Origin: Pseudomonas alcaliphila JAB1
GTDB taxonomy: Bacteria > Pseudomonadota > Gammaproteobacteria > Pseudomonadales > Pseudomonadaceae
DNA length: 64,000 bases
Reading direction: 5' to 3'
Assembly (NCBI RefSeq): GCF_001941865.1
Contig: NZ_CP016162.1
Span: 2,232,001-2,296,000, forward strand
Part shown: positions 1 through 64,000 of the stretch, in pieces
Layout of the letters: every line of letters begins with the position of its first letter
Numbering within the stretch: position 1 is the stretch's first letter
Notes under the pieces: generated by a model
Databases searched by the model: none
Told to the model about the DNA's origin: nothing
Seen by the model: the letters and a program-made list of their open reading frames with translations, nothing else
Position numbers and translations under genes: made by a program

Positions 1-504
1 CAGGCAGATGAAGTCGGCCGACGGCGAGTTGGTGATCCACATCTTGCTGCCGTTGATCACGTAGTCGTCGCCGTCCTTGCGCGCGGTGGTCTTCAGGCCT
101 GCCACATCGGAGCCGGCGCCGACCTCGGAGACGCCGATGCAGCCGACCATCTCGCCGCTGATGGCCGGGCGCAGGAACTCTTCGCGCAGCTCGTCGGAGC
201 CGAAGCGCGCCAGGGCCGGGGTGCACATGTCGGTCTGCACGCCGATGGACATCGGGATGCCGCCGCAATGGATGGTGCCGAACTCCTCGGCGGCGACGAT
301 CGAGTAGCTGTAGTCCAGACCCATGCCACCGAACTTCTCCGGCTTGGAGATGCCCAGCAGGCCCAGCTCGCCGGCCTTCTTGAAGATCTCGTGGATGGGG
401 AAGCGGCCTTCCTTCTCCCAGGCGTCGACGTGCGGATTGATTTCCTTGTCGACGAAGTTGCGGACGGTACGGCGGAGTTCTTCGTGCTCTTGAGTGAAGA
501 TCAT
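1..504 (-). CDS. atuD: Acyl-CoA dehydrogenase AtuD, 3' end cut by the window
   Basis: The 168 visible N-terminal residues have the acyl-CoA dehydrogenase pattern: MIFTQEHEELR start, a GGIPMSIGVQTD loop, and the flavin-region motif GVSEVGAGSDVAGLKT followed by NGSKMWITN. It is the last visible gene of a minus-strand atu operon after atuC, atuB and atuA, so it is assigned as AtuD, the citronellyl-CoA dehydrogenase of acyclic terpene breakdown. The ATG at 504 follows a GGAG ribosome site about 8 bases upstream. An AACAACAA tract overlaps the start codon and fits a Crc/Hfq target. It is related in sequence to the second acyl-CoA dehydrogenase at 41046. The C-terminal half, including the active-site region, lies outside the window. 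Confidence 0.88.
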   Translation of the reverse strand, partial: MIFTQEHEELRRTVRNFVDKEINPHVDAWEKEGRFPIHEIFKKAGELGLLGISKPEKFGGMGLDYSYSIVAAEEFGTIHCGGIPMSIGVQTDMCTPALARFGSDELREEFLRPAISGEMVGCIGVSEVGAGSDVAGLKTTARKDGDDYVINGSKMWITNSPSADFICL

Positions 505-533
505 TGTTGTTGTGCTCCGTATCGAATGGGTCT

Positions 534-583
534 GTAGGGCGGGTGAAACCCGCCACATGCTTGGCGGGTTTCACCCGCCCTAC
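534..583. repeat. REP-like inverted repeat, GTAGGGCGGG family
   Basis: Two 21-base arms (534-554 and 563-583) are exact reverse complements around an 8-base loop, ending GTAGGGCGGG and CCCGCCCTAC. It fills the atuC-atuD gap. The same arms occur at 13260-13311. A transcript would form a very strong hairpin that could trim expression of atuD relative to atuC. Confidence 0.85.
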
Positions 584-585
584 GT

Positions 586-2202
586 TTAAAATCTCGCGAC
601 GCCGAAGCTGCTTTTCTTCAACGGCCGCAGGTTGGCTTCGGCGCAGATGTCCAGCAAAAAGCCCAGCAGCTTGCGGGTGTCGCGCGGGTCGATCAGGCCG
701 TCATCCCACAGGCTGGCGGTGCCATACAGCGCGGTGGACTGGCTGTCGAGCTTTTGCGCGGTCACGGTTTCCAGCATATCGAGCATCTTCGGATCGGCTT
801 CCTTGCCCTCCTTGGCGTGCTTGTCCTCGGTGACGATGCGCAGCACCTTGCCGGCCTGAGCGCCGCCCATCACGGCGGTCTTGCTGTTGGGCCAGGCGAA
901 GATAAAGCGCGGGTCCAGACCGCGGCCGCACATGGCGTAGTTGCCAGCGCCGTAGGAGCCGCCGACGACGATGGTGAGCTTGGGCACGGTGGCGTTGGCC
1001 ACGGCCTGGATCATCTTCGAGCCGTGCTTGATCACGCCGTTCTGTTCCGATTCCGTGCCGACCATAAAGCCGGTGGTGTTGTGGAAGAACAGGATCGGCG
1101 TGTTGCTCTGCTCGCACAGCTGGATGAACTGCGCCGCCTTGGCCGCGCCCTGCGGGGTGATCGGGCCGTTGTTGCCGATGAAACCGCAGGCCTGGCCTTC
1201 GATCTGCAGGTGGCCGCAGACGGTCTGGCTGTCGAACTCGTTCTTGAAGTCGAGGAACTCCGAGCCATCGGCGATGCGTGCGATGATCTCGCGTACGTCA
1301 TAGGGCTTCTTGGCGTCGGCCGGCACCAGGCCGAGCAGTTCCTCGGCCGGATACAGCGGCTCGCGCCAGCTTTTCGCCGGACGCGCCGGTAACTGCTGGT
1401 TCCACGGCAGCATGCCCAGGATCTCGCGCGCCAGGCGCACGCCGTCGGCGTCATTCTCGGCCAGGTACTCGGCGGTGCCGGCGACCTGGGCGTGCATCTC
1501 GGCGCCGCCGAGTTGCTCGTCAGTGGCGATCTCGCCGGTGGCGGCCTTGAGCAGCGGCGGGCCAGCGAGGAACATCTTGGCCTTGCCGCGTACTACCACC
1601 ACGTAGTCCGACAGGCCGGGCTGGTAGGCCCCTCCGGCGGTGCTGGAGCCATGTACCACGGTGATCTGCGGCAGGCCCATGGCGGACATGCGCGCCTGGT
1701 TGGCGAAGCCGCGCGCGCCTTCGACGAAGATGTCGGCGGCGTAGTTGAGGTTGGCGCCGCCGCTCTCGGCCAGGGTCACCACCGGCAGCTTGTTCTCGAA
1801 GGCGATCTGCTGCAGGCGCAGCGATTTTTTCAGCCCAGTGGGGGAGATGGTGCCGCCCTTGATCGCGCTGTTGTTGGCGATCACCAGGCAGCGCACGCCA
1901 GCGATGTAGCCGATGCCGGCGATGATGCCGCCGCCGGCCTGGCTGCCGTCCTTGTCGCCGTGCAGCTTGTAGCCGGCCAGCGAGGACAGTTCGAGGAAGG
2001 GCGCGCCGGCATCGAGCAGCAGGTTGATACGTTCACGCGGCAGCAACTGGCCGCGCTTCTCGAACTTGGCCTTGGCTTCCTGCGCCTTGTCGAGCACCTT
2101 CTGCTCGACGTCACGGAAGGTCGCGATGGCTGCCAGCATGGTTTCGCGGTTCTGCGCGAAGGCTTCGCCATGGACATCGATTTCCGATTGGATCACGGGC
2201 AT
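586..2202 (-). CDS. atuC: Geranyl-CoA carboxylase, carboxyltransferase (beta) subunit
   Basis: A 538-residue acyl-CoA carboxyltransferase (crotonase-like double domain). Motifs typical of the beta subunits of methylcrotonyl/geranyl-CoA carboxylases are visible: RINLLLDAGAPFLELS near residue 60, AESGGANL, GSSTAGGAYQPGLSD, and in the C-terminal half GGSYGAGNYAMCGRG and AWPNSKTAVMGGAQA. It would accept CO2 from the biotinylated alpha subunit AtuF (outside the window) to carboxylate cis-geranyl-CoA. It lies 4 bases downstream of atuB in the same operon. LiuB (methylcrotonyl-CoA carboxylase) is very similar; the neighbours atuA, atuB and atuR decide for AtuC. Confidence 0.9.
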   Translation of the reverse strand: MPVIQSEIDVHGEAFAQNRETMLAAIATFRDVEQKVLDKAQEAKAKFEKRGQLLPRERINLLLDAGAPFLELSSLAGYKLHGDKDGSQAGGGIIAGIGYIAGVRCLVIANNSAIKGGTISPTGLKKSLRLQQIAFENKLPVVTLAESGGANLNYAADIFVEGARGFANQARMSAMGLPQITVVHGSSTAGGAYQPGLSDYVVVVRGKAKMFLAGPPLLKAATGEIATDEQLGGAEMHAQVAGTAEYLAENDADGVRLAREILGMLPWNQQLPARPAKSWREPLYPAEELLGLVPADAKKPYDVREIIARIADGSEFLDFKNEFDSQTVCGHLQIEGQACGFIGNNGPITPQGAAKAAQFIQLCEQSNTPILFFHNTTGFMVGTESEQNGVIKHGSKMIQAVANATVPKLTIVVGGSYGAGNYAMCGRGLDPRFIFAWPNSKTAVMGGAQAGKVLRIVTEDKHAKEGKEADPKMLDMLETVTAQKLDSQSTALYGTASLWDDGLIDPRDTRKLLGFLLDICAEANLRPLKKSSFGVARF

Positions 2203-2206
2203 GGCC

Positions 2207-3076
2207 TTACTCCTGATCTTTCAGTACGTCGGGCACGTAGGCCCGGTGGAAACCGTTGTAGGACTCGCTGTTTTTCGCCTTGCCCAACGTCCAGGCACGG
2301 GTGCCCTGGCTGGCGGCACCGTCGATGCGGATGGTGTTGCCGCTGATGAAGTTGGCGCCGGGGCTGAGCAGGAAGACGATGGCCGACGCCACCTCCGATT
2401 CGCTGCCGATGCGTTGCAGCGGTACGTGATCCTTGAGGTTGCGGATCATGTTCTTCATCGACTCGGGGTAGGTGTCCATGCCGCTGGAGGCGATCCAGCC
2501 CGGCGCTACGGCGTTGACCCGCACACCGGCGTGGCCCCATTCGTAGGCGGCGGTCTTGGTGAAGTTCTCCATGCCGGCACGCGCCGCACCGGAGTGACCC
2601 ATGCCGGGCATGCCGCCCCACATGTCGGCGAGCATATTGACGATGCTGCCACCGTGCTTGCTCAGGCTCTGCAGGAGGACTTCCTTGGCCACCAGAAAAC
2701 CGCCGACCAGGTTGGTGCGCACCACGGTCTCGAAGCCTTTCTGGTTGATACCGATCAGCGGCGCGGGGAACTGACCGCCGGCGTTGTTGACCAGGTGATG
2801 GATGCGTCCGCGTTGCGCAATCACCGCGCCGACCATGGCCTTCACGGCTTCTTCGTCACGGATGTCGCAGACCTGGAAGCTGGCGCTGCCGCCGTCCTCG
2901 GTGATCTCGGCGCAGGTCTTCTCCAGCTTTTCCTGCTTGCGCCCGACCAGCACCACATGGGCGCCCAGGTGGGCCAGCTCGTGGGCCACGCAGCGGCCGA
3001 TGCCACTGCCACCGCCGGTGACCAGGATGGTCTGGTCAGCGAACAGGCCAGGTTTGAATACCGAGTCGTATGCCAT
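2207..3076 (-). CDS. atuB: Short-chain dehydrogenase AtuB
   Basis: A 289-residue SDR enzyme with the TGGGSGIG dinucleotide-binding motif near residues 20-27 and NNAG at 97-100. The usual catalytic YxxxK is replaced by HSGAAR (residues 161-166), as in 2,4-dienoyl-CoA-reductase-like SDRs, so simple alcohol dehydrogenase chemistry is doubtful. It belongs to the atu operon between atuA and atuC; its exact step in citronellol/geraniol oxidation is not settled by sequence. Start ATG at 3076 is preceded by AAGGA and an AACAACAA tract that overlaps the start codon, a likely Crc/Hfq site. Confidence 0.88.
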   Translation of the reverse strand: MAYDSVFKPGLFADQTILVTGGGSGIGRCVAHELAHLGAHVVLVGRKQEKLEKTCAEITEDGGSASFQVCDIRDEEAVKAMVGAVIAQRGRIHHLVNNAGGQFPAPLIGINQKGFETVVRTNLVGGFLVAKEVLLQSLSKHGGSIVNMLADMWGGMPGMGHSGAARAGMENFTKTAAYEWGHAGVRVNAVAPGWIASSGMDTYPESMKNMIRNLKDHVPLQRIGSESEVASAIVFLLSPGANFISGNTIRIDGAASQGTRAWTLGKAKNSESYNGFHRAYVPDVLKDQE

Positions 3077-3110
3077 TGTTGTTTTCCTTGTTGCACCTGC
3101 ATCGGTTTAT

Positions 3111-3171
3111 GTAGGAGCCAGCTTGCTGGCGATGCTTTTGCGTTGTTGATCGCGGGCAAGCCCGCTCCTAC
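3111..3171. repeat. REP-like element, GTAGGAGC family
   Basis: Opens GTAGGAGCCAGCTTGCTGGC and closes with GGGCAAGCCCGCTCCTAC, two hairpins facing each other. It lies in the atuA-atuB gap and its left-reading copy of GTAGGAGC supplies the TAG stop codon of atuA (3168-3170). Confidence 0.8.
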
Positions 3172-4955
3172 AGGCTGTCGGCCAGCGCCTTGGGCACCGG
3201 CACCGGGAATTCCAGCAGTTGCTGGGCGAAAGCCTTGCCCTGCGGGTCGATGCGCAGGCTGGCGACGCCACCACCGCCCAGCGCGTTCTCCAGCAGGAAG
3301 TTGAGGCTGTGGCTGCCCGGCAGGTACCAACGGCTGACGCGGCCCCGTTCGGCGTCCAGGGTATGTGCCATCCAGTTGGCCACGGCTTCGGGCGTCAGCG
3401 CAGCGGCTATCCATGCCAGGTATTCGGGCTTTCGCGCCATCACGCCGATGTTGCTGTGATTGCCCTTGTCGCCGGAGCGGGCCACGGCCAGGCGGATCAG
3501 CGGCACGGCAGCGTCGGCTTCACCCATCGGTACGGGCAGAGCGGCTGGCGCACGGAGTTGGGCTGGGTCGAAGGCATCGATCTGCGGCAAGGCGACCGGC
3601 TGGCGCTCGCCGTCGATCTCGACGCTCAGGGCGCAGGCACTCTTGTCCACCAGGAAGCTGAACAGGCGGATCACTGGGTAGACGGTCGGGCGGCCACCGA
3701 CGATGCCGGTCAGACCCGGCGCCATGCCAGTGGCAGCCTGGGCGATCTCGCGGGAGAAGAGGATCAGCGCCTCCTTCTTGGCATGACGCACGGCGATCTT
3801 CACCACCAGCTCGCGGCTGTCCTGGCGCCGAGCGTGGGCACCATAGGTGGCCTCGCTACCCAGCAGCTCGACGCTGACCTCCTGGTAACGGCCCCAGCCA
3901 CGTTCGGCGAACATCTCTTCGGTCTTGTTGATGATCGCCTGGCTGACCCGCTCGGCCTTGGCCACGGCATCGATACCTGCGAGCACGCAGCTGGCGGTGC
4001 AGCGAAAACCGTCCGGGTGGGTGGCGCTGACCTTGTATTGCCCGGTGGGCGGCAGGCCGCGCGCACCCTGCAGCTGCACCCGGTTGTCGCCGACCTGGCT
4101 CAGCGCGACCTGGGTGAAATCGCAGACCACATCCGGCAGCAGATAGGCGCGCGGGTCGCCAATCTCGTAGAGCATCTGCTCGCCAACGGTAAAAGGCGTG
4201 ACCAGGCCGCCGGAACCCTCCGGCTTGGTCACGACGAAACGGCCATCATCCTCGACCTCGACGATGGGGAAACCGATGTGCTCGTAGTCCGGCACGTCGC
4301 GCCAGTCGGTGAAGTTGCCACCGGTGCACTGCGCACCGCATTCGATGATGTGCCCGGCCAGCGCAGCCTGGGCCAGCTTGTCGTAGTCGCTCCAGGACCA
4401 GCCGAACTCGTGCACCAGGGCGGCGCTGACCACCGCGCTGTCGACCACGCGGCCGGTGATGACGATGTCGGCGCCCTGTTCCAGCGCGGCGACGATGCCC
4501 GGTGCGCCCAGGTAGGCGTTGACCGACACGCAGAAGGGCGGCAGCGGCGCGCCCGTGAACATCTCGCGGGTGCCGGCCTTGACCAGCTCACCGAGCTTGG
4601 GCTGCAGGTTGTCGCCATGCAGTACGGCGATCTTCAGCTGTACGCCGGCCTGTTCGCAGGCGGCGCTCAGGGCGGCGGCGCAGGCCATCGGGTTGACCCC
4701 GCCAGCGTTGCTGATGACGCGGATGTTCTTCGTCGCGATGTCGTCCAGCAGCGGGGTGAGCACCTCGATGAAATCGCGGGCATAGCCGTCGTCAGGCTTC
4801 TTCATACGGGCGCCGGCCATGATCGACATGGTGATCTCGGCCAGATAGTCGAACACCAGGTAATCCAGTTCGGCACCCTGAACCAGTTGAGCGGCAGCGG
4901 TGGAGGTGTCGCCCCAGAAGGCGGAGGCGCAGCCGATGCGTACGGTTTTGTTCAT
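3168..4955 (-). CDS. atuA: Acyclic terpene utilisation protein AtuA (DUF1446 family)
   Basis: A protein of about 595 residues matching the AtuA/DUF1446 family, with the characteristic start [13 protein letters not shown], then [27 protein letters not shown] and a C-terminal segment [21 protein letters not shown]. It is required for citronellol and geraniol growth in known atu clusters but its biochemical activity is not established; a role at the hydroxyacyl-CoA stage has been proposed. First gene of the operon, divergent from atuR. I prefer the ATG at 4955 (MNKTVRIG) because it begins at the conserved segment; an in-frame ATG at 4976 would add seven residues. Neither start has a strong ribosome site. 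The stop codon lies inside a REP element. Confidence 0.88.
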
Positions 4956-4994
4956 TGGAATTGGCCCGTCACACATTGAGAAGGTGAGTCGACA

Positions 4995-5073
4995 TTACCA
5001 AGCAAGCGCTTGGTTGAAAAGTGGCGAGAGACGGCAATTCGGCCAAAAATGCGCCCAAGCGCTTGCTTGGTAA
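4995..5073. promoter_or_regulatory. Twin AtuR operator between atuA and atuR
   Basis: TTACCAAGCAAGCGCTTGG at 4995-5013 and its exact 19-base reverse complement at 5055-5073 flank 41 bases in the atuA-atuR gap. Each half is itself palindromic around AAGCGCTT, as expected for TetR-family dimers. Position and symmetry make this the likely site for autoregulation by AtuR and control of the atuA operon. Confidence 0.8.
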
Positions 5074-5176
5074 GCGCCTGCCGCATACATTTCATCAAGC
5101 AAGACAAGCACTTGCCGGCAGCATAGAGAATTCATCAGAACAATCGCCGTGCAAGGCAATCAGGGGAGAAGTCAGC

Positions 5177-5800
5177 GTGGACGAACACAGAGCCCAGGCC
5201 GTGATGCAGGAGCTGGTCGCCAGCGGCCAGGTAACCGATCCAGACAGTGCCCGTGGCAAGCTGTTGCAGATGGCCGCTCACCTGTTTCGCAGCAAGGGTT
5301 ACGAGCGCACGACGGTGCGCGACCTGGCTGCCGCCATCGGTATTCAGTCCGGCAGCATCTTTCACCACTTCAAGAGCAAGGAAGAGATCCTGCGTTCGGT
5401 GATGGAGGAAACCATCGTCTACAACACCGCCCTGATGCGCGCTGCACTGGCCGAGGCGCAGGGCACCCGCGAGCGGCTGCTGGCGCTGATCCGCTGCGAG
5501 CTGCAGTCGATCATGGGTGGTACCGGCGAGGCCATGGCGGTGCTGGTCTACGAATGGCGTTCCCTTTCGGAGGAGGGCCAGGCGCAGGTACTGGCCTTGC
5601 GTGATACCTACGAGCAGATCTGGCTGGCGGTATTGGGCGAGGCGCGCGAGGCCGGATACTTCAAGGGCGACCCGTTCATTCAGCGGCGTTTTCTCACCGG
5701 TGCGCTCAGCTGGACCAATACCTGGTTCCGTTCGCAGGGACCAATGACGCTGGATCAGTTGGCCGAGGAAGCGTTGTCATTGGTGTGTAAGGAAGCCTGA
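5177..5800 (+). CDS. atuR: TetR-family repressor AtuR
   Basis: A regulator of about 207 residues. A TetR helix-turn-helix is visible in its N-terminal part: LLQMAAHLFRSKGYERTTVRDLAAAIGIQSGSIFHHFKSKEEIL, described here only to locate it at about residues 25-70. Transcribed away from the atuA operon and beside a twin palindromic operator, it matches AtuR, repressor of acyclic terpene genes. The open frame extends 52 codons upstream, but the GTG at 5177 has an AGGGGAG ribosome site at the right distance, and the extra upstream residues do not resemble a TetR N-terminus. Confidence 0.85.
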   Translation: MDEHRAQAVMQELVASGQVTDPDSARGKLLQMAAHLFRSKGYERTTVRDLAAAIGIQSGSIFHHFKSKEEILRSVMEETIVYNTALMRAALAEAQGTRERLLALIRCELQSIMGGTGEAMAVLVYEWRSLSEEGQAQVLALRDTYEQIWLAVLGEAREAGYFKGDPFIQRRFLTGALSWTNTWFRSQGPMTLDQLAEEALSLVCKEA

Positions 5801-5895
5801 GCGAATTCGGCTAGGATAGGAGCAACTGCCGGTTTTCGGCTCGAACACGGGTGCTGGGGTGCTCCCGCGTTGTGATCCGTGACGAGAGGTCGAGT

Positions 5896-6681
5896 TTGCG
5901 CGCACTAGCCTTTTGCCTGTTGTGCTGTCTTGCGCTGTTGCATGTACCTGCTGCCGTTGCCCTGCAGGAGGTGCGTGTCGGTGGTTATCACTTACCGCCA
6001 TATCTGGACAAACCCGAATCACCTTATCCGCAAGGTTTGGTGCCCGAGTTGTTGCGCGCGCTCAATGCGGCGTAGCAGCAATACCGTTTCGTTCTGGTGC
6101 CGACCTCGGCGACCCGCCGTTACCGCGACCTCGAGAGCGGACGCTTCGATCTGATGTTCTTCGAGTCCACTCGCTGGGGCTGGCAGGGCACTTCATACCT
6201 GGCCGTGGGGCTGGATATCGATGATGCGGAAGTCTATGTCGCCGCGGCGGAGCCGGGGCGTGGGCAAGACTATTTCGAGGATTTCAACGACAAGCGCATG
6301 GCGCTCTACAACGGCTATCACTATGGTTTTGCCAGTTTCGATGCCGACCCTGATTATCTCGCACGCACGTTCAATGCGCTGTTGACCTATTCCCACGATA
6401 GCAACCTGCGCATGCTGCTGGCGCGGCGCGTCGATATCGCCGTGGTGACGCGCTCGTACCTGGAGCTGTTTCTGGATCGACATCCGGAAATGCTGCCCGA
6501 GTTGCTGGTTTCCGATCGGCTGGATCAGCTCTATCACCATCAGGTGCTGCTGCGGCCCAAGGGGCCGCTGAGCCCGGCTGAAGTTGCCGAGTTGTTGAAC
6601 CGGCTGCAGACCAGTGGAGAACTATCGAAGCTACTTGGGCGCTATCGTCTGACACTGGGCAACAAAGTGTCAGTGCGGTGA
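5896..6681 (+). pseudogene. Periplasmic solute-binding-like protein, broken by an amber codon
   Basis: Reads as a transporter substrate-binding-like protein with a signal peptide (LRALAFCLLCCLALLHVPAAVA) and the motifs VGGYHLPPYLD, SGRFDLMFFES and ALYNGYHYGFA. A TAG at 6073-6075 interrupts the frame; the frame then continues with good homology to the next gene for 200 codons. Aligned with that paralogue, the TAG falls at a glutamine, so a single CAG to TAG change would explain it. The TTG at 5896 is preceded by GAGAGGT; a GTG at 5851 would give an odd N-terminus. The gene may be dead or need amber suppression. Confidence 0.75.
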
Positions 6682-6757
6682 AAATCCATCTGGTCGGTCA
6701 GGAGAGACTGGAGTAGTGTGCAGCACATTGAGAGAAGGAATTTTTTGGGGACTCGAG

Positions 6758-7576
6758 ATGCGGCATGCGCGGTGCTGGGTTCATGGATGTTTGGGTGCCT
6801 TGTGTCTCTTGCTAGTGGATTCTCTCTATGCGGCCGACGTGGTCAAGGTCGGTGGCGCGCACTTTCCCCCCTATGTGATCAAGTCCAACCTGCACGACTC
6901 GAGTGGCTTGCTACCGCAACTGCTCGAAGCGCTCAACCGAGAGCAGAGCGAATACCACTTCACCATGTTGCCCACCGCCATCGTGCGTCGTTTCAGTGAC
7001 CTGCAGCGCGGGCGTATCGACATGGCGATTTTCGAGAATCCGCAATGGGGATGGCAGGACATCGACGCTGAAGCTGTCGATATGAGGCTGGAAGATGCTG
7101 AGTTGTTCGTCGCCAGGAACGAGGCGCTGCGCGACCAGAGTTACTTCGAACAGCTCGAAGGCAAGCGCCTGGCGCTTTATCGCGGTTATCACTACGGATT
7201 TGCCCAGTTCAACAGCGATCCGGAGTTCCTGACCAGCACCTTCAATGCCAACCTCGGTCACTCCCACGACAGCAACCTGCTGATGGTGATACGCGGGCGC
7301 GCCGATGTCGCATTGGTCTCTCGCTCCAATCTCTATGACTTCCTTGAGCGCAATCGCGATTATGCACGCCAGTTACTGATCTCCGAGCGTGTCGATCAGA
7401 TCTATCGTCATCATGCGATGATTCGTGCCGGCGCGCCGATAACTCCCGAACGCTTCGCTGCCTTGCTCGAGCAGTTGCGGGAGAAGGGCGAGTTGCAACG
7501 CATCTTCTCGCCTTACCGCATTGCCGTCATGCAAGACGTAACGGATAGCTCAGCAACAGAATATGCAGCAGATTGA
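6758..7576 (+). CDS. Periplasmic solute-binding-like protein, intact paralogue
   Basis: About 272 residues with an N-terminal signal segment ending SLYAAD, then VGGAHFPPYVIKS, RGRIDMAIFENPQWGW and ALYRGYHYGFAQF. The fold looks like the type-2 periplasmic binding domain found in polar amino acid ABC transporters, but no ABC permease or ATPase is nearby, so it may be a stand-alone sensor or scavenging protein. It is a tandem copy of the broken gene just upstream. ATG at 6758 follows GGGGAC; a GTG at 6716 is possible but weaker. Its last 50 bases overlap, tail to tail, with the inferred true end of the protease gene on the other strand. Confidence 0.75.
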   Translation: MRHARCWVHGCLGALCLLLVDSLYAADVVKVGGAHFPPYVIKSNLHDSSGLLPQLLEALNREQSEYHFTMLPTAIVRRFSDLQRGRIDMAIFENPQWGWQDIDAEAVDMRLEDAELFVARNEALRDQSYFEQLEGKRLALYRGYHYGFAQFNSDPEFLTSTFNANLGHSHDSNLLMVIRGRADVALVSRSNLYDFLERNRDYARQLLISERVDQIYRHHAMIRAGAPITPERFAALLEQLREKGELQRIFSPYRIAVMQDVTDSSATEYAAD

Positions 7577-8280
7577 CCGCTGTGTGCAGCGCGATGGCCA
7601 GGCTCAGGCGGCCGCTGTAGTGAAAGGCCATAACCGAGGCCAGCGCAGGTCGCCACCACTGCAAATAGCGCGCTGAAAGGCAGATGGGCCGCGCCGAACA
7701 AGCCGGCCGTCAACAGCAAGCCGGGCCAGATGCCCAGGCGCTTGATCAGGGCGGTCTGTAGCAGGCCGCGAAAGAGCAATTCCTCCGCCAGCACCGCCAC
7801 GCAGAGATTGACCGCCAGCCACAACAGCAGACCCTGCGGCCATTTGGGTTGCCAGGCGACCAGGCCCAGTGCCATGGCCAGCAGCGGCACCAGCAGCAGT
7901 GTGGCGATGCACGTCAGCCAGGCATTTTTCAGCGAAAGCACGGGGCTGCGTGGCTGCCCCAGCCACCAGGCGAGCAGGGCGCTGCCCAGCAGCAGTTTGT
8001 CCCAGGACAGGCGCAGGCCATAGGGCGCCGCATCAGCACTGATGAGACGTGGCTGCCACAGTTGCCAGGGGCTGAAACCGGGTAGGAGGTGCGCCGCCAG
8101 GGCGATTGCGCCAAGCAGAATCAGAGGTAGCCATAGCCAGCTTGGCAGATGCGATCGTCCGGCCAGCAGGACGATGACGAATACGCCGCCCAGCAGCAGG
8201 CCGACGGGTTGGATGAAACCCAGGCCGGTGCCCAGGGCCAGGATCAGAGCGGGGAGCAGCAAGCGCAGATGCAGGGGCAT
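7527..8280 (-). pseudogene. CPBP/CAAX-type intramembrane protease, frameshifted near the C-terminus
   Basis: Several hydrophobic segments and the CPBP motifs EELLFRG (residues about 168-174) and FGAAHLPFS identify an Abi/CAAX-like membrane protease. After GLGYGL the frame turns into a non-hydrophobic tail ending at 7513. One base fewer in the AAA run at 7623-7625 would restore HYSGRLSLAIALHTAVNLLH, the normal last helix with its conserved histidine and asparagine, and would stop at 7527. So the gene carries a +1 frameshift or a sequencing error. The first 220 residues remain intact. Confidence 0.7.
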
Positions 8281-8361
8281 GGCACCTCTCCTGGAGAAGG
8301 CGCGCAGTCTAGCAGGCTGCGTTGCGGGCAGTCTTGGCGTTACCTGACAGGACGAGTGCGT

Positions 8362-8535
8362 TTAGCGCTGACGCTCGCGCGCGTCCTTGGCTTCCTGCTC
8401 GATGGCGCGTTTACGCATGCGTTCGAGCTGATCTTCGCTCAGGGGCATTTTCTTGGCACTGCTGCGCAGCACCAGCAGGCTACCGATCACTGAGCCAAAC
8501 ACCAGAACCAGTAGCAGCCAGACGTACCAGGGCAT
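8362..8535 (-). CDS. Small DUF2897-like membrane protein
   Basis: A 57-residue protein: an N-terminal transmembrane helix (WYVWLLLVLVFGSVIGSLLVL) followed by a charged tail rich in Lys, Arg and Glu. This layout matches the small DUF2897-like proteins of pseudomonads, whose function is unknown. The ATG at 8535 is preceded by GAGGAG. It stands alone between the protease and eutC. Confidence 0.7.
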   Translation of the reverse strand: MPWYVWLLLVLVFGSVIGSLLVLRSSAKKMPLSEDQLERMRKRAIEQEAKDARERQR

Positions 8536-8590
8536 GATGACTCCTCATGGGGCAATAGAGTTATCACCATAACCCGCGTGCCGGGTCTTG

Positions 8591-9355
8591 TCAGTCGGCC
8601 TGTAGCGCCACCGGCTGCAGGTTGCTGTCGTCCTTGAGCTGCACGCCACTCAGTTGCAGGCGCAGCGCCTGGCGCGCCAGGTAGTCGAGTCTGTGTGCTG
8701 CCAGCTGGTAAGGCAGCCCCTCGGGACGTACGTTGGAGATGCAGTTGCGCGCGCTGTCCCGGCAGCCCACCCGCGGTGCGTAGGTCAGATACAGGCCGAG
8801 GCTGTCCGGCGAGGTCAGACCAGGGCGCTCGCCGATCATCACGATCACCAGGCGTGCACGCAGCGCTTCGCCGATGCCGTCGCCAATCGCCACGCGGCCC
8901 TGTTCGGCAAGCACCACCGGGGTGTTGGCCCAGTCGGTGTCAAAGCGTTCGCGGAAAGCTTGCAACAGCGGCAGGGCATGGCGCTGCACGGCGACGGCCG
9001 ACAAGCCATCGGCCAGCACGATGGCGATTTCCGGTGCGGGCAGTTCGTGTTGCAGCTGCACACGGCAGTCGCCGTGCAGGTGTCGGCCGTGATCCGGGCG
9101 CAGCAGGTAGGTTTGCCGGTCGTCGGCGTTGCTGCGTACTTTCAGGGTACGAAAGCCTGCCGTATGCAACTGATGCTTGAGTTCGCCGAAGTCCAGCGGA
9201 CGATGCACGGCATCGCGCGCCTGGGCATGGGCCAGGCCGAACTTGAGCACCTCGCGGGTGGGCAGGCTGCAGCCGACGCGGCCGAGCGCTATGCGTGCCG
9301 AGGTATGTGCGCGCAGTTCGTCCCAGGGATTTTGCTGAATCAGATCATTGGCCAT
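8591..9355 (-). CDS. eutC: Ethanolamine ammonia-lyase small subunit
   Basis: A 254-residue light subunit of the B12-dependent ethanolamine ammonia-lyase, which splits ethanolamine to acetaldehyde and ammonia. The start region [20 protein letters not shown] and the motif [27 protein letters not shown] are family hallmarks. Its ATG (9355) overlaps the TGA of eutB, so the two subunits are translationally coupled. A GTG one codon earlier is the alternative start. No ethanolamine microcompartment genes are nearby, as usual for Pseudomonas, where the permease and regulator lie elsewhere or are shared. Confidence 0.95.
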   Translation of the reverse strand: [254 protein letters not shown]

Positions 9356-10749
9356 CACGCGGCTCCCGATATGTGCGGCAGTTGCTTGAGCAGGTGGTGG
9401 CCACGGCCGATCTCGCGCAGGCGGCCGCTCGGCTCGGTAATGGCCATGCGCGCCAGCCAGGCGTCGAATTCCGGTGCGCGTTTCAGGCCCAGCACGCTGC
9501 GCAGGTACAGCGCATCGTGGAACGAAGTGCTCTGGTAATTGAGCATGATGTCGTCGGCGCCCGGGATGCCCATGATGAAGTTGATACCGGCTGCGCCGAG
9601 CAGGGTGAGCAGGCTGTCCATGTCGTCCTGATCGGCTTCGGCGTGGTTGGTGTAGCAGACGTCGCAGCCCATCGGCAGGCCGAGCAGCTTGGCGCAGAAG
9701 TGGTCTTCCAGGCCGGCGCGGATGATCTGCTTGCCGTCGTAGAGGTATTCCGGGCCGATGAAGCCGACCACGGTGTTGACCAGCAGCGGGCGGAATTCGC
9801 GGGCCACGGCATAGGCGCGAGCTTCGCAGGTCTGCTGGTCGACGCCATGGTGGCCGCCGGCCGACAGCGCGCTGCCCTGGCCGGTCTCGAAGTACATGAC
9901 GTTATCGCCGAGGGTGCTGCGACCTAGCGACAGCGCGGCTTCGTGGGCTTCGCGCAGGATTGCCAGGGATACGCCGAAGCCGGCGTTGGTGGCTTCGGTG
10001 CCGGCGATAGACTGGAACACCAGATCGATCGGTGCGCCGGCCTCGATGGCCTGGATCTGCGTGGTGACGTGGGTGAGCACGCAGCTCTGCATGGGGATTT
10101 CGAAGTGCTGGCGCACCTCGTCCATCATCTGCCACAGGCGCATCAGCGTCGGCAGCGAGTCGCTGGCCGGGTTGATACCGACCGTAGCGTCGCCGGAGCC
10201 ATACAGCAGGCCATCGAGCATGCTGGCGGCGATGCCGCGCACGTCGTCGGTGGGGTGGTTGGGCTGCAGGCGCACAGCAAGGTGACCGGGCAGGCCCAGG
10301 GTGTTGCGAAAGCGGCTGATCACCTGGCATTTGCGCGCCACCAGGATCAGATCCTGATTGCGCATCAGCTTGCTCACGGCGGCAACCATCTCCGGCGTCA
10401 GCCCGGCGGCCACGGCAGCCAGGCGCGCGCTGTCGGTCTTCTCCAGCAGCAGCCAGTCGCGCAGGTCGCCGACCGTGAGGTGGCTGATCGGGGCGAAGGC
10501 AGTGGCATCGTGGCGGTCGATGATCAGGCGGGTGACTTCGTCCTGCTCGTAGGGAATAAGCGCCTCGTCGAGAAAGCGCCCCAGCGGCACCTCGGCCAGG
10601 GCCAGCTTGGCCGCCATGCGCTCTTCGTAGGTAGCGGCGGCCAGCCCTGCCAGGTAATCGCCGGAGCGCGCCGGGCTGGCCTTGGCCAGCAGCGTCTTGA
10701 GATCGGCGAAGCGGTAGACCAGGCTGCCGATGGTGGTTTGATAGGGCAT
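9355..10749 (-). CDS. eutB: Ethanolamine ammonia-lyase large subunit
   Basis: A 464-residue heavy subunit with LKTLLAKASPARSGDYLAG near residues 18-36, a RNTLGLPGHLAVRLQPNHPTDD segment, and ETGQGSALSAGGHHGVDQQT in the barrel domain, all typical of EutB. It carries the ethanolamine site and works with EutC and adenosylcobalamin. The ATG at 10749 gives the usual family length; a TTG six codons upstream is possible. The gene is 231 bases from the divergent kinase gene. Confidence 0.95.
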   Translation of the reverse strand: MPYQTTIGSLVYRFADLKTLLAKASPARSGDYLAGLAAATYEERMAAKLALAEVPLGRFLDEALIPYEQDEVTRLIIDRHDATAFAPISHLTVGDLRDWLLLEKTDSARLAAVAAGLTPEMVAAVSKLMRNQDLILVARKCQVISRFRNTLGLPGHLAVRLQPNHPTDDVRGIAASMLDGLLYGSGDATVGINPASDSLPTLMRLWQMMDEVRQHFEIPMQSCVLTHVTTQIQAIEAGAPIDLVFQSIAGTEATNAGFGVSLAILREAHEAALSLGRSTLGDNVMYFETGQGSALSAGGHHGVDQQTCEARAYAVAREFRPLLVNTVVGFIGPEYLYDGKQIIRAGLEDHFCAKLLGLPMGCDVCYTNHAEADQDDMDSLLTLLGAAGINFIMGIPGADDIMLNYQSTSFHDALYLRSVLGLKRAPEFDAWLARMAITEPSGRLREIGRGHHLLKQLPHISGAA

Positions 10750-10980
10750 GGCTGCAACCTGCTGCAAAAGGATGTGCTTGCCGTGCAGTGCTCATGCCAG
10801 AGGGCCGGCCGCCCGAGATTGGCGCTCCGTAGAAGCAGGCCGGCTATCTCAGGAGCTGGAAAATGGTGCGGAGGCGGGTCTGGCGCACCAGGGTGGCGCG
10901 CCGGCAGCGTGATGTCTGTCACATGATGGCAACTTGGCGCTGTTTGAATGACGGCTTTCCGATAGCAGGGGAGGCCGTTC

Positions 10981-12285
10981 GTGACCCAAGCCAGAGCGCT
11001 GCAATCGCTGATGCGAGCCGTGAAGCCGCTCGCTGCGTCGATGAGCATCAACGAGGTCGCCGATCTGTTTCTGGCGGCTGAACACCGCGCCTTTCTCTCC
11101 CTGCCGGTGGTGGACGAGAACAACCGGCCACTCGGCCTGGTCAGTCGCGCCACCCTGCAGGACATCTTCATGCAGCGCTTCGGGCGCGACCTGCGTGGTC
11201 GTCATCCGGTTGGCGAGGTGATGAACGACGCGCCGCTGATCGTCAGCCTGGAAGCCAGTCTGGAAGAGGCTTCCAAGCAGGTCACCGCCCAGCTGCAATA
11301 CCCGATCACCGAGGACTTCGTCCTTATCGATGCCCAGGGCGAATACTGCGGTCTGGGTACGGTGCTGGATCTGCTCAAGGCCATGGAAGCACGTGTCGCC
11401 CAGCGCAACCGCGTACTGCGCCAGGCGCTGGTGGATCTCAAGGAGTCCCAGGCGCAGTTGCTGCAATCGGAGAAGATGGCGTCGCTCGGTCAGATGGTCG
11501 CCGGCGTCGCCCACGAGTTGAACACGCCACTGGGCTACGTGAAGAACAACGTGCAGCTGCTGCGTGAATTGAGCGAGCCACTGTTCGAACTCGCCGCCGC
11601 ACAGGCGCGCCTGGGCCAGTGCCTGAACGACCCCGACTGCGACGAGGCGAGCCTGAGCCAGGCCCTGCAGACCGCCGAACAGGCTCGCCAGCAGGTAGCG
11701 CCGGAGCTGCTGGCCGAGGATCTGCAGCAGCTGTATGGCGACACCCTGTATGGCCTGGAGCAGATTGGCGAGTTGGTGGTGGGCCTGAAGGATTTCGCCC
11801 GTCTCGACCGTGCCATGAGCGAGGAGGTCGACCTCAATGACTGCATCCGCAGCGCGCTGCTGATCGCGCGCAACCACATCAAGGACAAGGCCGAAGTGGT
11901 GCAGCAGCTCGGCGAGCTGCCGCGTATCGCCTGCGCGCCCTCGCAGATCAACCAGGTGCTGCTCAACCTGTTGACCAACGCTGCCCAGGCCATCGATGGC
12001 AGCGGGCGTATCCAGATTCGCAGCTGGGCCGATGCCGAGGGCATCCATGTCTCGCTGCAGGACAATGGCCGTGGCATGCCGCCGGAAGTCATGGCGAAGA
12101 TCTTCGATCCTTTCTTCACCACCAAGCCGGTCGGCCAGGGCACCGGCCTCGGGTTGTCCATCAGCTACAAGATCGTCCAGGACCACGGCGGCCGCATTCG
12201 CGTCGCCTCCGAGCCAGGGCGTGGCACGCGTTTTCTGATCAGCCTGCCGCTGCCCGCTACTGTCGCCATTAAAAGGAGCGCCTGA
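10981..12285 (+). CDS. Sensor histidine kinase with N-terminal CBS domains
   Basis: A 434-residue soluble kinase. Residues 1-135 form a CBS-domain pair (SINEVADLFLAA, FLSLPVVDENNRPLGLVSR, then a second repeat with EDFVLIDAQGEYCGLGT). A short coiled coil leads to the H box VAGVAHELNTPLGY with His178, then the ATPase boxes NQVLLNLLTNAAQAI, DNGRGMP, FDPFFTTKP and GTGLGLSIS. No membrane segment is seen, so it likely senses a cytoplasmic nucleotide-like ligand through the CBS module. GTG start with GGGGAGG upstream. Its stop overlaps the start of the regulator gene by one base. Target genes are unknown; eutB is divergent from it. Confidence 0.88.
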   Translation: MTQARALQSLMRAVKPLAASMSINEVADLFLAAEHRAFLSLPVVDENNRPLGLVSRATLQDIFMQRFGRDLRGRHPVGEVMNDAPLIVSLEASLEEASKQVTAQLQYPITEDFVLIDAQGEYCGLGTVLDLLKAMEARVAQRNRVLRQALVDLKESQAQLLQSEKMASLGQMVAGVAHELNTPLGYVKNNVQLLRELSEPLFELAAAQARLGQCLNDPDCDEASLSQALQTAEQARQQVAPELLAEDLQQLYGDTLYGLEQIGELVVGLKDFARLDRAMSEEVDLNDCIRSALLIARNHIKDKAEVVQQLGELPRIACAPSQINQVLLNLLTNAAQAIDGSGRIQIRSWADAEGIHVSLQDNGRGMPPEVMAKIFDPFFTTKPVGQGTGLGLSISYKIVQDHGGRIRVASEPGRGTRFLISLPLPATVAIKRSA

Positions 12286-13199
12286 TGTCCGCACCCGTTC
12301 GCATTCTCTTCGTCGATGACGAGGAGCGCATTCTGCGCAGTCTCGCCCTGCAGTTTCGCCGCCACTACGAGGTGCTGACCGAGAGCGACCCGTTGCGTGC
12401 CCTGCAGCGCCTGCGTGAGGAGCACATTCACGTGCTGGTCAGTGACCAGCGCATGCCGCAGATGAGCGGCGCGCAGCTGCTGGCCGAAGCGCGCGAGATC
12501 GCGCCGAATACCCTGCGCATCCTGCTGACTGGCTATTCCGATCTGGATGCCGCGGTGGAGGCGTTGAACAACGGCGGCATCTTCCGTTACTTGACCAAAC
12601 CCTGGGACCAGCAGGAAATGGCCTTCACCCTGCGTCAGGCGGCAGAGCTGGCGGTGCGCCAGGCGCAGCCTTTGCAGGCTGTTGCCAGTGAGAAGCTGAG
12701 CGCGCCGCTGACGCTGCTGTCGCTCGACGATGAGCCGGACACGCTCAGCGTCGTTGGCGAGTTCTGCGTCGCAGGCGGGCACCGCCTGCTGCGTGCGCGC
12801 AATCTGGCCGAGGCCATGCTGCAACTCAACAACGAAGGCGTGGACATTCTGGTCAGTGACCTCAAGCTGGCCGGCGAAGACACCGCGCCGTTGCTCAAGA
12901 CCCTGGCGCAAGCGCACCCGCGTCTGCTCAGCCTGGTGGTCACGCCGTTTCAGGACACCCAGGCGTTGCTGCGCCTGGTCAATGAGGCGCAGATCTTCCG
13001 CTACCTGCCCAAGCCGATTCGCCGTGGGCTGTTCGAGAAGGGCCTCAAGGCCGCTGCCGAGCAGGCGCTGATCTGGCGCGCGCAGCCGCAGCAGGTGGTC
13101 ACTCGCCTGGCCGAGGTGCCGCGTGACGAGCGTGAGCAGGAGAAGGTGGGTAGCCTGATGGGCATGCTTGGGCGTCTGCGTGAACGGCTGATAGCCTGA
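12285..13199 (+). CDS. Response regulator with two receiver domains and no DNA-binding domain
   Basis: A 304-residue protein made of two receiver domains. The first has the acidic pair D11/D12, phospho-acceptor D54 (VLVSDQRMP) and K105 (LTKPW). The second has DDEPDTLS at 148-155, D192 (ILVSDLKLAG) and LPKPIR near residue 248. The C-terminal 50 residues carry no recognisable HTH, GGDEF or HD domain. It is translationally coupled to the CBS kinase, so the pair should form one phosphorelay, with output perhaps by protein-protein contact or onward phosphotransfer. Confidence 0.85.
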   Translation: MSAPVRILFVDDEERILRSLALQFRRHYEVLTESDPLRALQRLREEHIHVLVSDQRMPQMSGAQLLAEAREIAPNTLRILLTGYSDLDAAVEALNNGGIFRYLTKPWDQQEMAFTLRQAAELAVRQAQPLQAVASEKLSAPLTLLSLDDEPDTLSVVGEFCVAGGHRLLRARNLAEAMLQLNNEGVDILVSDLKLAGEDTAPLLKTLAQAHPRLLSLVVTPFQDTQALLRLVNEAQIFRYLPKPIRRGLFEKGLKAAAEQALIWRAQPQQVVTRLAEVPRDEREQEKVGSLMGMLGRLRERLIA

Positions 13200-13220
13200 C
13201 CGTTTGGCTGCCATGAGCTT

Positions 13221-13311
13221 TCGCGGCTGAAGCCGCTCCTACGGGGCAATGCCAGATTCGTAGGGCGGGTGAAACCCGCCAGAGGCTATTGGCGGGTTTC
13301 ACCCGCCCTAC
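13221..13311. repeat. REP-like elements, two families side by side
   Basis: A single GTAGGAGC-family arm (13221-13242, read leftward) is followed by a full GTAGGGCGGG inverted pair (13260-13280 and 13291-13311), the latter identical in its arms to the copy at 534-583. It separates the two-component pair from pyrF. Confidence 0.8.
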
Positions 13312-13437
13312 CGATGCAGCATCCTCGGGTCCTCGAACGCATAGCGCGATTGCCCTGGACAGGGACTTCGGCCGCGACCAGTGATCGGATGCTTTGCGCT
13401 ACAATGCGCGGCGTTTTTATCCTGTTCGAGACCCGCC

Positions 13438-14139
13438 ATGCCTGTCTGCCAAACCCCGATCATCGTCGCCCTCGACTTTCCCTGCCGTGATGCTGCTCTG
13501 GCGCTGGCCGATCAGCTCGATCCGGCGCTGTGTCGGGTCAAGGTCGGCAAGGAGCTGTTCACCCGTAGCGGCCCACAAGTGGTCGAGGCGTTGCGGGCCA
13601 AGGGTTTCGAGCTGTTCCTCGATCTGAAATTCCACGACATCCCCAACACCACGGCGATGGCGGTCAAGGCCGCTGCGGAACTGGGCGTGTGGATGGTCAA
13701 TGTGCATTGCTCTGGCGGCCTGCGCATGATGGCGGCCTGTCGTAACGAGCTGGACAAGCTGGCAGGCGCCAAGCCGCTGCTGATCGGCGTAACGGTGCTG
13801 ACCAGCATGGAGCAGCAGGATCTGGCCGGCATCGGCCTGGACGTACCGCCGCAGGAGCAGGTACTGCGCCTGGCCGGTCTGGCTGCCGATGCCGGGCTCG
13901 ATGGCCTGGTCTGCTCGGCGCAGGAAGCGCAGGCGCTGAAGGTCGCGCAGCCGCGTCTGCAACTGGTGACCCCGGGTATTCGTCCGGCCGGCAGCAGTGC
14001 CGATGACCAGAAGCGCATTCTCACCCCACGCCAGGCGCTGGAGGCCGGCTCCGATTATCTGGTGATCGGCCGCCCGATCAGCCAGGCTGCCGATCCGGCG
14101 CAGGCGCTGGCTGCCGTAGTAGCCGAGCTGCGCGCCTGA
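13438..14139 (+). CDS. pyrF: Orotidine-5'-phosphate decarboxylase
   Basis: A 233-residue enzyme of pyrimidine synthesis converting OMP to UMP. The active-site motif [10 protein letters not shown] lies near residues 60-70; IIVALDFP at the start and VTPGIRP and YLVIGRPIS in the phosphate-binding half complete the family pattern. The ATG at 13438 matches the usual N-terminus; in-frame codons upstream have no family resemblance. Confidence 0.96.
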
Positions 14140-14144
14140 GCCCT

Positions 14145-14212
14145 GTAGCCCGGATGAAATCCGGGGCGGTCTGGCATGCCGTCCGATCTGTCCCGGATTT
14201 CATCCGGGCTAC
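14145..14212. repeat. REP-like element, GTAGCCCGGAT family
   Basis: Starts GTAGCCCGGATGAAATCCGG and ends with the opposed copy CCGGATTTCATCCGGGCTAC. It lies directly after pyrF, where it could act as a 3' stabilising hairpin. Related copies occur at 16207, 39599 and 39692. Confidence 0.8.
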
Positions 14213-14357
14213 CCGCTGATCGCGGCACCGCGCTGGTGGAGTCGTCATCAGCGCCCTGCATGACCCACCACTCCAGAGTCTGATAGTGCTGCTCTGCGCG
14301 CGGCCGCCTGGCTAGACTCCTCGCCAATTCAACAAGAATCGCTGCGAGGAAGCAGAC

Positions 14358-15119
14358 ATGAGCATGACGTTCTCCGGCCAGGTCGCCCTGGTCACCGGTG
14401 CTGCAGCCGGTATTGGCCGTGCCACCGCCCAGGCCTTCGCTGCCGAAGGGCTCAAGGTGGTGGTTTCCGATGTCGACGTGGCCGGTGGCGAGGGCACTGT
14501 CGAGCTGATTCGCGCGGCCGGCGGCGAGGCCTACTTCGTGCGTTGCGACGTGACCCGCGATGCCGAAGTCAAGGCGCTGATGGACGCTACCGTGGCGCAG
14601 TACGGCCGCCTGGACTATGCCTTCAACAACGCCGGTATCGAGATCGAACAGGGCAAGCTGGCCGACGGCAACGAAGCCGAGTTCGACGCCATCATGGGCG
14701 TCAACGTCAAGGGTGTGTGGCTGTGCATGAAGCACCAGATCCCCTTGCTGCTGGCCCAGGGCGGTGGTGCCATCGTCAACACCGCTTCGGTCGCCGGCCT
14801 GGGGGCCGCGCCGAAGATGAGCATCTACGCTGCCTCCAAGCATGCGGTGATTGGCCTGACCAAATCGGCGGCGATCGAGTACGCCAAGAAGAAGGTGCGG
14901 GTAAACGCGGTCTGCCCGGCGGTGATCGACACCGACATGTTCCGCCGCGCCTATGAGGCGGATCCGAAGAAAGCGGAGTTCGCCGCCGCCATGCACCCGG
15001 TCGGGCGCATCGGCAAGGTCGAGGAGATCGCGGCTGCCGTGCTCTATCTGTGCAGCGACCACGCGGCATTCACCACTGGTCAGGCATTGGCCGTGGATGG
15101 CGGGGCCACAGCGATATAA
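14358..15119 (+). CDS. Short-chain dehydrogenase/reductase, substrate unknown
   Basis: A 253-residue classical SDR: TGAAAGIG cofactor motif (residues 14-21), DVDVAGG after beta-strand 2, NNAG near 92, catalytic Ser in NTASVAG, and YAASK (Tyr about 157, Lys 161). The acidic residue after strand 2 favours NAD over NADP. A good ribosome site GAGGAAG precedes the ATG. It stands alone, so the context gives no substrate. Confidence 0.85.
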   Translation: MSMTFSGQVALVTGAAAGIGRATAQAFAAEGLKVVVSDVDVAGGEGTVELIRAAGGEAYFVRCDVTRDAEVKALMDATVAQYGRLDYAFNNAGIEIEQGKLADGNEAEFDAIMGVNVKGVWLCMKHQIPLLLAQGGGAIVNTASVAGLGAAPKMSIYAASKHAVIGLTKSAAIEYAKKKVRVNAVCPAVIDTDMFRRAYEADPKKAEFAAAMHPVGRIGKVEEIAAAVLYLCSDHAAFTTGQALAVDGGATAI

Positions 15120-15231
15120 AGGCTCTAGCCCGGTAGTCTGCAAGCAGGCTAAGGTTGGCTCGCAGGGCCACTGTCAGCAGTGGTCCTGACTCAGCACAAT
15201 CCTGCCAGGTTCAACTGGAGCGATAACAATA

Positions 15232-16134
15232 ATGACCGCCGATCCCTTGCTGACGTTTTTCCTTCCCGCTGCGCTAGGCATCATCATGCTCGGGCTTGGC
15301 CTGTCACTGAGCCTGGCCGATTTCGCCCGCGTGGCCAAATTCCCCAAACCGGTGTTGATCGGCCTGGCTTGCCAGCTGCTGCTGTTGCCGCTGGCGTGCT
15401 TCTTCCTGGCCAAATTGTTCGGTCTGGCGCCGGCACTGGCCGTCGGCCTGATGCTGTTGGCTGCCTCGCCGGGTGGCACCACCGCCAATCTCTACAGTCA
15501 TCTGGCTCACGGCGATGTGGCGTTGAACATCACCCTCACCGCGGTCAACTCGGTGATCGCGATTCTGACCATGCCGCTGATCGTCAATCTGTCGCTGGCC
15601 TACTTCATGTCGGCCGATCAGGCCATCCCGCTGCAGTTCGCCAAGGTGGTGCAGGTATTCGCGATCGTCCTTGGTCCGGTGGCCATCGGCATGTGGCTGC
15701 GCAGTCGTTTTCCGGGCTTTGCCGAGCGCATGCAGAAGCCGGTGAAGATCATCTCGGCGCTGTTCCTGCTGCTGATCATCCTGTTGGCGGTGGCCAAGGA
15801 CTGGCGCACCTTCGTCGATTACGCGCCTGCGGTGGGCGGCGCGGCGCTGGCCTTCAACCTGCTGAGCATGGCGGTGGGCTACTGCGTGCCCAGGCTGCTC
15901 AAGCTCAATCTGCGTCAGGCCATCGCCATCGCCATGGAGATCGGCATCCACAACGGCACCCTGGCCATCGCCCTGGCGCTGAGCCCGGCGCTGCTGAACA
16001 ACCCGACCATGGCCATTCCGGCAGCCATCTACAGCCTGATCATGTTCATCACCGCGGCGCTGTTCGGCTTGTGGGTCAACCGTGTGCATGGCGCAGAGCT
16101 GGCCGAGCCAGTGGTGCAAGGGGAAAAGGCGTAG
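15232..16134 (+). CDS. Bile acid:sodium symporter (BASS) family transporter
   Basis: A 300-residue protein with about nine hydrophobic segments. Signature features are MLLAASPGGTTANLYSHLAHGD near residues 77-98 and EIGIHNGTLAIALALS near 240, both sodium-site regions of BASS transporters. Bacterial members carry organic acids such as pantoate or sulfonated compounds rather than bile acids; the substrate here is not readable. An AACAATAA tract at 15225-15232 overlaps the start ATG, a likely Crc/Hfq site, which suggests a catabolic substrate. Confidence 0.85.
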   Translation: MTADPLLTFFLPAALGIIMLGLGLSLSLADFARVAKFPKPVLIGLACQLLLLPLACFFLAKLFGLAPALAVGLMLLAASPGGTTANLYSHLAHGDVALNITLTAVNSVIAILTMPLIVNLSLAYFMSADQAIPLQFAKVVQVFAIVLGPVAIGMWLRSRFPGFAERMQKPVKIISALFLLLIILLAVAKDWRTFVDYAPAVGGAALAFNLLSMAVGYCVPRLLKLNLRQAIAIAMEIGIHNGTLAIALALSPALLNNPTMAIPAAIYSLIMFITAALFGLWVNRVHGAELAEPVVQGEKA

Positions 16135-16145
16135 CGTTGAAGAAT

Positions 16146-16266
16146 GGGGGAGGGGCTTTACCTGCAACAGTCGCGGCTAAAGCCCCTCCCACTTTCGACC
16201 GAGACCGTAGCCCGGATGCAATCCGGGTAGGTCTGGCAGAGTGTTCCCGGATTGCATCCGGGCTAC
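16146..16266. repeat. REP-like cluster, two families
   Basis: First a GGGAGGGGCTTTA arm with its opposed TAAAGCCCCTCCCAC copy (about 16146-16192), then a GTAGCCCGGATGCAATCCGG pair (16207-16266). Together they lie between the converging symporter and BenE-like genes, where they probably act on both transcript ends. Confidence 0.8.
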
Positions 16267-16273
16267 AGAGAAT

Positions 16274-17464
16274 CTACCGCTTGCCCCAGTTCAGCACCGC
16301 CAGGGTCAGCATGCCAGCGACTATGCCCCAGAACGCCGAGCCGACGCCGGCCAGGCTCATGCCCGAGGCGGTGACCAGGAAGGTGATCAGCGCCGCCTCG
16401 CGCTCGTTGGGCTCGCTCATGGCCTGGGTCAGGCCGCCGATGATCGAGGCGAACAGCGCCAGCGCGGCGATGGACAGGATCAGCGCCGCCGGCAGTGCGG
16501 CGAACAGCGCCGCCAGGGTGGCGCCGAAGATCCCGGCAATGCCGTAGAACACCCCGCACCAGACCGCCGCGGTGTAGCGCTTGCGCGGGTCTTCGTGGGC
16601 TTCCGGGCCGGCGCAGATCGCCGCGCTGATCGCCGCCATATGGATGCCGTGGCTGCCGAACGGCGCCAGCAGGATCGACACCAGGCCGGTGCTGGTCAGC
16701 AGCGGTGACGCCGGCACCTCGTAGCCGTTGGCGCGCAGCACGGCCATGCCCGTCAGGTTCTGCGAGGTCATGGCGACGATGAACAGCGGAATGCCGATGC
16801 TGATGGCGGCGGCCAGCGAGAAGCTCGGCGTGGTCCACTCCGGCGTGGCCAGCTGCAACTGGAAGCCGGTGAAATCCAGCAGGCCGAAGACCCCGGCCAG
16901 CAGGCTGCCGACTATCAGTGCGGCGAGCACCGCGTAACGCGGCCACAGGCGCTTGCCGAACAGGTAGGCGAGCAGCATGGCGACCACCAGCACGGGTTGC
17001 TGCTCGGCGGCCACGCAGATCTCCAGACCGATCTTGAACAGCACGCCGGCCAGCAGGGCGGCGGCGATGGAGGCGGGGATACGCCGCATCAGGCGGTCGA
17101 AGGTGCCGGTCAGGCCGATCAGCACGATCAGCCCCGAAGCCAGGATATAGGCGCCGATGGCCTCGCCGTAGGAGACCTGCGGCAGGCTGGTGATCAGCAG
17201 CGCCGCGCCGGGGGTGGACCAGGCGATCATCACCGGCGCGCGGTAGCGCAGCGACAGCACGATGCAGCACAGCGCCATGCCGATCGACAGCGCCCAGATC
17301 CACGAGGAAATCTGCCCTGCAGTGAGGCCGGCAGCCTGGCCGGCCTGGAACATCAGCACCAGGGAGCTGGTATAGCCGGTGAGCATGGCGATGAAGCCAG
17401 CGACCACGGCCGAGGTGGAGGTGTCCGCCAGTGGGCGCAGGCGAGTAGGGGCGGCGTCTTGCAT
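16274..17464 (-). CDS. BenE-family permease
   Basis: A 396-residue, very hydrophobic protein of the benzoate/H+ symporter family. Family motifs visible: AWSTPGAALLITSL, SIGIPLFIVAMTSQNLTGMAVLRANGY and APFGSHGIHMAAISAAICAG. Many BenE-like proteins next to exporters have no proven benzoate role. The ATG at 17464 overlaps the stop of the LysE gene (ATGA), so both are made from one transcript. It is distinct from the second BenE-like gene at 53159. Confidence 0.85.
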   Translation of the reverse strand: MQDAAPTRLRPLADTSTSAVVAGFIAMLTGYTSSLVLMFQAGQAAGLTAGQISSWIWALSIGMALCCIVLSLRYRAPVMIAWSTPGAALLITSLPQVSYGEAIGAYILASGLIVLIGLTGTFDRLMRRIPASIAAALLAGVLFKIGLEICVAAEQQPVLVVAMLLAYLFGKRLWPRYAVLAALIVGSLLAGVFGLLDFTGFQLQLATPEWTTPSFSLAAAISIGIPLFIVAMTSQNLTGMAVLRANGYEVPASPLLTSTGLVSILLAPFGSHGIHMAAISAAICAGPEAHEDPRKRYTAAVWCGVFYGIAGIFGATLAALFAALPAALILSIAALALFASIIGGLTQAMSEPNEREAALITFLVTASGMSLAGVGSAFWGIVAGMLTLAVLNWGKR

Positions 17465-18075
17465 CAGAACATTCCAGTGTCGACGATGATGGGGTAGAGC
17501 GAGGTGACCAGCAGCAGCGCCATGCCGATGTTGAAGGCGCGCAGCGCGCGCGGGTTGTCCAGCCACTTGCGCAGCAGGCTGCCGGCGACGGTCCACAACC
17601 CCACGCTGGGGCAGTTGACCAGGGCAAACAGGGCGGCGATCAACAGCACGTTGCTGAAGAAGCCGTCCTGCGGCGTATAGGTGGTGATGGCGCCGATGGC
17701 CATGATCCACGCCTTGGGGTTGACCCACTGAAAGGCCGCCGCCTGGAGAAAGGTAAACGGCTTGGCGGCGGGGTTCTCGCGGCTTTGCGGCGCGCCGGAC
17801 TGGGCGATCTTCCAGGCCAGATAAAGCAGGTACGCGGCGCCGACATAGCGCAGTACGTCATGCAGCACCGGCAGACGTTGGAACACCTGGCCTAGGCCCA
17901 GGCCCACGGCAGCCACCAGCAGCATGAAGCCCAGGCTGATGCCGAGCATGTGCGGAATGCTGCGGCGCACGCCGAAGTTCACCCCGGAGGCGAGCAACAT
18001 CATATTGTTGGGGCCGGGCGTCACCGAGGTGACGAAAGCGAAGGCAATGAAGGCGAGCAGCAGTTCGGTGGACAT
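17464..18075 (-). CDS. LysE-family amino acid exporter
   Basis: A 203-residue membrane protein with about six helices and the LysE/RhtB signature TSVTPGPNNMMLLASGVNFG near residues 15-34, followed by HMLGISLGF. Homologues export basic or hydrophobic amino acids, homoserine lactone or related compounds. It is upstream of, and coupled to, the BenE-like permease. The ATG at 18075 fits the family start; a longer upstream frame adds non-homologous sequence. Confidence 0.87.
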   Translation of the reverse strand: MSTELLLAFIAFAFVTSVTPGPNNMMLLASGVNFGVRRSIPHMLGISLGFMLLVAAVGLGLGQVFQRLPVLHDVLRYVGAAYLLYLAWKIAQSGAPQSRENPAAKPFTFLQAAAFQWVNPKAWIMAIGAITTYTPQDGFFSNVLLIAALFALVNCPSVGLWTVAGSLLRKWLDNPRALRAFNIGMALLLVTSLYPIIVDTGMF

Positions 18076-18218
18076 GGTCGTTCTCCGGTGACTGGCAAAG
18101 CCTATTGCGCGGGCGCCACGCCGTCGCGGTACAGCCACCGCTGGGTTGAACCGTACAGTCTGGTCAAGCGCTGCCTGGATGGTTAGCCTCGGCTTTTTGC
18201 CGAACAAGGATAAAGGCG

Positions 18219-18866
18219 ATGCAACCAGACAATCCCTACAGTGCGCCGCAGGTGGAGTTGCTCGACAGCGCGGGCGTACAGTCGTTGCCAGGTTGGAGCG
18301 CCAGGCAACTGCAGGTGCTGGGCTGGCTGGCACTGGTCTCGGTGGTAGCCAACGCTCTGGTGGTCGGGCTTACATTTGCCGGAGCCCTGCTGGAGGCAGA
18401 TGAAGCTGAACTGCTGTTTACCTACACCGACGGACTTAGCCTGGCGCTGGCGTTACTCGGCTGCTACCTGCTGCTGCGTTTCAAAGCCTTTGCCGAAGCC
18501 CGCTTTTTCGCGCGCAACCTCAGCGTACCGATCTGGTTGCTGCTTGCGGTGACGCTGCTGCTGGAGGCAGTGGACATGCTTTTCGGTGACCAATTGTTCG
18601 CCGGATTGGACTGGCAGACCATCGGCTATATGGCGCTGTTGTGTCTTATGGGCATATGCACCACCTGGCTGGGGATACGGTTGCTCAAGCTGCAAAGTCC
18701 CTATCCGGCGCTGAAAGTGATGGCCTGGCTCGATATCGTCGGTGGGCTGATGCTGGCCAGCGTGCTGTTGATGCTGGTGGCGTTGCTGCCGTTACTTGGG
18801 GCCGGCGTGGCGCTGATGCTGGTGTTCTTCAAGGGCGCTGCCGAGTTGCAGGGGGTTGCGGACTGA
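18219..18866 (+). CDS. Uncharacterised four-to-five-helix membrane protein
   Basis: A 215-residue protein starting MQPDNPYSAPQ, a short soluble N-terminus common to several pseudomonad membrane proteins of unknown function, followed by hydrophobic segments at roughly residues 27-60, 70-88, 100-118, 135-152 and 165-205. No catalytic motif is visible. It lies alone, reading away from the LysE gene. Confidence 0.65.
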   Translation: MQPDNPYSAPQVELLDSAGVQSLPGWSARQLQVLGWLALVSVVANALVVGLTFAGALLEADEAELLFTYTDGLSLALALLGCYLLLRFKAFAEARFFARNLSVPIWLLLAVTLLLEAVDMLFGDQLFAGLDWQTIGYMALLCLMGICTTWLGIRLLKLQSPYPALKVMAWLDIVGGLMLASVLLMLVALLPLLGAGVALMLVFFKGAAELQGVAD

Positions 18867-18926
18867 CTGCGTCCAAACGGCAAGAGCCGCCTGGCCAAAT
18901 TACCGCGGGGGCAGCGCTACAGACCT

Positions 18927-19011
18927 GTAGGAGCCGGCTTGCCGGCGATGCTTTGCCTCTGTGAGCCTGGTGCTCGCCGAGACGCTTGATCGCCAGCAAG
19001 CTGGCTCCTAC
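18927..19011. repeat. REP-like element, GTAGGAGC family
   Basis: GTAGGAGCCGGCTTGCCGGC at the left and GCCAGCAAGCTGGCTCCTAC at the right, opposed around about 45 bases. It lies between converging genes (membrane protein and TonB receptor). Confidence 0.8.
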
Positions 19012-19059
19012 ACAGTCATTTTTCTACGTTTGACTGACAGGCATTAGCCCTTCGGGTGG

Positions 19060-21468
19060 TCACCATTTGTAGTCGAGGCTGGCTGTGACCCGGCGTGGGT
19101 CGCCGGCATAGCAGTAGAAACCGTCGCAGGTGGCCAGGTATTCCTTGTCGAACAGGTTGTTGGCGTTGAGCGATACGCTGGCGCCACGCAGGTTGGCGTC
19201 GAGCTGGCCGAGGTCGTAGCGCACCGCCGCGTCGTAGACGGTATAGGCGCTGCTATGGCCGTCGGAAGGATCACGGGCGAAGCCCATGCTGCCGACGGCG
19301 ATGTTGTCGGTGGAGCCGACGAAGCGGGCGCCGAAACCGATGCCGAAGCCCGCCAGCACACCCTGGTTCCAGTCATAGTCGGCCCAGATCGACGCCTGAT
19401 GCTCGGGGATCAGCGGCAGGGCGCGGTTCTTGTCGCGCGGATCACCGACCTCGGTCATCTTGCTGTTGGTGTAGCTGTAGGAGGCGGTCAGGCTGAGGTT
19501 CTCGGTGATGTTACCGGTAGCCTCCAGCTCCAGGCCGCGTACCTCTACCTCGCTCACCGGCTCGGTGGCCCCGGCGATGTTGGTGGTCACGATGTTTTGC
19601 CGGGTCAGGTCATAGACGGCGGCGGTGAACAGCATGTCGCTGCCCGGCGGTTGATACTTGATGCCCAGCTCGTACTGCTTGCCGGTACTGGGTTTGAACG
19701 CCGCGCCGCCGTTGCCGCCTGCTTCGGCCTGGAAGGATTCGGCATAGGACACATAAGGCGTGAAGCCGGAATCGAACACGTAGCTCAGCGCCGCATTGCC
19801 GCTGAATTGGCTGTCGCGGCGGCTGTCCCTGGCATCGTTGGCGTTGTGGAACACCGAATCGGTGTCCAAGCGATCCCAGCGCCCGCCCAGGGTCAGGCGC
19901 CAGGCGTCGAGTGCCATCTGGTCTTGCAGATAGAGGCCGGTGTTTCTGCGTTTCTGGTTGTAGTCCTGGAAGGCCGTGTAGCTGATGCCACTGAAGTCCT
20001 GGCCATAAATCGGGCGGATGATGTTGCTACTCGGCGCAGTACCGTACAGCCAGCGGTAATCGGTCTCGACGCGCAGGTAGTCGAGGCCCAGCAGCAGGGT
20101 GTGCCCGATTGCACCGGTGTTGAAATCGGCCTGGAAGTTGTTGTCCACGGCGAAGTGGCTGATGTTCTCGTCATACACGTTGGCGCCACGCGCAACCGTA
20201 CCGTCGTCAGCGACGGCGGTGGCCCAGCCGCCGGCCGTGATGATCTGGTTATCCAGTTCTAGCTTGCTGTAGCGCAGGTTCTGGTTGAACTGCCAGATAT
20301 CGTTGATGCGGTGCTCGAAGGCATAGCCCAGTGCATAGAAGGTCTTGTCGTAGAACTCCCAGTCAGGGTCGCCAAGGTTCTTGTTGTAGTCGACCTTGCC
20401 GGCCGGGGTGCTCAACTTGGTGCCTTGCAGTGGCAGGAACTGGCTGGTGCCGCCGGTATCGTCACGGTTGAACTGGCCGAGGAACGTCAGTTTGCTGTCG
20501 TCGGCAATGTTCCAGGTCAGGCTGGGCGCCAGGTTGAAACGCTGGTCGTCCATATGCTCGATAACGGTGCCACTGTCACGGCCGGTACCGCTGAAACGGT
20601 AGAGAAAGCGACCTTCATCGTCGATCTTGCCGGTGCTGTCGAAGCTGATCTGCTTGTGGTTGTAGTTACCAACCTGCACCTGCACTTCATGGCTGCTTTC
20701 GGCCTGCGGGCGGCGGCTGACAGCATCCACCAGGCCGCCTGGCGGGGTCTGGCCATACACTGCCGAGGCCGGGCCGCGCAGCACGGCGACGCGCTCCAGG
20801 TTCCAGGTTTCCAGTTTGGGCATGGCGTAGCTGCCCTTGGGCAGTGGCAGGCCGTCGAGCATCTGGATCGGTTCGAAACCGCGAATCTTCATCCAGTCGG
20901 CGCGGCTGTCGCTGCCGTAGCTGCTGGCGATCACGCCAGGCATATAGCGCACGGCGTCATCGAGGTTCTGCACCTTGCGGTCCTGCATCTGCTCGCGGGT
21001 GGCGACGGAGATCGAGCGTGGGGTTTCCAGCAGCGGCGTGTCGGTCTTGGTGCCGGTCGCGGTGCGGTTGGCCAGATAACCACGGGTTGGGCCCCAGGCG
21101 GTCTCGGCGGCCTGTTCGCTGGCTGTCACGGTCACGTCCGGCAGTGCCATTGCTGCTTCTGCCGCAGGGGCCAGGCTGTAGGCGCCGCCGTTGCCACCTT
21201 GCAGCTGCAGGCCGGTGCCACGCAGCGCCTGATTGAGGGCTTCGATGGCTTCGTAGTCGCCGCTGACCGGTGCCGAGTTCTTGCCCTCGGTCAGGGCCGG
21301 ATCGATGCTCAGGGTCACACCGGCCTGGCTGGCGATCTGGTTGAGCGTGGCTGCCAGAGGACCGGAAGGCAGTTGGTAGACCTCGGCATGGGCCAGCCCG
21401 GCATGGCCGGCGAAGGCCATGGTCAGGGCCAACAACGTGTGGCGGAAAGGGGCAGGGCGGAAGGACAT
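19060..21468 (-). CDS. TonB-dependent siderophore receptor with signalling domain
   Basis: An 802-residue outer-membrane receptor. A signal peptide (to about residue 28) is followed by a secretin/TonB short N-terminal domain (EVYQLPSGPLAATLNQIASQAGVTL onward, about 29-95) that signals to FecR. A TonB-box-like LPDVTVTA (near 109), a plug with RGFEPIQMLDGLPLPKG and a beta-barrel ending in DYKW with a terminal aromatic residue complete the family pattern. It is downstream of fecI- and fecR-like genes, so it is likely a ferrisiderophore receptor with cell-surface signalling. The ligand cannot be read. AGGAGA precedes the ATG. Confidence 0.92.
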   Translation of the reverse strand: MSFRPAPFRHTLLALTMAFAGHAGLAHAEVYQLPSGPLAATLNQIASQAGVTLSIDPALTEGKNSAPVSGDYEAIEALNQALRGTGLQLQGGNGGAYSLAPAAEAAMALPDVTVTASEQAAETAWGPTRGYLANRTATGTKTDTPLLETPRSISVATREQMQDRKVQNLDDAVRYMPGVIASSYGSDSRADWMKIRGFEPIQMLDGLPLPKGSYAMPKLETWNLERVAVLRGPASAVYGQTPPGGLVDAVSRRPQAESSHEVQVQVGNYNHKQISFDSTGKIDDEGRFLYRFSGTGRDSGTVIEHMDDQRFNLAPSLTWNIADDSKLTFLGQFNRDDTGGTSQFLPLQGTKLSTPAGKVDYNKNLGDPDWEFYDKTFYALGYAFEHRINDIWQFNQNLRYSKLELDNQIITAGGWATAVADDGTVARGANVYDENISHFAVDNNFQADFNTGAIGHTLLLGLDYLRVETDYRWLYGTAPSSNIIRPIYGQDFSGISYTAFQDYNQKRRNTGLYLQDQMALDAWRLTLGGRWDRLDTDSVFHNANDARDSRRDSQFSGNAALSYVFDSGFTPYVSYAESFQAEAGGNGGAAFKPSTGKQYELGIKYQPPGSDMLFTAAVYDLTRQNIVTTNIAGATEPVSEVEVRGLELEATGNITENLSLTASYSYTNSKMTEVGDPRDKNRALPLIPEHQASIWADYDWNQGVLAGFGIGFGARFVGSTDNIAVGSMGFARDPSDGHSSAYTVYDAAVRYDLGQLDANLRGASVSLNANNLFDKEYLATCDGFYCYAGDPRRVTASLDYKW

Positions 21469-21548
21469 TGCGAACGTCTCCTAAGAGTTAATGTATCTCA
21501 ATGTCCTTTTGCCGAAGCAGGAAAGAAAAATGACAGGGGCGGAGAAAA

Positions 21549-22508
21549 TTATTTTTCTGCCGGCACCACACGGGTCCACCAGGGGCCCAATTGCTCGGTA
21601 CGCACGGGCAGGCTCAGCGCCAAAGCGGCCAGCGCCTTGTCGCTGTCGTGAAGTGGGAAGCTGCCGCTGATGCGCAGCTCGGCCAGGCCCGGGTCGAGGC
21701 TCAGATAACCACTGCGGTATTCGCCGAGCTGATCGATCAGGCGTTGCAGGGGCAGGTTGTCCGCCACCAGCATGCCGCGACTCCAGGCGTCGGCGCCGAT
21801 GGGAGCGGGGTGGCTGTCGCTGAGGTGCTGGCTGTCCATGCGCACCTGTTCGCCGCTGTGGATGATGCGTTCCTGCGAGCCGGCCAGCGGCCTGGCAGCG
21901 ACCGCTGACTGCAGCACGATCAATTCGGTCGCAGTACCTTCGCGCCGGACCAAAAAGCGCGTACCCAACGCACGTAGTCGTCCCTGCTCCGTTTCGACGA
22001 TGAAGGGGCGGGTATCGCCCTTGGCGGTCTGGATCAGAATTTCGCCGCTGCGCAGGTGCAGGCGTCGTTCGTTGTCGTCGAATTCGATATCCAGCGCACT
22101 GCGGCTGTTGAGACGCACCTGGCTGCGGTCGGCGAGCAGCAGGTCGCGTTGTTCTCCGCTGGCGGTATGGTAGTCGGCTAGGTAATCGCCAAGCGGGCGC
22201 TGCTGAGCCAGCAGCACCAGCGTTATGCCCGCGGCCAGCAGCAGACCCAGGGCGCTACCGCCAAGACGACGCAGGCTGCGGCGACGGCTGACGCTGCTCT
22301 GCAACAGGGCGCGGCGTGCCATCGGCGTGCTGGCGGCAGAGAGCTGCTGGTCGATGCCGCCGAGGCGTCGCCAGACCAGGTCATGCTCCGGGTGCGCGGC
22401 CAGCCAGTCGGTGAAGTCGTGGCGTTGCTGCTCGCTGGCTTCGCCCGAGTCCAGGCACAGCTGCCAGGCGATGGCCTCGTCGAGCACGCGAGCCGAGACC
22501 TGGCTCAT
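21549..22508 (-). CDS. FecR-family anti-sigma/sensor protein
   Basis: A 319-residue inner-membrane regulator. It has the N-terminal cytoplasmic FecR domain (EAIAWQLCLDSGEAS...FTDWLAAHPEHDLVWRRL), a transmembrane helix near residues 88-105 (LGGSALGLLLAAGITLVLLA) and a periplasmic part with YHTASGEQRDLLLADRSQVRLN. It would pass the receptor signal to the sigma factor. The ATG at 22508 overlaps the TGA of the sigma gene. Confidence 0.9.
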   Translation of the reverse strand: MSQVSARVLDEAIAWQLCLDSGEASEQQRHDFTDWLAAHPEHDLVWRRLGGIDQQLSAASTPMARRALLQSSVSRRRSLRRLGGSALGLLLAAGITLVLLAQQRPLGDYLADYHTASGEQRDLLLADRSQVRLNSRSALDIEFDDNERRLHLRSGEILIQTAKGDTRPFIVETEQGRLRALGTRFLVRREGTATELIVLQSAVAARPLAGSQERIIHSGEQVRMDSQHLSDSHPAPIGADAWSRGMLVADNLPLQRLIDQLGEYRSGYLSLDPGLAELRISGSFPLHDSDKALAALALSLPVRTEQLGPWWTRVVPAEK

Positions 22509-23029
22509 TGCGGCGCTCCATACAGCGCGATGTAGCACTGGCGCAGGCCCTGGGCGAGGTATTGACGCACGCGCGACGGGGACACGCCAAGGCGCTCGGC
22601 GATCTCGGCATGACCGAGACCATCCAGACGGTTATAGAGGAACGCTGCGCGTGCCTTGCTCGACAGCTGACCGAGCAGGTGATCGATCTCGGCCAGTTGC
22701 TCCAGGGCCAGGGCCTGTTCTTCCGGGCTGGGTTGCACGGTTTGCGGAGCCAGCGCGAGTTCTTCCAGATAGGCACGTTCCAGCGCATGGCGGCGAAACT
22801 GGTCGACCAACAACCCCTTGGCGATGGTGGTGAGCAGGGCTCTGGGCTCGCGCGGGGTGTGCAGGTCGGCGCGACCGAGCAGGCGGACGAAGGTGTCCTG
22901 GCTCAGGTCTTCGGCGCGCTGCGCGCAGTTCAGGCTTTTGCGCAGCCAGCCGAACAGCCAGTCACGGTGATCGCGATAAAGCAGACCGACCAACTGCTGA
23001 TTGCTGGAATCCTGAACCGACACGCGCAC
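22505..23029 (-). CDS. FecI-like ECF sigma factor
   Basis: A 174-residue extracytoplasmic-function sigma factor: region 2 with LYRDHRDWLFGWLRKSLNCAQRAEDLSQDTFVRLL near residues 17-51 and region 4 with LDGLGHAEIAERLGVSPSRVRQYLAQG near 131-157. It should activate the downstream receptor gene. The GTG at 23029 is used; a second GTG two codons later has a slightly better placed AGGTG. A Fur-like site lies immediately upstream. Confidence 0.9.
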   Translation of the reverse strand: MRVSVQDSSNQQLVGLLYRDHRDWLFGWLRKSLNCAQRAEDLSQDTFVRLLGRADLHTPREPRALLTTIAKGLLVDQFRRHALERAYLEELALAPQTVQPSPEEQALALEQLAEIDHLLGQLSSKARAAFLYNRLDGLGHAEIAERLGVSPSRVRQYLAQGLRQCYIALYGAPQ

Positions 23030-23050
23030 CTCGCGAGATCTAAGTTAAGG

Positions 23051-23070
23051 TGATAATTATTCGCATATGA
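23051..23070. promoter_or_regulatory. Fur-box-like site upstream of the fecI-like gene
   Basis: TGATAATTATTCGCATATGA, about 20 bases upstream of the sigma gene start, matches roughly 11 of 19 positions of the Fur consensus, including an intact GATAAT. Read in the gene direction it gives ATGCGAATAATTATCA, a common pseudomonad Fur-box form. It explains iron repression of the whole receptor system. Confidence 0.65.
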
Positions 23071-23172
23071 TTGCAGAGGTCGTGTCAGGGTGCAATCACG
23101 CTTTGGCGTGGCATGACCGGTGGCCCGAAGGGCAGGGGCAGGACGGCAAGGAAATTGCGGATGCACGCGCGA

Positions 23173-23219
23173 GCGCGGCTCGTAAAGGGCGCGGGTTCGC
23201 GAGTAGAGCTCGCTCCTAC
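23173..23219. repeat. REP-like element, GTAGGAGC family (divergent)
   Basis: A degenerate pair, GCGCGGCTCGTAAAGGGCGCG at left and TAGAGCTCGCTCCTAC at right, between the divergently read sigma and MarR gene ends. Only the right arm keeps the family consensus. Confidence 0.55.
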
Positions 23220-23240
23220 GGGGAAGTGTGACGATGATGC

Positions 23241-23762
23241 TTAGGTGCGTTCCTGGCGGCTACGTGCCAGGGCGTGATTGACTTCCAGCCAACCCTGCAC
23301 GGCCTCTTCGCTCATCTCGCCGAACACGCGCTGTAGCAGGCGTGCTTGTTCGCGGCGCAGGGCTTGTTCCAGCTTGGCGCCTTCGGTGGTGAAGCCGAGC
23401 ACACGCTTGCGTTTGTCGTCCGAGGCAGCCTCGCTCTGCACCAGATTCATCTCGATCAGCTGGCGCAACGGCATGTTCAGCGCCTGCTTGCTCACGCCCA
23501 GGTAACCCAGCAGTTCAGTCATGTTCAGGCCCGGGTACTTGGCGATGAAGAACAGAATGCGGTGATGCACGCGTGACAGGCCGCGCTTGGCGAGCATTTC
23601 GTCGGGCTTGGCAGTGAAGGCCTGGTAGCCGAAGAAGAAGGCTTCCATGGCGGCCTGCTGAGCGGCGGAATTCTTGATGAGCTGCGCCCCATGACGGCCG
23701 GCCTGCGTGCCCTCGGCGGGCGACGTCAAAAACTTCTCGGAGAAATTTTTTAGGTCAGTCAT
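23241..23762 (-). CDS. MarR-family transcriptional regulator
   Basis: A 173-residue winged-helix regulator: MTELLGYLGVSKQALNMPLRQLIEMNLVQ is the recognition region (about residues 78-106) and ASDDKRKRVLGFTTEGAKLEQAL the wing. It is divergent from the aminotransferase and a GTCAA-N5-TTGAC palindrome lies between them, so it probably controls that gene and itself. The effector is not readable. Confidence 0.85.
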   Translation of the reverse strand: MTDLKNFSEKFLTSPAEGTQAGRHGAQLIKNSAAQQAAMEAFFFGYQAFTAKPDEMLAKRGLSRVHHRILFFIAKYPGLNMTELLGYLGVSKQALNMPLRQLIEMNLVQSEAASDDKRKRVLGFTTEGAKLEQALRREQARLLQRVFGEMSEEAVQGWLEVNHALARSRQERT

Positions 23763-23795
23763 ATTGACGTATCTCTGGTCGGCGGCGTAGTTTCG

Positions 23796-23810
23796 GTCAA
23801 GTAGTTTGAC
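23796..23810. promoter_or_regulatory. Palindromic operator candidate for the MarR regulator
   Basis: GTCAAGTAGTTTGAC is a 15-base inverted repeat (5-base arms, 5-base centre) in the 83-base gap between the marR-like gene and the aminotransferase. Position and symmetry support a MarR-dimer site; no second copy confirms it. Confidence 0.5.
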
Positions 23811-23845
23811 TTAATTCCAACGACTTTTGCACCCCAGGACATCCC

Positions 23846-25003
23846 ATGGCCTTCTCCGAACGCATCGCCCGCCTGAAAAGCTCCCTGATCCGTGAAATTC
23901 TTGCCGCGGCGCAGCGTCCGGAAGTGATGTCCTTTGCCGGTGGCCTGCCGGCCGAGCCGATGCTGCCGAAGGTGGACTGGGCTGAGATGCCGGCGAGTAT
24001 GGGCCAGTACGGCATGAGCGAAGGCGAGCCGGCGTTGCGCGAGGCCATCGCTGCCGAAGCGCGCGCGCTAGGCGTGTCCTGCGATGCCAGCCAGGTGCTG
24101 ATCGTCAGCGGCTCGCAGCAGACCTTGGACCTGGCGTCCAAGCTGTTCATCGATCCGGGCACCGAAGTGCTGCTCGAAGCGCCGACTTACCTGGCTGCCC
24201 TGCAGGCCTTTCAACTGTTCGGCGCCGACTGCATCAGCGTACCGCAGGAGGCCGACGGCCCCGAGCTGGCGGCTCTGCGTCAGCGTCTGGAGAATCACAA
24301 GCCGGCTTTCGCCTACCTGATCCCGACCTTCCAGAATCCGTCCGGCACCCGTTACAGCGAAGCCAAGCGTGAAGCCGTGGCGGCCCTGCTCGACGAGTTC
24401 GGCGTGACCCTGATCGAGGACGAACCGTACCGCGAGCTGGTGTTCGATGCCGGTAGCGCCACGCCCATCGTCAGCCGCCTGCAGAAGGCCAGCTGGATCT
24501 ACACCGGTACCGTTTCCAAGACGCTGCTGCCGGGCCTGCGCGTCGGCTACCTGATCGCCACACCGGATCTGTACCCGCACCTGCTGCGCCTGAAGCAGTC
24601 GGCCGACCTGCACACCAACCGCATCGGCCAATGGCAGGCGCTGCAGTGGCTGGGCAGCGAGCAGTACCGCGGCCACCTGGCCGAGCTGCGCGACTTCTAC
24701 CGCATCCGCCGCGATGCCATGCAGGCCGCGTTGCTGGAACATTTCGCCGACCTGGCCGACTGGCAGATCCCGCAGGGCGGGCTGTTCTTCTGGCTGACCC
24801 TGAAGCAGCCGCTGGATACCCGCACATTGCTCGACGCGGCGCTGGCGCAGAATGTCGCTTTCATGCCGGGCGAGCCGTTCTTCGTCGATCCGGATGCCAA
24901 CCCCGGCCACCTGCGACTGAATTTCAGCCACGTGGCGCCAGAGCGCCTGAGCGAGGGGCTGCGCCGGCTGGCGACGGTAATCCGCGAAGCGCAGGGCATG
25001 TGA
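23846..25003 (+). CDS. PLP-dependent class I aminotransferase (2-aminoadipate/MocR-like branch)
   Basis: A 385-residue fold-type I aminotransferase. The PLP lysine is in GTVSKTLLPGLRVGY (near residue 229), with QNPSGTRYS around 157-165 and EDEPYREL around 192. The overall pattern resembles LysN/2-aminoadipate and valine-type aminotransferases. It reads divergently from the MarR gene and is followed by a glutathione S-transferase after a REP element. The amino donor and acceptor cannot be read. Confidence 0.87.
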   Translation: MAFSERIARLKSSLIREILAAAQRPEVMSFAGGLPAEPMLPKVDWAEMPASMGQYGMSEGEPALREAIAAEARALGVSCDASQVLIVSGSQQTLDLASKLFIDPGTEVLLEAPTYLAALQAFQLFGADCISVPQEADGPELAALRQRLENHKPAFAYLIPTFQNPSGTRYSEAKREAVAALLDEFGVTLIEDEPYRELVFDAGSATPIVSRLQKASWIYTGTVSKTLLPGLRVGYLIATPDLYPHLLRLKQSADLHTNRIGQWQALQWLGSEQYRGHLAELRDFYRIRRDAMQAALLEHFADLADWQIPQGGLFFWLTLKQPLDTRTLLDAALAQNVAFMPGEPFFVDPDANPGHLRLNFSHVAPERLSEGLRRLATVIREAQGM

Positions 25004-25019
25004 TTGGGTTATGTCCACT

Positions 25020-25066
25020 GTAGGAGCGGATTTATCCGCGAAATTCGCGGCTGAAGCCGCTCCTAC
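25020..25066. repeat. REP-like element, GTAGGAGC family
   Basis: A compact pair: GTAGGAGCGGATTTATCCGCG then CGCGGCTGAAGCCGCTCCTAC, in the gap after the aminotransferase. Confidence 0.8.
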
Positions 25067-25138
25067 AGAAGCAGGGCGGTTGGCGTTGATTTGATTGGCG
25101 GCGAGCTTGCCGCGAGTATTGATAGGGAGGGCAACGCA

Positions 25139-25741
25139 ATGTTCAAGGTCTACGGCGATTACCGCTCGGGTAACTGCTACAAGGTCAAGCTGATGCTGCA
25201 TCTGCTGGGCAAGGAGTACCAGTGGATTCCCATCGATATCCTCAAGGGCGAGACACAGAGCGAAGCCTTCCTGGCCAAGAACCCCAACGGCAAGATTCCG
25301 GTGCTGGAGCTGGAAGACGGCACCTGCTTGTGGGAGTCCAACGCCATCCTCAACTTCCTCGCCGATGGCAGCGAGTTTCTGCCGACCGAGCCGCGCTTGC
25401 GCACCCAGGTGCTGCAGTGGCAGTTCTTCGAGCAGTACAGCCACGAGCCCTACGTTGCGGTGGCGCGTTTCATCCAGCTCTACCAGGGCATGCCCGAGGA
25501 ACGCCGCGAGGAGCACGCGCGCTGCCTGAAGCTCGGCTACAAGGCCCTGAAGGTGATGGAGAAGCAGCTCGAACGTACGCCCTATCTGGTCGGCGAGCAG
25601 TACTCCATCGCCGACATCGCCTTGTATGCCTACACGCACGTGGCTCACGAGGGCGGCTTCAGCCTCGAAGCCTTTCCGGCGGTGCGCGCCTGGCTTGATC
25701 GCGTCGCCAGTCATCCACGTCATGTGACCATGCTGGGTTGA
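25139..25741 (+). CDS. Glutathione S-transferase family protein
   Basis: A 200-residue protein with a thioredoxin-like N-terminal domain (FKVYGDYRSGNCYKVKLMLHLLG, then NPNGKIPVLELEDG and the glutathione-contact LWESNAIL) and an all-helical C-terminal domain with YSIADIALYAYTHVAHEGGF. Function is probably glutathione-dependent conjugation or reduction, with unknown substrate. ATG at 25139 has GGGAGG upstream; an earlier ATG at 25091 has none. Confidence 0.88.
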   Translation: MFKVYGDYRSGNCYKVKLMLHLLGKEYQWIPIDILKGETQSEAFLAKNPNGKIPVLELEDGTCLWESNAILNFLADGSEFLPTEPRLRTQVLQWQFFEQYSHEPYVAVARFIQLYQGMPEERREEHARCLKLGYKALKVMEKQLERTPYLVGEQYSIADIALYAYTHVAHEGGFSLEAFPAVRAWLDRVASHPRHVTMLG

Positions 25742-25810
25742 GTGCCTTCGAGGCTGGCAGGGCGGCCGGCCTCGACTAGAGTTTGGCGGTAACCGCAAGA
25801 GGGCGCCGCC

Positions 25811-27191
25811 ATGTCGCAAGGAAGCCGCAAGCTGGGCCTGGGGTCGCTGACCGCGCTGGTGGTGGGCTCGATGGTCGGTGGCGGGCCGACGTCGGCGCCG
25901 TGCTGATCGGCTGGGGTATTATGCTGGCGCTGGCCTTCGTGTTCCAGAACCTGGCCAATCGCAAGCCACAGCTGGACGGCGGCGTCTACGTCTACGCCAA
26001 AGCCGGCCTCGGCGACTACATGGGTTTTTCCTCGGCCTGGGGTTACTGGATCAGCGCCTGGCTGGGCAATGTCGGCTACTTCGTCCTGCTGTTCTCGACC
26101 CTGGGGTATTTCTTCCCGGCCTTTGGCCAGGGCAATACGCCGCTGGCCATCGCCTGCGCCTCGGGGTTGCTGTGGTGCGTGCATGTTCTGGTGCTGCGCG
26201 GTATCAAGGAGGCGGCGCTGATCAACCTGATCACCACCGTGGCCAAGCTGGTGCCGATCCTGCTGTTTATCGTCATTGTCGGCCTGGCCTTCGACCGCGA
26301 CATCTTCACCCGTGACATCTGGGGGCGCAGCAACCCGCAGTTCGGCGGCGTGCTGGAGCAGGTGCGCAACATGATGCTGGTCACCGTGTTCGTGTTTATC
26401 GGTATCGAAGGGGCGAGTGTGTACTCGTCGCGCGCCGAGCGCCGCCGCGACATGGGCAAGGCCGCGGTGATCGGCTTTCTCGGCGTGCTGGTGCTGCTGA
26501 TGCTGGTCAACCTGCTGTCGCTGGGGGTGATGAGCCTGCCCGAGCTGGCGGCGCTGCAGAACCCGTCCATGGCCGGAGTGCTGGAGCATGTGGTGGGGCG
26601 TTGGGGGCGGTGCTGATCAGCATCGGCCTGGCGGTGTCGCTGCTCGGTGCGCTGTTGTAGTGGGCGCTGCTGTGCGCCGAAATCCTTTTCGTCTGTGCCA
26701 AGGACGGCACCATGCCGGCCTTCCTGCGCCGGGAAAACGCCCATCAGGTGCCGGTCAACGCGCTGTGGCTGGCCAACGGCATGATCCAGCTGTTCCTGCT
26801 GATCACCCTGTTTTCCCAGGGCACCTACCTGTCGCTCATCTATCTGGCATCGTCGATGATTCTGGTGCCCTACCTGTGGTCGGCGGTCTATGCACTGTTG
26901 CTGGCGCTGTGCAGCGAAACCTATGAAGACCTGGCCGGGCTGCGCCGCAAGGATCTGGCCATCGGCCTGCTGGCAGTGGGCTACGCGATCTGGCTGCTGT
27001 ATGCCGGCGGGGTCAAGTACCTGATGCTGTCGGCGTTGCTCTGCGCGTCGGGCGCGCTGCTGTTTCGCCAGGCCAAGTGCGAGCAGGGGAAGGTGCTGTT
27101 CACCCGCTACGAATGGCCGATCTTCGCCGCCGTATTGCTGACTGCGGTGCTGGCCGGCTACGGCCTGTATGCCGGGCATCTGAGTTTGTAG
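25811..27191 (+). pseudogene. ArcD-like amino acid permease, degenerate
   Basis: The reading frames together spell an arginine/ornithine-type antiporter of the APC family ([22 protein letters not shown], then [59 protein letters not shown]). At least four lesions are visible. Sequence for the usual IFSLPQN segment is missing after 25884, shifting the frame to a TGA; about four residues are missing near 25920; a G is missing near 26604; and an in-frame TAG sits at 26658-26660. The last 160 codons are open. It is clearly non-functional as a full transporter. Confidence 0.85.
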
Positions 27192-27260
27192 CGCTGGACA
27201 AAGCGGCCAGCGCGTGGATAATTCGTCCCATCGCCCTTTGACTCTGGCTTCGCCACCCCC

Positions 27261-27656
27261 ATGCGCAAGACCCTGCGTACCGCCCTGATCTGGATGCTGA
27301 TGCTGGCCCTGCCGGCACAGGCTATGGCGGCGCTCGGCATGCAGTTGTGTGAGCAGGTGCATCGCAGCGGCGCCCTGCAGATAAGCGGCAGCGAGCATGG
27401 CGGGCACCACGACATGACGGCCGACAGCGCGCATGGCGCGCATCAGGACGCCGCCTCGGTGGCCAGCAGCGAGGTTCCTGCCGCTGGCAGCCTCTGTACC
27501 CTGTGCGCCTTCTGTGTCGGGGTCGCGGCTCCCGGTCAAGCGTTTTTGAAAGATTCCGCCCTGCAAACCGCCGAGCCGGCCGCAGCCTGGCTCGACCGCC
27601 TTATCGTCGGCGTGGCCGACACGCCCGAACGCCCCCCGCGTCTTTCTCTCGCCTGA
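27261..27656 (+). CDS. Exported DUF2946-like protein, head of the copper module
   Basis: A 131-residue protein with a signal sequence (LRTALIWMLMLALPAQAMAA), a histidine-rich middle (HGGHHDMTADSAHGAHQD) and a CTLCAFCVG cysteine cluster near residue 82. This arrangement is seen in DUF2946-type proteins encoded next to copper genes. Metal binding is likely from the His and Cys groups; the function is unknown. No clear ribosome site precedes the ATG. Confidence 0.65.
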   Translation: MRKTLRTALIWMLMLALPAQAMAALGMQLCEQVHRSGALQISGSEHGGHHDMTADSAHGAHQDAASVASSEVPAAGSLCTLCAFCVGVAAPGQAFLKDSALQTAEPAAAWLDRLIVGVADTPERPPRLSLA

Positions 27657-27668
27657 GCCCCTTAGGTA

Positions 27669-27685
27669 GCGCCGCCTTGCGGCGC
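27669..27685. other. Short GC hairpin between copper-module genes
   Basis: GCGCCGC and GCGGCGC form a perfect 7-bp stem around CTT, 13 bases after the DUF2946-like stop. No T-run follows, so it may be an attenuator or mRNA processing site rather than a terminator. Confidence 0.4.
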
Positions 27686-27730
27686 CTGTAGCTCACGCGG
27701 TCGCTTGGCCGCCGTACGCGAGAACACATC

Positions 27731-28030
27731 ATGACTTTGCATTCCCTTGCCGGAAGGCTGCTGGGCATCGCTGCCCTGGCGCTGCCCGGCATCCTGATGG
27801 CGGCCCAGCCTGACCCGCTGGACGCCAACGCCGCCGTGCCGGCGCAGGATTACCGTTCCCCTCTGAAAGACTACCGCGCCCAGGCCGACGAGCCGTTGCA
27901 GGACTGGCGCGCGGCCAACGATCTGGTCGGCCGTATCGGCGGCTGGCGCACCTACAGCATGGAAGGCTGGGAGCAGCCGGCCGAGCAGGGCGCCGAGCCC
28001 GTCGAGGGAGGTGGCCATGCTCACCATTAA
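27731..28030 (+). CDS. Small exported protein of the copper module
   Basis: A 99-residue protein with a signal peptide (LLGIAALALPGILMAAQ), a DYRSPLKDYRAQADEPLQDWRAANDLVGRIGGWRTY core and a GGGHAHH tail that could bind metal. Similar short proteins precede TolC genes in copper and heavy-metal clusters, but I do not recognise a named family. Its 3' end overlaps the TolC gene by 14 bases, so they are cotranslated. Confidence 0.65.
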   Translation: MTLHSLAGRLLGIAALALPGILMAAQPDPLDANAAVPAQDYRSPLKDYRAQADEPLQDWRAANDLVGRIGGWRTYSMEGWEQPAEQGAEPVEGGGHAHH

Positions 28031-29417
28031 ACCCGCCGTACTGCTCTGCGCCGCACTGCTGTTGGCCGGCTGCGCCGGCTTCAGCCAGGACAGCGGCTTC
28101 GATCCGGTGCAGCAAAGCGCCGAGCGCCAGTTGGACAAGCAACTGCTGTGGGCCCGCGACGAGGCCGGGCGCAGCCAGATCGAGGCGCGCGTCGCCGAGC
28201 TGTTGGCCGAACCCCTGAGCCTGGATGCCGCGGTGCAGCTGGCGCTGCTCAACAACCGCGGCCTGCAGGCGTCTTTCGACGAACTGGGCATCGGCGAGGC
28301 CGAACGGGTGCAGGCCGGGCGCCTGCCCAATCCCGGCTTCTCCTACGGCCGCCTGGAGAAGGGCAGCGAGGTCGAATACGAGCGCGGCCTGCACCTGAAT
28401 CTGGCGCGGCTGATCGCCCTGCCACTGACCTCGCGCCTGGAGGGGCGGCGCTTCGAGCAGTTGCAGCGGCAGACCAGCCTGGCGGTGTTCGACCTGGCCA
28501 GCGAGACGCGCAAGGCCTGGTACCAGGCGGTCGCCGCAGAGGAGAGCCTGGTCTACGCGCGGCAGGTGTTGGCCGCCGCCGAAGCCGGCGCCGAGCTGGC
28601 CCGGCGCATGGTCGCAGTGGGTAACTTCAGCAAGTTGCAGCAGGCCGAACAGCAGAACTTCTACGCCGAGGCCGGCATCGGCCTGCTGCAGGCCGAACAG
28701 GCGCGGGTGCGCAGCCGCGAGCAGTTGACCCGTCTGCTCGGCCTGTGGGGCGAGCAACAGGGCTACCGCCTGCCCGAACGCCTGCCGGCGCTGCCGAAAA
28801 ACGCGGACGAGTTGCCGGACGTGGAGCGCCTGGCCATGAACCAGCGCCAGGACATCCAGGCCATGCGTCTGGATGCCGAGCGCCTGGCGCAGAACCTCGG
28901 CCTGACCCGCACCACGCGCTTCATCAACGTGCTGGAGCTGGGCGTGGTCAACAACCGCTCCAATGAGGAGCCGACCCTGCGCGGCTACGAGATCAGCGTC
29001 GAGCTGCCGCTGTTCGACTGGAGCGGGGCCAAGGTGGCGCGGGCCGAGGCGCAGTATCGCCAGGCGCTCAACCGCGCTGCCGAGACGGCGATCAACGCCC
29101 GCTCGCAGGTGCGCGAGGCCTACCACGCCTACCGTAACGCCTTCGAGCTGGCGCAGCACTATCGTGCCGAAGTGCTGCCGCTGCGCCAGCGCATTGCCGA
29201 GGAGAACCTGCTGCGCTACAACGGCATGTTCATCAGCACCTTCGACCTGCTCGCCGATGCGCGCCGCCAGGTGCAGGCGGTGGACGGCTACCTTCAGGCG
29301 CAGCGCGACTTCTGGCTGGCGCGCGCCGACCTCGACATGGCCCTGTTGGGCGCCCCCAATCCCTCGCTCGGCGCGGCGCCTGCCGCTGCTGCCGAGCCGG
29401 CCGCCGCCGGCCACTGA
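28017..29417 (+). CDS. TolC-family outer-membrane efflux lipoprotein
   Basis: A 466-residue protein with a lipoprotein signal (LLLAGCAG, lipid Cys near residue 18) and two TolC repeats made of long helices (LDAAVQLALLNNRGLQASFDELGI, and EISVELPLFDWSGAKVARAEAQYRQ). It would form the outer-membrane duct of a metal efflux system, but no RND pump or fusion protein is in the window. ATG at 28017 has GGAGG five bases upstream. Confidence 0.85.
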   Translation: MLTIKPAVLLCAALLLAGCAGFSQDSGFDPVQQSAERQLDKQLLWARDEAGRSQIEARVAELLAEPLSLDAAVQLALLNNRGLQASFDELGIGEAERVQAGRLPNPGFSYGRLEKGSEVEYERGLHLNLARLIALPLTSRLEGRRFEQLQRQTSLAVFDLASETRKAWYQAVAAEESLVYARQVLAAAEAGAELARRMVAVGNFSKLQQAEQQNFYAEAGIGLLQAEQARVRSREQLTRLLGLWGEQQGYRLPERLPALPKNADELPDVERLAMNQRQDIQAMRLDAERLAQNLGLTRTTRFINVLELGVVNNRSNEEPTLRGYEISVELPLFDWSGAKVARAEAQYRQALNRAAETAINARSQVREAYHAYRNAFELAQHYRAEVLPLRQRIAEENLLRYNGMFISTFDLLADARRQVQAVDGYLQAQRDFWLARADLDMALLGAPNPSLGAAPAAAAEPAAAGH

Positions 29418-29433
29418 ACAAGGACATTCCCAG

Positions 29434-30846
29434 ATGGTTTCACGACGCGATTTCTTTCTCGGGGCCGGCGCCATCGGCGCTGCGGTGGCCACTTCGGCGG
29501 TCAGCCGGGTGGCCATGGCGGCCCTGCCCGAGCCGGTGCTGCAGGCCAGCGCCGACACCCAGCCGCCGCTGCAGCCGGGCAGCGGGCGGCCCTACAACCC
29601 GGTGGTCACCCTCAACGGCTGGACCCTGCCGTGGCGGATGAACAACGGGGTCAAGGAGTTCCACCTGGTCGCCGAGCCGGTGGTACGCGAGCTGGCGCCC
29701 GGCTACAAGGCCCACCTGTGGGGCTATAACGGCCAGTCGCCGGGGCCGACTATCGAGGTGGTGGAGGGCGACCGGGTGCGCATCTTCGTTACCAACAAGC
29801 TGCCCGAGCACACCAGCATCCACTGGCACGGCCAGCGCCTGCCCAACGGCATGGACGGTGTGACGGGCCTGACCCAGCCGGCGATTCCCTCTGGCAAGAC
29901 CTTCGTCTACGAGTTTGTCGCCCGCCGTCCCGGCACCTTCATGTACCACCCGCACGCCGACGAGATGGTGCAGATGGCCATGGGCATGATGGGCTTCTGG
30001 GTCACCCACCCCAGGGAGCATCACCCGCTGATCGCCGAGGTGGACCGCGACTACTGCTTGCTGCTCAGCGCCTACGACATTGAGCCGGGCGCCTACACGC
30101 CGAAGATCATGGAGATGCTCGATTTCAACCTGTGGACCTTCAACAGCCGGGTGTTCCCCGGCATCGACCCGCTGGTGGCGCGCCAGGGCGAGCGGGTGCG
30201 CCTGCGCGTCGGCAACCTGACCATGACCAACCACCCGATCCACCTGCACGGCCACGAGTTCGAGGTCACCGGCACCGACGGCGGGCCGACCCCGGTCGGC
30301 TCGCGCTGGCCGGAGGTGACCGCCGATGTTGCGGTGGGGCAGATGCGCCAGCTCGAGTTCATCGCCGACGAGGAGGGCGACTGGGCGCTGCACTGCCACA
30401 AGAGCCACCACAGCATGAACGCCATGGGCCACGACGTGCCGACCCTGGTCGGCGTCGATCATCGCGACATGACGCGCAAGATCGCCAAACTGGTGCCGGA
30501 CTACATGGTGATGGGCGAGCGCGGCATGGCCGACATGGCGGAGATGCAGATGCCGCTACCCGACAACACCGTGCCGATGATGACCGGCGACGGCCCGTTC
30601 GGCTCGGTGGAGATGGGCGGCATGTTCACCATGCTCAAGGTGCGCAAGGAGCAGGCCGCTGGCGACTACCGCGACCCGGGCTGGTTCGAGCACCCAGCCG
30701 GCACGGTGGCCTATGAGTGGAAGGGCGCACTGGCCAACCCGAGCCGCTCGCACGACGGCGGCGGCCAGTCGATGCCGCTCAAGCAGCCGCTCGAGACGCC
30801 GGTGGAAGTGCAGGTACGCAAGCCGGGCGGTCATGCCGGGCATTGA
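29434..30846 (+). CDS. Periplasmic multicopper oxidase (CopA-like), Tat-exported
   Basis: A 470-residue multicopper oxidase. SRRDFFLGAGAIGAAVA is a twin-arginine signal. All four copper-ligand groups are present: HWHG (near residue 131), HPHAD (about 173), HPIHLHGHEF (about 268) and HCHKSHHSMNAM (about 328), the last with the type-1 methionine. A Met-rich stretch (MADMAEMQMP, MMTGDGPFGSVEMGGM) follows. Likely role: oxidation of Cu(I) and protection of the periplasm. The open frame extends far upstream inside the TolC gene but the ATG at 29434 starts the Tat signal. Confidence 0.9.
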   Translation: MVSRRDFFLGAGAIGAAVATSAVSRVAMAALPEPVLQASADTQPPLQPGSGRPYNPVVTLNGWTLPWRMNNGVKEFHLVAEPVVRELAPGYKAHLWGYNGQSPGPTIEVVEGDRVRIFVTNKLPEHTSIHWHGQRLPNGMDGVTGLTQPAIPSGKTFVYEFVARRPGTFMYHPHADEMVQMAMGMMGFWVTHPREHHPLIAEVDRDYCLLLSAYDIEPGAYTPKIMEMLDFNLWTFNSRVFPGIDPLVARQGERVRLRVGNLTMTNHPIHLHGHEFEVTGTDGGPTPVGSRWPEVTADVAVGQMRQLEFIADEEGDWALHCHKSHHSMNAMGHDVPTLVGVDHRDMTRKIAKLVPDYMVMGERGMADMAEMQMPLPDNTVPMMTGDGPFGSVEMGGMFTMLKVRKEQAAGDYRDPGWFEHPAGTVAYEWKGALANPSRSHDGGGQSMPLKQPLETPVEVQVRKPGGHAGH

Positions 30847-30897
30847 CGGGGCGGGCCGCCACGCGGCCCGGTCCCTACAGCAAGCGAGGATTCACCG

Positions 30898-31392
30898 ATG
30901 AAAACAGCACAGGTACTGGTTCTGACCCTGATCGGGCTGCTCGGCAGCCCGGCAGCGCTGGCCCACAGCCAGGCGCACGAGGGGCATCAGGCCGCCGCAA
31001 CGATCAGGGAGCAGAAGCCCTGGGGCATCGCCGGCGATGACGTTGAGGTCGACCGCACCATCGAGATCCGCATGACCGATCAGATGCGTTTCACTCCGGA
31101 TCGGCTGCAGGTCCGGCAGGGCGAGATCATTCGTTTTGTCTACCACAACGACGGCAAGATCCTCCACGAGTTCGTCATCGGTACCCGCGAAACCCTGGAT
31201 GAACATGCCGAGGCAATGCTGCGTTTTCCCGGCATGGAACACGACGAGCCCTATATGGCTCACGTTGCGCCGGGGCAGAGCGGCGAGATGATCTGGACCT
31301 TCAACCGCGCCGGCGAATTCGATTTCGCCTGCCTGATCGCCGGCCACTACCAGACCGGCAAGGTCGGTACCATCCAGGTGCTGGCCGACTGA
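30898..31392 (+). CDS. Periplasmic cupredoxin
   Basis: A 164-residue exported protein: signal to about residue 22, a His-rich link (HSQAHEGHQ), then a plastocyanin-like fold with LHEFVIG and CLIAGHYQTGKVGT. The first His, the Cys and the second His of a type-1 copper site are present, but the usual methionine position after HYQTG is a lysine, so the site is atypical. It lies between the multicopper oxidase and the CusF-like gene, and could hand copper to either. Confidence 0.85.
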   Translation: MKTAQVLVLTLIGLLGSPAALAHSQAHEGHQAAATIREQKPWGIAGDDVEVDRTIEIRMTDQMRFTPDRLQVRQGEIIRFVYHNDGKILHEFVIGTRETLDEHAEAMLRFPGMEHDEPYMAHVAPGQSGEMIWTFNRAGEFDFACLIAGHYQTGKVGTIQVLAD

Positions 31393-31411
31393 CCTACGAG
31401 AGGAAACACGC

Positions 31412-31705
31412 ATGAAGAAGCAACTGATGATCGCGGCGCTGGCCGCCCTGTTCAGTCTGCCGTTGCAGGCCGCCGACCCCGCGCCGCTGAGCCAGGGCGA
31501 GGTGCGCAAGGTGGACGCCGCCGCGCAGAAGATCACCCTGCGCCACGGCCCAATCGCCAGTATCGGCATGCCGCCGATGACCATGGTCTTCGAGGTCGAG
31601 AAGCCGGAACTACTGGAAGGGGTTTCAGCAGGAGAGAAGGTGAAGTTTCAAGTGCAGCAGCAGGGTAGCCGTTACATCGTTACCGAACTGCAGGTAGTGG
31701 AGTAG
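31412..31705 (+). CDS. CusF-like periplasmic copper-binding protein
   Basis: A 97-residue protein with a signal peptide (LAALFSLPLQAA) and the CusF core: RKVDAAAQKITLRHGPI then GMPPMTMVFEV. The Cu(I)-binding His, Met and Met are present; the tryptophan that caps copper in E. coli CusF is a methionine here, as in many pseudomonad homologues. GAGAGGAAA precedes the ATG. Last gene of the copper module. Confidence 0.87.
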   Translation: MKKQLMIAALAALFSLPLQAADPAPLSQGEVRKVDAAAQKITLRHGPIASIGMPPMTMVFEVEKPELLEGVSAGEKVKFQVQQQGSRYIVTELQVVE

Positions 31706-31713
31706 CCAGGAGA

Positions 31714-31742
31714 GCCGGCCCAGGCATTGCGCCTGGGCTGGC
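31714..31742. terminator. Stem-loop between convergent CusF-like and HU genes
   Basis: A 12-base stem (31714-31725 with 31731-31742, one G-T type mismatch) around ATTGC. It lies 9 bases after the CusF-like stop and just after the HU stop on the other strand. No clear T-run, so a bidirectional, possibly weak, terminator. Confidence 0.55.
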
Positions 31743-31748
31743 GAACAC

Positions 31749-32027
31749 TCAGTTCAGGCCGTCGGTCAGGGCCTTGGCAGGTACCAGCTTGACCACTTTC
31801 TTGGCAGCGATTTCGATGGCTTTGCCGGTCTGCGGGTTACGGCCGGTGCGTGCCGGGCGCTCGCTCACTTTCAGCTTGCCGATGCCTGGCAGGGTGATCT
31901 CACCGTCGTTTTCCAGTGCGTCGCCGACAATTTCGCCCAGCTGATCGATCAGGGTACGGACAGTGGCTTTGGGCAGGGATACGGCCTCGGCCAGGTCGCT
32001 GATCAGTTGGTCTTTGGTGATTGCCAT
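31749..32027 (-). CDS. HU-family DNA-binding protein
   Basis: A 92-residue histone-like protein: MAITKDQLISDLAEAV start, GEIVGDALENDGEITLPGIGKLKV, and the DNA-contact arm RTGRNPQTGKAIEIAA. It is a nucleoid architectural protein; which pseudomonad HU paralogue it is cannot be decided. The ATG at 32027 is preceded by GGAG; upstream in-frame codons are not HU-like. Confidence 0.92.
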   Translation of the reverse strand: MAITKDQLISDLAEAVSLPKATVRTLIDQLGEIVGDALENDGEITLPGIGKLKVSERPARTGRNPQTGKAIEIAAKKVVKLVPAKALTDGLN

Positions 32028-32120
32028 GATGTAACTCCGTTTGCAGGTGAGAGGTTCGATGCTGCCGATATGGATCTGCGCAGTCGAAAACGTGGGAACG
32101 CTAACATAAAAGACATGATT

Positions 32121-32146
32121 CGGCAGTGCCGCAACGGGCACTGCCG
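32121..32146. terminator. Stem-loop after the lipase-like gene
   Basis: CGGCAGTGCC and GGCACTGCCG form a perfect 10-bp stem around GCAACG, 19 bases after the lipase-like stop on the minus strand. A modest T-rich stretch follows in that direction, so a terminator is likely. It also lies in the upstream region of the HU gene. Confidence 0.5.
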
Positions 32147-32164
32147 ATAGGGCTTAGTGTCGCA

Positions 32165-33757
32165 TCAGTCCTGGTGGTTCCAGCGTGCTAGCAAAAAACG
32201 CAGCCTGCCGCTGATGCCGGGTTCGCTGGCGCTGTCGAACGGCACCTCGATCTCCAGGCTTCCATCGTTCTGGAGGTTGCCATCGAGTTTATGGTCGGCG
32301 CTGTGCACCCCCTGGTTCTGCCAGGCGTGGCTCACCTGCCAGCCGCTGTCGGCGCCAGGCGGGGTTATTTCCAGCACCAGGCTGTTGCGGAACAGGTAGC
32401 TGCCCTCGAAATGCTGGTTGACCCATAGCTTGCGCTCCACCTCGTAGTCCGGCACTCGCACGTTAAAGGTCAAGGTATAGGCCAGCCCCTTGCGCCTACT
32501 GTTCACGCGCGCCCGATCAGCCAGAAACAGGCTGCCAAGGAATAGCTTGCCGTTCTCCTGCGGTGCCTTGAGCCAGTGCTGGTGGGCGAGACAGGCCAGC
32601 GAATCCTCTTCGGCGGTACGCCTGCTCAGGTACCAGAGCTTGCCACGTGGGGCGGCGAGCACTTCGAACTGGTACAGGGCGTTGACCGTTTGCCCCTGGC
32701 TCTCAGACTTGCGCAGCTCCTTGGGCAGGGTGATGGCGTCGACTTCAGCCCAGATGTCCACACGTACATTGCCGAACAGAAAGCGCGTGAGATTCTGGTA
32801 AGCCTCCTCGCTGTTGACGATGCCGAAGTAGCCGGAATGCGCTCGATAGGTAAAGGCCTTGGCGCAGGGCGCTGTCGGTTTGCCGCTAGCGTCCAGGCCG
32901 CAGAGGGTCGCGTTGTCGATGCGCACCAGGCCGTCGCTGCCATGGCCGGCGAAGGTACGCGACAGGCCCAGGCCTGCTTCGTAGTCCATGCGGTTGGTGC
33001 CAACCATGCAGAAGAAGCGTTTGGATGCAAAGCGTGCCTCGGGCAGCCAGTCGACGCGTTCGGTGAGCTTGTAGGCAGCTTCCAGATCCAGAAAGGTCGC
33101 CAGGCGCTGGCGGTTGAAATTGCTGATATCGCTCAGGTTCAGCCAGCTCGGCGGGTTGATGCCGAGCAGGTCGATGCCGTTGTGCGGGGTAGCGTAGGTG
33201 AACACCTTGTCCACCAACTGAGCTGCGCCACCTGGGTCCAGCTTGGAGTTTTGCAGCAGGCCACGGCAGACCAGGCCACCCATCGAATGGGCCACCAGGT
33301 AGCAGCGAAAGTCGGTCTTGCTAATGCCGTTCTTGGGGTTGGCGCAGATCAGCTCGCGCACCTTGAGTATCAGCTCGCCAAGCTTGCTGGCGAATACCTC
33401 CAGGCTCGGTGTGCTGCCGAGACCCAGCAGCCGTGAGGCCTCGTCGTAGTAGCGATAGATAATGATCGAGCGGCTGCCCAGGCGGTTGTCGGTATTGGCG
33501 GCCCATTCCGGGTCGAGAATGTCGTAGCCGTCTTCGTATACGTCCTGATAGTCGAATTCTGTGGCCAGGCGGATCACTGGCGACTCGAAGACGAATTTGC
33601 GTGACTGGCGGGTCTTTTCCGCCACCGCGCGGTAGACGGTAGAACCGAGGTTGAAACCGCAGAACGGGTCGGCGCTGGTCTGGTCGATCTCCACCGGGGT
33701 CATGGCGTAGCCACGCACGTAGATGATCGGATGGAAGGGGCTATGCGAATTGGCCAT
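32165..33757 (-). CDS. Lipase-like alpha/beta hydrolase
   Basis: A 530-residue protein. The N-terminal half is an alpha/beta hydrolase: HPIIYVRGY near residue 9, nucleophile elbow AHSMGGLVCRGLL near 172 and FTYATPHNGIDLLG near 203; a HGSDGLVRIDN segment near 286 probably supplies the catalytic His/Asp region. The C-terminal 200 residues look like beta-rich sandwich sequence, perhaps for binding or membrane contact. There is no signal peptide. The pattern recalls cytosolic or type VI-exported lipases, but no type VI gene is adjacent. Confidence 0.7.
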   Translation of the reverse strand: MANSHSPFHPIIYVRGYAMTPVEIDQTSADPFCGFNLGSTVYRAVAEKTRQSRKFVFESPVIRLATEFDYQDVYEDGYDILDPEWAANTDNRLGSRSIIIYRYYDEASRLLGLGSTPSLEVFASKLGELILKVRELICANPKNGISKTDFRCYLVAHSMGGLVCRGLLQNSKLDPGGAAQLVDKVFTYATPHNGIDLLGINPPSWLNLSDISNFNRQRLATFLDLEAAYKLTERVDWLPEARFASKRFFCMVGTNRMDYEAGLGLSRTFAGHGSDGLVRIDNATLCGLDASGKPTAPCAKAFTYRAHSGYFGIVNSEEAYQNLTRFLFGNVRVDIWAEVDAITLPKELRKSESQGQTVNALYQFEVLAAPRGKLWYLSRRTAEEDSLACLAHQHWLKAPQENGKLFLGSLFLADRARVNSRRKGLAYTLTFNVRVPDYEVERKLWVNQHFEGSYLFRNSLVLEITPPGADSGWQVSHAWQNQGVHSADHKLDGNLQNDGSLEIEVPFDSASEPGISGRLRFLLARWNHQD

Positions 33758-33953
33758 GGTTGCTCCTGAGGTGGCGTGCGCGTGCCTCGGGAATGCTCAT
33801 CATGGCCGAACTGCGGGATGCGACGAGTGGCGCGGGTAATAGCGGAGAAGGTTAGCTCAGCGCCAGAGGTTTTCCGGATTTTTGCACGGCCAGACGGCGA
33901 CTTGGCAAGGCTCGACTAAGCTACTGAGACTTGCCTAATGCTGGAGTGCCATC

Positions 33954-35588
33954 ATGTTGCGCGCATTTGCCGATCTGGGGTTTCGCTGGAAGATTGCCCT
34001 GCCCATTCTGTTGCTGGCCGCCTTGCTGGTAGCGATGGGCACCTTGGGGGTGCGCGGTATCACTCAGGTCGCCGAATCCAGTACCACGCTGACCAATCGC
34101 CATCTGCCGGCCATCAGCCTGCTGCTCAACGCCGACCGCGATCTTTACCAGGCCTTCGTCGCTGAGCGTAGCCTGCTCGACGAAGACTCCGGTGCGCACG
34201 CGGCACAATTACGCGCCTCGCATGCCGAGAACCTGCAGCAGGCCTATGACCGCGTGCACAAGTTCGCTGCGATGCAGCCAGGCAGCGAAGCACTGGCCTT
34301 GGTGGCCGAGTTCGACCGTGGCTTTGAACGCTGGAAGGCAACCTCGTTGCGCGTGCTGGAGCTGGCCAGCAGTGATCCCAATGGCGCCAGCCGGTTGAGT
34401 TTCGCCGATAGCGAGGCGCAATTCGAAGAGGCGCGCACTGCCATCGACAAGCTCGGTGAGCTGGAAGACAACGCCGCCAATGCCGTTGGCACCGATGCCA
34501 TTGCCCGCGGTGAGGCGCTGGTCTGGCAGCAGGGGCTGATCATCACCATCGGCTTGCTGGTGTGTCTGGTGCTGGTGGTGGGCTTCCCGCTGCTGGTAAC
34601 TCGTCCGCTGCACAGCCTGCTGCATCGTATCGAACAGATCGCCGACGGTGATGGCGACCTGCGGGTGCGCCTGGACGTGCTCTCCAGGGACGAACTGGGC
34701 AAGCTCAGCCACGCCTTCAACCGCTTTCTCGACAAACTGCAGCCGTTGATCAAGGAAGTCGGCAGGGTCACTGGCGAGGTGGCCGACTCGGCACAGAGTC
34801 TCGCAGGCATGGCGGCCGCCAATGACCGCTTGATCAGCAGCGAACACGCGGCGGTCGATCAGGTCAGCACTGCGGCCACCGAAATGAGCGTGGCCGTGCA
34901 TGAGGTGGCGCGCAATGCGCAGAATGCTGCCGATGCCGCGCGCCATGCCGAGGTCCAGTCGCGAGAAGGCGCCCAGGTGGTCGGCGCGACCATTCATTCG
35001 ATTCGCCAACTGGCCCAGGAAGTGGAAAGCGCATCCGACACCATCCAGACCCTGGAGCAGGAAACCGCCAACATCGGCGCGGTACTGGCGGTGATCAAGG
35101 GCATCGCCGAACAGACCAACCTGCTGGCGCTCAACGCGGCCATCGAGGCGGCGCGGGCAGGGGAGCAGGGCCGCGGTTTTGCCGTGGTCGCCGATGAGGT
35201 GCGAGCGCTGGCAGCGCGTACCCAGGAGTCGACCAAGGACATCCAGCAGATGATCGAGCGTCTGCAGGCTGGTGTGCAGAATGCGGTCAAGGCCACGCAT
35301 TCAGGCAGCGCACGGGCGCGGCAGAGCGTGGAGCAGGCGGCTGGTGTGGACCAGGCGCTGAGCGTGACCGGTGATTCGGTGCAGCGCATCAACGACATGG
35401 CTGCGCAGATCGCCACCGCCTGCGAGGAACAGAGCAGTGTTACCGAGGAAATCGCGCGCAATATCAGCGACATTCGCGACCTCTCCAACGAAGCGGCGCA
35501 GACCTCCGAACAGAGCACGCGGGCCAGCCAACACCTGTCCGAGCTGTCCCACAGGCTGGCCCAACTGGTGGGACGTTTCCGGGTGTGA
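33954..35588 (+). CDS. Methyl-accepting chemotaxis protein
   Basis: A 544-residue transducer: first membrane helix about residues 13-33, periplasmic four-helix sensor to about 190, second helix ([22 protein letters not shown]), a HAMP domain ([25 protein letters not shown]) and the signalling tip [32 protein letters not shown] near residue 390. It has the length and composition of pseudomonad 4HB receptors. Ligand unknown; no cheB/cheR-like neighbours. Confidence 0.92.
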
Positions 35589-35684
35589 TGTCAGTGTCTC
35601 GCGTATCTAAGTGTTTGAAGCAGTTGTAAGTTTACGTTTAGCCGTTACAATGGCGCGGCTCGTCGCAATGGCGAGCAGCGTTAT

Positions 35685-35795
35685 GGTGGCCCTGCCGGTC
35701 CCCTCGCAACGATTACCCGTTAACCTGGTCAGGCCCGGAAGGGAGCAGCCACAGCGGGAACATTGTGTGCCGGGGTGTGGCTGGTAGGGTCCACC
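35685..35795 (+). ncRNA. ffs: 4.5S RNA of the signal recognition particle
   Basis: The block GTCAGGCCCGGAAGGGAGCA at about 35729-35748 is the conserved Ffh-binding apical region of bacterial SRP RNA. The ends GGTGGCCCTG and AGGGTCCACC pair to close the hairpin, giving about 111 bases. CGGGGTGTGGCTGG on the 3' side matches the conserved partner strand. Pseudomonads carry ffs close to dnaX, as here. Confidence 0.95.
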
Positions 35796-35866
35796 TCCAG
35801 TTTCCAAGCCCTTGCATCCTTCTATATCAATATCTTCAGCGCCCATCTGGCGGTTTTTGCTGTGCG

Positions 35867-35899
35867 CAATAAAAAGCCCGCGCTTTGGGCACGGGCTTT
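35867..35899 (-). terminator. Rho-independent terminator of the 35915 gene
   Basis: Read leftward: AAAGCCCG, a loop of about 11 bases, CGGGCTTTTTATT. The hairpin plus T-run lies 16 bases past the stop of the small minus-strand gene. It also has A residues on the other side and may stop transcripts from the ffs side. Confidence 0.8.
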
Positions 35900-35914
35900 C
35901 GGCTGTTTGCAGGC

Positions 35915-36202
35915 TCAGGTGATTCGGTAATTCAACACGCTGTCCTGTTCCTTGAGCGTCTTGCGCAGATCGGCTGGGATATTGCCAGCGCGTACGGCCA
36001 GTTCCAGGCGGATTTCTTCCAGGCTCTGGGCGAAGGCATTCTGGTCGTTGATCTGTGGCTTGGCCAGGACGCGGCTGTAGACAGTGCTGTCGCTCTCGTC
36101 GAGCAGGGCGAGGATGATGCTGCCGTCCGGTCGTGGTGAGCTGAAGCTGGCACGCAACGGATTGAACAGGTGATCGACGAGCTGTTGATTGGTGAGTTCC
36201 AT
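35915..36202 (-). CDS. Small conserved protein, DUF3509-like
   Basis: A 95-residue soluble protein with no signal or membrane segment. Pattern: FNPLRASFSSPRPDGSIILALLDESD...YSRVLAKPQ...FAQSLEEIRLEL. It aligns along its length with the next gene upstream, so the two are tandem paralogues of a short alpha/beta family; I believe this is the pseudomonad DUF3509-type family but cannot confirm it. Ends at a strong terminator. Confidence 0.7.
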   Translation of the reverse strand: MELTNQQLVDHLFNPLRASFSSPRPDGSIILALLDESDSTVYSRVLAKPQINDQNAFAQSLEEIRLELAVRAGNIPADLRKTLKEQDSVLNYRIT

Positions 36203-36255
36203 GTCCTACTCCATCCTGAGGTTGGTCACCTTCGACCTCAGGATGACGATTTAGT

Positions 36256-36477
36256 TCAGGCAGTGAGCGACTGGCGGGTACGCTCGATCACCTGTTGCAG
36301 CGATTCGTCGCTGTACTGGCCTGGGTAGAGACGCTGGCTGTACTGGGCGATACCGGTCTTGTCGACCAGGGTAAAGCTGAAGCTGCCCTTGCGCGTTGCC
36401 TGGATGCGGCAATCGAACGGAGCGAAGGCGTGAGTCAGGGTGCTGATGGCTTTCTGAATTTGATGTTGAGCATTCAT
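36256..36477 (-). CDS. Small conserved protein, DUF3509-like paralogue
   Basis: A 73-residue protein (HAFAPFDCRIQATRKGSFSFTLVDKTG...YSQRLYPGQYSDESLQQVIERTRQSL) related to the 95-residue neighbour 53 bases downstream. Shared positions include F.P, G-S, L-D, Y-S-R/Q-L and a C-terminal I-R or E-R helix. Probably one transcript. Function unknown. Confidence 0.65.
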   Translation of the reverse strand: MNAQHQIQKAISTLTHAFAPFDCRIQATRKGSFSFTLVDKTGIAQYSQRLYPGQYSDESLQQVIERTRQSLTA

Positions 36478-36941
36478 TTTTCTAGGTATTCCTTAAAGCA
36501 TGTGCGCTTCGTTGCGCGTGGTGTAGCTCCATGTGGTTGGCCGAAAAACGGCCATAGCATGTCAACCGATCGGAGCTTGATTAGCACGATAAAGTTCCAT
36601 TATTACGGTTCTTCGGCGTGGTCGGTACGTCGGAGGCAGGCAGAGGAACTGCACCGATAAACGGCGAGTCGGCCTGATCAGTCAGCAGATGGGATCTTGG
36701 AGGGCGGCAGCGCGGAGATGCGCTAGACGTTGAACCGGGAAACCAGCGAGGGGGCGCAAAGGCCTTAATGACTTACAGCGTGGTACGAACGGCGCGGATG
36801 GTAATGCTTTGTGCAAGAAATGACCAGCACTATTTCTCAAGTCAGGGCTATGCAGCTCCACATATGCGGGTGGCGGATGCAATTTGCCGGTTGCTCCGCT
36901 AGGATTAGCCCACTTTTGCTTTCCTCATATGACGGTTTTCC
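36478..36941. other. 464-base gap upstream of dnaX
   Basis: No credible coding frame, tRNA or repeat family member is seen. A small hairpin GGCC-GAAAAAC-GGCC lies at about 36539-36553. The dnaX promoter and that of the leftward small-protein pair must lie here, but no clear -35/-10 pair stands out to me. Confidence 0.5.
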
Positions 36942-39047
<2,106 letters not shown>

Positions 39048-39095
39048 CCGGTCGTTTCAACGACTTGTTTAACCCCGAACACCGAGGATACCGAC

Positions 39096-39422
39096 ATGAT
39101 GAAAGGTGGCATGGCAGGCCTGATGAAGCAGGCTCAGCAAATGCAGGAAAAAATGCAGAAGATGCAGGAAGAGCTGGCCAACGCTGAAGTCACCGGCCAG
39201 TCCGGCGCCGGCTTGGTCAGCGTGGTGATGACCGGTCGTCACGACGTCAAGCGCATCACCCTGGATGACAGCCTGATGCAGGAAGACAAGGAAGTGCTGG
39301 AGGACCTGATCGCCGCTGCCGTTAATGACGCAGTGCGCAAGGTCGAGCAGAACAGCCAGGAGAAGATGTCCGGCATGACCGCAGGGATGCAGCTCCCCCC
39401 CGGCTTCAAAATGCCCTTCTGA
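39096..39422 (+). CDS. ybaB: YbaB/EbfC-family nucleoid-associated protein
   Basis: A 108-residue DNA-binding protein: [29 protein letters not shown] start, a helical hairpin that dimerises as tweezers, then [19 protein letters not shown] and a [16 protein letters not shown] tail. The dnaX-ybaB-recR order is conserved in gammaproteobacteria. Confidence 0.95.
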
Positions 39423-39598
39423 CAGGCCACGTGCCGTCCAGTCGACGCACATGGCGGCGTTGCCGGCGAACTCGGAATCCTCATGTGCTCCAGCACACTG
39501 CGGTTCCTTGTCCGCCGGCGCCTTGCCCTGTACGCCGCCTGATCGCCACTCTTACTTGTGTTGATCGCATTTGCAGGACGGCGACAGGCTTCAAATTT

Positions 39599-39660
39599 GT
39601 AGCCCGGATGCAATCCGGGAATGATCTATGACCTGTGCTCCCGGATTGCATCCGGGCTAC
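39599..39660. repeat. REP-like element 1 upstream of recR
   Basis: GTAGCCCGGATGCAATCCGG opposed to CCGGATTGCATCCGGGCTAC around about 20 bases. It is followed directly by the first copy of the recR start region. Confidence 0.85.
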
Positions 39661-39666
39661 GAACCC

Positions 39667-39781
39667 TAGGAACGCCATGAGCTTCAGGTGCGTAGCCCGG
39701 ATGAAATCCGGGGATAGATGTATGTCTCGTTCCCCGGATCGTATCCGGGCCATCAACCTGTAGGAACGCCATGAGCTTCAG
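39667..39781 (+). repeat. Direct duplication of the recR start region around a REP element
   Basis: The 21 bases at 39667-39687, containing the AGGAACGCC ribosome region, ATG and the first recR codons, recur exactly at 39761-39781, where recR really starts. Between them lies a second GTAGCCCGG element (39692-39751). The upstream ATG (39677) opens a 28-codon frame that ends with TAG at 39761-39763, just before the genuine recR start. Confidence 0.85.
39692..39751. repeat. REP-like element 2 upstream of recR
   Basis: GTAGCCCGGATGAAATCCGG at left and CCGGATCGTATCCGGGCC at right. The right arm has drifted from the family sequence. It is bracketed by the 21-base duplication of the recR start. Confidence 0.8.
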
Positions 39782-40370
39782 CCCCCTGATTCGCCAGTTG
39801 ATCGACTCTCTGCGCATCCTGCCCGGTGTTGGGCAGAAGACCGCGCAACGCATGGCGTTGCAGTTGCTCGAGCGCGATCGCAGTGGCGGTCTGCGTCTGG
39901 CGCAGGCACTGAATGCGGCGATGGAAGGCGTGGGGCACTGCAAGCGCTGCCGCAGCCTGAGCGAGGACGAGATCTGCCAGCTGTGCCTGGACGAGCGCCG
40001 CGACGACAGCCTGCTGTGTGTGGTCGAAGGTCCAATGGATGTTCATGCCGTGGAGCAGACTGGTTTTCGCGGCCGTTACTTCGTGCTCAAGGGGCATCTG
40101 TCACCGCTCGATGGCCTGGGGCCAGAGGCCATCGGTATTCCTGCGCTGCTGGAGCGCATCGATGCCGGTGCTTTCAGCGAAGTGATCCTGGCCACCAACC
40201 CGACGGTGGAGGGCGAGGCCACGGCGCACTATATCGCTCAGATCCTCGTCGGCAAAGGCCTGGTCGCCTCGCGCATCGCCCATGGCATGCCGCTCGGTGG
40301 CGAACTGGAACTGGTCGACGGCGGCACCCTGGCGCATGCCTTGGCAGGTCGGCGCCCGATCAGCCTGTAA
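39771..40370 (+). CDS. recR: Recombination mediator RecR
   Basis: A 199-residue RecF-pathway protein. It has the helix-hairpin-helix [17 protein letters not shown] (about 16-32), a four-cysteine zinc finger [16 protein letters not shown] (about 57-72), a Toprim domain [15 protein letters not shown] and the C-terminal Walker-B-like region. It loads RecA with RecO at gaps. A duplicated start region and REP element lie just upstream and may alter its translation. Confidence 0.96.
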
Positions 40371-40400
40371 GCAGTCAAACCCTCTCGATTCGGAGTGCCA

Positions 40401-40979
40401 GTGACCACCGACACTCTGCGCCGTATTGCTCTGCTGCTCCTGCTCGGGGCGCCTCTGGCCGCACAGGCTCAATGTCCGACCGGGCAGGTACAGGTGTGCC
40501 TGGGCGCTTCATGCTTGTGCGTGCCCGATCCGGTACGGGTGCGTGAAGATGGCCTGAATATGGCGGCGGCGCGTCTCGAAGCCTGGTTGCTGCAATCTCA
40601 CCAGGCAGCACTGCGAGCCGGCACCGAACCTATCCCTCTGATGATTCGTGCCCAGCTCGCGCCGTTCTACGACGATGCGTTGCTTGATGAAGTGCGCTTT
40701 CGCGTGGGCATCACCGACGAGATGGACGCCGCTACCGTCATGCTGCAGAACCCCGATGTGCAGGCCGTGACGCTGGTCGACGTGGTGGTGTTTCGCAACG
40801 CCGATGCTGCCGCAGAGGATGCAGCGCTATGGGCGCATGAATTGTGGCATGTGCAGCAATACCGCGAGTGGGGCACCGATGGCTTCGCCCAGCGTTACAC
40901 GCGCAATTTCCAGTCAGTGGAAGGGCCAGCCTACGAGATGGGCGAGCGGGTGAGAAAGGCGTTGCGCGAGCAGAAATGA
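40401..40979 (+). CDS. Exported HExxH protein (DUF4157-like)
   Basis: A 192-residue protein with a signal peptide (ALLLLLGAPLAAQAQ), a small cysteine cluster CPTGQVQVCLGASCLCVP, and HELWHVQQY near residue 150, which fits the HExxH zinc-site pattern of DUF4157-type putative metallopeptidases. Whether it is catalytic is unknown. GTG at 40401 has GGAG five bases upstream; a GTG at 40395 is the alternative. Reads in the same direction as recR and the following acyl-CoA dehydrogenase. Confidence 0.7.
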   Translation: MTTDTLRRIALLLLLGAPLAAQAQCPTGQVQVCLGASCLCVPDPVRVREDGLNMAAARLEAWLLQSHQAALRAGTEPIPLMIRAQLAPFYDDALLDEVRFRVGITDEMDAATVMLQNPDVQAVTLVDVVVFRNADAAAEDAALWAHELWHVQQYREWGTDGFAQRYTRNFQSVEGPAYEMGERVRKALREQK

Positions 40980-40994
40980 AACGCTCGCTTGAAA

Positions 40995-41011
40995 ACCAAG
41001 CAAGCGCTAGG
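40995..41011. promoter_or_regulatory. AtuR-type operator upstream of the acyl-CoA dehydrogenase
   Basis: ACCAAGCAAGCGCTAGG matches the AtuR-type half operator at 4997-5013 at 16 of 17 positions. It lies 35 bases upstream of the start of the acyl-CoA dehydrogenase gene, where a repressor would block transcription. Confidence 0.65.
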
Positions 41012-41045
41012 TTAGGGTGGCCAAAATAATAACGGGAGTACCCGC

Positions 41046-42194
41046 ATGGCCGCCTCTCTGTCGTATTTCGATGAGTCCCACCAATTGGTTCGTGATTCCG
41101 TCCGGCGTTTCGTCGAGCGTGAGATCCTGCCGTATATCGACGAGTGGGAGGAGGCCGAGGAGTTTCCTCGTGAGCTGTACCTCAAGGCTGGCGCTGCGGG
41201 CATTCTCGGTATCGGTTACCCGGAGCAGTATGGCGGCAGCCACGAGGGCGATGTGTTCGCCAAGGTGGCGGCCAGCGAGGAGCTGATGCGTTGCGGCTCC
41301 GGCGGCCTGGTGGCCGGGCTTGGTTCGCTGGATATCGGCCTGCCACCCATCGTCAAATGGGCCACGCCCGCCGTGCGCGAACGTGTGGTGCCGCGAGTGC
41401 TGGCCGGCGAGAAGATCATGGCGCTGGCGGTGACCGAGCCCTCCGGTGGCTCCGACGTGGCCAATCTCAAGACCCGCGCTGTGCGCGACGGCGATCACTA
41501 CCGCGTCAATGGCAGCAAGACCTTCATCACCAGCGGCGTGCGTGCCGATTACTACACGGTGGCGGTGCGCACCGGCGGTGAGGGCTTTGGCGGCGTCAGC
41601 CTGCTGCTGGTGGAGAAGGGCACGCCGGGTTTCAGCGTTGGCCGCAAGCTGAAGAAGATGGGCTGGTGGGCCTCGGATACCGCCGAACTGTTCTTCGAAG
41701 ACTGCAAGGTGCCGGTGGAGAACCTGATCGGCGCGGAGAATGCCGGTTTTGCCTGCATCATGGCCAACTTCCAGAGCGAGCGCCTGAGCCTGGCGATCAT
41801 GGCCAACATGACCGCACAACTGGCCCTGGAGGAGTCGCTGAAATGGGCGCGCGAGCGCCAGGCGTTCGGCAAACCGGTGGGCAAGTTCCAAGTGCTCAAA
41901 CATCGCCTGGCCGAAATGGCTACGCAACTGGAGGTTTCCCGCGAGTTCACCTACCGCCAGGCCGCTCAAATGGCCGCCGGCAGGAGCGTGATCAAGGAGA
42001 TTTCCATGGCCAAGAACTTCGCCACCGATATCGCTGATCGCCTGACCTACGATGCGGTGCAGATCATGGGTGGCATGGGTTACATGCGCGAAAGCCTGGT
42101 CGAGCGCCTGTATCGCGATAACCGCATTCTTTCCATTGGCGGTGGCACGCGCGAGATCATGAACGAGATCATCGCCAAGCAGATGGGGCTGTAG
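41046..42194 (+). CDS. Acyl-CoA dehydrogenase, isovaleryl/citronellyl-type
   Basis: A 382-residue flavoenzyme. Motifs: AVTEPSGGSDVANLKT (flavin), NGSKTFITSG, RERQAFGKPVGKFQ, and YDAVQIMGGMGYMRE. At the usual C-terminal catalytic position there is Gly (GGGTREIM) and Glu245 in NFQSERLSL takes the place used by isovaleryl-CoA dehydrogenase, so a branched or long substrate is likely. It is related to AtuD at the start of the window and has an AtuR-type operator upstream. An AATAATAA tract near the start suggests Crc/Hfq control. Confidence 0.88.
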   Translation: MAASLSYFDESHQLVRDSVRRFVEREILPYIDEWEEAEEFPRELYLKAGAAGILGIGYPEQYGGSHEGDVFAKVAASEELMRCGSGGLVAGLGSLDIGLPPIVKWATPAVRERVVPRVLAGEKIMALAVTEPSGGSDVANLKTRAVRDGDHYRVNGSKTFITSGVRADYYTVAVRTGGEGFGGVSLLLVEKGTPGFSVGRKLKKMGWWASDTAELFFEDCKVPVENLIGAENAGFACIMANFQSERLSLAIMANMTAQLALEESLKWARERQAFGKPVGKFQVLKHRLAEMATQLEVSREFTYRQAAQMAAGRSVIKEISMAKNFATDIADRLTYDAVQIMGGMGYMRESLVERLYRDNRILSIGGGTREIMNEIIAKQMGL

Positions 42195-42205
42195 CCGGGC
42201 GCGGA

Positions 42206-42274
42206 GTGGGAGGGGCTTTAGCCGCGATCATCCTCAAAAAGGGCGGAAAAGCTCGCCGCTGAAGCGCCTCCCAC
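42206..42274. repeat. REP-like element, GTGGGAGGGGC family
   Basis: GTGGGAGGGGCTTTAGCCGCG at left and CGCTGAAGCGCCTCCCAC at right, between the converging acyl-CoA dehydrogenase and AraC genes. Confidence 0.75.
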
Positions 42275-42297
42275 GGGGGCATGGTCCTGCGCGGTTA

Positions 42298-43245
42298 TCA
42301 GGAAGCGACCTGATTCTGCGCGGCCTGGCGCAGGCGGGCGATGTCGCGTTGCGGCGGATCACCGAACAGACGGCTGTACTCGCGGCTGAACTGCGATGGG
42401 CTTTCGTAGCCGACGCGGTAGCTGGCCGCTGCCGCTTCGAGGTTGTCGCACAGCATCAGCCGGCGAGCCTCCTGCAGGCGCAGCTGCTTCTGATACTGCA
42501 GCGGGCTGAACGCCGTGACTGCCTTGAATCTATGGTGCAGGGTCGAGGGGCTCAGGTTCACCTCGCGGGCCAGTTCCTCGATCCGCAACGGCTGATCGAA
42601 ATTCTTGCGCAGCCACTCGATGGCGCGGGAGATGCGCTGGCTCTGGCTGTCGGCGATGACGACTTCATGCAGGCGATGGCCCTGCGGGCTGAGCAGCATG
42701 CGGTAGAAAATCTCGCGCAATGCCAATGGCGCCAGCATGGTGATGTCGGATGGGGTTTCCAGCAGGCGCAGCAGGCGGATCACCGCATCCAGCAAGCGCG
42801 GGTCGAGGCGATCGAGAAACAGCGCCCGCTGGGAAGCCGCGTCCGGGGCTGGAATCGCTGGCATTTCGGTGAGCAGGCTGCTGATCAGCGCGGGATCGAT
42901 CTCCAGAGCGATGCTCAGATAGGGGTGATCCGGGCTGGCCTCGATAACCCGGCCGGTTACTGGCAGCACCACCGACGCCACCAGGTAATTCAACGGATCA
43001 TAGACGTAGAGCTCGTCACCCAGACGTATCTCTTTACGGCCCTGGGCGATGATGCACAGGCAGGGGTCGTAGACGGTCTGCATCGGCAGGCTGGGTGTCG
43101 TGGCGCGCGCCAGTTTCAGGCCAGGAATCGCTGTGAGGTGCAAACCGTCCTCGGGGACGAAGCGATCGACCAGGCGCGCCATTTCGTGGCTCAGTTCGGC
43201 AAGGGGGGTGTCGAGAGTTGTGGCGGTGTGAATGGGTGACTGCAT
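42298..43245 (-). CDS. AraC-family regulator with AraC N-terminal domain
   Basis: A 315-residue regulator: cupin-like N-terminal half (PCLCIIAQGRKEIRLGDELYVYDPLNYLVASV) and two C-terminal helix-turn-helix units (RIEELAREVNLSPSTLHHRFKAVTAFSPLQYQKQLRLQEARRLM and AAASYRVGYESPSQFSREYSRLFG). This class often responds to lipids or small alcohols and activates a nearby gene. A paired TTAGGCAA-type palindrome lies in its upstream region, shared with the small secreted protein and monooxygenase-like genes. Confidence 0.85.
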   Translation of the reverse strand: MQSPIHTATTLDTPLAELSHEMARLVDRFVPEDGLHLTAIPGLKLARATTPSLPMQTVYDPCLCIIAQGRKEIRLGDELYVYDPLNYLVASVVLPVTGRVIEASPDHPYLSIALEIDPALISSLLTEMPAIPAPDAASQRALFLDRLDPRLLDAVIRLLRLLETPSDITMLAPLALREIFYRMLLSPQGHRLHEVVIADSQSQRISRAIEWLRKNFDQPLRIEELAREVNLSPSTLHHRFKAVTAFSPLQYQKQLRLQEARRLMLCDNLEAAAASYRVGYESPSQFSREYSRLFGDPPQRDIARLRQAAQNQVAS

Positions 43246-43312
43246 GGCGCGCCTCCGGAAAGTCAGCGAAGCCTAGCCAGGTTTTTCAGGCAAGTCATGA
43301 GGGGCGGCAGGA

Positions 43313-43439
43313 TTAGGCAAATATTTGCCAGTAATGGGCAAATAACCAGTGATACAGAGTATTTCAAGGCTAGTCAGGGTGCGCTGCACTCGGTTGCAGC
43401 AATTTCCTTGCTATGGAGTTTTAGGCAAGGATTTGCCAG
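43313..43439. promoter_or_regulatory. Paired palindromic sites upstream of the AraC gene
   Basis: TTAGGCAAATATTTGCCAG at 43313-43331 and TTAGGCAAGGATTTGCCAG at 43421-43439 differ at two bases and are 108 bases apart. The first contains the perfect palindrome GGCAAATATTTGCC. A GGGCAAATA half site follows at about 43336. They fit operators for the AraC protein or another regulator of the divergent genes. Confidence 0.65.
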
Positions 43440-43575
43440 AAATCGACTAACGCTCTGATGACCTTCTGCTTGATCTTTGTAGCCATCGAGCGGTGCCTCT
43501 GCATCGGCTCGAACGCATGCTGTAGCCATATCACCCGCTAAGTGGTGCTCACATACGTCACGAAAGGAGCGAACC

Positions 43576-43722
43576 ATGCCCAGTAAATGGCTGATCGCAC
43601 CGCTGACTCTGTTATTGCTCGCCACGGCCTGGCTTGACTCAAGAGCCGTTGGCGAAGCGGCTTTTGCCGAGCCGGACGCAGCGCCCCATGTTCTGCAGCG
43701 AAACGCTGCTGGTATGTATTGA
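43576..43722 (+). CDS. 48-residue exported peptide
   Basis: ATG with AAGGAG seven bases upstream opens a 48-residue frame with a hydrophobic N-terminal segment (KWLIAPLTLLLLATAWLDSRA) and a short polar tail. It looks like a small exported or membrane-anchored protein. It ends 20 bases before the monooxygenase-like gene, suggesting one transcript. No family is recognised. Confidence 0.55.
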   Translation: MPSKWLIAPLTLLLLATAWLDSRAVGEAAFAEPDAAPHVLQRNAAGMY

Positions 43723-43742
43723 TTCAGTTCCAGGAGGTTGCC

Positions 43743-44042
43743 ATGAGCATCATTCACCGTATGACCGTTCGCGCCCGTCACGGCCGTTCAAATCGGTTGG
43801 GGCAGTGCCTGGCGCGGTTGCATGAGGTCGGGCGAGATATTCCAGGTTGTGAGCGCCTGCGTGTGTTCTCACTGCGCAATGATCCGTTGACCTGGCAGGT
43901 TGAAGGGCAGTGGCGTTCGGCAGCGGCACGCGACGCTTTCCTCGGCAGCGAAGGCCTGCGTCGGGTTTTGGCCCAGGCGATAGATGAAGGGCTGTTCACC
44001 CATCTCGAATGCGGTATGGAATTGCAGCAGCAGGTAGCCTGA
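43743..44042 (+). CDS. Antibiotic biosynthesis monooxygenase-like small protein
   Basis: A 99-residue ferredoxin-like protein: SIIHRMTVRARHGRSNRLGQCLARL, then GCERLRVFSLRNDPLTWQVEGQWRS and a C-terminal helix. This is the ABM/quinol-monooxygenase-like layout; many members are stress or quinone-related rather than antibiotic enzymes. CAGGAGG precedes the ATG. It likely forms an operon with the 48-residue peptide and may be under the divergent AraC regulator. Confidence 0.65.
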   Translation: MSIIHRMTVRARHGRSNRLGQCLARLHEVGRDIPGCERLRVFSLRNDPLTWQVEGQWRSAAARDAFLGSEGLRRVLAQAIDEGLFTHLECGMELQQQVA

Positions 44043-44061
44043 TCCGCTCAGGCTTGCCTTT

Positions 44062-44111
44062 GTGAAATTATCTCTATAGATTTTCATGAAATTAATTATT
44101 CTAAATTTCAT
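44062..44111. promoter_or_regulatory. Operator candidate in front of the polyamine operon
   Basis: ATGAAATT (44086-44093) and AATTTCAT (44104-44111) form an inverted repeat, with a third GAAATTA half at about 44063. The stretch is AT-rich in a GC-rich genome, 10 bases before the first gene. A site for the PuuR-like regulator of the operon is plausible. Confidence 0.5.
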
Positions 44112-44120
44112 GAGTCGTCT

Positions 44121-45410
44121 ATGTTTCGCCATGCCAGTGAGCACGTCGACAGCTATTACGCCCATAGCTGCAAGGATCGACTGACGCATCATCCCGTGCT
44201 GCAAGATGATCTGCAGTGCGAGGTGCTGGTGATCGGTGCTGGTTTCAGTGGTCTGCACACTGCTTTGCGCCTGGCCGAAGCAGGGCGCAAGGTCATTCTG
44301 CTGGAGGCCAGTCGTGTGGCCTGGGCGGCCTCTGGACGCAATGGCGGGCAGGCGATTCTGGGCTGGTCCTGCGATATGCCGCCGCTGGAAAAGGCGCTGG
44401 GCATCGAACGCGCCCGCCGTCTGTGGGATGGCATGAGCTGGGCAGCTCGTGAGCTGCGTGAACTGCCTGAGCGCCACGGCTTCGACTGCGATTACCGCCG
44501 CGGCCATCTGTGGACGGCAGTGTTGCCCCGTCGCGTGGCGCTGCGGCATGAGTGGCAGGAGGAGGCCGCTTATAAATGGGGGCATCGCGCGCTGCAGTTC
44601 GTTTCCCGCGAGCAGATGCCGGAGTGGGTCGCCAGCGAGCGTTACCGCGCTGGCCTCTACGACCCCGAGGCCGGGCATCTCAATCCGCTCAAGTTGGCGC
44701 TCGGGCTGGCCGAAGCCTTCGTTCGCGCCGGTGGGCAGATCTTCGAGCAGAGCCGTGTGCTGAGTCAGGATAGGCAGGGCACGGGCTATCGCGTGCGTAC
44801 CGAGCAGGGCAGCGTGCAGGCTGACAATCTGGTGCTGGCCTGCAACACCTATATCGATCACCTCGAGCCGCGTCTGGCGCGGCGCATCCTGCCGGTCGGC
44901 ACCTACCAGATCGCCACCGAACCGCTGGGCGCCGAGTGCGCCGAGGCACTGTTACCGCGCAATGCGTGTGTGACCGACAACCAGTTCGTCCTCGATTACT
45001 TCCGCCGCACCCCGGATCACCGCCTGCTGTTTGGCGGGGGCTGCACCTATCTGGGCGGCCTGCCGAAGGACATGGCGGCAGCCACGCGGCCGTTCCTCGA
45101 GCGCGTATTCCCGCAGCTGTCAGGCGTGGCCATCGACTTTGCCTGGGGCGGCCATATCGACGTGACTCGTGCTCGCACGCCCGACGTTGGCGGCGAGAAC
45201 GGCCGTTACTGGCTGCAGGGCTTTTCCGGGCATGGTGTGCTGCCGACCCTGGCGGCGGCGCGGGCAGTCAGTGATGCCATTCTCGGCAATGACGACGAAC
45301 TGGCGCTGTATCAGCAACTGCGCAATCCCGAATTCCCATTCGGCGAGCGCCTGGCGGCACCGCTCGAGGCCATCGGCAAGGCCTGGTATCGACTGAGGGA
45401 CAGTTTCTGA
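44121..45410 (+). CDS. FAD-dependent gamma-glutamylputrescine oxidoreductase-like enzyme
   Basis: A 429-residue DAO-family flavoprotein: Rossmann motif VLVIGAGFSGLHTALRLAEAG near residues 35-55, LEASRVAWAASGRNGGQ, and C-terminal YWLQGFSGHGVLPTLAAARAV. It resembles PuuB/PauB enzymes, which oxidise gamma-glutamylated polyamines to aldehydes. It is the first gene of an operon with a PuuR-like regulator (one base apart), a glutamate-polyamine ligase and SpuC. Confidence 0.85.
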   Translation: MFRHASEHVDSYYAHSCKDRLTHHPVLQDDLQCEVLVIGAGFSGLHTALRLAEAGRKVILLEASRVAWAASGRNGGQAILGWSCDMPPLEKALGIERARRLWDGMSWAARELRELPERHGFDCDYRRGHLWTAVLPRRVALRHEWQEEAAYKWGHRALQFVSREQMPEWVASERYRAGLYDPEAGHLNPLKLALGLAEAFVRAGGQIFEQSRVLSQDRQGTGYRVRTEQGSVQADNLVLACNTYIDHLEPRLARRILPVGTYQIATEPLGAECAEALLPRNACVTDNQFVLDYFRRTPDHRLLFGGGCTYLGGLPKDMAAATRPFLERVFPQLSGVAIDFAWGGHIDVTRARTPDVGGENGRYWLQGFSGHGVLPTLAAARAVSDAILGNDDELALYQQLRNPEFPFGERLAAPLEAIGKAWYRLRDSF

Positions 45411-45411
45411 A

Positions 45412-45984
45412 ATGGACAGCCCTGACATGGACAAGAATCTGGAGATGGCCGCGCTGGCCGTGCTCATTCACGACCTGCGCAAGCACAAGAAGGTCACCCT
45501 CAACGAGCTGGCCGAGCGCATCGGTCGTTCCGTGGGCTTTCTCTCGCAGGTCGAGCGTGGCCTGTCGCGGCCGACCGTGGAAGATCTGACCGCCATCAGC
45601 GAGGCACTCGACGTACCCACCACCTATTTCTACAGCCTGCCCAAGCCCAAGGCGCTGGACTGGGTGACTCGCCCGGACGAGCGCTGCACCCTGTACCTGG
45701 CCGGTGGCATCACCGACATCATGGCGTCGCCGACCTTGCAGGGCGCCTTCATGGTCGTCGATAGCCTGCTCGAACCGGGGGCCAGCAGTGGCGAGCGGCA
45801 GATGAGCGACCGCTCCGAGCAGGCCGGCTATGTGCTCGAAGGCCAGTTGACGCTGTGGCTGGGCGAGGACGAAGAGAGTGCCACCCTCTATCCCGGTGAT
45901 GTTTTCCAGGTGCCTAGCTATGCGCGCCTGCGTTATGCCAACCAGGGCGACACCCCCGCACGGGTGTTGTGGATCTACACCTGA
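45412..45984 (+). CDS. XRE-cupin regulator (PuuR/PauR-like)
   Basis: A 190-residue protein: helix-turn-helix KVTLNELAERIGRSVGFLSQVERGLSRPTVEDLTAISEAL (about 23-62) and a C-terminal cupin domain (GYVLEGQLTLWLGEDEESATLYPGDVFQVPSYARLRYAN). This architecture is that of PuuR/PauR repressors of polyamine genes. It begins one base after the oxidoreductase, so it reports on and probably represses its own operon. Confidence 0.87.
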   Translation: MDSPDMDKNLEMAALAVLIHDLRKHKKVTLNELAERIGRSVGFLSQVERGLSRPTVEDLTAISEALDVPTTYFYSLPKPKALDWVTRPDERCTLYLAGGITDIMASPTLQGAFMVVDSLLEPGASSGERQMSDRSEQAGYVLEGQLTLWLGEDEESATLYPGDVFQVPSYARLRYANQGDTPARVLWIYT

Positions 45985-46013
45985 AACTTCCCGTGAACCC
46001 GGAAATAACCACA

Positions 46014-47360
46014 ATGAACGCCACCCGAGTCGAGCTGCTCGACGAAGTCCGTCAATTTCGCCAGGTCCATCCCGAGGTGCGCTTCGTCGACCTGATCTGT
46101 CTGGATATCCCCGGGCATTTCTACGGCAAGCGCTACCCCATCGAGATGCTGGAGAAGGTCGCCGCCGGCAGCGCCCTGAAACTGCCGCAGAACTGCGTGC
46201 TGCTCGGCGCTCAGGGCGGGCTGTACGAGATCGGCGACTACTGCTTCCATGACGGTGACCCGGACGCGCCACGGCGGCTTATCCCCGGCACGCTCAAGCT
46301 GGTGAACTGGGAGCGCCAGCCGCTGGGGCAGATGCTGATCAGCTCCGACGGCACCGAAGCACCGATCGAGTTCGAGCCGCGCGAGGTGCTGGCGCGCGTG
46401 GTGCAGCGCCTGGCCGCGCGTGGCATTCGCCCGGTGGTGGCCTTCGAGCTGGAGTTCTACCTGTTCGACAAGGCGCTCAAGGACGGCTTGCCGCAGTACC
46501 CGCGCGATGACCTGAGTGGCGATGCCGACGACCAGCCGAACATGCATATCGAACGGCTGTCGCGTTTTTCCGAGGTGCTCGACGACATCACCGAGACCGC
46601 GCGTCTGCAGGGCATCGACACCACGGTGATCACCGCCGAGATCGGCCCGGGGCAGTTCGAGATCAACTTCAGCCATAACATGGATCCGATGCAGGCGGCC
46701 GACTGGTCGGCGCTGTTCTGCCGGGTGACCCGTGGCGTGGCGCTCAAATACGGCCATCGCGCCAGCTTCATGGCCAAGCCGTATCTGCAGTATCCGGGTA
46801 GCGGCATGCACATCCACGTCAGCCTGTACGACGAGGCCGGTGACAACCTGCTGGCCCGTGACGAGCAGCGTCCGCTGCGGCATGCCGTGGCCGGTTGCCT
46901 GGAGCTGCTGCCGGAGCTGATGCCGATCTACGCGCCGAACCACAACAGCTACCGTCGCTTTGGTGCCCAGGTGAACTCGGCGAGCAAGGCCAGCTGGGGC
47001 TTCGAGGATCGCGACGCCTGCGTGCGTATTCCCGAGTCGGACGCACGCAACCTGCGCCTGGAATTTCGTCTGCCGGGCGCAGACGCCAACCCCTATCTGG
47101 TGCTGGCGGGATTGCTGACCAGTATCGAGCAGGGCCTCGACGCCAAGGTTGAGCCCATTGCACCGCTCAATGACGACCGCGAAAGCGGTGTCGACTTTCC
47201 CAAGGACATGCTCGACGCCGTGCGTCGCATGCAGGCCAGCGAGCGCGTCGCCGCTGGCCTCGGCAGCGAGTTCGTCATGGTTTATTGCGAGAACAAACGC
47301 CAGGATCACCTGGCCTTCATGCACGACATCAGCCCGCGCGAATACCGCTGGTACATGTGA
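46014..47360 (+). CDS. Glutamate-polyamine ligase, glutamine-synthetase family (PuuA-like)
   Basis: A 448-residue glutamine-synthetase-fold ligase. Family signatures visible: FELEFYLFD, EIGPGQFEINF, KPYLQYPGSGMHIHVSLYD and NHNSYRRF with the arginine-rich ATP region ESDARNLRLEFRLPGADANPYL. Members in this context glutamylate putrescine or diamines. ATG at 46014 is chosen by homology; in-frame codons before it overlap the regulator and have no similarity. Confidence 0.87.
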   Translation: MNATRVELLDEVRQFRQVHPEVRFVDLICLDIPGHFYGKRYPIEMLEKVAAGSALKLPQNCVLLGAQGGLYEIGDYCFHDGDPDAPRRLIPGTLKLVNWERQPLGQMLISSDGTEAPIEFEPREVLARVVQRLAARGIRPVVAFELEFYLFDKALKDGLPQYPRDDLSGDADDQPNMHIERLSRFSEVLDDITETARLQGIDTTVITAEIGPGQFEINFSHNMDPMQAADWSALFCRVTRGVALKYGHRASFMAKPYLQYPGSGMHIHVSLYDEAGDNLLARDEQRPLRHAVAGCLELLPELMPIYAPNHNSYRRFGAQVNSASKASWGFEDRDACVRIPESDARNLRLEFRLPGADANPYLVLAGLLTSIEQGLDAKVEPIAPLNDDRESGVDFPKDMLDAVRRMQASERVAAGLGSEFVMVYCENKRQDHLAFMHDISPREYRWYM

Positions 47361-47383
47361 TGTCACGGATAGAAGGAGGCGCC

Positions 47384-48763
47384 ATGAACAACGCCGTAAA
47401 CAACCCCAAGACCGCGCACTGGCAGGCCCTGAGCCAGGCCCACCATCTGGCCCCGTTCAGTGATTACAAGCAGCTGGCCGAGAAGGGCCCGCGCATCATC
47501 ACCGAGGCAAAAGGCGTGCACCTGTGGGACAGCGAGGGCAACAAGATCCTCGATGGCATGGCCGGTCTGTGGTGTGTGGCCGTCGGCTATGGCCGCGAGG
47601 AGCTGGTCGAAGCTGCCGCTACGCAGATGCGCCAGTTGCCGTTCTACAACACCTTCTTCCAGACCGCCCACCCGCCGGTGCTGGAGCTGGCCCATGCCAT
47701 CTCCCAGCTGGCGCCGGCCGGCATGAATCACGTGTTCTTCACCGGTTCGGGCTCGGAGGGTAACGACACCATGCTGCGCCTGGTACGCCACTACTGGGCG
47801 TGCAAGGGGATGCCTGCGAAGAAGATCATCATCGGTCGCGAGAATGGCTACCACGGCTCCACCGTGGCTGGCGCCAGCCTTGGTGGCATGAAGTTCATGC
47901 ACGAGCAGGGCGACCTGCCGATTCCGGGCATCGCCCATATCCCGCAGCCGTACTGGTTCGGTGAAGGTGGCGATATGAGCCCGGAAGCCTTCGGCATCTG
48001 GGCCGCTGACCAGTTGGAGAAGAAGATTCTCGAGTTGGGTGAAGAGAATGTCGCGGCGTTCATCGCCGAGCCGATCCAGGGCGCCGGCGGCGTGATCATC
48101 CCGCCAGAAACCTACTGGCCGCGTATCAAGGAAATCCTCGGTAAGTACGACATCCTCTTCGTCGCCGATGAAGTGATCTGCGGTTTCGGCCGTACCGGCG
48201 AGTGGTTCGGCAGCCAGTACTACGACCTCAAACCTGACCTGATGACCATCGCCAAGGGGCTTACCAGCGGCTACGTGCCGATGGGCGGGTTGATCGTCAG
48301 CGACAAGGTGTTCGAGGTGATCGCGGCGCACGGCGATTTCAACCATGGCTTCACCTATTCCGGCCATCCGGTGGCGGCAGCGGTGGGCCTGGAGAACCTG
48401 CGCATTCTCAAGGAAGAAGGCATCGTCGAGCGGGTGAAGGCAGAAACGGCACCCTACCTGCAAAAGCGCCTGCGTGAGCTGGCAGATCACCCGCTGGTGG
48501 GTGAAGTGCGCGGCGTCGGCATGCTTGGCGCCATCGAGTTGGTGCAGGACAAGGCCACGCGCAAGCGCTTCTCCGGTGATGTGGGCGTGGGCATGGTCTG
48601 TCGCGGCCACTGCTTCAATAACGGTCTGATCATGCGCGCCGTGGGCGATACCATGATCATTGCGCCCCCTCTGGTGATCAGCCTTGCCGAGATCGACGAG
48701 CTGGTGGAAAAGGCGCGTAAGTGCCTGGATCTGACCTGGGAGCAGGTGCGTAGCGCTGTGTAA
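47384..48763 (+). CDS. spuC: Polyamine:pyruvate aminotransferase SpuC
   Basis: A 459-residue class III aminotransferase. PLP lysine lies in MTIAKGLTSGYVPMGG (about residue 288), with VADEVICGFGRTGEW and FIAEPIQGAGGVI. The whole N-terminus (NNPKTAHWQALSQAHHLAPFSDYKQLAEKGPRII) is nearly diagnostic of pseudomonad SpuC, which transfers the amino group of putrescine, spermidine or related amines to pyruvate. AAGGAGG precedes the ATG. Ends at a strong terminator. Confidence 0.92.
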   Translation: MNNAVNNPKTAHWQALSQAHHLAPFSDYKQLAEKGPRIITEAKGVHLWDSEGNKILDGMAGLWCVAVGYGREELVEAAATQMRQLPFYNTFFQTAHPPVLELAHAISQLAPAGMNHVFFTGSGSEGNDTMLRLVRHYWACKGMPAKKIIIGRENGYHGSTVAGASLGGMKFMHEQGDLPIPGIAHIPQPYWFGEGGDMSPEAFGIWAADQLEKKILELGEENVAAFIAEPIQGAGGVIIPPETYWPRIKEILGKYDILFVADEVICGFGRTGEWFGSQYYDLKPDLMTIAKGLTSGYVPMGGLIVSDKVFEVIAAHGDFNHGFTYSGHPVAAAVGLENLRILKEEGIVERVKAETAPYLQKRLRELADHPLVGEVRGVGMLGAIELVQDKATRKRFSGDVGVGMVCRGHCFNNGLIMRAVGDTMIIAPPLVISLAEIDELVEKARKCLDLTWEQVRSAV

Positions 48764-48770
48764 GCAGCAA

Positions 48771-48846
48771 TTCGTGGCTGAAGCCGCTCCTACGCGAAGA
48801 CTGCATCTGTAGGAGCGGCTGGGCGGCATTCCGCTTCAGCCGGGAG
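48771..48846. repeat. REP-like elements, GTAGGAGC family
   Basis: CGTGGCTGAAGCCGCTCCTAC is followed by GTAGGAGCGGCTGGGCGG and a decayed CGCTTCAGCCGG end: one complete and one partial unit directly after spuC. Confidence 0.7.
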
Positions 48847-48864
48847 GGACGATGATCAAAAGAA

Positions 48865-48900
48865 AACCCCGCCACCGGTAACGGTGGCGGGGTTTGGTTT
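48865..48900 (+). terminator. Rho-independent terminator of the polyamine operon
   Basis: CCCCGCCACCG and CGGTGGCGGGG form a perfect stem around GTAA, followed by TTTGGTTTTT. It ends transcripts from the 44121-48763 operon. Confidence 0.88.
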
Positions 48901-49067
48901 TTCAGCCGCTTACTCGAGGCTATTGTTCGGCGCTCGGGCGACACGATCCAGCGCGGTGCGCACCGCTTGCCCTGGTCATCTCTGGCCGGCCACGACCGGC
49001 AGCAGCCACTCGCTTCAATGCAAGAACCCTGTGCACTGGGCTCCGGCAACCGCCAAGGATCCATGGC

Positions 49068-49922
49068 TCAGGAATGCGGGTAACTGTCCACCACCCGCTG
49101 GTACTGGCTCGGCGAGGCGCCGATATGGTGCTTGAAGAAACGCGTGAAATGCCCCTGCTCGGAGAACCCCAACGACTCGGAAAGCAAGCCCAGGGTGCCA
49201 TTACGCTCGCTGTCGAGCCAGGAAAAGGCACGCCGCATCCTCGCCGCGTTGAGCAGCAGGTTGGGTGTCATGCCGGTGTCCTTGCGAAACAGGGAATAGA
49301 AGTGCGCGCGTGACAGACCACAGCATTTGGCCGCATTGTCGATTGGCGCCGGGTCATCCAGGTGATTGAGCAAATAGTCGGTACCTTTGCGCACCCGCGC
49401 GTCGCGGTATTCATTGACGGTGCGAACGCCCATCCGACAGAGATGCCGCCACTGCGAGGAGTCTTCGATCAACTGGATGAGGAAGTCGAACAAGTAAAAC
49501 TCGATACGCTCCTGTGGAACCAGGTCGGGGCTGTGCATTTCAGCAATCAAGCGATCCGCCAGATTGCGGTTTTGCGTGCCCAGTTCCATGGAGGATTGCG
49601 CAAAAAAGTCTGGACGACTGCTTAAGGCTAGCGACTGTTGCGCGGTGGCCAGCCAGGCCGGCTCGATATACAGAGCCAGAATCAAGGTATTGCCGGCACC
49701 TGCCTGATAATCGAAATAATGCGGTTCCCAGGCGTTGACCAAGACCGCATTGCGGTCAGTCAGCGGCACCTGACGGCCGCGCACGTTGAAGAAGGTGTCG
49801 TCGCCCGCCACTTTCACCAGCACATGGCATTCCGAATGGGTATGCATGACCAAGGGTTTATTCATGTTCAACAAGGCAACTCGGCCAAAGTTGCCATGAA
49901 ATACGCGTTGTGCGACCGACAT
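49068..49922 (-). CDS. AraC-family regulator beside the furoate genes
   Basis: A 284-residue regulator: N-terminal cupin sensor (HTHSECHVLVKVAGDDTFFNVRGRQV, about residues 27-52) and C-terminal tandem HTH (IDNAAKCCGLSRAHFYSLFRKDTGMTPNLLLNAARMRRA, then LLSESLGFSEQGHFTRFFKHHIGASPSQYQ). It is the only regulator adjacent to the hmf, oprD and xdhC genes, so it is the first candidate activator of that region. AraC-type activators of furoate and HMF genes are known in other bacteria. No conserved site is seen upstream of it. Confidence 0.85.
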   Translation of the reverse strand: MSVAQRVFHGNFGRVALLNMNKPLVMHTHSECHVLVKVAGDDTFFNVRGRQVPLTDRNAVLVNAWEPHYFDYQAGAGNTLILALYIEPAWLATAQQSLALSSRPDFFAQSSMELGTQNRNLADRLIAEMHSPDLVPQERIEFYLFDFLIQLIEDSSQWRHLCRMGVRTVNEYRDARVRKGTDYLLNHLDDPAPIDNAAKCCGLSRAHFYSLFRKDTGMTPNLLLNAARMRRAFSWLDSERNGTLGLLSESLGFSEQGHFTRFFKHHIGASPSQYQRVVDSYPHS

Positions 49923-49935
49923 AGGCAGTTCTCCC

Positions 49936-50211
49936 TCATCCGCTGGATGAGCGTTGTCCGCAGCGCTTGGTTCTATCTGCGCCGTCTTGGAAAATTTCTC
50001 TCGGGGCGGTTAGCCGGAGGTCGGCAGGCGTATCGATATCCTGGTGGATACCTGAATCCTCCACGTCGACCCTCACGCAGGACGCCGCTTGCTCACCGCT
50101 ATCGAGTTGCCGCAGCGCTGGCCAGCAATCTTGGCCAAACAACAGCGGATGTCCTGAGTAGCCTCGATAGCGCGGCTGAGCAATATTTGACCAATTCAGC
50201 TTGGCGCACAA
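49936..50211 (-). pseudogene. Remnant of molybdenum cofactor cytidylyltransferase (MocA-like)
   Basis: The reading frame preserves the C-terminal signature of MocA-type nucleotidyltransferases: PRYRGYSGHPLLFGQDCWPALRQL, then VDVEDSGIHQDIDTPADL. The N-terminal nucleotide-binding half is missing, and about ten residues seem lost between GEQAAS and CVRVDVED. It begins about 30 bases after the xdhC-like stop, the normal place for mocA. The activity must come from another locus if the molybdenum enzyme is functional. Confidence 0.7.
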
Positions 50212-50241
50212 GTACCTCTTAGTCGTAGCGCAATGACCTGA

Positions 50242-51213
50242 TCACAAGGCATGACGCTCCCTGCCGTGGTATACGCGCAGGACATCCGCCATTACCGCCA
50301 GGGCTATTTCCGCCGGCGCCTTACTGCCCAGATCCAGACCGATGGGCATGTGCAGGCGCGCGATCTGCTCGTCGGACAGGCCGCCAACGCGCTTGAGCCG
50401 CTCGGCGCGCTTGGCCGAGGTGGCCTGCGAGCCCATGGCGCCAATGTAGAACGCCGGGGTGCGCACCGCCTCCATCAGGGCCAGGTCGTCGATACGCGGA
50501 TCGTGGGTCAACGCCACCACTGCGGTGGCGGCGTGGCAGCCGCCAGCAGCGATAAACAGCGAGGGCAGCACGCGCTGCATCTGTACGCCGTCGAGCACGA
50601 TGTGCTCGACCTCCTCGCGGGGGTCACAGGCGATCACTTCGCAGCCGATGGCGCGGGCAAAAGCGGCGCAGGCCTCGGCCACCGGGGAGAGCCCGGCGAG
50701 AATCAGGCGCAGCACCGGGCCGACATGAATGCGCACCGTTTCATCGACGACTTGCACCCGTTCGCTACCCTGAACGGCGTCCGGATCCAGGCGCAGCGCA
50801 CCACTGCCAAGGTCGACATGACGCACCAGGCGATGCTGGCCGAGCAAGGCCGCCTGCAGGGCTTGCAGGTGCTCGATCCACTCGCAGCTGGGCGCGCGGT
50901 GTTCCACCAGCACCACCAGCACCCCACCGCACGGCAAACGCAGGCGCCGACTCTCCTCGGCGCTGTCGCCGTAGCGGACAATCTGCGCCGGCTCGCGCAG
51001 CTCGCCACGGGCCAGGCTGGCGAGGAACTCTTCCTCGACACAGCCGCCGGAGAGTGAACCGACATGTTCACCAGCAGCGCTGGCCACCAGCATCGCCCCC
51101 GGCGCGCGCGGCGCCGAGCCATAGGTCGAGAGGACCGTACAGAACCACAACGCACGACCGGCATGGGCCCAGTCGAGCGCCTGGCTGACAACCTGTAGAT
51201 CGAGATGGCGCAT
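50242..51213 (-). CDS. XdhC/CoxI-like molybdenum-enzyme maturation protein
   Basis: A 323-residue protein with an N-terminal XdhC-CoxI domain (LVASAAGEHVGSLSGGCVEEEFL near residues 48-70, LPCGGVLVVLVE near 100) and a C-terminal Rossmann XdhC domain (LILAGLSPVAEACAAFARAIGCEVIACDPR). It would bind and sulfurate molybdenum cofactor for insertion into the hydroxylase encoded at 58159. ATG at 51213 fits the family start. An element similar to one before hmfA lies about 200 bases upstream. Confidence 0.87.
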   Translation of the reverse strand: MRHLDLQVVSQALDWAHAGRALWFCTVLSTYGSAPRAPGAMLVASAAGEHVGSLSGGCVEEEFLASLARGELREPAQIVRYGDSAEESRRLRLPCGGVLVVLVEHRAPSCEWIEHLQALQAALLGQHRLVRHVDLGSGALRLDPDAVQGSERVQVVDETVRIHVGPVLRLILAGLSPVAEACAAFARAIGCEVIACDPREEVEHIVLDGVQMQRVLPSLFIAAGGCHAATAVVALTHDPRIDDLALMEAVRTPAFYIGAMGSQATSAKRAERLKRVGGLSDEQIARLHMPIGLDLGSKAPAEIALAVMADVLRVYHGRERHAL

Positions 51214-51328
51214 GCTTCCAGTACCTCGTAGAGCCGCTATCACCCGTGTCTTCACAGGGGAGGCAGCAGACGCGAACTTGCCCGTTTCGCACTTGTCCAG
51301 GCATGCACTGGTGCGGGAAATCCCCGGT

Positions 51329-51342
51329 GACGCCTGCGTTTT
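51329..51342. promoter_or_regulatory. GACG-N3-GCGTTTT motif upstream of the xdhC-like gene
   Basis: GACGCCTGCGTTTT lies 116-129 bases upstream of the start. GCGTTTTGTCGTT (51336-51348) is repeated exactly before oprD at 53124-53136. Confidence 0.5.
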
Positions 51343-51403
51343 GTCGTTGCTGCGTTTTATCAGCCGTCCGCCGGATGGTCAGGTTACGGCACACAATGGC
51401 GCA

Positions 51404-51464
51404 CGCCTTGCCAACCCAATGGAATATTGGTCTTTACGTCCGCCGATTTGCCTTTTCGTCTAAA
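51404..51464. promoter_or_regulatory. 61-base element shared with the hmfA upstream region
   Basis: Starts CGCCTTGCC and continues through ATAT, TACGTC and TTGCCTTTT to GTCT. The stretch aligns without gaps to 61231-61291 upstream of hmfA at roughly two thirds of positions. The two TTGCC blocks suggest a double binding site. Confidence 0.6.
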
Positions 51465-51542
51465 TAAGGGCGGCTTGGCGAATAAAAAGGCTATGTCCCT
51501 GTTAGCTGTTGCTGGGGCGCTCCAAGAAAGGCTCGGAGCCTT

Positions 51543-51613
51543 GTAGGGTGGGCCGGGCGGCGATCCGCTTTAGCCCACGCCAACCACCGCTGGTGGGCAA
51601 AAGCCCACCCTAC
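51543..51613. repeat. REP-like element, GTAGGGTGGG family
   Basis: GTAGGGTGGGCCGGGCGGCGA at left is opposed by GGTGGGCAAAAGCCCACCCTAC at right. It lies in the 498-base gap between oprD and the xdhC-like gene. I see no gene in that gap. Confidence 0.75.
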
Positions 51614-51655
51614 GGGCCTTTGCACCCATTCCCAACACTTAACGCAGACATAGCC

Positions 51656-51682
51656 AATAAAAAAGGCCCGCGAGAGCGGGCC
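51656..51682 (-). terminator. Rho-independent terminator after oprD
   Basis: Read leftward: GGCCCGC, TCTC, GCGGGCC then TTTTTTATT. It lies 30 bases past the porin stop and closes the hmf-benE-oprD transcription unit. Confidence 0.85.
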
Positions 51683-51711
51683 AAGCCATCACCCGGGATA
51701 CCGGGGAGGGC

Positions 51712-53010
51712 TCAAAACAAAGTCAGGCTGTAGCTGAGGATCAGTCGGTTCTCGTCGATGTCGCTGCGGTAGTTGGAACGCGCCGTAACGTTGCGCACAC
51801 GTACGCCAACGCCCTTGAGTGCACCGTTCTGCACGGTGTATCCGATATCCAGGTCGCGCTCCCAGTCCTTGCCCTCGTAGCGCGCACCGCCGCGGTTGGT
51901 GGCCTGGGCATCGACGTTGTCGCCGCGGATATAGCGCACCCCGGCCACCAACCCGGGCATGCCCATGGCGGCGAAGTCATAGTCGTAACGCGCCTGCCAG
52001 GAACGCTCGTCGGCTGAGGCGAACTCGAATGTCGGCACCTCGTTGCCCAGCGGCGCGATGTTGGCGAATACCCGTGGGAAGGCGCTGTCGCCGAACATGG
52101 CCTGGTAGCCAACATAGAAGGTATGCCCGCCGTGCTTGGCCGACAGCAGGGAGAAGAACGCCTGGTTGTCGATGTCGCCGAGCAAGCGGTCGCCGTCCTC
52201 ACTGGCGTCGTAGAAACCGAGGTTGGCACCCAGGGTCCAGTCGCCCAGCGGCTCGCTGTGCTTGAGGCCGATGAAGCGCTGGTTGTAGATGTCCTCCAAC
52301 TCGCCGTACCAGGCGCTGGCGGTGGTGCGGCTGGCGTTGAAGGCGTAGTCAGCGCCGGCATAGTTGAAGGCGTCGCTGCGGGCGGCGCGCTGCGGCAGAT
52401 GGCCGAGGGTGGCCAGCATCTTGTCGTCGCCGGCCTCGTTGCGCAGGCTGGTGGAGTTGAGGTGGCCGGCCTGCAGGGTAAGCCCGGCGATCTCGTTGGA
52501 GACCAGGCTGGCACCCTGGTAGCTCGGCGGCAGCAGGCGGATGTCGCTGAAGGCCAGCACCGGCAGGTTGGGCTGCAGCTCGCCGACCTTCAGCTCGGTC
52601 TGCGACAGCTTGACCTTCAAGGCGGCGCCCAGGCGGCTGTAATCGTCGGCGGCCTTGCCGCCCTCGCGGGTCGGCAACAGGCCGGTGTTGACCCGATCCG
52701 CGCTGCTATCGAGCTTGAGGCCGAGCAGACCGATGGCATCCACGCCGAAACCGACGGTGCCCGGGGTGTAGCCGGATTTGAAGTTGAGGATGAAACCCTG
52801 CGCCCACTCCTCGGCCTTGGACTGCTGGTTCGGCCCGACGATGTCGGAGAAGTCGCGACTGAAGTAGTAATTGCGTGCTTGCAGGGTTGCCGTGGCGTCC
52901 TTGAAAAAATCGCTGTCGGCCGCCAAAACCTGGAACGGCAACCCCAGCAGCAAACCGGTGTAGACCAGGCAACGGGTGGCTTTGCATAGGCGAGTTAAGG
53001 TAAAGGTCAT
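51712..53010 (-). CDS. OprD-family outer-membrane porin
   Basis: A 432-residue porin: signal peptide to AADSDFF (near residue 30), then the OprD start [21 protein letters not shown], a [16 protein letters not shown] loop and a C-terminal strand ending LSYSLTLF with the terminal Phe. Members take up organic acids and amino acids one class at a time. Downstream of benE and the hmf genes, it probably lets furoate or a similar acid cross the outer membrane. An AATAAGAA motif precedes the start, and a GACG-N3-GCGTTTT motif lies further upstream. Confidence 0.9.
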
Positions 53011-53116
53011 AGTTGTGAGCTCTCTTTCTTATTCGATTTCTAGGCACAAGAATTCCCACGGGCCTCTTGCAGGTCCATGTGTGGCAGTGGGAACTCTCGA
53101 GGGGTACAGCGTTTAA

Positions 53117-53130
53117 GACGTGCGCGTTTT
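53117..53130. promoter_or_regulatory. GACG-N3-GCGTTTT motif upstream of oprD
   Basis: GACGTGCGCGTTTT lies 107-120 bases upstream of the porin start and continues into GTCGTT, the same 13 bases as upstream of the xdhC-like gene. It may mark an internal promoter for oprD. Confidence 0.5.
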
Positions 53131-53158
53131 GTCGTTACTCGGCGAGGGCCACGCGACT

Positions 53159-54400
53159 CTAGGCGGCCCGCTCTCGGTGCAACTCGCCGAGTACCCAGGA
53201 CACCGCCACGCCGATCACCAGCGCCCAGAACGGCGCGCTGATACCGAACAGGCTGAACTTGCTCATGGCCACCACCAGGGCGACGAATGCACCGATCTGG
53301 CAACCGGTGTCTTTGTGGAAGGCCTGCTGCAACGAGCTGAGCAACACGCCGATCATCGCCAGGCCGGCGATCACCAGGATCAACTCACGCGGCAAGGCGA
53401 GGATGAACGGCACGGCGATACCGGCGAATACGCCAAACAGGGCGAACAGCACGCCATTGACCAGGGTCGCCCCGTAGCGTTGACGCGGATCGTCGCCGGC
53501 CTGCTCGGAACCGCAGATCGCCGTCATCGGCCCGGCGATATTGGCGTTGTGTCCGCCCAACAGCCCGGCCAGCATGCCGCCCACGCCGCTCACCACGGTC
53601 ATCGCATTGACCGGAGGCTTGTAGCCCTCGACCATCAGCACACCGGTGGCCTGGGCATTCTCGGCACCGATTACCAGCGCCGCCAGCGGCACCGATATGG
53701 CAAAGAAGGTCTCCAGGGTGAACATGGGCGTGGTGAAAGCCGGCATGACGAAGGCGATGTCCACATCCGCCGGTTTCAGCAGGCCCAGAGCCAGGGCCGC
53801 GGCGAAGCCCACCAGCCCGGCAGCCAGCACCGGCGGCACCGCCTTGAAGAAGCGCATGACCAGGAAGTAGGTCAGCGCCGCCAGACCGGCCATTAGCGGA
53901 ACGCTGCCGACCGCTTCTACCGCACCGACGCCGAAGCGGATCATCGCCCCGGCGATCATCGCCATGACGATGGGCATCGGCAGCCAGCGCATCAACTTGC
54001 CGATCACCCCGCTCAAGCCGAGCAGCAAGACCAGCGCGCCGCTCATGATGAAAGCGCCGACCGCCTGGCGAAAATCCAGACCGGCAAGTGCCGCGATCAT
54101 GATCGCCGCGCCAGGAATCGAATAAGCGCCGCAGATCGGCTGACGGTAGCGCAGCGCCATGCCGATGCTGATCAGTCCGCCGAGCACGTAGATGGCGAAT
54201 AGCCAGGCAACCGTCTGGCCATTGCTCAATTGGCCGGCTTCGGCGGCGCTGATGACGATCAGCGCCGGCCCGGAACAGCCGAACAGCGCGGCTACTACCC
54301 CGGCGCTGACCGACTTGAGGTTGATTGCCTCTCGGATTGAGTAGCCCGATGAGGCGTCGGAAGGTGGTGCAATATCAGTGTTCGCTTTTTTGCCAAGCAT
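53159..54400 (-). CDS. BenE-family aromatic acid/H+ symporter of the furoate region
   Basis: A 413-residue membrane protein with about 12 helices and the BenE motifs GAYSIPGAAIMIAAL, ISVPLAALVIGAENAQATGVLMVEGY and GGHNANIAGPMTAICGSEQAG. Between hmfE and oprD, it should import the pathway substrate across the inner membrane. An AACAACAA tract lies about 17 bases before the start codon. Confidence 0.87.
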   Translation of the reverse strand: MLGKKANTDIAPPSDASSGYSIREAINLKSVSAGVVAALFGCSGPALIVISAAEAGQLSNGQTVAWLFAIYVLGGLISIGMALRYRQPICGAYSIPGAAIMIAALAGLDFRQAVGAFIMSGALVLLLGLSGVIGKLMRWLPMPIVMAMIAGAMIRFGVGAVEAVGSVPLMAGLAALTYFLVMRFFKAVPPVLAAGLVGFAAALALGLLKPADVDIAFVMPAFTTPMFTLETFFAISVPLAALVIGAENAQATGVLMVEGYKPPVNAMTVVSGVGGMLAGLLGGHNANIAGPMTAICGSEQAGDDPRQRYGATLVNGVLFALFGVFAGIAVPFILALPRELILVIAGLAMIGVLLSSLQQAFHKDTGCQIGAFVALVVAMSKFSLFGISAPFWALVIGVAVSWVLGELHRERAA

Positions 54401-54483
54401 GACCCGTTCTCCGCGATTGTTGTTGTAATGCGGTACAGCCGTTGTCTGCCGAGGCCTGCCGCAGGCAAGCCCCGGAGGGAAGG

Positions 54484-55287
54484 TTACTCGCCGCGGAATA
54501 CCGCCGGCCGCTTGCTGTGGAACGCCTCGACGCCTTCCTTGAAGTCATGCGAGCTGCGCAGGCGGCTGTAGCAATGGCCTTCCATCTCGATGGCCACGCT
54601 CAGCGGCGCGTCTTCGTTGTCGTTGATCAAGCGCTTGGCCGTGCGCTGGGCCAGCGGCGAGAAGCGCCGCAGTTCATCGACCAGCGCGTCTACCGTGCTT
54701 TCCAGCTCGGCGTCCGCCACGCACTCGGTGGCGATGCCCCAGTCGTAGGCCTGTTCGCCGCTGATGCGCTTGGCGCGCATGACCATGTGCTTGGTGCGGG
54801 CCACGCCGATGATCTTCTGCAGGCGCGCCGAACCACCGGAGCCGGGGATCTGCCCGAGATTCTGCTCGGGCAATGCGTAGCGAGTGGTCTCCGAGGCGAT
54901 GCGGAAATCGCAGGCCAGCGACAGCTCGAAACCGACGCCGAAGGTGTAGCCACGGTTGGCGGCAATCACCGGCTTCTCGCAGCGCACCGGCGCGGCGACG
55001 TTCCAGGCCAGCTTGGAGACGTGCTCCGGCGAGGCCTCGAGGAAGCCCTTGATGTCGCCGCCGCTGGAGAAGTGCTCGCCCACCGCGCGCAGCACGATGA
55101 CGCGCACCTGCGGATGAGCGTCAAGCGCTTCGAAGACCTGGCGCAACTGGTCGCGCTGGCCCATGGAGATGACGTTAAGCGGCGGGCGGTTGAGGATGAT
55201 GTCGGCGCGCTCACGGGCCGCATCGACCTCGACCTGGAAGCCGTCGAACGGGGTTTCGAGAAATTGCTGGATCGCTTGCAGTTGCAT
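54484..55287 (-). CDS. hmfE: Enoyl-CoA hydratase-fold enzyme, probable 2-oxoglutaroyl-CoA hydrolase
   Basis: A 267-residue crotonase-fold protein: NRPPLNVISMGQRDQLRQVF, oxyanion-hole region EHFSSGGDIKGF (about residues 70-81) and YTFGVGFELSLACDFRIASE with LPEQNLGQIPGSGGSARLQ. Position after the CoA ligase matches hmfE, whose product opens the 5-hydroxyfuroyl-CoA lactone and/or releases 2-oxoglutarate from its CoA ester. The assignment rests mainly on gene order; a plain enoyl-CoA hydratase would look similar. Confidence 0.75.
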   Translation of the reverse strand: MQLQAIQQFLETPFDGFQVEVDAARERADIILNRPPLNVISMGQRDQLRQVFEALDAHPQVRVIVLRAVGEHFSSGGDIKGFLEASPEHVSKLAWNVAAPVRCEKPVIAANRGYTFGVGFELSLACDFRIASETTRYALPEQNLGQIPGSGGSARLQKIIGVARTKHMVMRAKRISGEQAYDWGIATECVADAELESTVDALVDELRRFSPLAQRTAKRLINDNEDAPLSVAIEMEGHCYSRLRSSHDFKEGVEAFHSKRPAVFRGE

Positions 55288-55314
55288 GATGGATGTCCTT
55301 GGGATGGTGAGCGT

Positions 55315-56847
55315 TCAGCCTTTTTGGGCCTGTTCCTGGTGCTGGGCCAGCAAGACGCGGCGCAGCACCTTGCCAACGGGGGATTTGGGAATTTCGTCGA
55401 TGAACTGGTAACGCCGCGGTCGCTTGAACTTGGCCAGGCCGGAGGTGATGCAGTGGGCATCCAGTTCGCTTTCGCTGACTTCGGCACGCAGCTTGATGAA
55501 GGCGGCGATGATCTTGCCCCACTGCTCGTCCGGCAAACCGACCACCACCACTTCCTCGACGGCGGAGTGCAGTGAGAGCACGTTCTCGATCTCCACCGGG
55601 CTGATGTTCTCGCCGCCGGTGATGATCAGGTCGTCCACCCGTCCGGTGACAAACAGGTCGCCGTCCTCATCGAAATAGCCGGTGTCACCGGTGAAATACC
55701 AGCCTTCGCGCAACGCCTTGGCCGTGGCTTCGGGGCGGTTCAGGTAGCCTTCGAACGCCTCGTCGCTGGCCAGGTCGGCGACGATCTGGCCTTCTTCCAT
55801 GGGCTTGGCTTGCACCTGTGCCGATTCGGCGTCGATCGGCACCACCCGCACCCGTTGGTTCAGCGCGCTGCGCCCCGAGGAGCCTGGCTTGCGGTTGGCC
55901 TGCTGGTCGATGGTGAAGGTATAGATCTCCGAGCTGCCGTAGTGGTTGACGAACAACTGCGGCTGGAACGCCTGCTCGACGCGGCGCATCAGCCCGTCGC
56001 TCATGGGTGCGCCGGCGAAGCCGATTTTCTCCACGCTGGCGACCCGTTCGCGGGCGAAGGCCGGGTGCTCGATAAGCATGTGATAGAGGGTCGGCACCAA
56101 GTACAGGTTGCTGACCTGTTCCCGTTCGATAGCTTCCAGGGTGGCCTCGACGTCGAACTTCGGCACGCAGACGAAATGCCCGTCGATCAGCGCCATGGCC
56201 AGCAGCGAACGCACGCCCATGGTGTGGTACAGCGGCATCACGCCGAGGGTGCACTCGCCGTGGTAATAGAGGTTCTGCGCCACATGGGCGACCGCCGCGG
56301 CGCGTTCCGCGCGGTGCCGGCGCGGCACGCCCTTGGGCTTGCTGGTGGTGCCGGAGGTATAGAGCAGCAGGGAGAAATCCTCGGGCGTGGCGCGCAGGAT
56401 GGTCGCCGTCGGCGCCTCTGCGCACAGCTCGGCGAAGCTCAGGTCGCCGTCCGCGGCGCGCTGACCCGCGGCGATCCGCGGCAGATTGAGCGCGGCCGTG
56501 CAGGCAGCGACCGCGGCCACGGTGGAATCGTCGTAGGCCACTGCGCGGATCTGCGCATCCTCGATGCAGTAGGCCAACTCCTCGGCAGTCGAGCGCCAGT
56601 TCAGCGGGGTCATGACGATGCCGGCGAACTGGCAGGCCCAATGCAGGGTCGCCATCTGCCAGCGGTTCTGCATGGCCACCAGCAGGCGATCACCCCTGCC
56701 CAGCCCGAGTGACTCGAGGCCGTGGGCAGCACACTGGATATCGGCGAACCACTGTTCGTAGGTTTTTTTCACTGTGCCGTCGCTGACCGCAGTGGCCAGC
56801 GGGCGGCGTTCCACGGCAGCGAGGAAGCTGCGTCCGAGATCGAACAT
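55315..56847 (-). CDS. hmfD: Acyl-CoA ligase, probable 2-furoate:CoA ligase
   Basis: A 510-residue AMP-forming ligase. P-loop LLLYTSGTTSKPKGVPRRH (about 163-181), YGSSE (about 295), TGDTGYFDEDGDLFVTGRVDD (about 382) and the C-terminal catalytic lysine in PKSPVGKVLRR (about 495). Substrate groups in this family include benzoate and furoate; the neighbours favour furoate. ATG at 56847 overlaps the stop of the 2Fe-2S gene (TAATG), giving coupling. AACAATAA at the start codon is a Crc/Hfq-type motif. Confidence 0.8.
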   Translation of the reverse strand: MFDLGRSFLAAVERRPLATAVSDGTVKKTYEQWFADIQCAAHGLESLGLGRGDRLLVAMQNRWQMATLHWACQFAGIVMTPLNWRSTAEELAYCIEDAQIRAVAYDDSTVAAVAACTAALNLPRIAAGQRAADGDLSFAELCAEAPTATILRATPEDFSLLLYTSGTTSKPKGVPRRHRAERAAAVAHVAQNLYYHGECTLGVMPLYHTMGVRSLLAMALIDGHFVCVPKFDVEATLEAIEREQVSNLYLVPTLYHMLIEHPAFARERVASVEKIGFAGAPMSDGLMRRVEQAFQPQLFVNHYGSSEIYTFTIDQQANRKPGSSGRSALNQRVRVVPIDAESAQVQAKPMEEGQIVADLASDEAFEGYLNRPEATAKALREGWYFTGDTGYFDEDGDLFVTGRVDDLIITGGENISPVEIENVLSLHSAVEEVVVVGLPDEQWGKIIAAFIKLRAEVSESELDAHCITSGLAKFKRPRRYQFIDEIPKSPVGKVLRRVLLAQHQEQAQKG

Positions 56848-57353
56848 TATTGTTGTACCTCTTCGTTCGTTTGGCGTTGGGCAGCCACTTCCAGCACTGC
56901 CTGGACAATGCCGGTGTAACCGGTACAGCGGCACAGGTGCCCAGAAAGCATGTCGCGCACTTCGGCCTCGCTCGGGTCGGGCTGCCGCTCGAGGAAATCC
57001 ACGCAGGACATGAGGATGCCCGCAGTGCAGAAACCGCACTGCAGGGCGTGATGACGGCGGAACGCCTGTTGCAGGTCGCTCAGCGTGTCGTCGTCGGCCA
57101 GCGATTCGACTGTCTCGATGCGCCGCTCGTGGGCCTGCACGGCGAGCATCAGGCAGGAACGCACGGCGACGCCGTCCACCAGCACCGTGCAGGCGCCGCA
57201 GACGCCGTGTTCGCAGCCGACATGGACGCCGGTGGCGCCGAGGTCGTGGCGCAGGAAATCGCACAGCTGGGTACGCGGCTCGGCCAGGCCTTCGCGCGAG
57301 CGGCCATTGAGCTCGAGACGGACGGGAAAACGTTGTTCGGCGGTTGCGCGCAT
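56847..57353 (-). CDS. hmfC: Furoyl-CoA dehydrogenase 2Fe-2S subunit
   Basis: A 168-residue small subunit of a molybdenum hydroxylase. The N-terminal plant-type 2Fe-2S cluster is [15 protein letters not shown] with a fourth Cys in VRSC; the second cluster uses CGFCTAGI and CRCTGYTGI. It passes electrons from the molybdenum site to FAD. It is preceded by the FAD subunit two bases away. ATG at 57353 fits the family start. Confidence 0.85.
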
Positions 57354-57355
57354 GT

Positions 57356-58162
57356 TCAGACTCCTTCGATGAGCCGGTGACCCAGCTCGCGAATCAGTTG
57401 CCGGCGGTAGGCCGCGCTGGCGTGTACATCGTCCTGGGCGTCGAGCGACCAGGCGGTTTCGTTGAGCGCGTCGGCCAGCGCCGGGCCGCGCGGCAGGCTG
57501 CGCATCACCGGGCGGTCGGCGACCCCGCCGACGCCCAGGCGCACCTCGTCGGTGCCGACACAGGCGGCCAGCGAGACGATGGCGAAGTCGCCGTGGCGCA
57601 TGGCGATTTCCCGGAAGCGGTAGCCGATGCCCTCGCGTTTGAGCGGGAAGCGCACCTCGACGAGCAGTTCGTCGGCGCGTTTGTCGGTGGTGAGAATGCC
57701 CTGGAAGAACTCGGCGGCCTTGACCACGCGCTTGCCCTTCTTCGACTCCAGGACGATCTCGCCGCCCAAGGTCACCAGGCACAGCGGCAGCTCGGCGCTG
57801 GGGTCGGCGTGGGCCACCGAACCGCACACGGTGCCGCGGTTGCGGATCTGGAAGTGGCCGATCCAGGGCATCGCCAGGGCCAGCAGCGGCACCTCGTCGA
57901 CCAGCGTCGGCCGCGCCAGCAGTTGCGCCTGGCGCACCGCCGCGCCAACCGCCAGGCAATCCTGGCGCAGCTCGATATAGTTCAGGTCGGCGACCTGGTT
58001 GATGTCGATCAGCAGCTTGGGCTGGGCCAGGCGCATGTTCAGCACCGCCATCAGCGACTGCCCGCCGGCAATGATGCGCGCATCCGCGCCATACTCGGCG
58101 AGCAGCTCGAGCACCTGGCGGCGGCTCTCGGCACGGACGTAATCGAAGGCAGCCGGTTTCAT
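57356..58162 (-). CDS. hmfB: Furoyl-CoA dehydrogenase FAD-binding subunit
   Basis: A 268-residue medium subunit: IIAGGQSLMAVLNMRLAQPKLLIDI (FAD motif, about 29-53), then GNRGTVCGSVAHADPSAELP-type FAD contacts and the C-terminal CO-dehydrogenase flavoprotein domain (FREIAMRHGDFAIVSLA). Its ATG overlaps the stop of the molybdenum subunit. Enzyme order large-medium-small matches hmfABC. Confidence 0.85.
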   Translation of the reverse strand: MKPAAFDYVRAESRRQVLELLAEYGADARIIAGGQSLMAVLNMRLAQPKLLIDINQVADLNYIELRQDCLAVGAAVRQAQLLARPTLVDEVPLLALAMPWIGHFQIRNRGTVCGSVAHADPSAELPLCLVTLGGEIVLESKKGKRVVKAAEFFQGILTTDKRADELLVEVRFPLKREGIGYRFREIAMRHGDFAIVSLAACVGTDEVRLGVGGVADRPVMRSLPRGPALADALNETAWSLDAQDDVHASAAYRRQLIRELGHRLIEGV

Positions 58163-61161
58163 TGCGCACCTCCCTTGCCGAACAGCCCGGCGAACAGCGC
58201 ACGCAGACGGCTCCACCAGCCAGCGGCGATCGCCTGGCCACTGACCCGCTGCGACAGGCGGGTGAAAATCTGTCCGATGATCACTTTCGAGGCCCCTTGC
58301 ATCATGCGGCTGCCGACCGCGGCGACCTTGCCGCTGACGGCGACCTGGTATTGGTATTCCAGGCGCGTGTGACCGTTCTCCAAGGCGACGAAACGCACCC
58401 TGGCGTGGCCCTCGGCCGAGCCCATGGAGCTGGTGCCGGAGCCGGACAGGCGTAACGAATGCGGTGGGTCCAGCTCGCTCAAGGCGACCTTGGCCTCGAA
58501 GCGTGCGCGGATCATGCCGACGCCGACGGTGACGTCCGCGCGGTAGCGATTCTCGCCCTGCAGTTCGAGGGCATGGCAGCCGGGGATGATCGCCGCCAGG
58601 GTGGCCGGGTCGAGCAGGGTGTCGAACACCTGCTGTGGCGGCGCCGGGATCACCACCGCATCGTTGGCGCGCAGGGCCGAACCAGCGGCCGGCTCTGCGG
58701 CGAAACCGTCGTCCTGCTGCATGCCAGCCGGCCGCGGCGGCTCGTCGATGCCGATCATGCTGCGCACCTTCGAGGGGGTCAGCGGCAGGCGGATGTCGGC
58801 GCGGCCGAGAGCATCGGCCACGGCGTTGGCGATGCATACCGGCGTGCTCATGTTGTTGCCCTCGCCGACGCCCTTGGCCCCCAGGGGGGTGAACGGCGAC
58901 GGTGTTTCCAGATGCAGGATCACCGGCTCGAGCACTTCCGGTGCAGTGGGCACCAGGTAGTCGGCGAAGGTTCCAGAGAGGAAGCTGCCGTCCTCGCCAT
59001 AGGCGAACTCTTCCATCAGCGCCGCGCCAAGCCCCTGGGTAAAGCCGCCGCGGATCTGTCCGTCGACCAGCGCGGGATTGAGCAGGCGGCCGGCATCGTG
59101 GCAGGTCACGTAGCGGTCGAGGTGAATCGCGCCGGTGACGCGGTCGATCTCCAGGCCACAGATGTCGAAGACGAAGCCGTAGCACAGCGAGCTGTTGATG
59201 TGATCGTCGTCGTCCGGCGCCATGAGCTGCGGCGGGCTCCAGAATGCGGTCTCGCGCAGGCCGCCCGGTTCGCCTTGCGGGAGCAGGCCAGGCGTCCAGT
59301 GGGTAGCGCCGGCGATGCGGTGAAAGGCTGCAGAAGGACCGCCGTTGGCGACGAAGATCTTGCCGCCGCCGAAGCGGATGTCCTCCGGTTTGGCTTGCAG
59401 TTGCGCGGCGGCGATCGCGGCGAGGCGATCGCGTACCTTCAGCGCGGCCTGGTAAACCACCCCGGCCACCGCGCCGGCGAAGCGGCTGGAATAGTTGCCC
59501 GAGGCGATCGACCAGGCATCCTTCTGGGTGTCCAGTTCGACGTTGACCACGATCGATTCCAGCGCCACGCCGAGCACATCGGCGACTATCTGCGCCACCG
59601 CGGTCTGGTGCCCCTGGCCCTGGGGCGTCGAGGAGACGTGCACGCTGACGTCGCCGAGCGGGCCGACGTTGATGGTCGCCGTGCTCACCGCACCGTTCTT
59701 CGGCCCGGCCTTGCGCCGTTCCTCGGGCATCATCGCAGTGGTGATGTAGCCCATGTTGGAGATCGACGGCTCGATCACCGCGGCATAGCCGATGCCATAC
59801 AGCCGGCCTTCGCCGCGCGCCTGGTCGCGGCGGCGCAGCAACTCGTCGAGACCGCCGTCCTTGACCGCCAAATCGATGCCGGCCTGGTAATTGCCGGAAT
59901 CCAGCAGAGCGCCGGCCGCGGCACGGTAGGGGAAGGCGTCGGCCGGCACCAGGTTGCGGCGGATCACCTCCAGCGGATCGAGATCCAGCTGCACGGCGAT
60001 ATGCTGCAACAGACGCTCCAGGGCGAAGTACACCTGCGGGCCGCCGAAGCCTCGGTTTAGGCCGGTGGGGGTCTTGTTGGTCAGCACCACGCGGTTGCGC
60101 ACCAGCAGGTTACGAATCGCGTAGGCACCCGTGAGGTTGCCGTGCATGCGGTAGAAGGTGGCCGGCTCCGGTGCGCGCAGGTAGGCGCCGCAGTCGTCGA
60201 TCTGGTCATAGCGCAGGGCGGTGATGCGACCGTCGGCCTGCACCGCCGCCTCGATTTCGGTGACCCGATTGGTCGCGGAGGACGCGCCTTGCAGATGCTC
60301 GAGGCGGTCTTCGACCCATTTCACCGGGGCTCCGACCTTGCGTGCCGCCAGTCCCATCATCACCACGTAGGGGAACACGCCCTGTTTGATCCCGAAGCTG
60401 CCGCCGGAGTCTTTCGGCGTGCGCAGACGCAGGCGGTTGCTCGGCACGTTGAGCGCGCGGGCCATCACCGTGTGCAGCGCATAGGGTCCCTGGAAGTTGG
60501 CCAGCACGTCGTAGATGCCGGTGGCGCGTTCGTACTGGGCAAGCACCACGTAGCATTCGATGGGAGTGCAGGAGCTGCGCGGAAAGCTCACCTTCAGCGA
60601 GACCCGGTGCGGCGCCTGCGCGAAGGCTTGTTCCGGTTCGCCGTAGCGGAAATGCCGCTCGTTGACCACGTTGCTGCCGACTGCCTCATGCAGCACCGGC
60701 GCCTGTTCGGTGGTGGCGGCCTCCGGGTCGATGATCGGCGGCAGCGGCTCATAGTCGACACGTACGCCTTCCAGGGCGTCTTCGGCCAGGTAACGGCTCT
60801 CGGCGATCACGACCGCCACCGGCTCGCCGACGTAGCGCACCTTGTCCACGGCGATGCACCAATGCTCCATCGGCTGGCGCACGCCGACCGGGAATGGCAG
60901 GGCCCAACGCTTGATGTCCTCACCGATGAGTACGCCGTGCACGCCTTTCATCAGCAGCGCTTTGGAGAAGTCCACGGCAGTGATGCGCGCATGGGGATGG
61001 GGTGAACGGACAATGGCCGCGTGCAGGGTACCGGGCGGGGTGGCCGCATCGTCGGCATAGCAGCCCAGGCCACGCAGCAATGCAGCATCCTCGACACGGG
61101 TCTGACGAGCGCCGATATGGCCGCTGTGCTGGGTAACGGGGTCAGGCTGATATAGGTTCAT
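58159..61161 (-). CDS. hmfA: Furoyl-CoA dehydrogenase molybdenum subunit fused to a CoxG domain
   Basis: A 1000-residue protein. Residues about 20-810 are a xanthine-oxidase-family molybdenum subunit: GRGCYADDA-type N-domain, KDSGGSFGIKQG, LNRGFGGPQVYFALE, GQGHQTAVAQIVAD and the base-bearing GAKGVGEGNN. It lacks the AYxCSFR loop of true CO dehydrogenase. Residues about 831-1000 are a CoxG/SRPBCC domain (VVIPAPPQQVFDTLLDPATLAAIIPGC) normally encoded as a separate gene. It would hydroxylate furoyl-CoA at C5. ATG at 61161 with GAGAAG upstream; a GTG one codon earlier is possible. Confidence 0.82.
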   Translation of the reverse strand: MNLYQPDPVTQHSGHIGARQTRVEDAALLRGLGCYADDAATPPGTLHAAIVRSPHPHARITAVDFSKALLMKGVHGVLIGEDIKRWALPFPVGVRQPMEHWCIAVDKVRYVGEPVAVVIAESRYLAEDALEGVRVDYEPLPPIIDPEAATTEQAPVLHEAVGSNVVNERHFRYGEPEQAFAQAPHRVSLKVSFPRSSCTPIECYVVLAQYERATGIYDVLANFQGPYALHTVMARALNVPSNRLRLRTPKDSGGSFGIKQGVFPYVVMMGLAARKVGAPVKWVEDRLEHLQGASSATNRVTEIEAAVQADGRITALRYDQIDDCGAYLRAPEPATFYRMHGNLTGAYAIRNLLVRNRVVLTNKTPTGLNRGFGGPQVYFALERLLQHIAVQLDLDPLEVIRRNLVPADAFPYRAAAGALLDSGNYQAGIDLAVKDGGLDELLRRRDQARGEGRLYGIGYAAVIEPSISNMGYITTAMMPEERRKAGPKNGAVSTATINVGPLGDVSVHVSSTPQGQGHQTAVAQIVADVLGVALESIVVNVELDTQKDAWSIASGNYSSRFAGAVAGVVYQAALKVRDRLAAIAAAQLQAKPEDIRFGGGKIFVANGGPSAAFHRIAGATHWTPGLLPQGEPGGLRETAFWSPPQLMAPDDDDHINSSLCYGFVFDICGLEIDRVTGAIHLDRYVTCHDAGRLLNPALVDGQIRGGFTQGLGAALMEEFAYGEDGSFLSGTFADYLVPTAPEVLEPVILHLETPSPFTPLGAKGVGEGNNMSTPVCIANAVADALGRADIRLPLTPSKVRSMIGIDEPPRPAGMQQDDGFAAEPAAGSALRANDAVVIPAPPQQVFDTLLDPATLAAIIPGCHALELQGENRYRADVTVGVGMIRARFEAKVALSELDPPHSLRLSGSGTSSMGSAEGHARVRFVALENGHTRLEYQYQVAVSGKVAAVGSRMMQGASKVIIGQIFTRLSQRVSGQAIAAGWWSRLRALFAGLFGKGGAQ

Positions 61162-61175
61162 CACACTTCTCGCGT

Positions 61176-61183
61176 TTATTGTT
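61176..61183 (-). promoter_or_regulatory. Crc/Hfq-type motif in the hmfA leader
   Basis: AACAATAA read on the minus strand, 15 bases before the hmfA ATG and just before the ribosome site. It fits the AAnAAnAA catabolite-activity motif, one of eight such sites at catabolic starts in this window. Confidence 0.55.
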
Positions 61184-61230
61184 GTGCGCGATTGACTCGT
61201 AAAGAAGAGTATGGATCCCGACCAGCCGGC

Positions 61231-61291
61231 CGCCTTGCCCGGGCCTATGAATATCTGCCTGTACGTCAGTTGGCTTGCCTTTTAGTCTGAT
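61231..61291. promoter_or_regulatory. 61-base element upstream of hmfA
   Basis: CGCCTTGCC, then ATAT, TACGTC, TTGCCTTTT and GTCT at the same spacings as in 51404-51464. It lies 70-130 bases before the hmfA start, where an activator would bind. Confidence 0.6.
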
Positions 61292-61299
61292 GCGGTGAA

Positions 61300-61313
61300 G
61301 ACGGCGGCGTTTT
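61300..61313. promoter_or_regulatory. GACG-N3-GCGTTTT motif upstream of hmfA
   Basis: GACGGCGGCGTTTT, 139-152 bases upstream of hmfA. Third occurrence of the motif also seen before oprD and the xdhC-like gene. The rest of the 468-base gap up to ohr shows no convincing gene. Confidence 0.45.
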
Positions 61314-61632
61314 TCCGGACGCGCTTTGGTCTGGGCAATGCCGCTTGGGCTGGCTCGGTAGGTTGTCGAGCGCTCATCTGCATCACCTTGGTGTCCACCA
61401 GGATGCCGGACAGGTTCACAAGGGGCAGTTCTGGTTGCTGCTGGCGCTGGACAGCAGCTCGTGGGCGAGAGGTCATCTTCGCGGTGACCACTTTGCACCA
61501 GGGGCTGGCGGGTACGCCGATGGCAATCACCTTGGCGATATTCAGCGGCAAGCCGCAGCGATACTGGGGTGGTTGCGGTGTTCTCCTCTTGGGCCCGCTG
61601 ACGGCCTGGCCGTCAGCGGTCGCCCCTGGGGG

Positions 61633-62058
61633 TCAGACGATGGTCAAGGTGACGTCGATGTTGCCGCGGGTGGCGTTGGAATAGGGGCAGACGATGTGCG
61701 CGCGGTCCACCAGGGTCTGCGCCGCTTCGCGATCCAGGCCCGGCAGGCTGATGCGCAGCTCCACTTCGATGCCGAAGCCGGTGGGGATCGGACCGATGCC
61801 CACGGTGCCTTCGATAAAGGTGTCGGCCGGGATGCTCAGCTTGTCGCGGGCGGCGACGAACTTCAGGGCGCCGAGGAAGCAGGCCGAATAGCCGGCGGCG
61901 AACAGTTGTTCCGGGTTGGTGCCATTGCCGCCGGCGCCGCCGAGTTCCTTCGGCGTGGTCAGGGCGATGTCCAGTACGCCGTCGGAGGAGACGGCGCGGC
62001 CCTCACGGCCGCCGAAGGCTTCAGCGGTAGCACGGTAGAGAACGTTTTCGATGGTCAT
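61633..62058 (-). CDS. ohr: Organic hydroperoxide reductase Ohr
   Basis: A 141-residue OsmC/Ohr-family peroxidase with both redox cysteines: Cys60 in [12 protein letters not shown] and Cys124 in [13 protein letters not shown]. It reduces organic peroxides using lipoylated proteins. It is followed upstream, on the same strand, by a 41-residue exported peptide and the ohrR regulator gene, so this is an ohr-ohrR locus. Confidence 0.93.
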
Positions 62059-62104
62059 GGCGGTATTCCTCTTCAGATGCGATGGGGGCGTAGGGATGCG
62101 TCGC

Positions 62105-62230
62105 TCAGCCTTCGTGGCTGATCAGCCATTCGGGGTACAGGCCCTTGCCGTTCTGGCTGGCTTGACCATTGTCGGCCAGAACCGGGGCGGACAGGATCAG
62201 CGTGGCGGTCAGTGCGATCAGGGTTTTCAT
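62105..62230 (-). CDS. 41-residue exported peptide between ohr and ohrR
   Basis: [20 protein letters not shown] is a clean signal peptide; the mature part is about 21 residues, [31 protein letters not shown] precedes the ATG. It lies 46 bases upstream of ohr in the same direction, probably on the ohr transcript. Function unknown; it is not long enough to be an enzyme. Confidence 0.6.
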
Positions 62231-62291
62231 CGGTTTCTCCAGGGCTTTGGTGGGGAGCGGGTGGAGACGACTGCGAAGTCTCCATGGGGTG

Positions 62292-62364
62292 TTTTGCGCT
62301 AATGTTTTGTGCGCAAGTCATTCCCATGGGGGAGAACTGTAGTGCGCGTATATTTTGCGCAAAA
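62292..62364. promoter_or_regulatory. TTTTGCGC repeat cluster, candidate OhrR operators
   Basis: TTTTGCGC at 62292-62299, TTTTGTGCGCAAG at about 62305-62317 and the perfect palindrome TTTTGCGCAAAA at 62353-62364 lie in the 309-base gap between the exported peptide and ohrR. The AT-rich surround and position upstream of ohr fit promoter and operator. Confidence 0.5.
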
Positions 62365-62539
62365 GATAATTTTTTGAGTTTTTCGCTATAGCCCTAGAAA
62401 TTCAGAGCATAAGCAGGCGTGACGGGGCGTAGAGACGATGGAAGCGCGCGGGCGACGTGGCGTGCTGGCCTCGAATGGGCCTTGAGGTAAAGGCCGCCCA
62501 ACCGCTTCCAGGCGCGATCGGGCGGCCTGAGCGTCTGGC

Positions 62540-62992
62540 TTACAGCGATTGCTGCAGGTGGCTGCGCAGCTCCACCAGCTCTTCTTTGAGCGAGGCGAGC
62601 TGCTCCAGGCTCAGGCCGGAGGCCTTGAGGATGCAGGCCGGCAGTGCCTTGGCCTGTTCGTGCAGGGCGCGACCCTTGTCGGTCAGGTACAACTGCACCA
62701 CACGTTCATCCTGGCTGCTGCGCTGGCGCTGCAGCAGACCTTCGCTCTCCAGGCGCTTGAGCAGAGGCGTCAACGAGCCCGGATCGGTCAGCATGCGTGC
62801 GCTGATCTCACTGACGGTGATGCCCTCGTTTTCCCACAGCACCAGCATGGCCAGATATTGCGGATAGGTGAGACCAAGCGCCAGCAGCAGCGGCTTGTAG
62901 GTCTTGGTCATCATCAGCGAGGTGGAATAGAGGGCGAAGCACAGCTGGTTGTCCAGCATCAGCTCGGCGCAGGGTTCCACTTGGGAGGTCAT
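62540..62992 (-). CDS. ohrR: Organic-peroxide-sensing MarR regulator OhrR
   Basis: A 150-residue MarR-family repressor. The peroxide-sensing cysteine lies in LDNQLCFALYSTS (Cys18), the OhrR hallmark, followed by LGLTYPQYLAMLVLWENEGITVSEISARMLTDPGSLTPLLKRLE (recognition region). Oxidised OhrR releases DNA and induces ohr. The ATG at 62992 starts at the conserved segment and has GGAGG-like sequence nearby. Confidence 0.9.
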   Translation of the reverse strand: MTSQVEPCAELMLDNQLCFALYSTSLMMTKTYKPLLLALGLTYPQYLAMLVLWENEGITVSEISARMLTDPGSLTPLLKRLESEGLLQRQRSSQDERVVQLYLTDKGRALHEQAKALPACILKASGLSLEQLASLKEELVELRSHLQQSL

Positions 62993-63028
62993 GGCATTGG
63001 CCTGTGCAAAGGTGGTTGGCGTTGTTGG

Positions 63029-63060
63029 CAATTGAGTGCAGGGCAACCCGCACTCAATTG
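63029..63060. other. Perfect 11-base inverted repeat between ohrR and the inhibitor gene
   Basis: CAATTGAGTGC and GCACTCAATTG are exact reverse complements around a 10-base loop. It lies five bases after the stop of the I78-type gene and 37 bases before the ohrR start, so it may be a terminator without T-run or an OhrR autoregulatory site. Confidence 0.5.
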
Positions 63061-63065
63061 TGATT

Positions 63066-63383
63066 TCAGCCGCAGGATACGCGGGTGATCACGCGCTGAT
63101 CATCGACATTGAGGTTAAGGCGTTGACCATTGTATTCCAAGGTCACCACGCTGTCGGGTGTGAGTATACGGGCTGTGCTGGCTCCGGCTTGCTGACGTGC
63201 CTGCTCGAGCAGTTCGGGTGTCGCGGTCTTGCCTTTGAAGTGCTCGACGGCGGACGAGGTGCAGCTGTCCGGAGTCGGGCCACTCGGTGCGGCAGCGGAG
63301 ATCGGTTTCTCGGCGGTGCTGCTGCAGCCGGCTGCGAGCAGGGTGGCGCCCAGGATGAGGCAGAGACGAGTTTTGAAATTCAA
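63066..63383 (-). CDS. I78-type peptidase-inhibitor-like lipoprotein
   Basis: A 105-residue protein with a lipoprotein signal (LGATLLAAGCSS, lipid Cys near residue 20) and the inhibitor I78 pattern: SCTSSAVEHFKGK, ARILTPDSVVTLEYNGQRLNLNVDDQRVITRVSCG. Members are small potato-inhibitor-like proteins; what they inhibit is unknown. It lies between ohrR and the YceH-like gene on the same strand. Confidence 0.8.
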   Translation of the reverse strand: MNFKTRLCLILGATLLAAGCSSTAEKPISAAAPSGPTPDSCTSSAVEHFKGKTATPELLEQARQQAGASTARILTPDSVVTLEYNGQRLNLNVDDQRVITRVSCG

Positions 63384-63400
63384 TGCATGAGCTCCTTGGG

Positions 63401-64000
63401 TTATTTCGCGCCTTCCAGGCGCGCCAGACGTTCTTCGAGGGCGGCGATGCGCGCATCGAGTTCGACCAGTCGATCTTCGTTAGGTGCCGCAGCCTCCCCA
63501 CGAGCAGCAGGGCGGCTGGCCAACAGGCTTTCCAGATCTGCAGATTCGCCCAGCAGATGCATGTAGCGATCCTCGCGCTGACCACTCTGGCGCGGCAGCA
63601 GTAGCGCCAGACCTCGACCGATCAGACGCTCCAGCTGATGCTGGACCTCGGCGACATCGTCGAAATCGTGCATGCGATTGCTGCGTGTGAGCAGCTCATT
63701 GAGCGTCTGCGGGCCACGCAACAGCAGCAGGCCGAGCAATACCGTCTGCGGCTTGACCAACTCCAGCTGCTTGTCGCAACGCTGTTCCCAGCGGTCGGCA
63801 CGGCTGCCCATCACCAGGTGCACCAGCTTGCGACCTTCGAGGCTGCGCAGATAGCGCCCGACTTCACCGGTTTCCAGGTTCATCAGCGGTTCGCGGCTGG
63901 TCTTCTGGTTACAGGCCAGTTGCACGGCATTGAGCGTCAGTGGGTAGGTTTCCGGCGTGGTCAGCTGCTTTTCGATCAGGCAGCCGAGGATGCGCACCTC
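63401..64000 (-). CDS. YceH-like DUF480 protein, N-terminus beyond the window
   Basis: At least 200 residues of a two-domain winged-helix protein: [36 protein letters not shown] (start of the DUF480 domain), [19 protein letters not shown] and RYMHLLGE, then a coiled-coil-like tail ([22 protein letters not shown]). The conserved start of the family lies a few codons past 64000, so the gene is cut. Function unknown; it is conserved in proteobacteria. Confidence 0.85.

What the first reader, a model, noticed from the sequence alone, without database searches (positions are those of the whole stretch)
49068..61161. Probable complete 2-furoate catabolic region with its own uptake and metal-enzyme maturation genes
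The order molybdenum subunit, FAD subunit, 2Fe-2S subunit, CoA ligase, crotonase-fold enzyme is the hmfABCDE order of furoate degraders. Here it is followed on the same strand by a BenE symporter and an OprD porin, and flanked by XdhC and an AraC regulator. The seen facts are the domains and order; the substrate is inferred.
Basis: partly seen in the sequence, partly recalled or inferred. Interest (0 to 1): 0.7.

Follow-up and report, generated by a model that had tools for sequence, protein, structure and literature searches.

The report
Furoate-degradation gene island (hmf)
This is a transferred set of genes for eating 2-furoic acid, already known from a close relative; its central enzyme carries an overlooked extra domain that may plug it directly into the cell's respiratory membrane.

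Summary
The genes are real and the furoate reading holds, but it is not new. The order hmfABCDE-benE-oprD-xdhC-araC lies on the minus strand at 49068-61161, inside an insert of about 12.7 kb that three same-genus genomes lack. The same locus between the same neighbours is published for Ectopseudomonas oleovorans (P. pseudoalcaligenes) CECT 5344, which grows on furoate after a lag and, once adapted, needs this AraC to use furfural (PMC6678421). The window's AraC has Arg at position 261, as in the active form. "Complete" is too strong: the 'hyd' hydrolase is absent and mocA survives only as a remnant. CoxG links CO dehydrogenase to membrane and quinone, so HmfA may carry its own electron outlet. 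(2) A tandem operator CAGAC-N5-GGYAA precedes hmfA in 25 of 43 AraC-linked loci and 0 of 31 loci with only LysR. Core verdict firm; the quinone role is inference.

The parts
48903..61628 (.). Extent of the insert relative to three hmf-free relatives (the part without any match in G225 or G271 is a little shorter, about 48967-61373)
   Evidence: Window 48902 and 61628-61632 lie 10, 10 and 16 bp apart in G012, G278 and G088, between the aminotransferase terminator and ohr; G225 and G271 keep pieces like 48857-48966 and 61374-61580.
49068..49922 (-). araC, regulator; Arg at residue 261
   Evidence: HTH_18, HTH_AraC, AraC_binding; R at this column in 45 of 45 aligned rows.
49990..50285 (-). mocA remnant (molybdenum cofactor cytidylyltransferase; middle part missing, pieces in different frames)
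   Evidence: C-terminal 88 residues 67-74% identical to the full-length MocA of L017, plus 22 N-terminal residues in another frame; the L017 protein best matches TIGR03310 MocA, below its cut-off, and PF12804 above it.
50242..51255 (-). xdhC (psfD), molybdoenzyme maturation factor; true start may lie some codons downstream of the GTG
   Evidence: XdhC_CoxI and XdhC_C.
51665..51682 (-). Terminator-like hairpin after oprD
   Evidence: 7 G-C pairs then T-run; 10 such sites found in the scanned region against 7.7 expected in shuffles, so weak.
51712..53010 (-). oprD-family porin; best solved matches 4ft6, OpdK (vanillate) and BenF-like
   Evidence: PF03573 E 4e-153; also follows benE in G311 and G105, 77% identical.
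53159..54400 (-). benE-type symporter, probable furoate importer
   Evidence: PF03594 and TIGR00843 above cut-off; 66-97% identical to BenE of 11 other hmf loci, 38% and 31% to the two own-genome BenE copies that matched.
54484..55287 (-). hmfE, crotonase-fold enzyme; E121 and E141 invariant
   Evidence: ECH_1; both Glu in 79 of 79 rows.
55315..56847 (-). hmfD, 2-furoyl-CoA synthetase
   Evidence: AMP-binding; tree.
56847..57353 (-). hmfC, 2Fe-2S subunit
   Evidence: Fer2_2 E 2e-29.
57356..58162 (-). hmfB, FAD subunit
   Evidence: FAD_binding_5 E 9e-45.
58159..61161 (-). hmfA, molybdenum subunit of 2-furoyl-CoA dehydrogenase, active-site Glu767
   Evidence: MoCoBD_1/2; Glu in 87 of 87 rows.
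58240..58650 (-). CoxG domain fused to the C-terminus of HmfA
58681..58737 (-). Low-confidence linker between Mo part and CoxG domain
   Evidence: pLDDT < 50 at residues 809-827; linker 20-49 residues in 84 fused rows.
58183..58218 (-). C-terminal hydrophobic, basic tail helix (putative membrane contact)
   Evidence: Helix 982-993 in the model, at pLDDT of about 40-50; tail net positive in 83 of 83 rows.
61249..61290 (-). Predicted AraC operator: half-sites CAGACTAAAAGGCAA (from 61289) and CTGACGTACAGGCAG (from 61269), 20 bp apart
   Evidence: Conserved block upstream of hmfA.

Best explanation
A horizontally acquired 2-furoate catabolic island. OprD lets furoate through the outer membrane and BenE imports it (inferred). 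HmfD makes 2-furoyl-CoA, HmfABC hydroxylates it at C5, and HmfE takes part in opening and hydrolysing the product to 2-oxoglutarate (steps described for hmf systems elsewhere; HmfE's exact step is inferred). XdhC matures the molybdenum enzyme; MocA function must come from elsewhere in the genome because the local mocA is a remnant. AraC, with furoate as probable inducer, activates hmfA from a tandem operator about 90-130 bp upstream of the start codon (predicted). HmfA's fused CoxG domain and tail tether the dehydrogenase to the inner membrane, so the two electrons from furoyl-CoA go via FAD to quinone rather than to NAD (inferred). The confidence given is for the furoate island; I hold the quinone-tether step at about 0.45-0.5.
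For: Domains and order. Orthology to a cluster with hydroxymethylfurfural genes and correlated divergence of A-E. The published CECT 5344 locus with the same neighbours, growth on furoate and an AraC knockout. AraC R261. HmfD tree. hmf-linked BenE group. Operator in 25 of 43 AraC-linked against 2 of 40 other loci and 0.15-0.28% of single-base shuffles. CoxG fusion in 77 of 80; the only CoxG-family stretch found in this genome is the fused one. CoxG was proposed to recruit CO dehydrogenase to the membrane (PMC4240915) and is described as quinone-binding (PMC13240472, citing Kropp 2025). The PDB 8uds title speaks of a lipid-anchoring C-terminus.
Against: Substrate not tested for this strain. No 'hyd' gene. 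The HmfD tree does not split HmfDs cleanly from the long-branched own paralogs (2 changes where 1 would be clean). 18 of 43 AraC-linked loci lack the operator pattern, most alphaproteobacterial ones among them. For the tether: three of 80 HmfA relatives lack CoxG. The helical moment of the tail is not above shuffles (28 of 83 rows at p <= 0.1; the window's own p is 0.87). CoxG was judged to anchor but not carry electrons in Sulfolobus G3PDH (PMC11962113), and coxG mutants of Oligotropha still grow on CO, slowly.
Confidence: 0.87

Rival explanations
1. The same enzymes act on a different five-ring heteroaromatic acid (for example thiophene-2-carboxylate or a substituted furoate), with furoate a side substrate.
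For: Substrate is inferred from homology only; no furoyl-CoA model is among the NCBIfam hits shown, and of those only the benE subfamily model reaches its cut-off.
Against: HmfA is 99% identical to that of E. oleovorans DSM 1045, and strain CECT 5344 of the same species grows on furoate with AraC dependence for furfural.
Confidence: 0.06
2. HmfABC is really an aerobic CO dehydrogenase or another xanthine-oxidase family enzyme, as some database names say.
For: Source names such as 'carbon monoxide dehydrogenase' for close homologs; best solved match is CoxL; CoxG domain.
Against: Scores far below the curated cut-offs (TIGR02416 412 against 991 bits). Linkage to CoA ligase and crotonase in 79 of 87 rows.
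Confidence: 0.02
3. The CoxG domain is only a membrane anchor or a folding aid; electrons pass from FAD to another acceptor.
For: Anchor-only conclusion for Sulfolobus CoxG (PMC11962113); coxG not needed for the CO dehydrogenase metal site and not essential for CO growth (PMC4240915); three of 80 HmfA relatives lack it.
Against: The fold is close to known CoxG proteins, which one survey describes as quinone-binding.
Confidence: 0.35
4. The island is present but cryptic here, as in wild-type CECT 5344.
For: mocA is a remnant; wild-type CECT 5344 shows a long lag put down to an inactive AraC.
Against: Window AraC carries the active-form Arg261; a full-length mocA homolog exists at G000:C1:1215000 (the search flags one TAG there, but the frame reads through the whole match); all catalytic frames are open.
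Confidence: 0.08

Closest known systems
hmf locus BN5_2298-BN5_2307 of Ectopseudomonas oleovorans (P. pseudoalcaligenes) CECT 5344 (PMC6678421)
   Same: Same flanking genes (osmC/ohr type and aminotransferase), hmfABCDE, benE, psfD (xdhC), araC; inserted at a site whose neighbours are consecutive in P. mendocina ymp.
   Different: The published wild type has Leu261 in AraC (inactive); the window has Arg. The sections I read do not mention an OprD, the CoxG domain or a mocA remnant. The paper reports mobile-element genes at the locus; here the two extra frames at the island ends that I scanned (61142-61498, 48678-49064) had no Pfam match, and I made no systematic search for such genes.
hmfABCDE of Cupriavidus basilensis HMF14 and Burkholderiaceae relatives (e.g. 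L004, L011)
   Same: Same gene order and the same HmfA-CoxG fusion in the Cupriavidus and Paraburkholderia loci examined; the paper gives 64% identity between C. basilensis and CECT 5344 HmfA.
   Different: MFS transporter in place of BenE and LysR regulators in place of AraC in L004 and L011; L011 also has UbiD, UbiX and GMC genes.
Pseudomonas umsongensis GO16 hmf-psf cluster (PMC12064950)
   Same: hmfABCDE, psfD, araC.
   Different: Its table lists hyd, hmfF, hmfT, hmfI, psfG, psfA, psfB, psfC; I identified none of these in the island, which has BenE and OprD instead.
CoxG of aerobic CO dehydrogenase
   Different: A separate protein in CO dehydrogenase systems, here fused to the molybdenum subunit.

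Membership tests
hmf 2-furoate catabolic cluster | Contiguous hmfA-B-C-D-E on one strand with the expected domains | tested here: met
hmf 2-furoate catabolic cluster | Catalytic genes orthologous to a cluster that also holds hydroxymethylfurfural genes | tested here: met
   56-76% identity to L011, which holds UbiD, UbiX and GMC genes.
hmf 2-furoate catabolic cluster | HmfD groups with HmfD, not with another acid ligase | tested here: met
   The window's HmfD lies in starred sets of 3, 9 and 12 rows, all HmfD, in a FastTree of 80 HmfD and 12 of the 13 own-genome AMP-binding paralogs. Caveats: no benzoate ligase of known function was included; the paralogs are long branches; the whole HmfD group is not one clean side of a branch.
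hmf 2-furoate catabolic cluster | Growth on 2-furoate and furoyl-CoA dehydrogenase activity | not testable with these tools
   Growth shown for CECT 5344 only (PMC6678421).
hmf 2-furoate catabolic cluster | Separate ring-opening hydrolase gene (hyd) | tested here: not met
   Not a defining feature: the L014 hydrolase has matches in 11 loci of the set, L014 included; none in the window, best own-genome match E 1e-5 over part.
Aerobic Mo-Cu CO dehydrogenase | Large subunit reaches the curated CODH cut-off | tested here: not met
   TIGR02416 412.4 against 991.15; NF040766 458.2 against 950.
CoxG (PF06240) | Profile match above gathering score | tested here: met
   87.1 against 22.2 bits.
CoxG (PF06240) | CoxG fold | tested here: met
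CoxG (PF06240) | Membrane-anchoring C-terminus | tested here: inconclusive
   Basic in 83 of 83 rows and hydrophobic motif in 77 of 83, but mostly not more amphipathic than shuffles; low model confidence.
CoxG (PF06240) | Quinone binding | not testable with these tools
   No ligand assay possible.

The most novel reading that the evidence does not exclude
2-Furoyl-CoA dehydrogenases are self-tethered respiratory enzymes: the CoxG domain fused to HmfA is a built-in quinone carrier or dock, so furoate oxidation feeds electrons straight into the quinone pool, and CoxG is a general output module that xanthine-oxidase family enzymes carry as a separate protein, on the molybdenum subunit, or on the 2Fe-2S subunit (all three arrangements were seen here).
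Probability: 0.45. Interest if true: 0.6.

Novelty: new member of a known kind. Interest (0 to 1): 0.38.

Why it matters
The pathway itself is known and useful for clearing furans from biomass hydrolysates. What could matter is the electron outlet of furoyl-CoA dehydrogenase: the sequence puts a CoxG domain on the enzyme in nearly all relatives examined, which turns the question of its electron acceptor into a one-domain deletion test. The predicted AraC operator gives a ready furoate sensor to test.

Tried and rejected
Considered and rejected: CO, xanthine or glyceraldehyde dehydrogenase identity for HmfABC (all NCBIfam scores shown are below cut-off). An amphipathic-helix claim for the HmfA tail: not better than shuffles in most rows, so only 'basic and hydrophobic' is claimed. 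Sigma-70 promoters: none found, 1.9 expected in shuffles. Repeats near the island ends: the search on 48700-51300, 51200-53100 and 61000-62100 gave only short two- or three-copy families and distant inverted pairs, apart from the terminator hairpin; I did not test for repeats shared between the two ends. A plasmid carrying the whole island: of 23 records with a match none covers 80%. Paper searches: 'furoyl-CoA' + 'CoxG' gave one paper, where the CoxG passages concern CO dehydrogenase; 'furoyl-CoA dehydrogenase' gave 8; 'furoyl-CoA' + 'electron acceptor' + 'molybdenum' gave one; 'furoyl-coenzyme' + 'electron' gave 7, listing only except PMC6678421. Koopman 2010, Koenig and Andreesen 1990 and Donoso 2021 are not held, so absence from print is not shown. 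The search for a furoate AraC promoter or biosensor held 1,021 papers with three of four terms; the 12 listed looked unrelated by title.

The protein search listed 120 of 6164 hits, all 120 with PF06240, but its query region included CoxG and so is biased. In the operator count four loci (L006, L007, L012, L013) were left out because the stretch held was too short to see an AraC gene, and loci with under 150 bp upstream were to be skipped. The pattern was chosen after looking at gammaproteobacterial upstream regions, so those rows are not independent; shuffles were of single bases. In the tail count L071 and the three unfused rows were left out. The HmfA tree is a FastTree run with long outgroup branches. 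In the BenE comparison one own-genome copy (L136) gave no match, perhaps because my script took a wrong frame.
Full report
WHAT IS THERE. The window lies in a 5.34 Mb single-contig genome at 2232001-2296000. On the minus strand from 61161 down to 49068 run hmfA, hmfB, hmfC, hmfD, hmfE, benE, oprD, xdhC and araC, each with its Pfam domain above cut-off. hmfA and hmfB overlap as ATGA, hmfC and hmfD as TAATG. HmfA is 99% identical to the protein of Pseudomonas oleovorans DSM 1045, so the host is probably a member of the Ectopseudomonas oleovorans group (inference).

IT IS AN ISLAND. In G012 and G278 the window's position 48902, just behind the terminator of a class-III aminotransferase, sits 10 bp from position 61629 or 61628, the end of ohr; in G088 the gap is 16 bp. 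Relative to these three the insert is about 12.7 kb (48903-61628). Two other same-genus genomes, G225 and G271, carry other sequence at the site, with pieces like window 48857-48966 and 61374-61580, so the true insert may be a little shorter. Base composition is uneven: 57% G+C around araC, 66-69% over hmfA to hmfC, as the paper also reports for CECT 5344. Across 298 genomes of the genus (own included), 17 carry hmfA over at least 2,900 bases, and one more (G297) carries part of it on two contigs: a patchy spread that fits transfer.

WHAT IS ALREADY KNOWN. PMC6678421 (introduction, first part of the results, discussion and legends read) describes the same locus in P. pseudoalcaligenes CECT 5344: hmfABCDE plus benE, psfD and araC between osmC and an aminotransferase, growth on furoic acid, furfural and furfuryl alcohol after a long lag, and a one-residue change in AraC (L261R, elsewhere written L262R) that removes the lag; inactivating that araC left the strain unable to use furfural (the abstract says it reverted to the original phenotype). 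The authors suggest benE as furoate transporter and note horizontal transfer. The window's AraC has Arg at residue 261 (assuming the same start), as do all 45 aligned rows, so it should be in the active form.

ORTHOLOGY. Against L011, a Paraburkholderia locus with UbiD, UbiX and GMC genes around hmfABCDE, identities are 63, 60, 66, 56 and 76% for A to E, and across 79 loci the five distance matrices correlate at r = 0.68-0.94. In a FastTree of 80 HmfD and 12 of the 13 own-genome AMP-binding paralogs (L105, a partial match, left out), the window's HmfD lies in well-supported sets of 3, 9 and 12 rows that are all HmfD; the whole HmfD group is not cleanly split from the long-branched paralogs (2 changes, of which supported branches force 1). 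Six of the 12 paralogs gave a BLAST match, none above 28% identity. The best-scoring solved relative is 4-chlorobenzoate:CoA ligase. HmfA keeps the family's active-site Glu (767; role recalled) in 87 of 87 rows. HmfE keeps two glutamates, E121 and E141, in 79 of 79; from memory these correspond to the catalytic pair of enoyl-CoA hydratase, so HmfE may add water in ring opening as well as cleave the thioester (inference).

NOT QUITE COMPLETE. P. umsongensis lists a putative ring-opening hydrolase, hyd (PMC12064950, one section and passages read). An alpha/beta hydrolase that I take to be it lies between the transporter and xdhC in L014 and has matches in 10 other loci of the set; it is absent from the window and its best own-genome match is E 1e-5 over part of the protein. 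Between xdhC and araC lies a broken mocA: 22 N-terminal and 88 C-terminal residues in different frames with the middle missing. A full-length homolog, 46% identical, lies elsewhere in the genome. E. oleovorans DSM 1045 also has only the C-terminal part beside araC.

UPTAKE. The window's BenE is 66-97% identical to the BenE of 11 other hmf loci (Pseudomonas, Stutzerimonas, Halomonas, Billgrantia, Salinicola, Alloalcanivorax, Jiella), but only 38% and 31% to the two own-genome BenE copies that matched; the third gave no match, perhaps through a wrong frame in my script. The OprD porin follows benE in G311 and G105 as well (77% identical) but is not found in L019 or L012. Its best solved matches are 4ft6, the vanillate porin OpdK and a BenF-like porin, ahead of porin D. 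Furoate specificity of either protein is not shown.

REGULATION. Upstream of hmfA a tandem element, CAGAC-N5-GGYAA (CGGAC allowed) with a second half-site 20 bp on, is present in 25 of 43 loci with a related AraC, 20 of them with a second CNGAY in place, and in 2 of 40 loci without one (L021, L024); 0 of 31 loci with only LysR regulators have it, and single-base shuffles give 0.15-0.28%. Paraburkholderia tagetis holds both kinds, an AraC locus with the element (L033) and a LysR locus without it (L041). In the window it lies at 61249-61290, about 90-130 bp before the hmfA start; the pattern occurs once more in the 64 kb, at 1378 on the plus strand. It was read first from gammaproteobacterial rows (13 of 15 have it), so the other rows are the better test: 12 of 28, namely L031, L033, L038, L039, L040, L051, L053, L054, L055, L059, L060 and L080; all alphaproteobacterial rows but L080 lack it. 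From memory, it resembles the tandem boxes of XylS.

WHAT COXG DOES. In Oligotropha, coxG mutants make active CO dehydrogenase but divide about seven times more slowly, and CoxG was proposed to bring the enzyme to the membrane (PMC4240915, passages). A 2026 survey calls CoxG a quinone-binding protein delivering electrons to the quinone pool, citing Kropp 2025, which I did not see (PMC13240472, passages). In Sulfolobus a CoxG-like protein anchors glycerol-3-phosphate dehydrogenase and was judged not to carry electrons (PMC11962113, passages). So a tether is well precedented and a quinone role is plausible but disputed. The HmfA tail is net positive in 83 of 83 rows and carries a hydrophobic-basic motif in 77 of 83, but its helical moment beats shuffles at p <= 0.1 in only 28 of 83.

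VERDICT. The finding is correct in outline, ordinary as a pathway, and already described for a close relative. Its interest rests on the fused CoxG domain and the operator. I found no mention of the first in the library searched, but key papers were not available to read.

Noticed in passing
window 49990-50285: Remnant of a molybdenum cofactor cytidylyltransferase gene (mocA) between xdhC and araC; the C-terminal part is also there in E. oleovorans DSM 1045 (L019); full-length frames in L017, L022, L023, L025.
   Followed up: yes
L109 1-2049 (genome of L078): CoxG domain in one open frame behind a 2Fe-2S subunit rather than a molybdenum subunit, with a hydrophobic basic tail.
   Followed up: partly
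L110 1-1989 (genome of L086): A second molybdenum subunit fused to CoxG in a genome whose hmfA lacks the domain.
   Followed up: partly
L019 9105-9526: In E. oleovorans DSM 1045 the ohr gene beside the island is split into two frames.
   Followed up: no
G105 contig C82, 3206 and 33377: Two hmfA copies on one contig, 94% and 83% identical to the window's; the first has the benE-oprD arrangement. By its length (53,185) the contig is that of L017, Pseudomonas borbori, whose xdhC, full-length mocA and closest araC lie between the two copies.
   Followed up: partly
window 16298-17425: A second, more typical BenE (515.6 bits) elsewhere in the window, only 31% identical to the hmf-linked one.
   Followed up: partly
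window 9355-10767: Ethanolamine ammonia lyase large subunit EutB.
   Followed up: no
window 44121-48763: DAO-family FAD oxidoreductase, glutamine-synthetase-like protein and class-III aminotransferase next to the island, the layout of a polyamine or amine catabolic set (function inferred).
   Followed up: no
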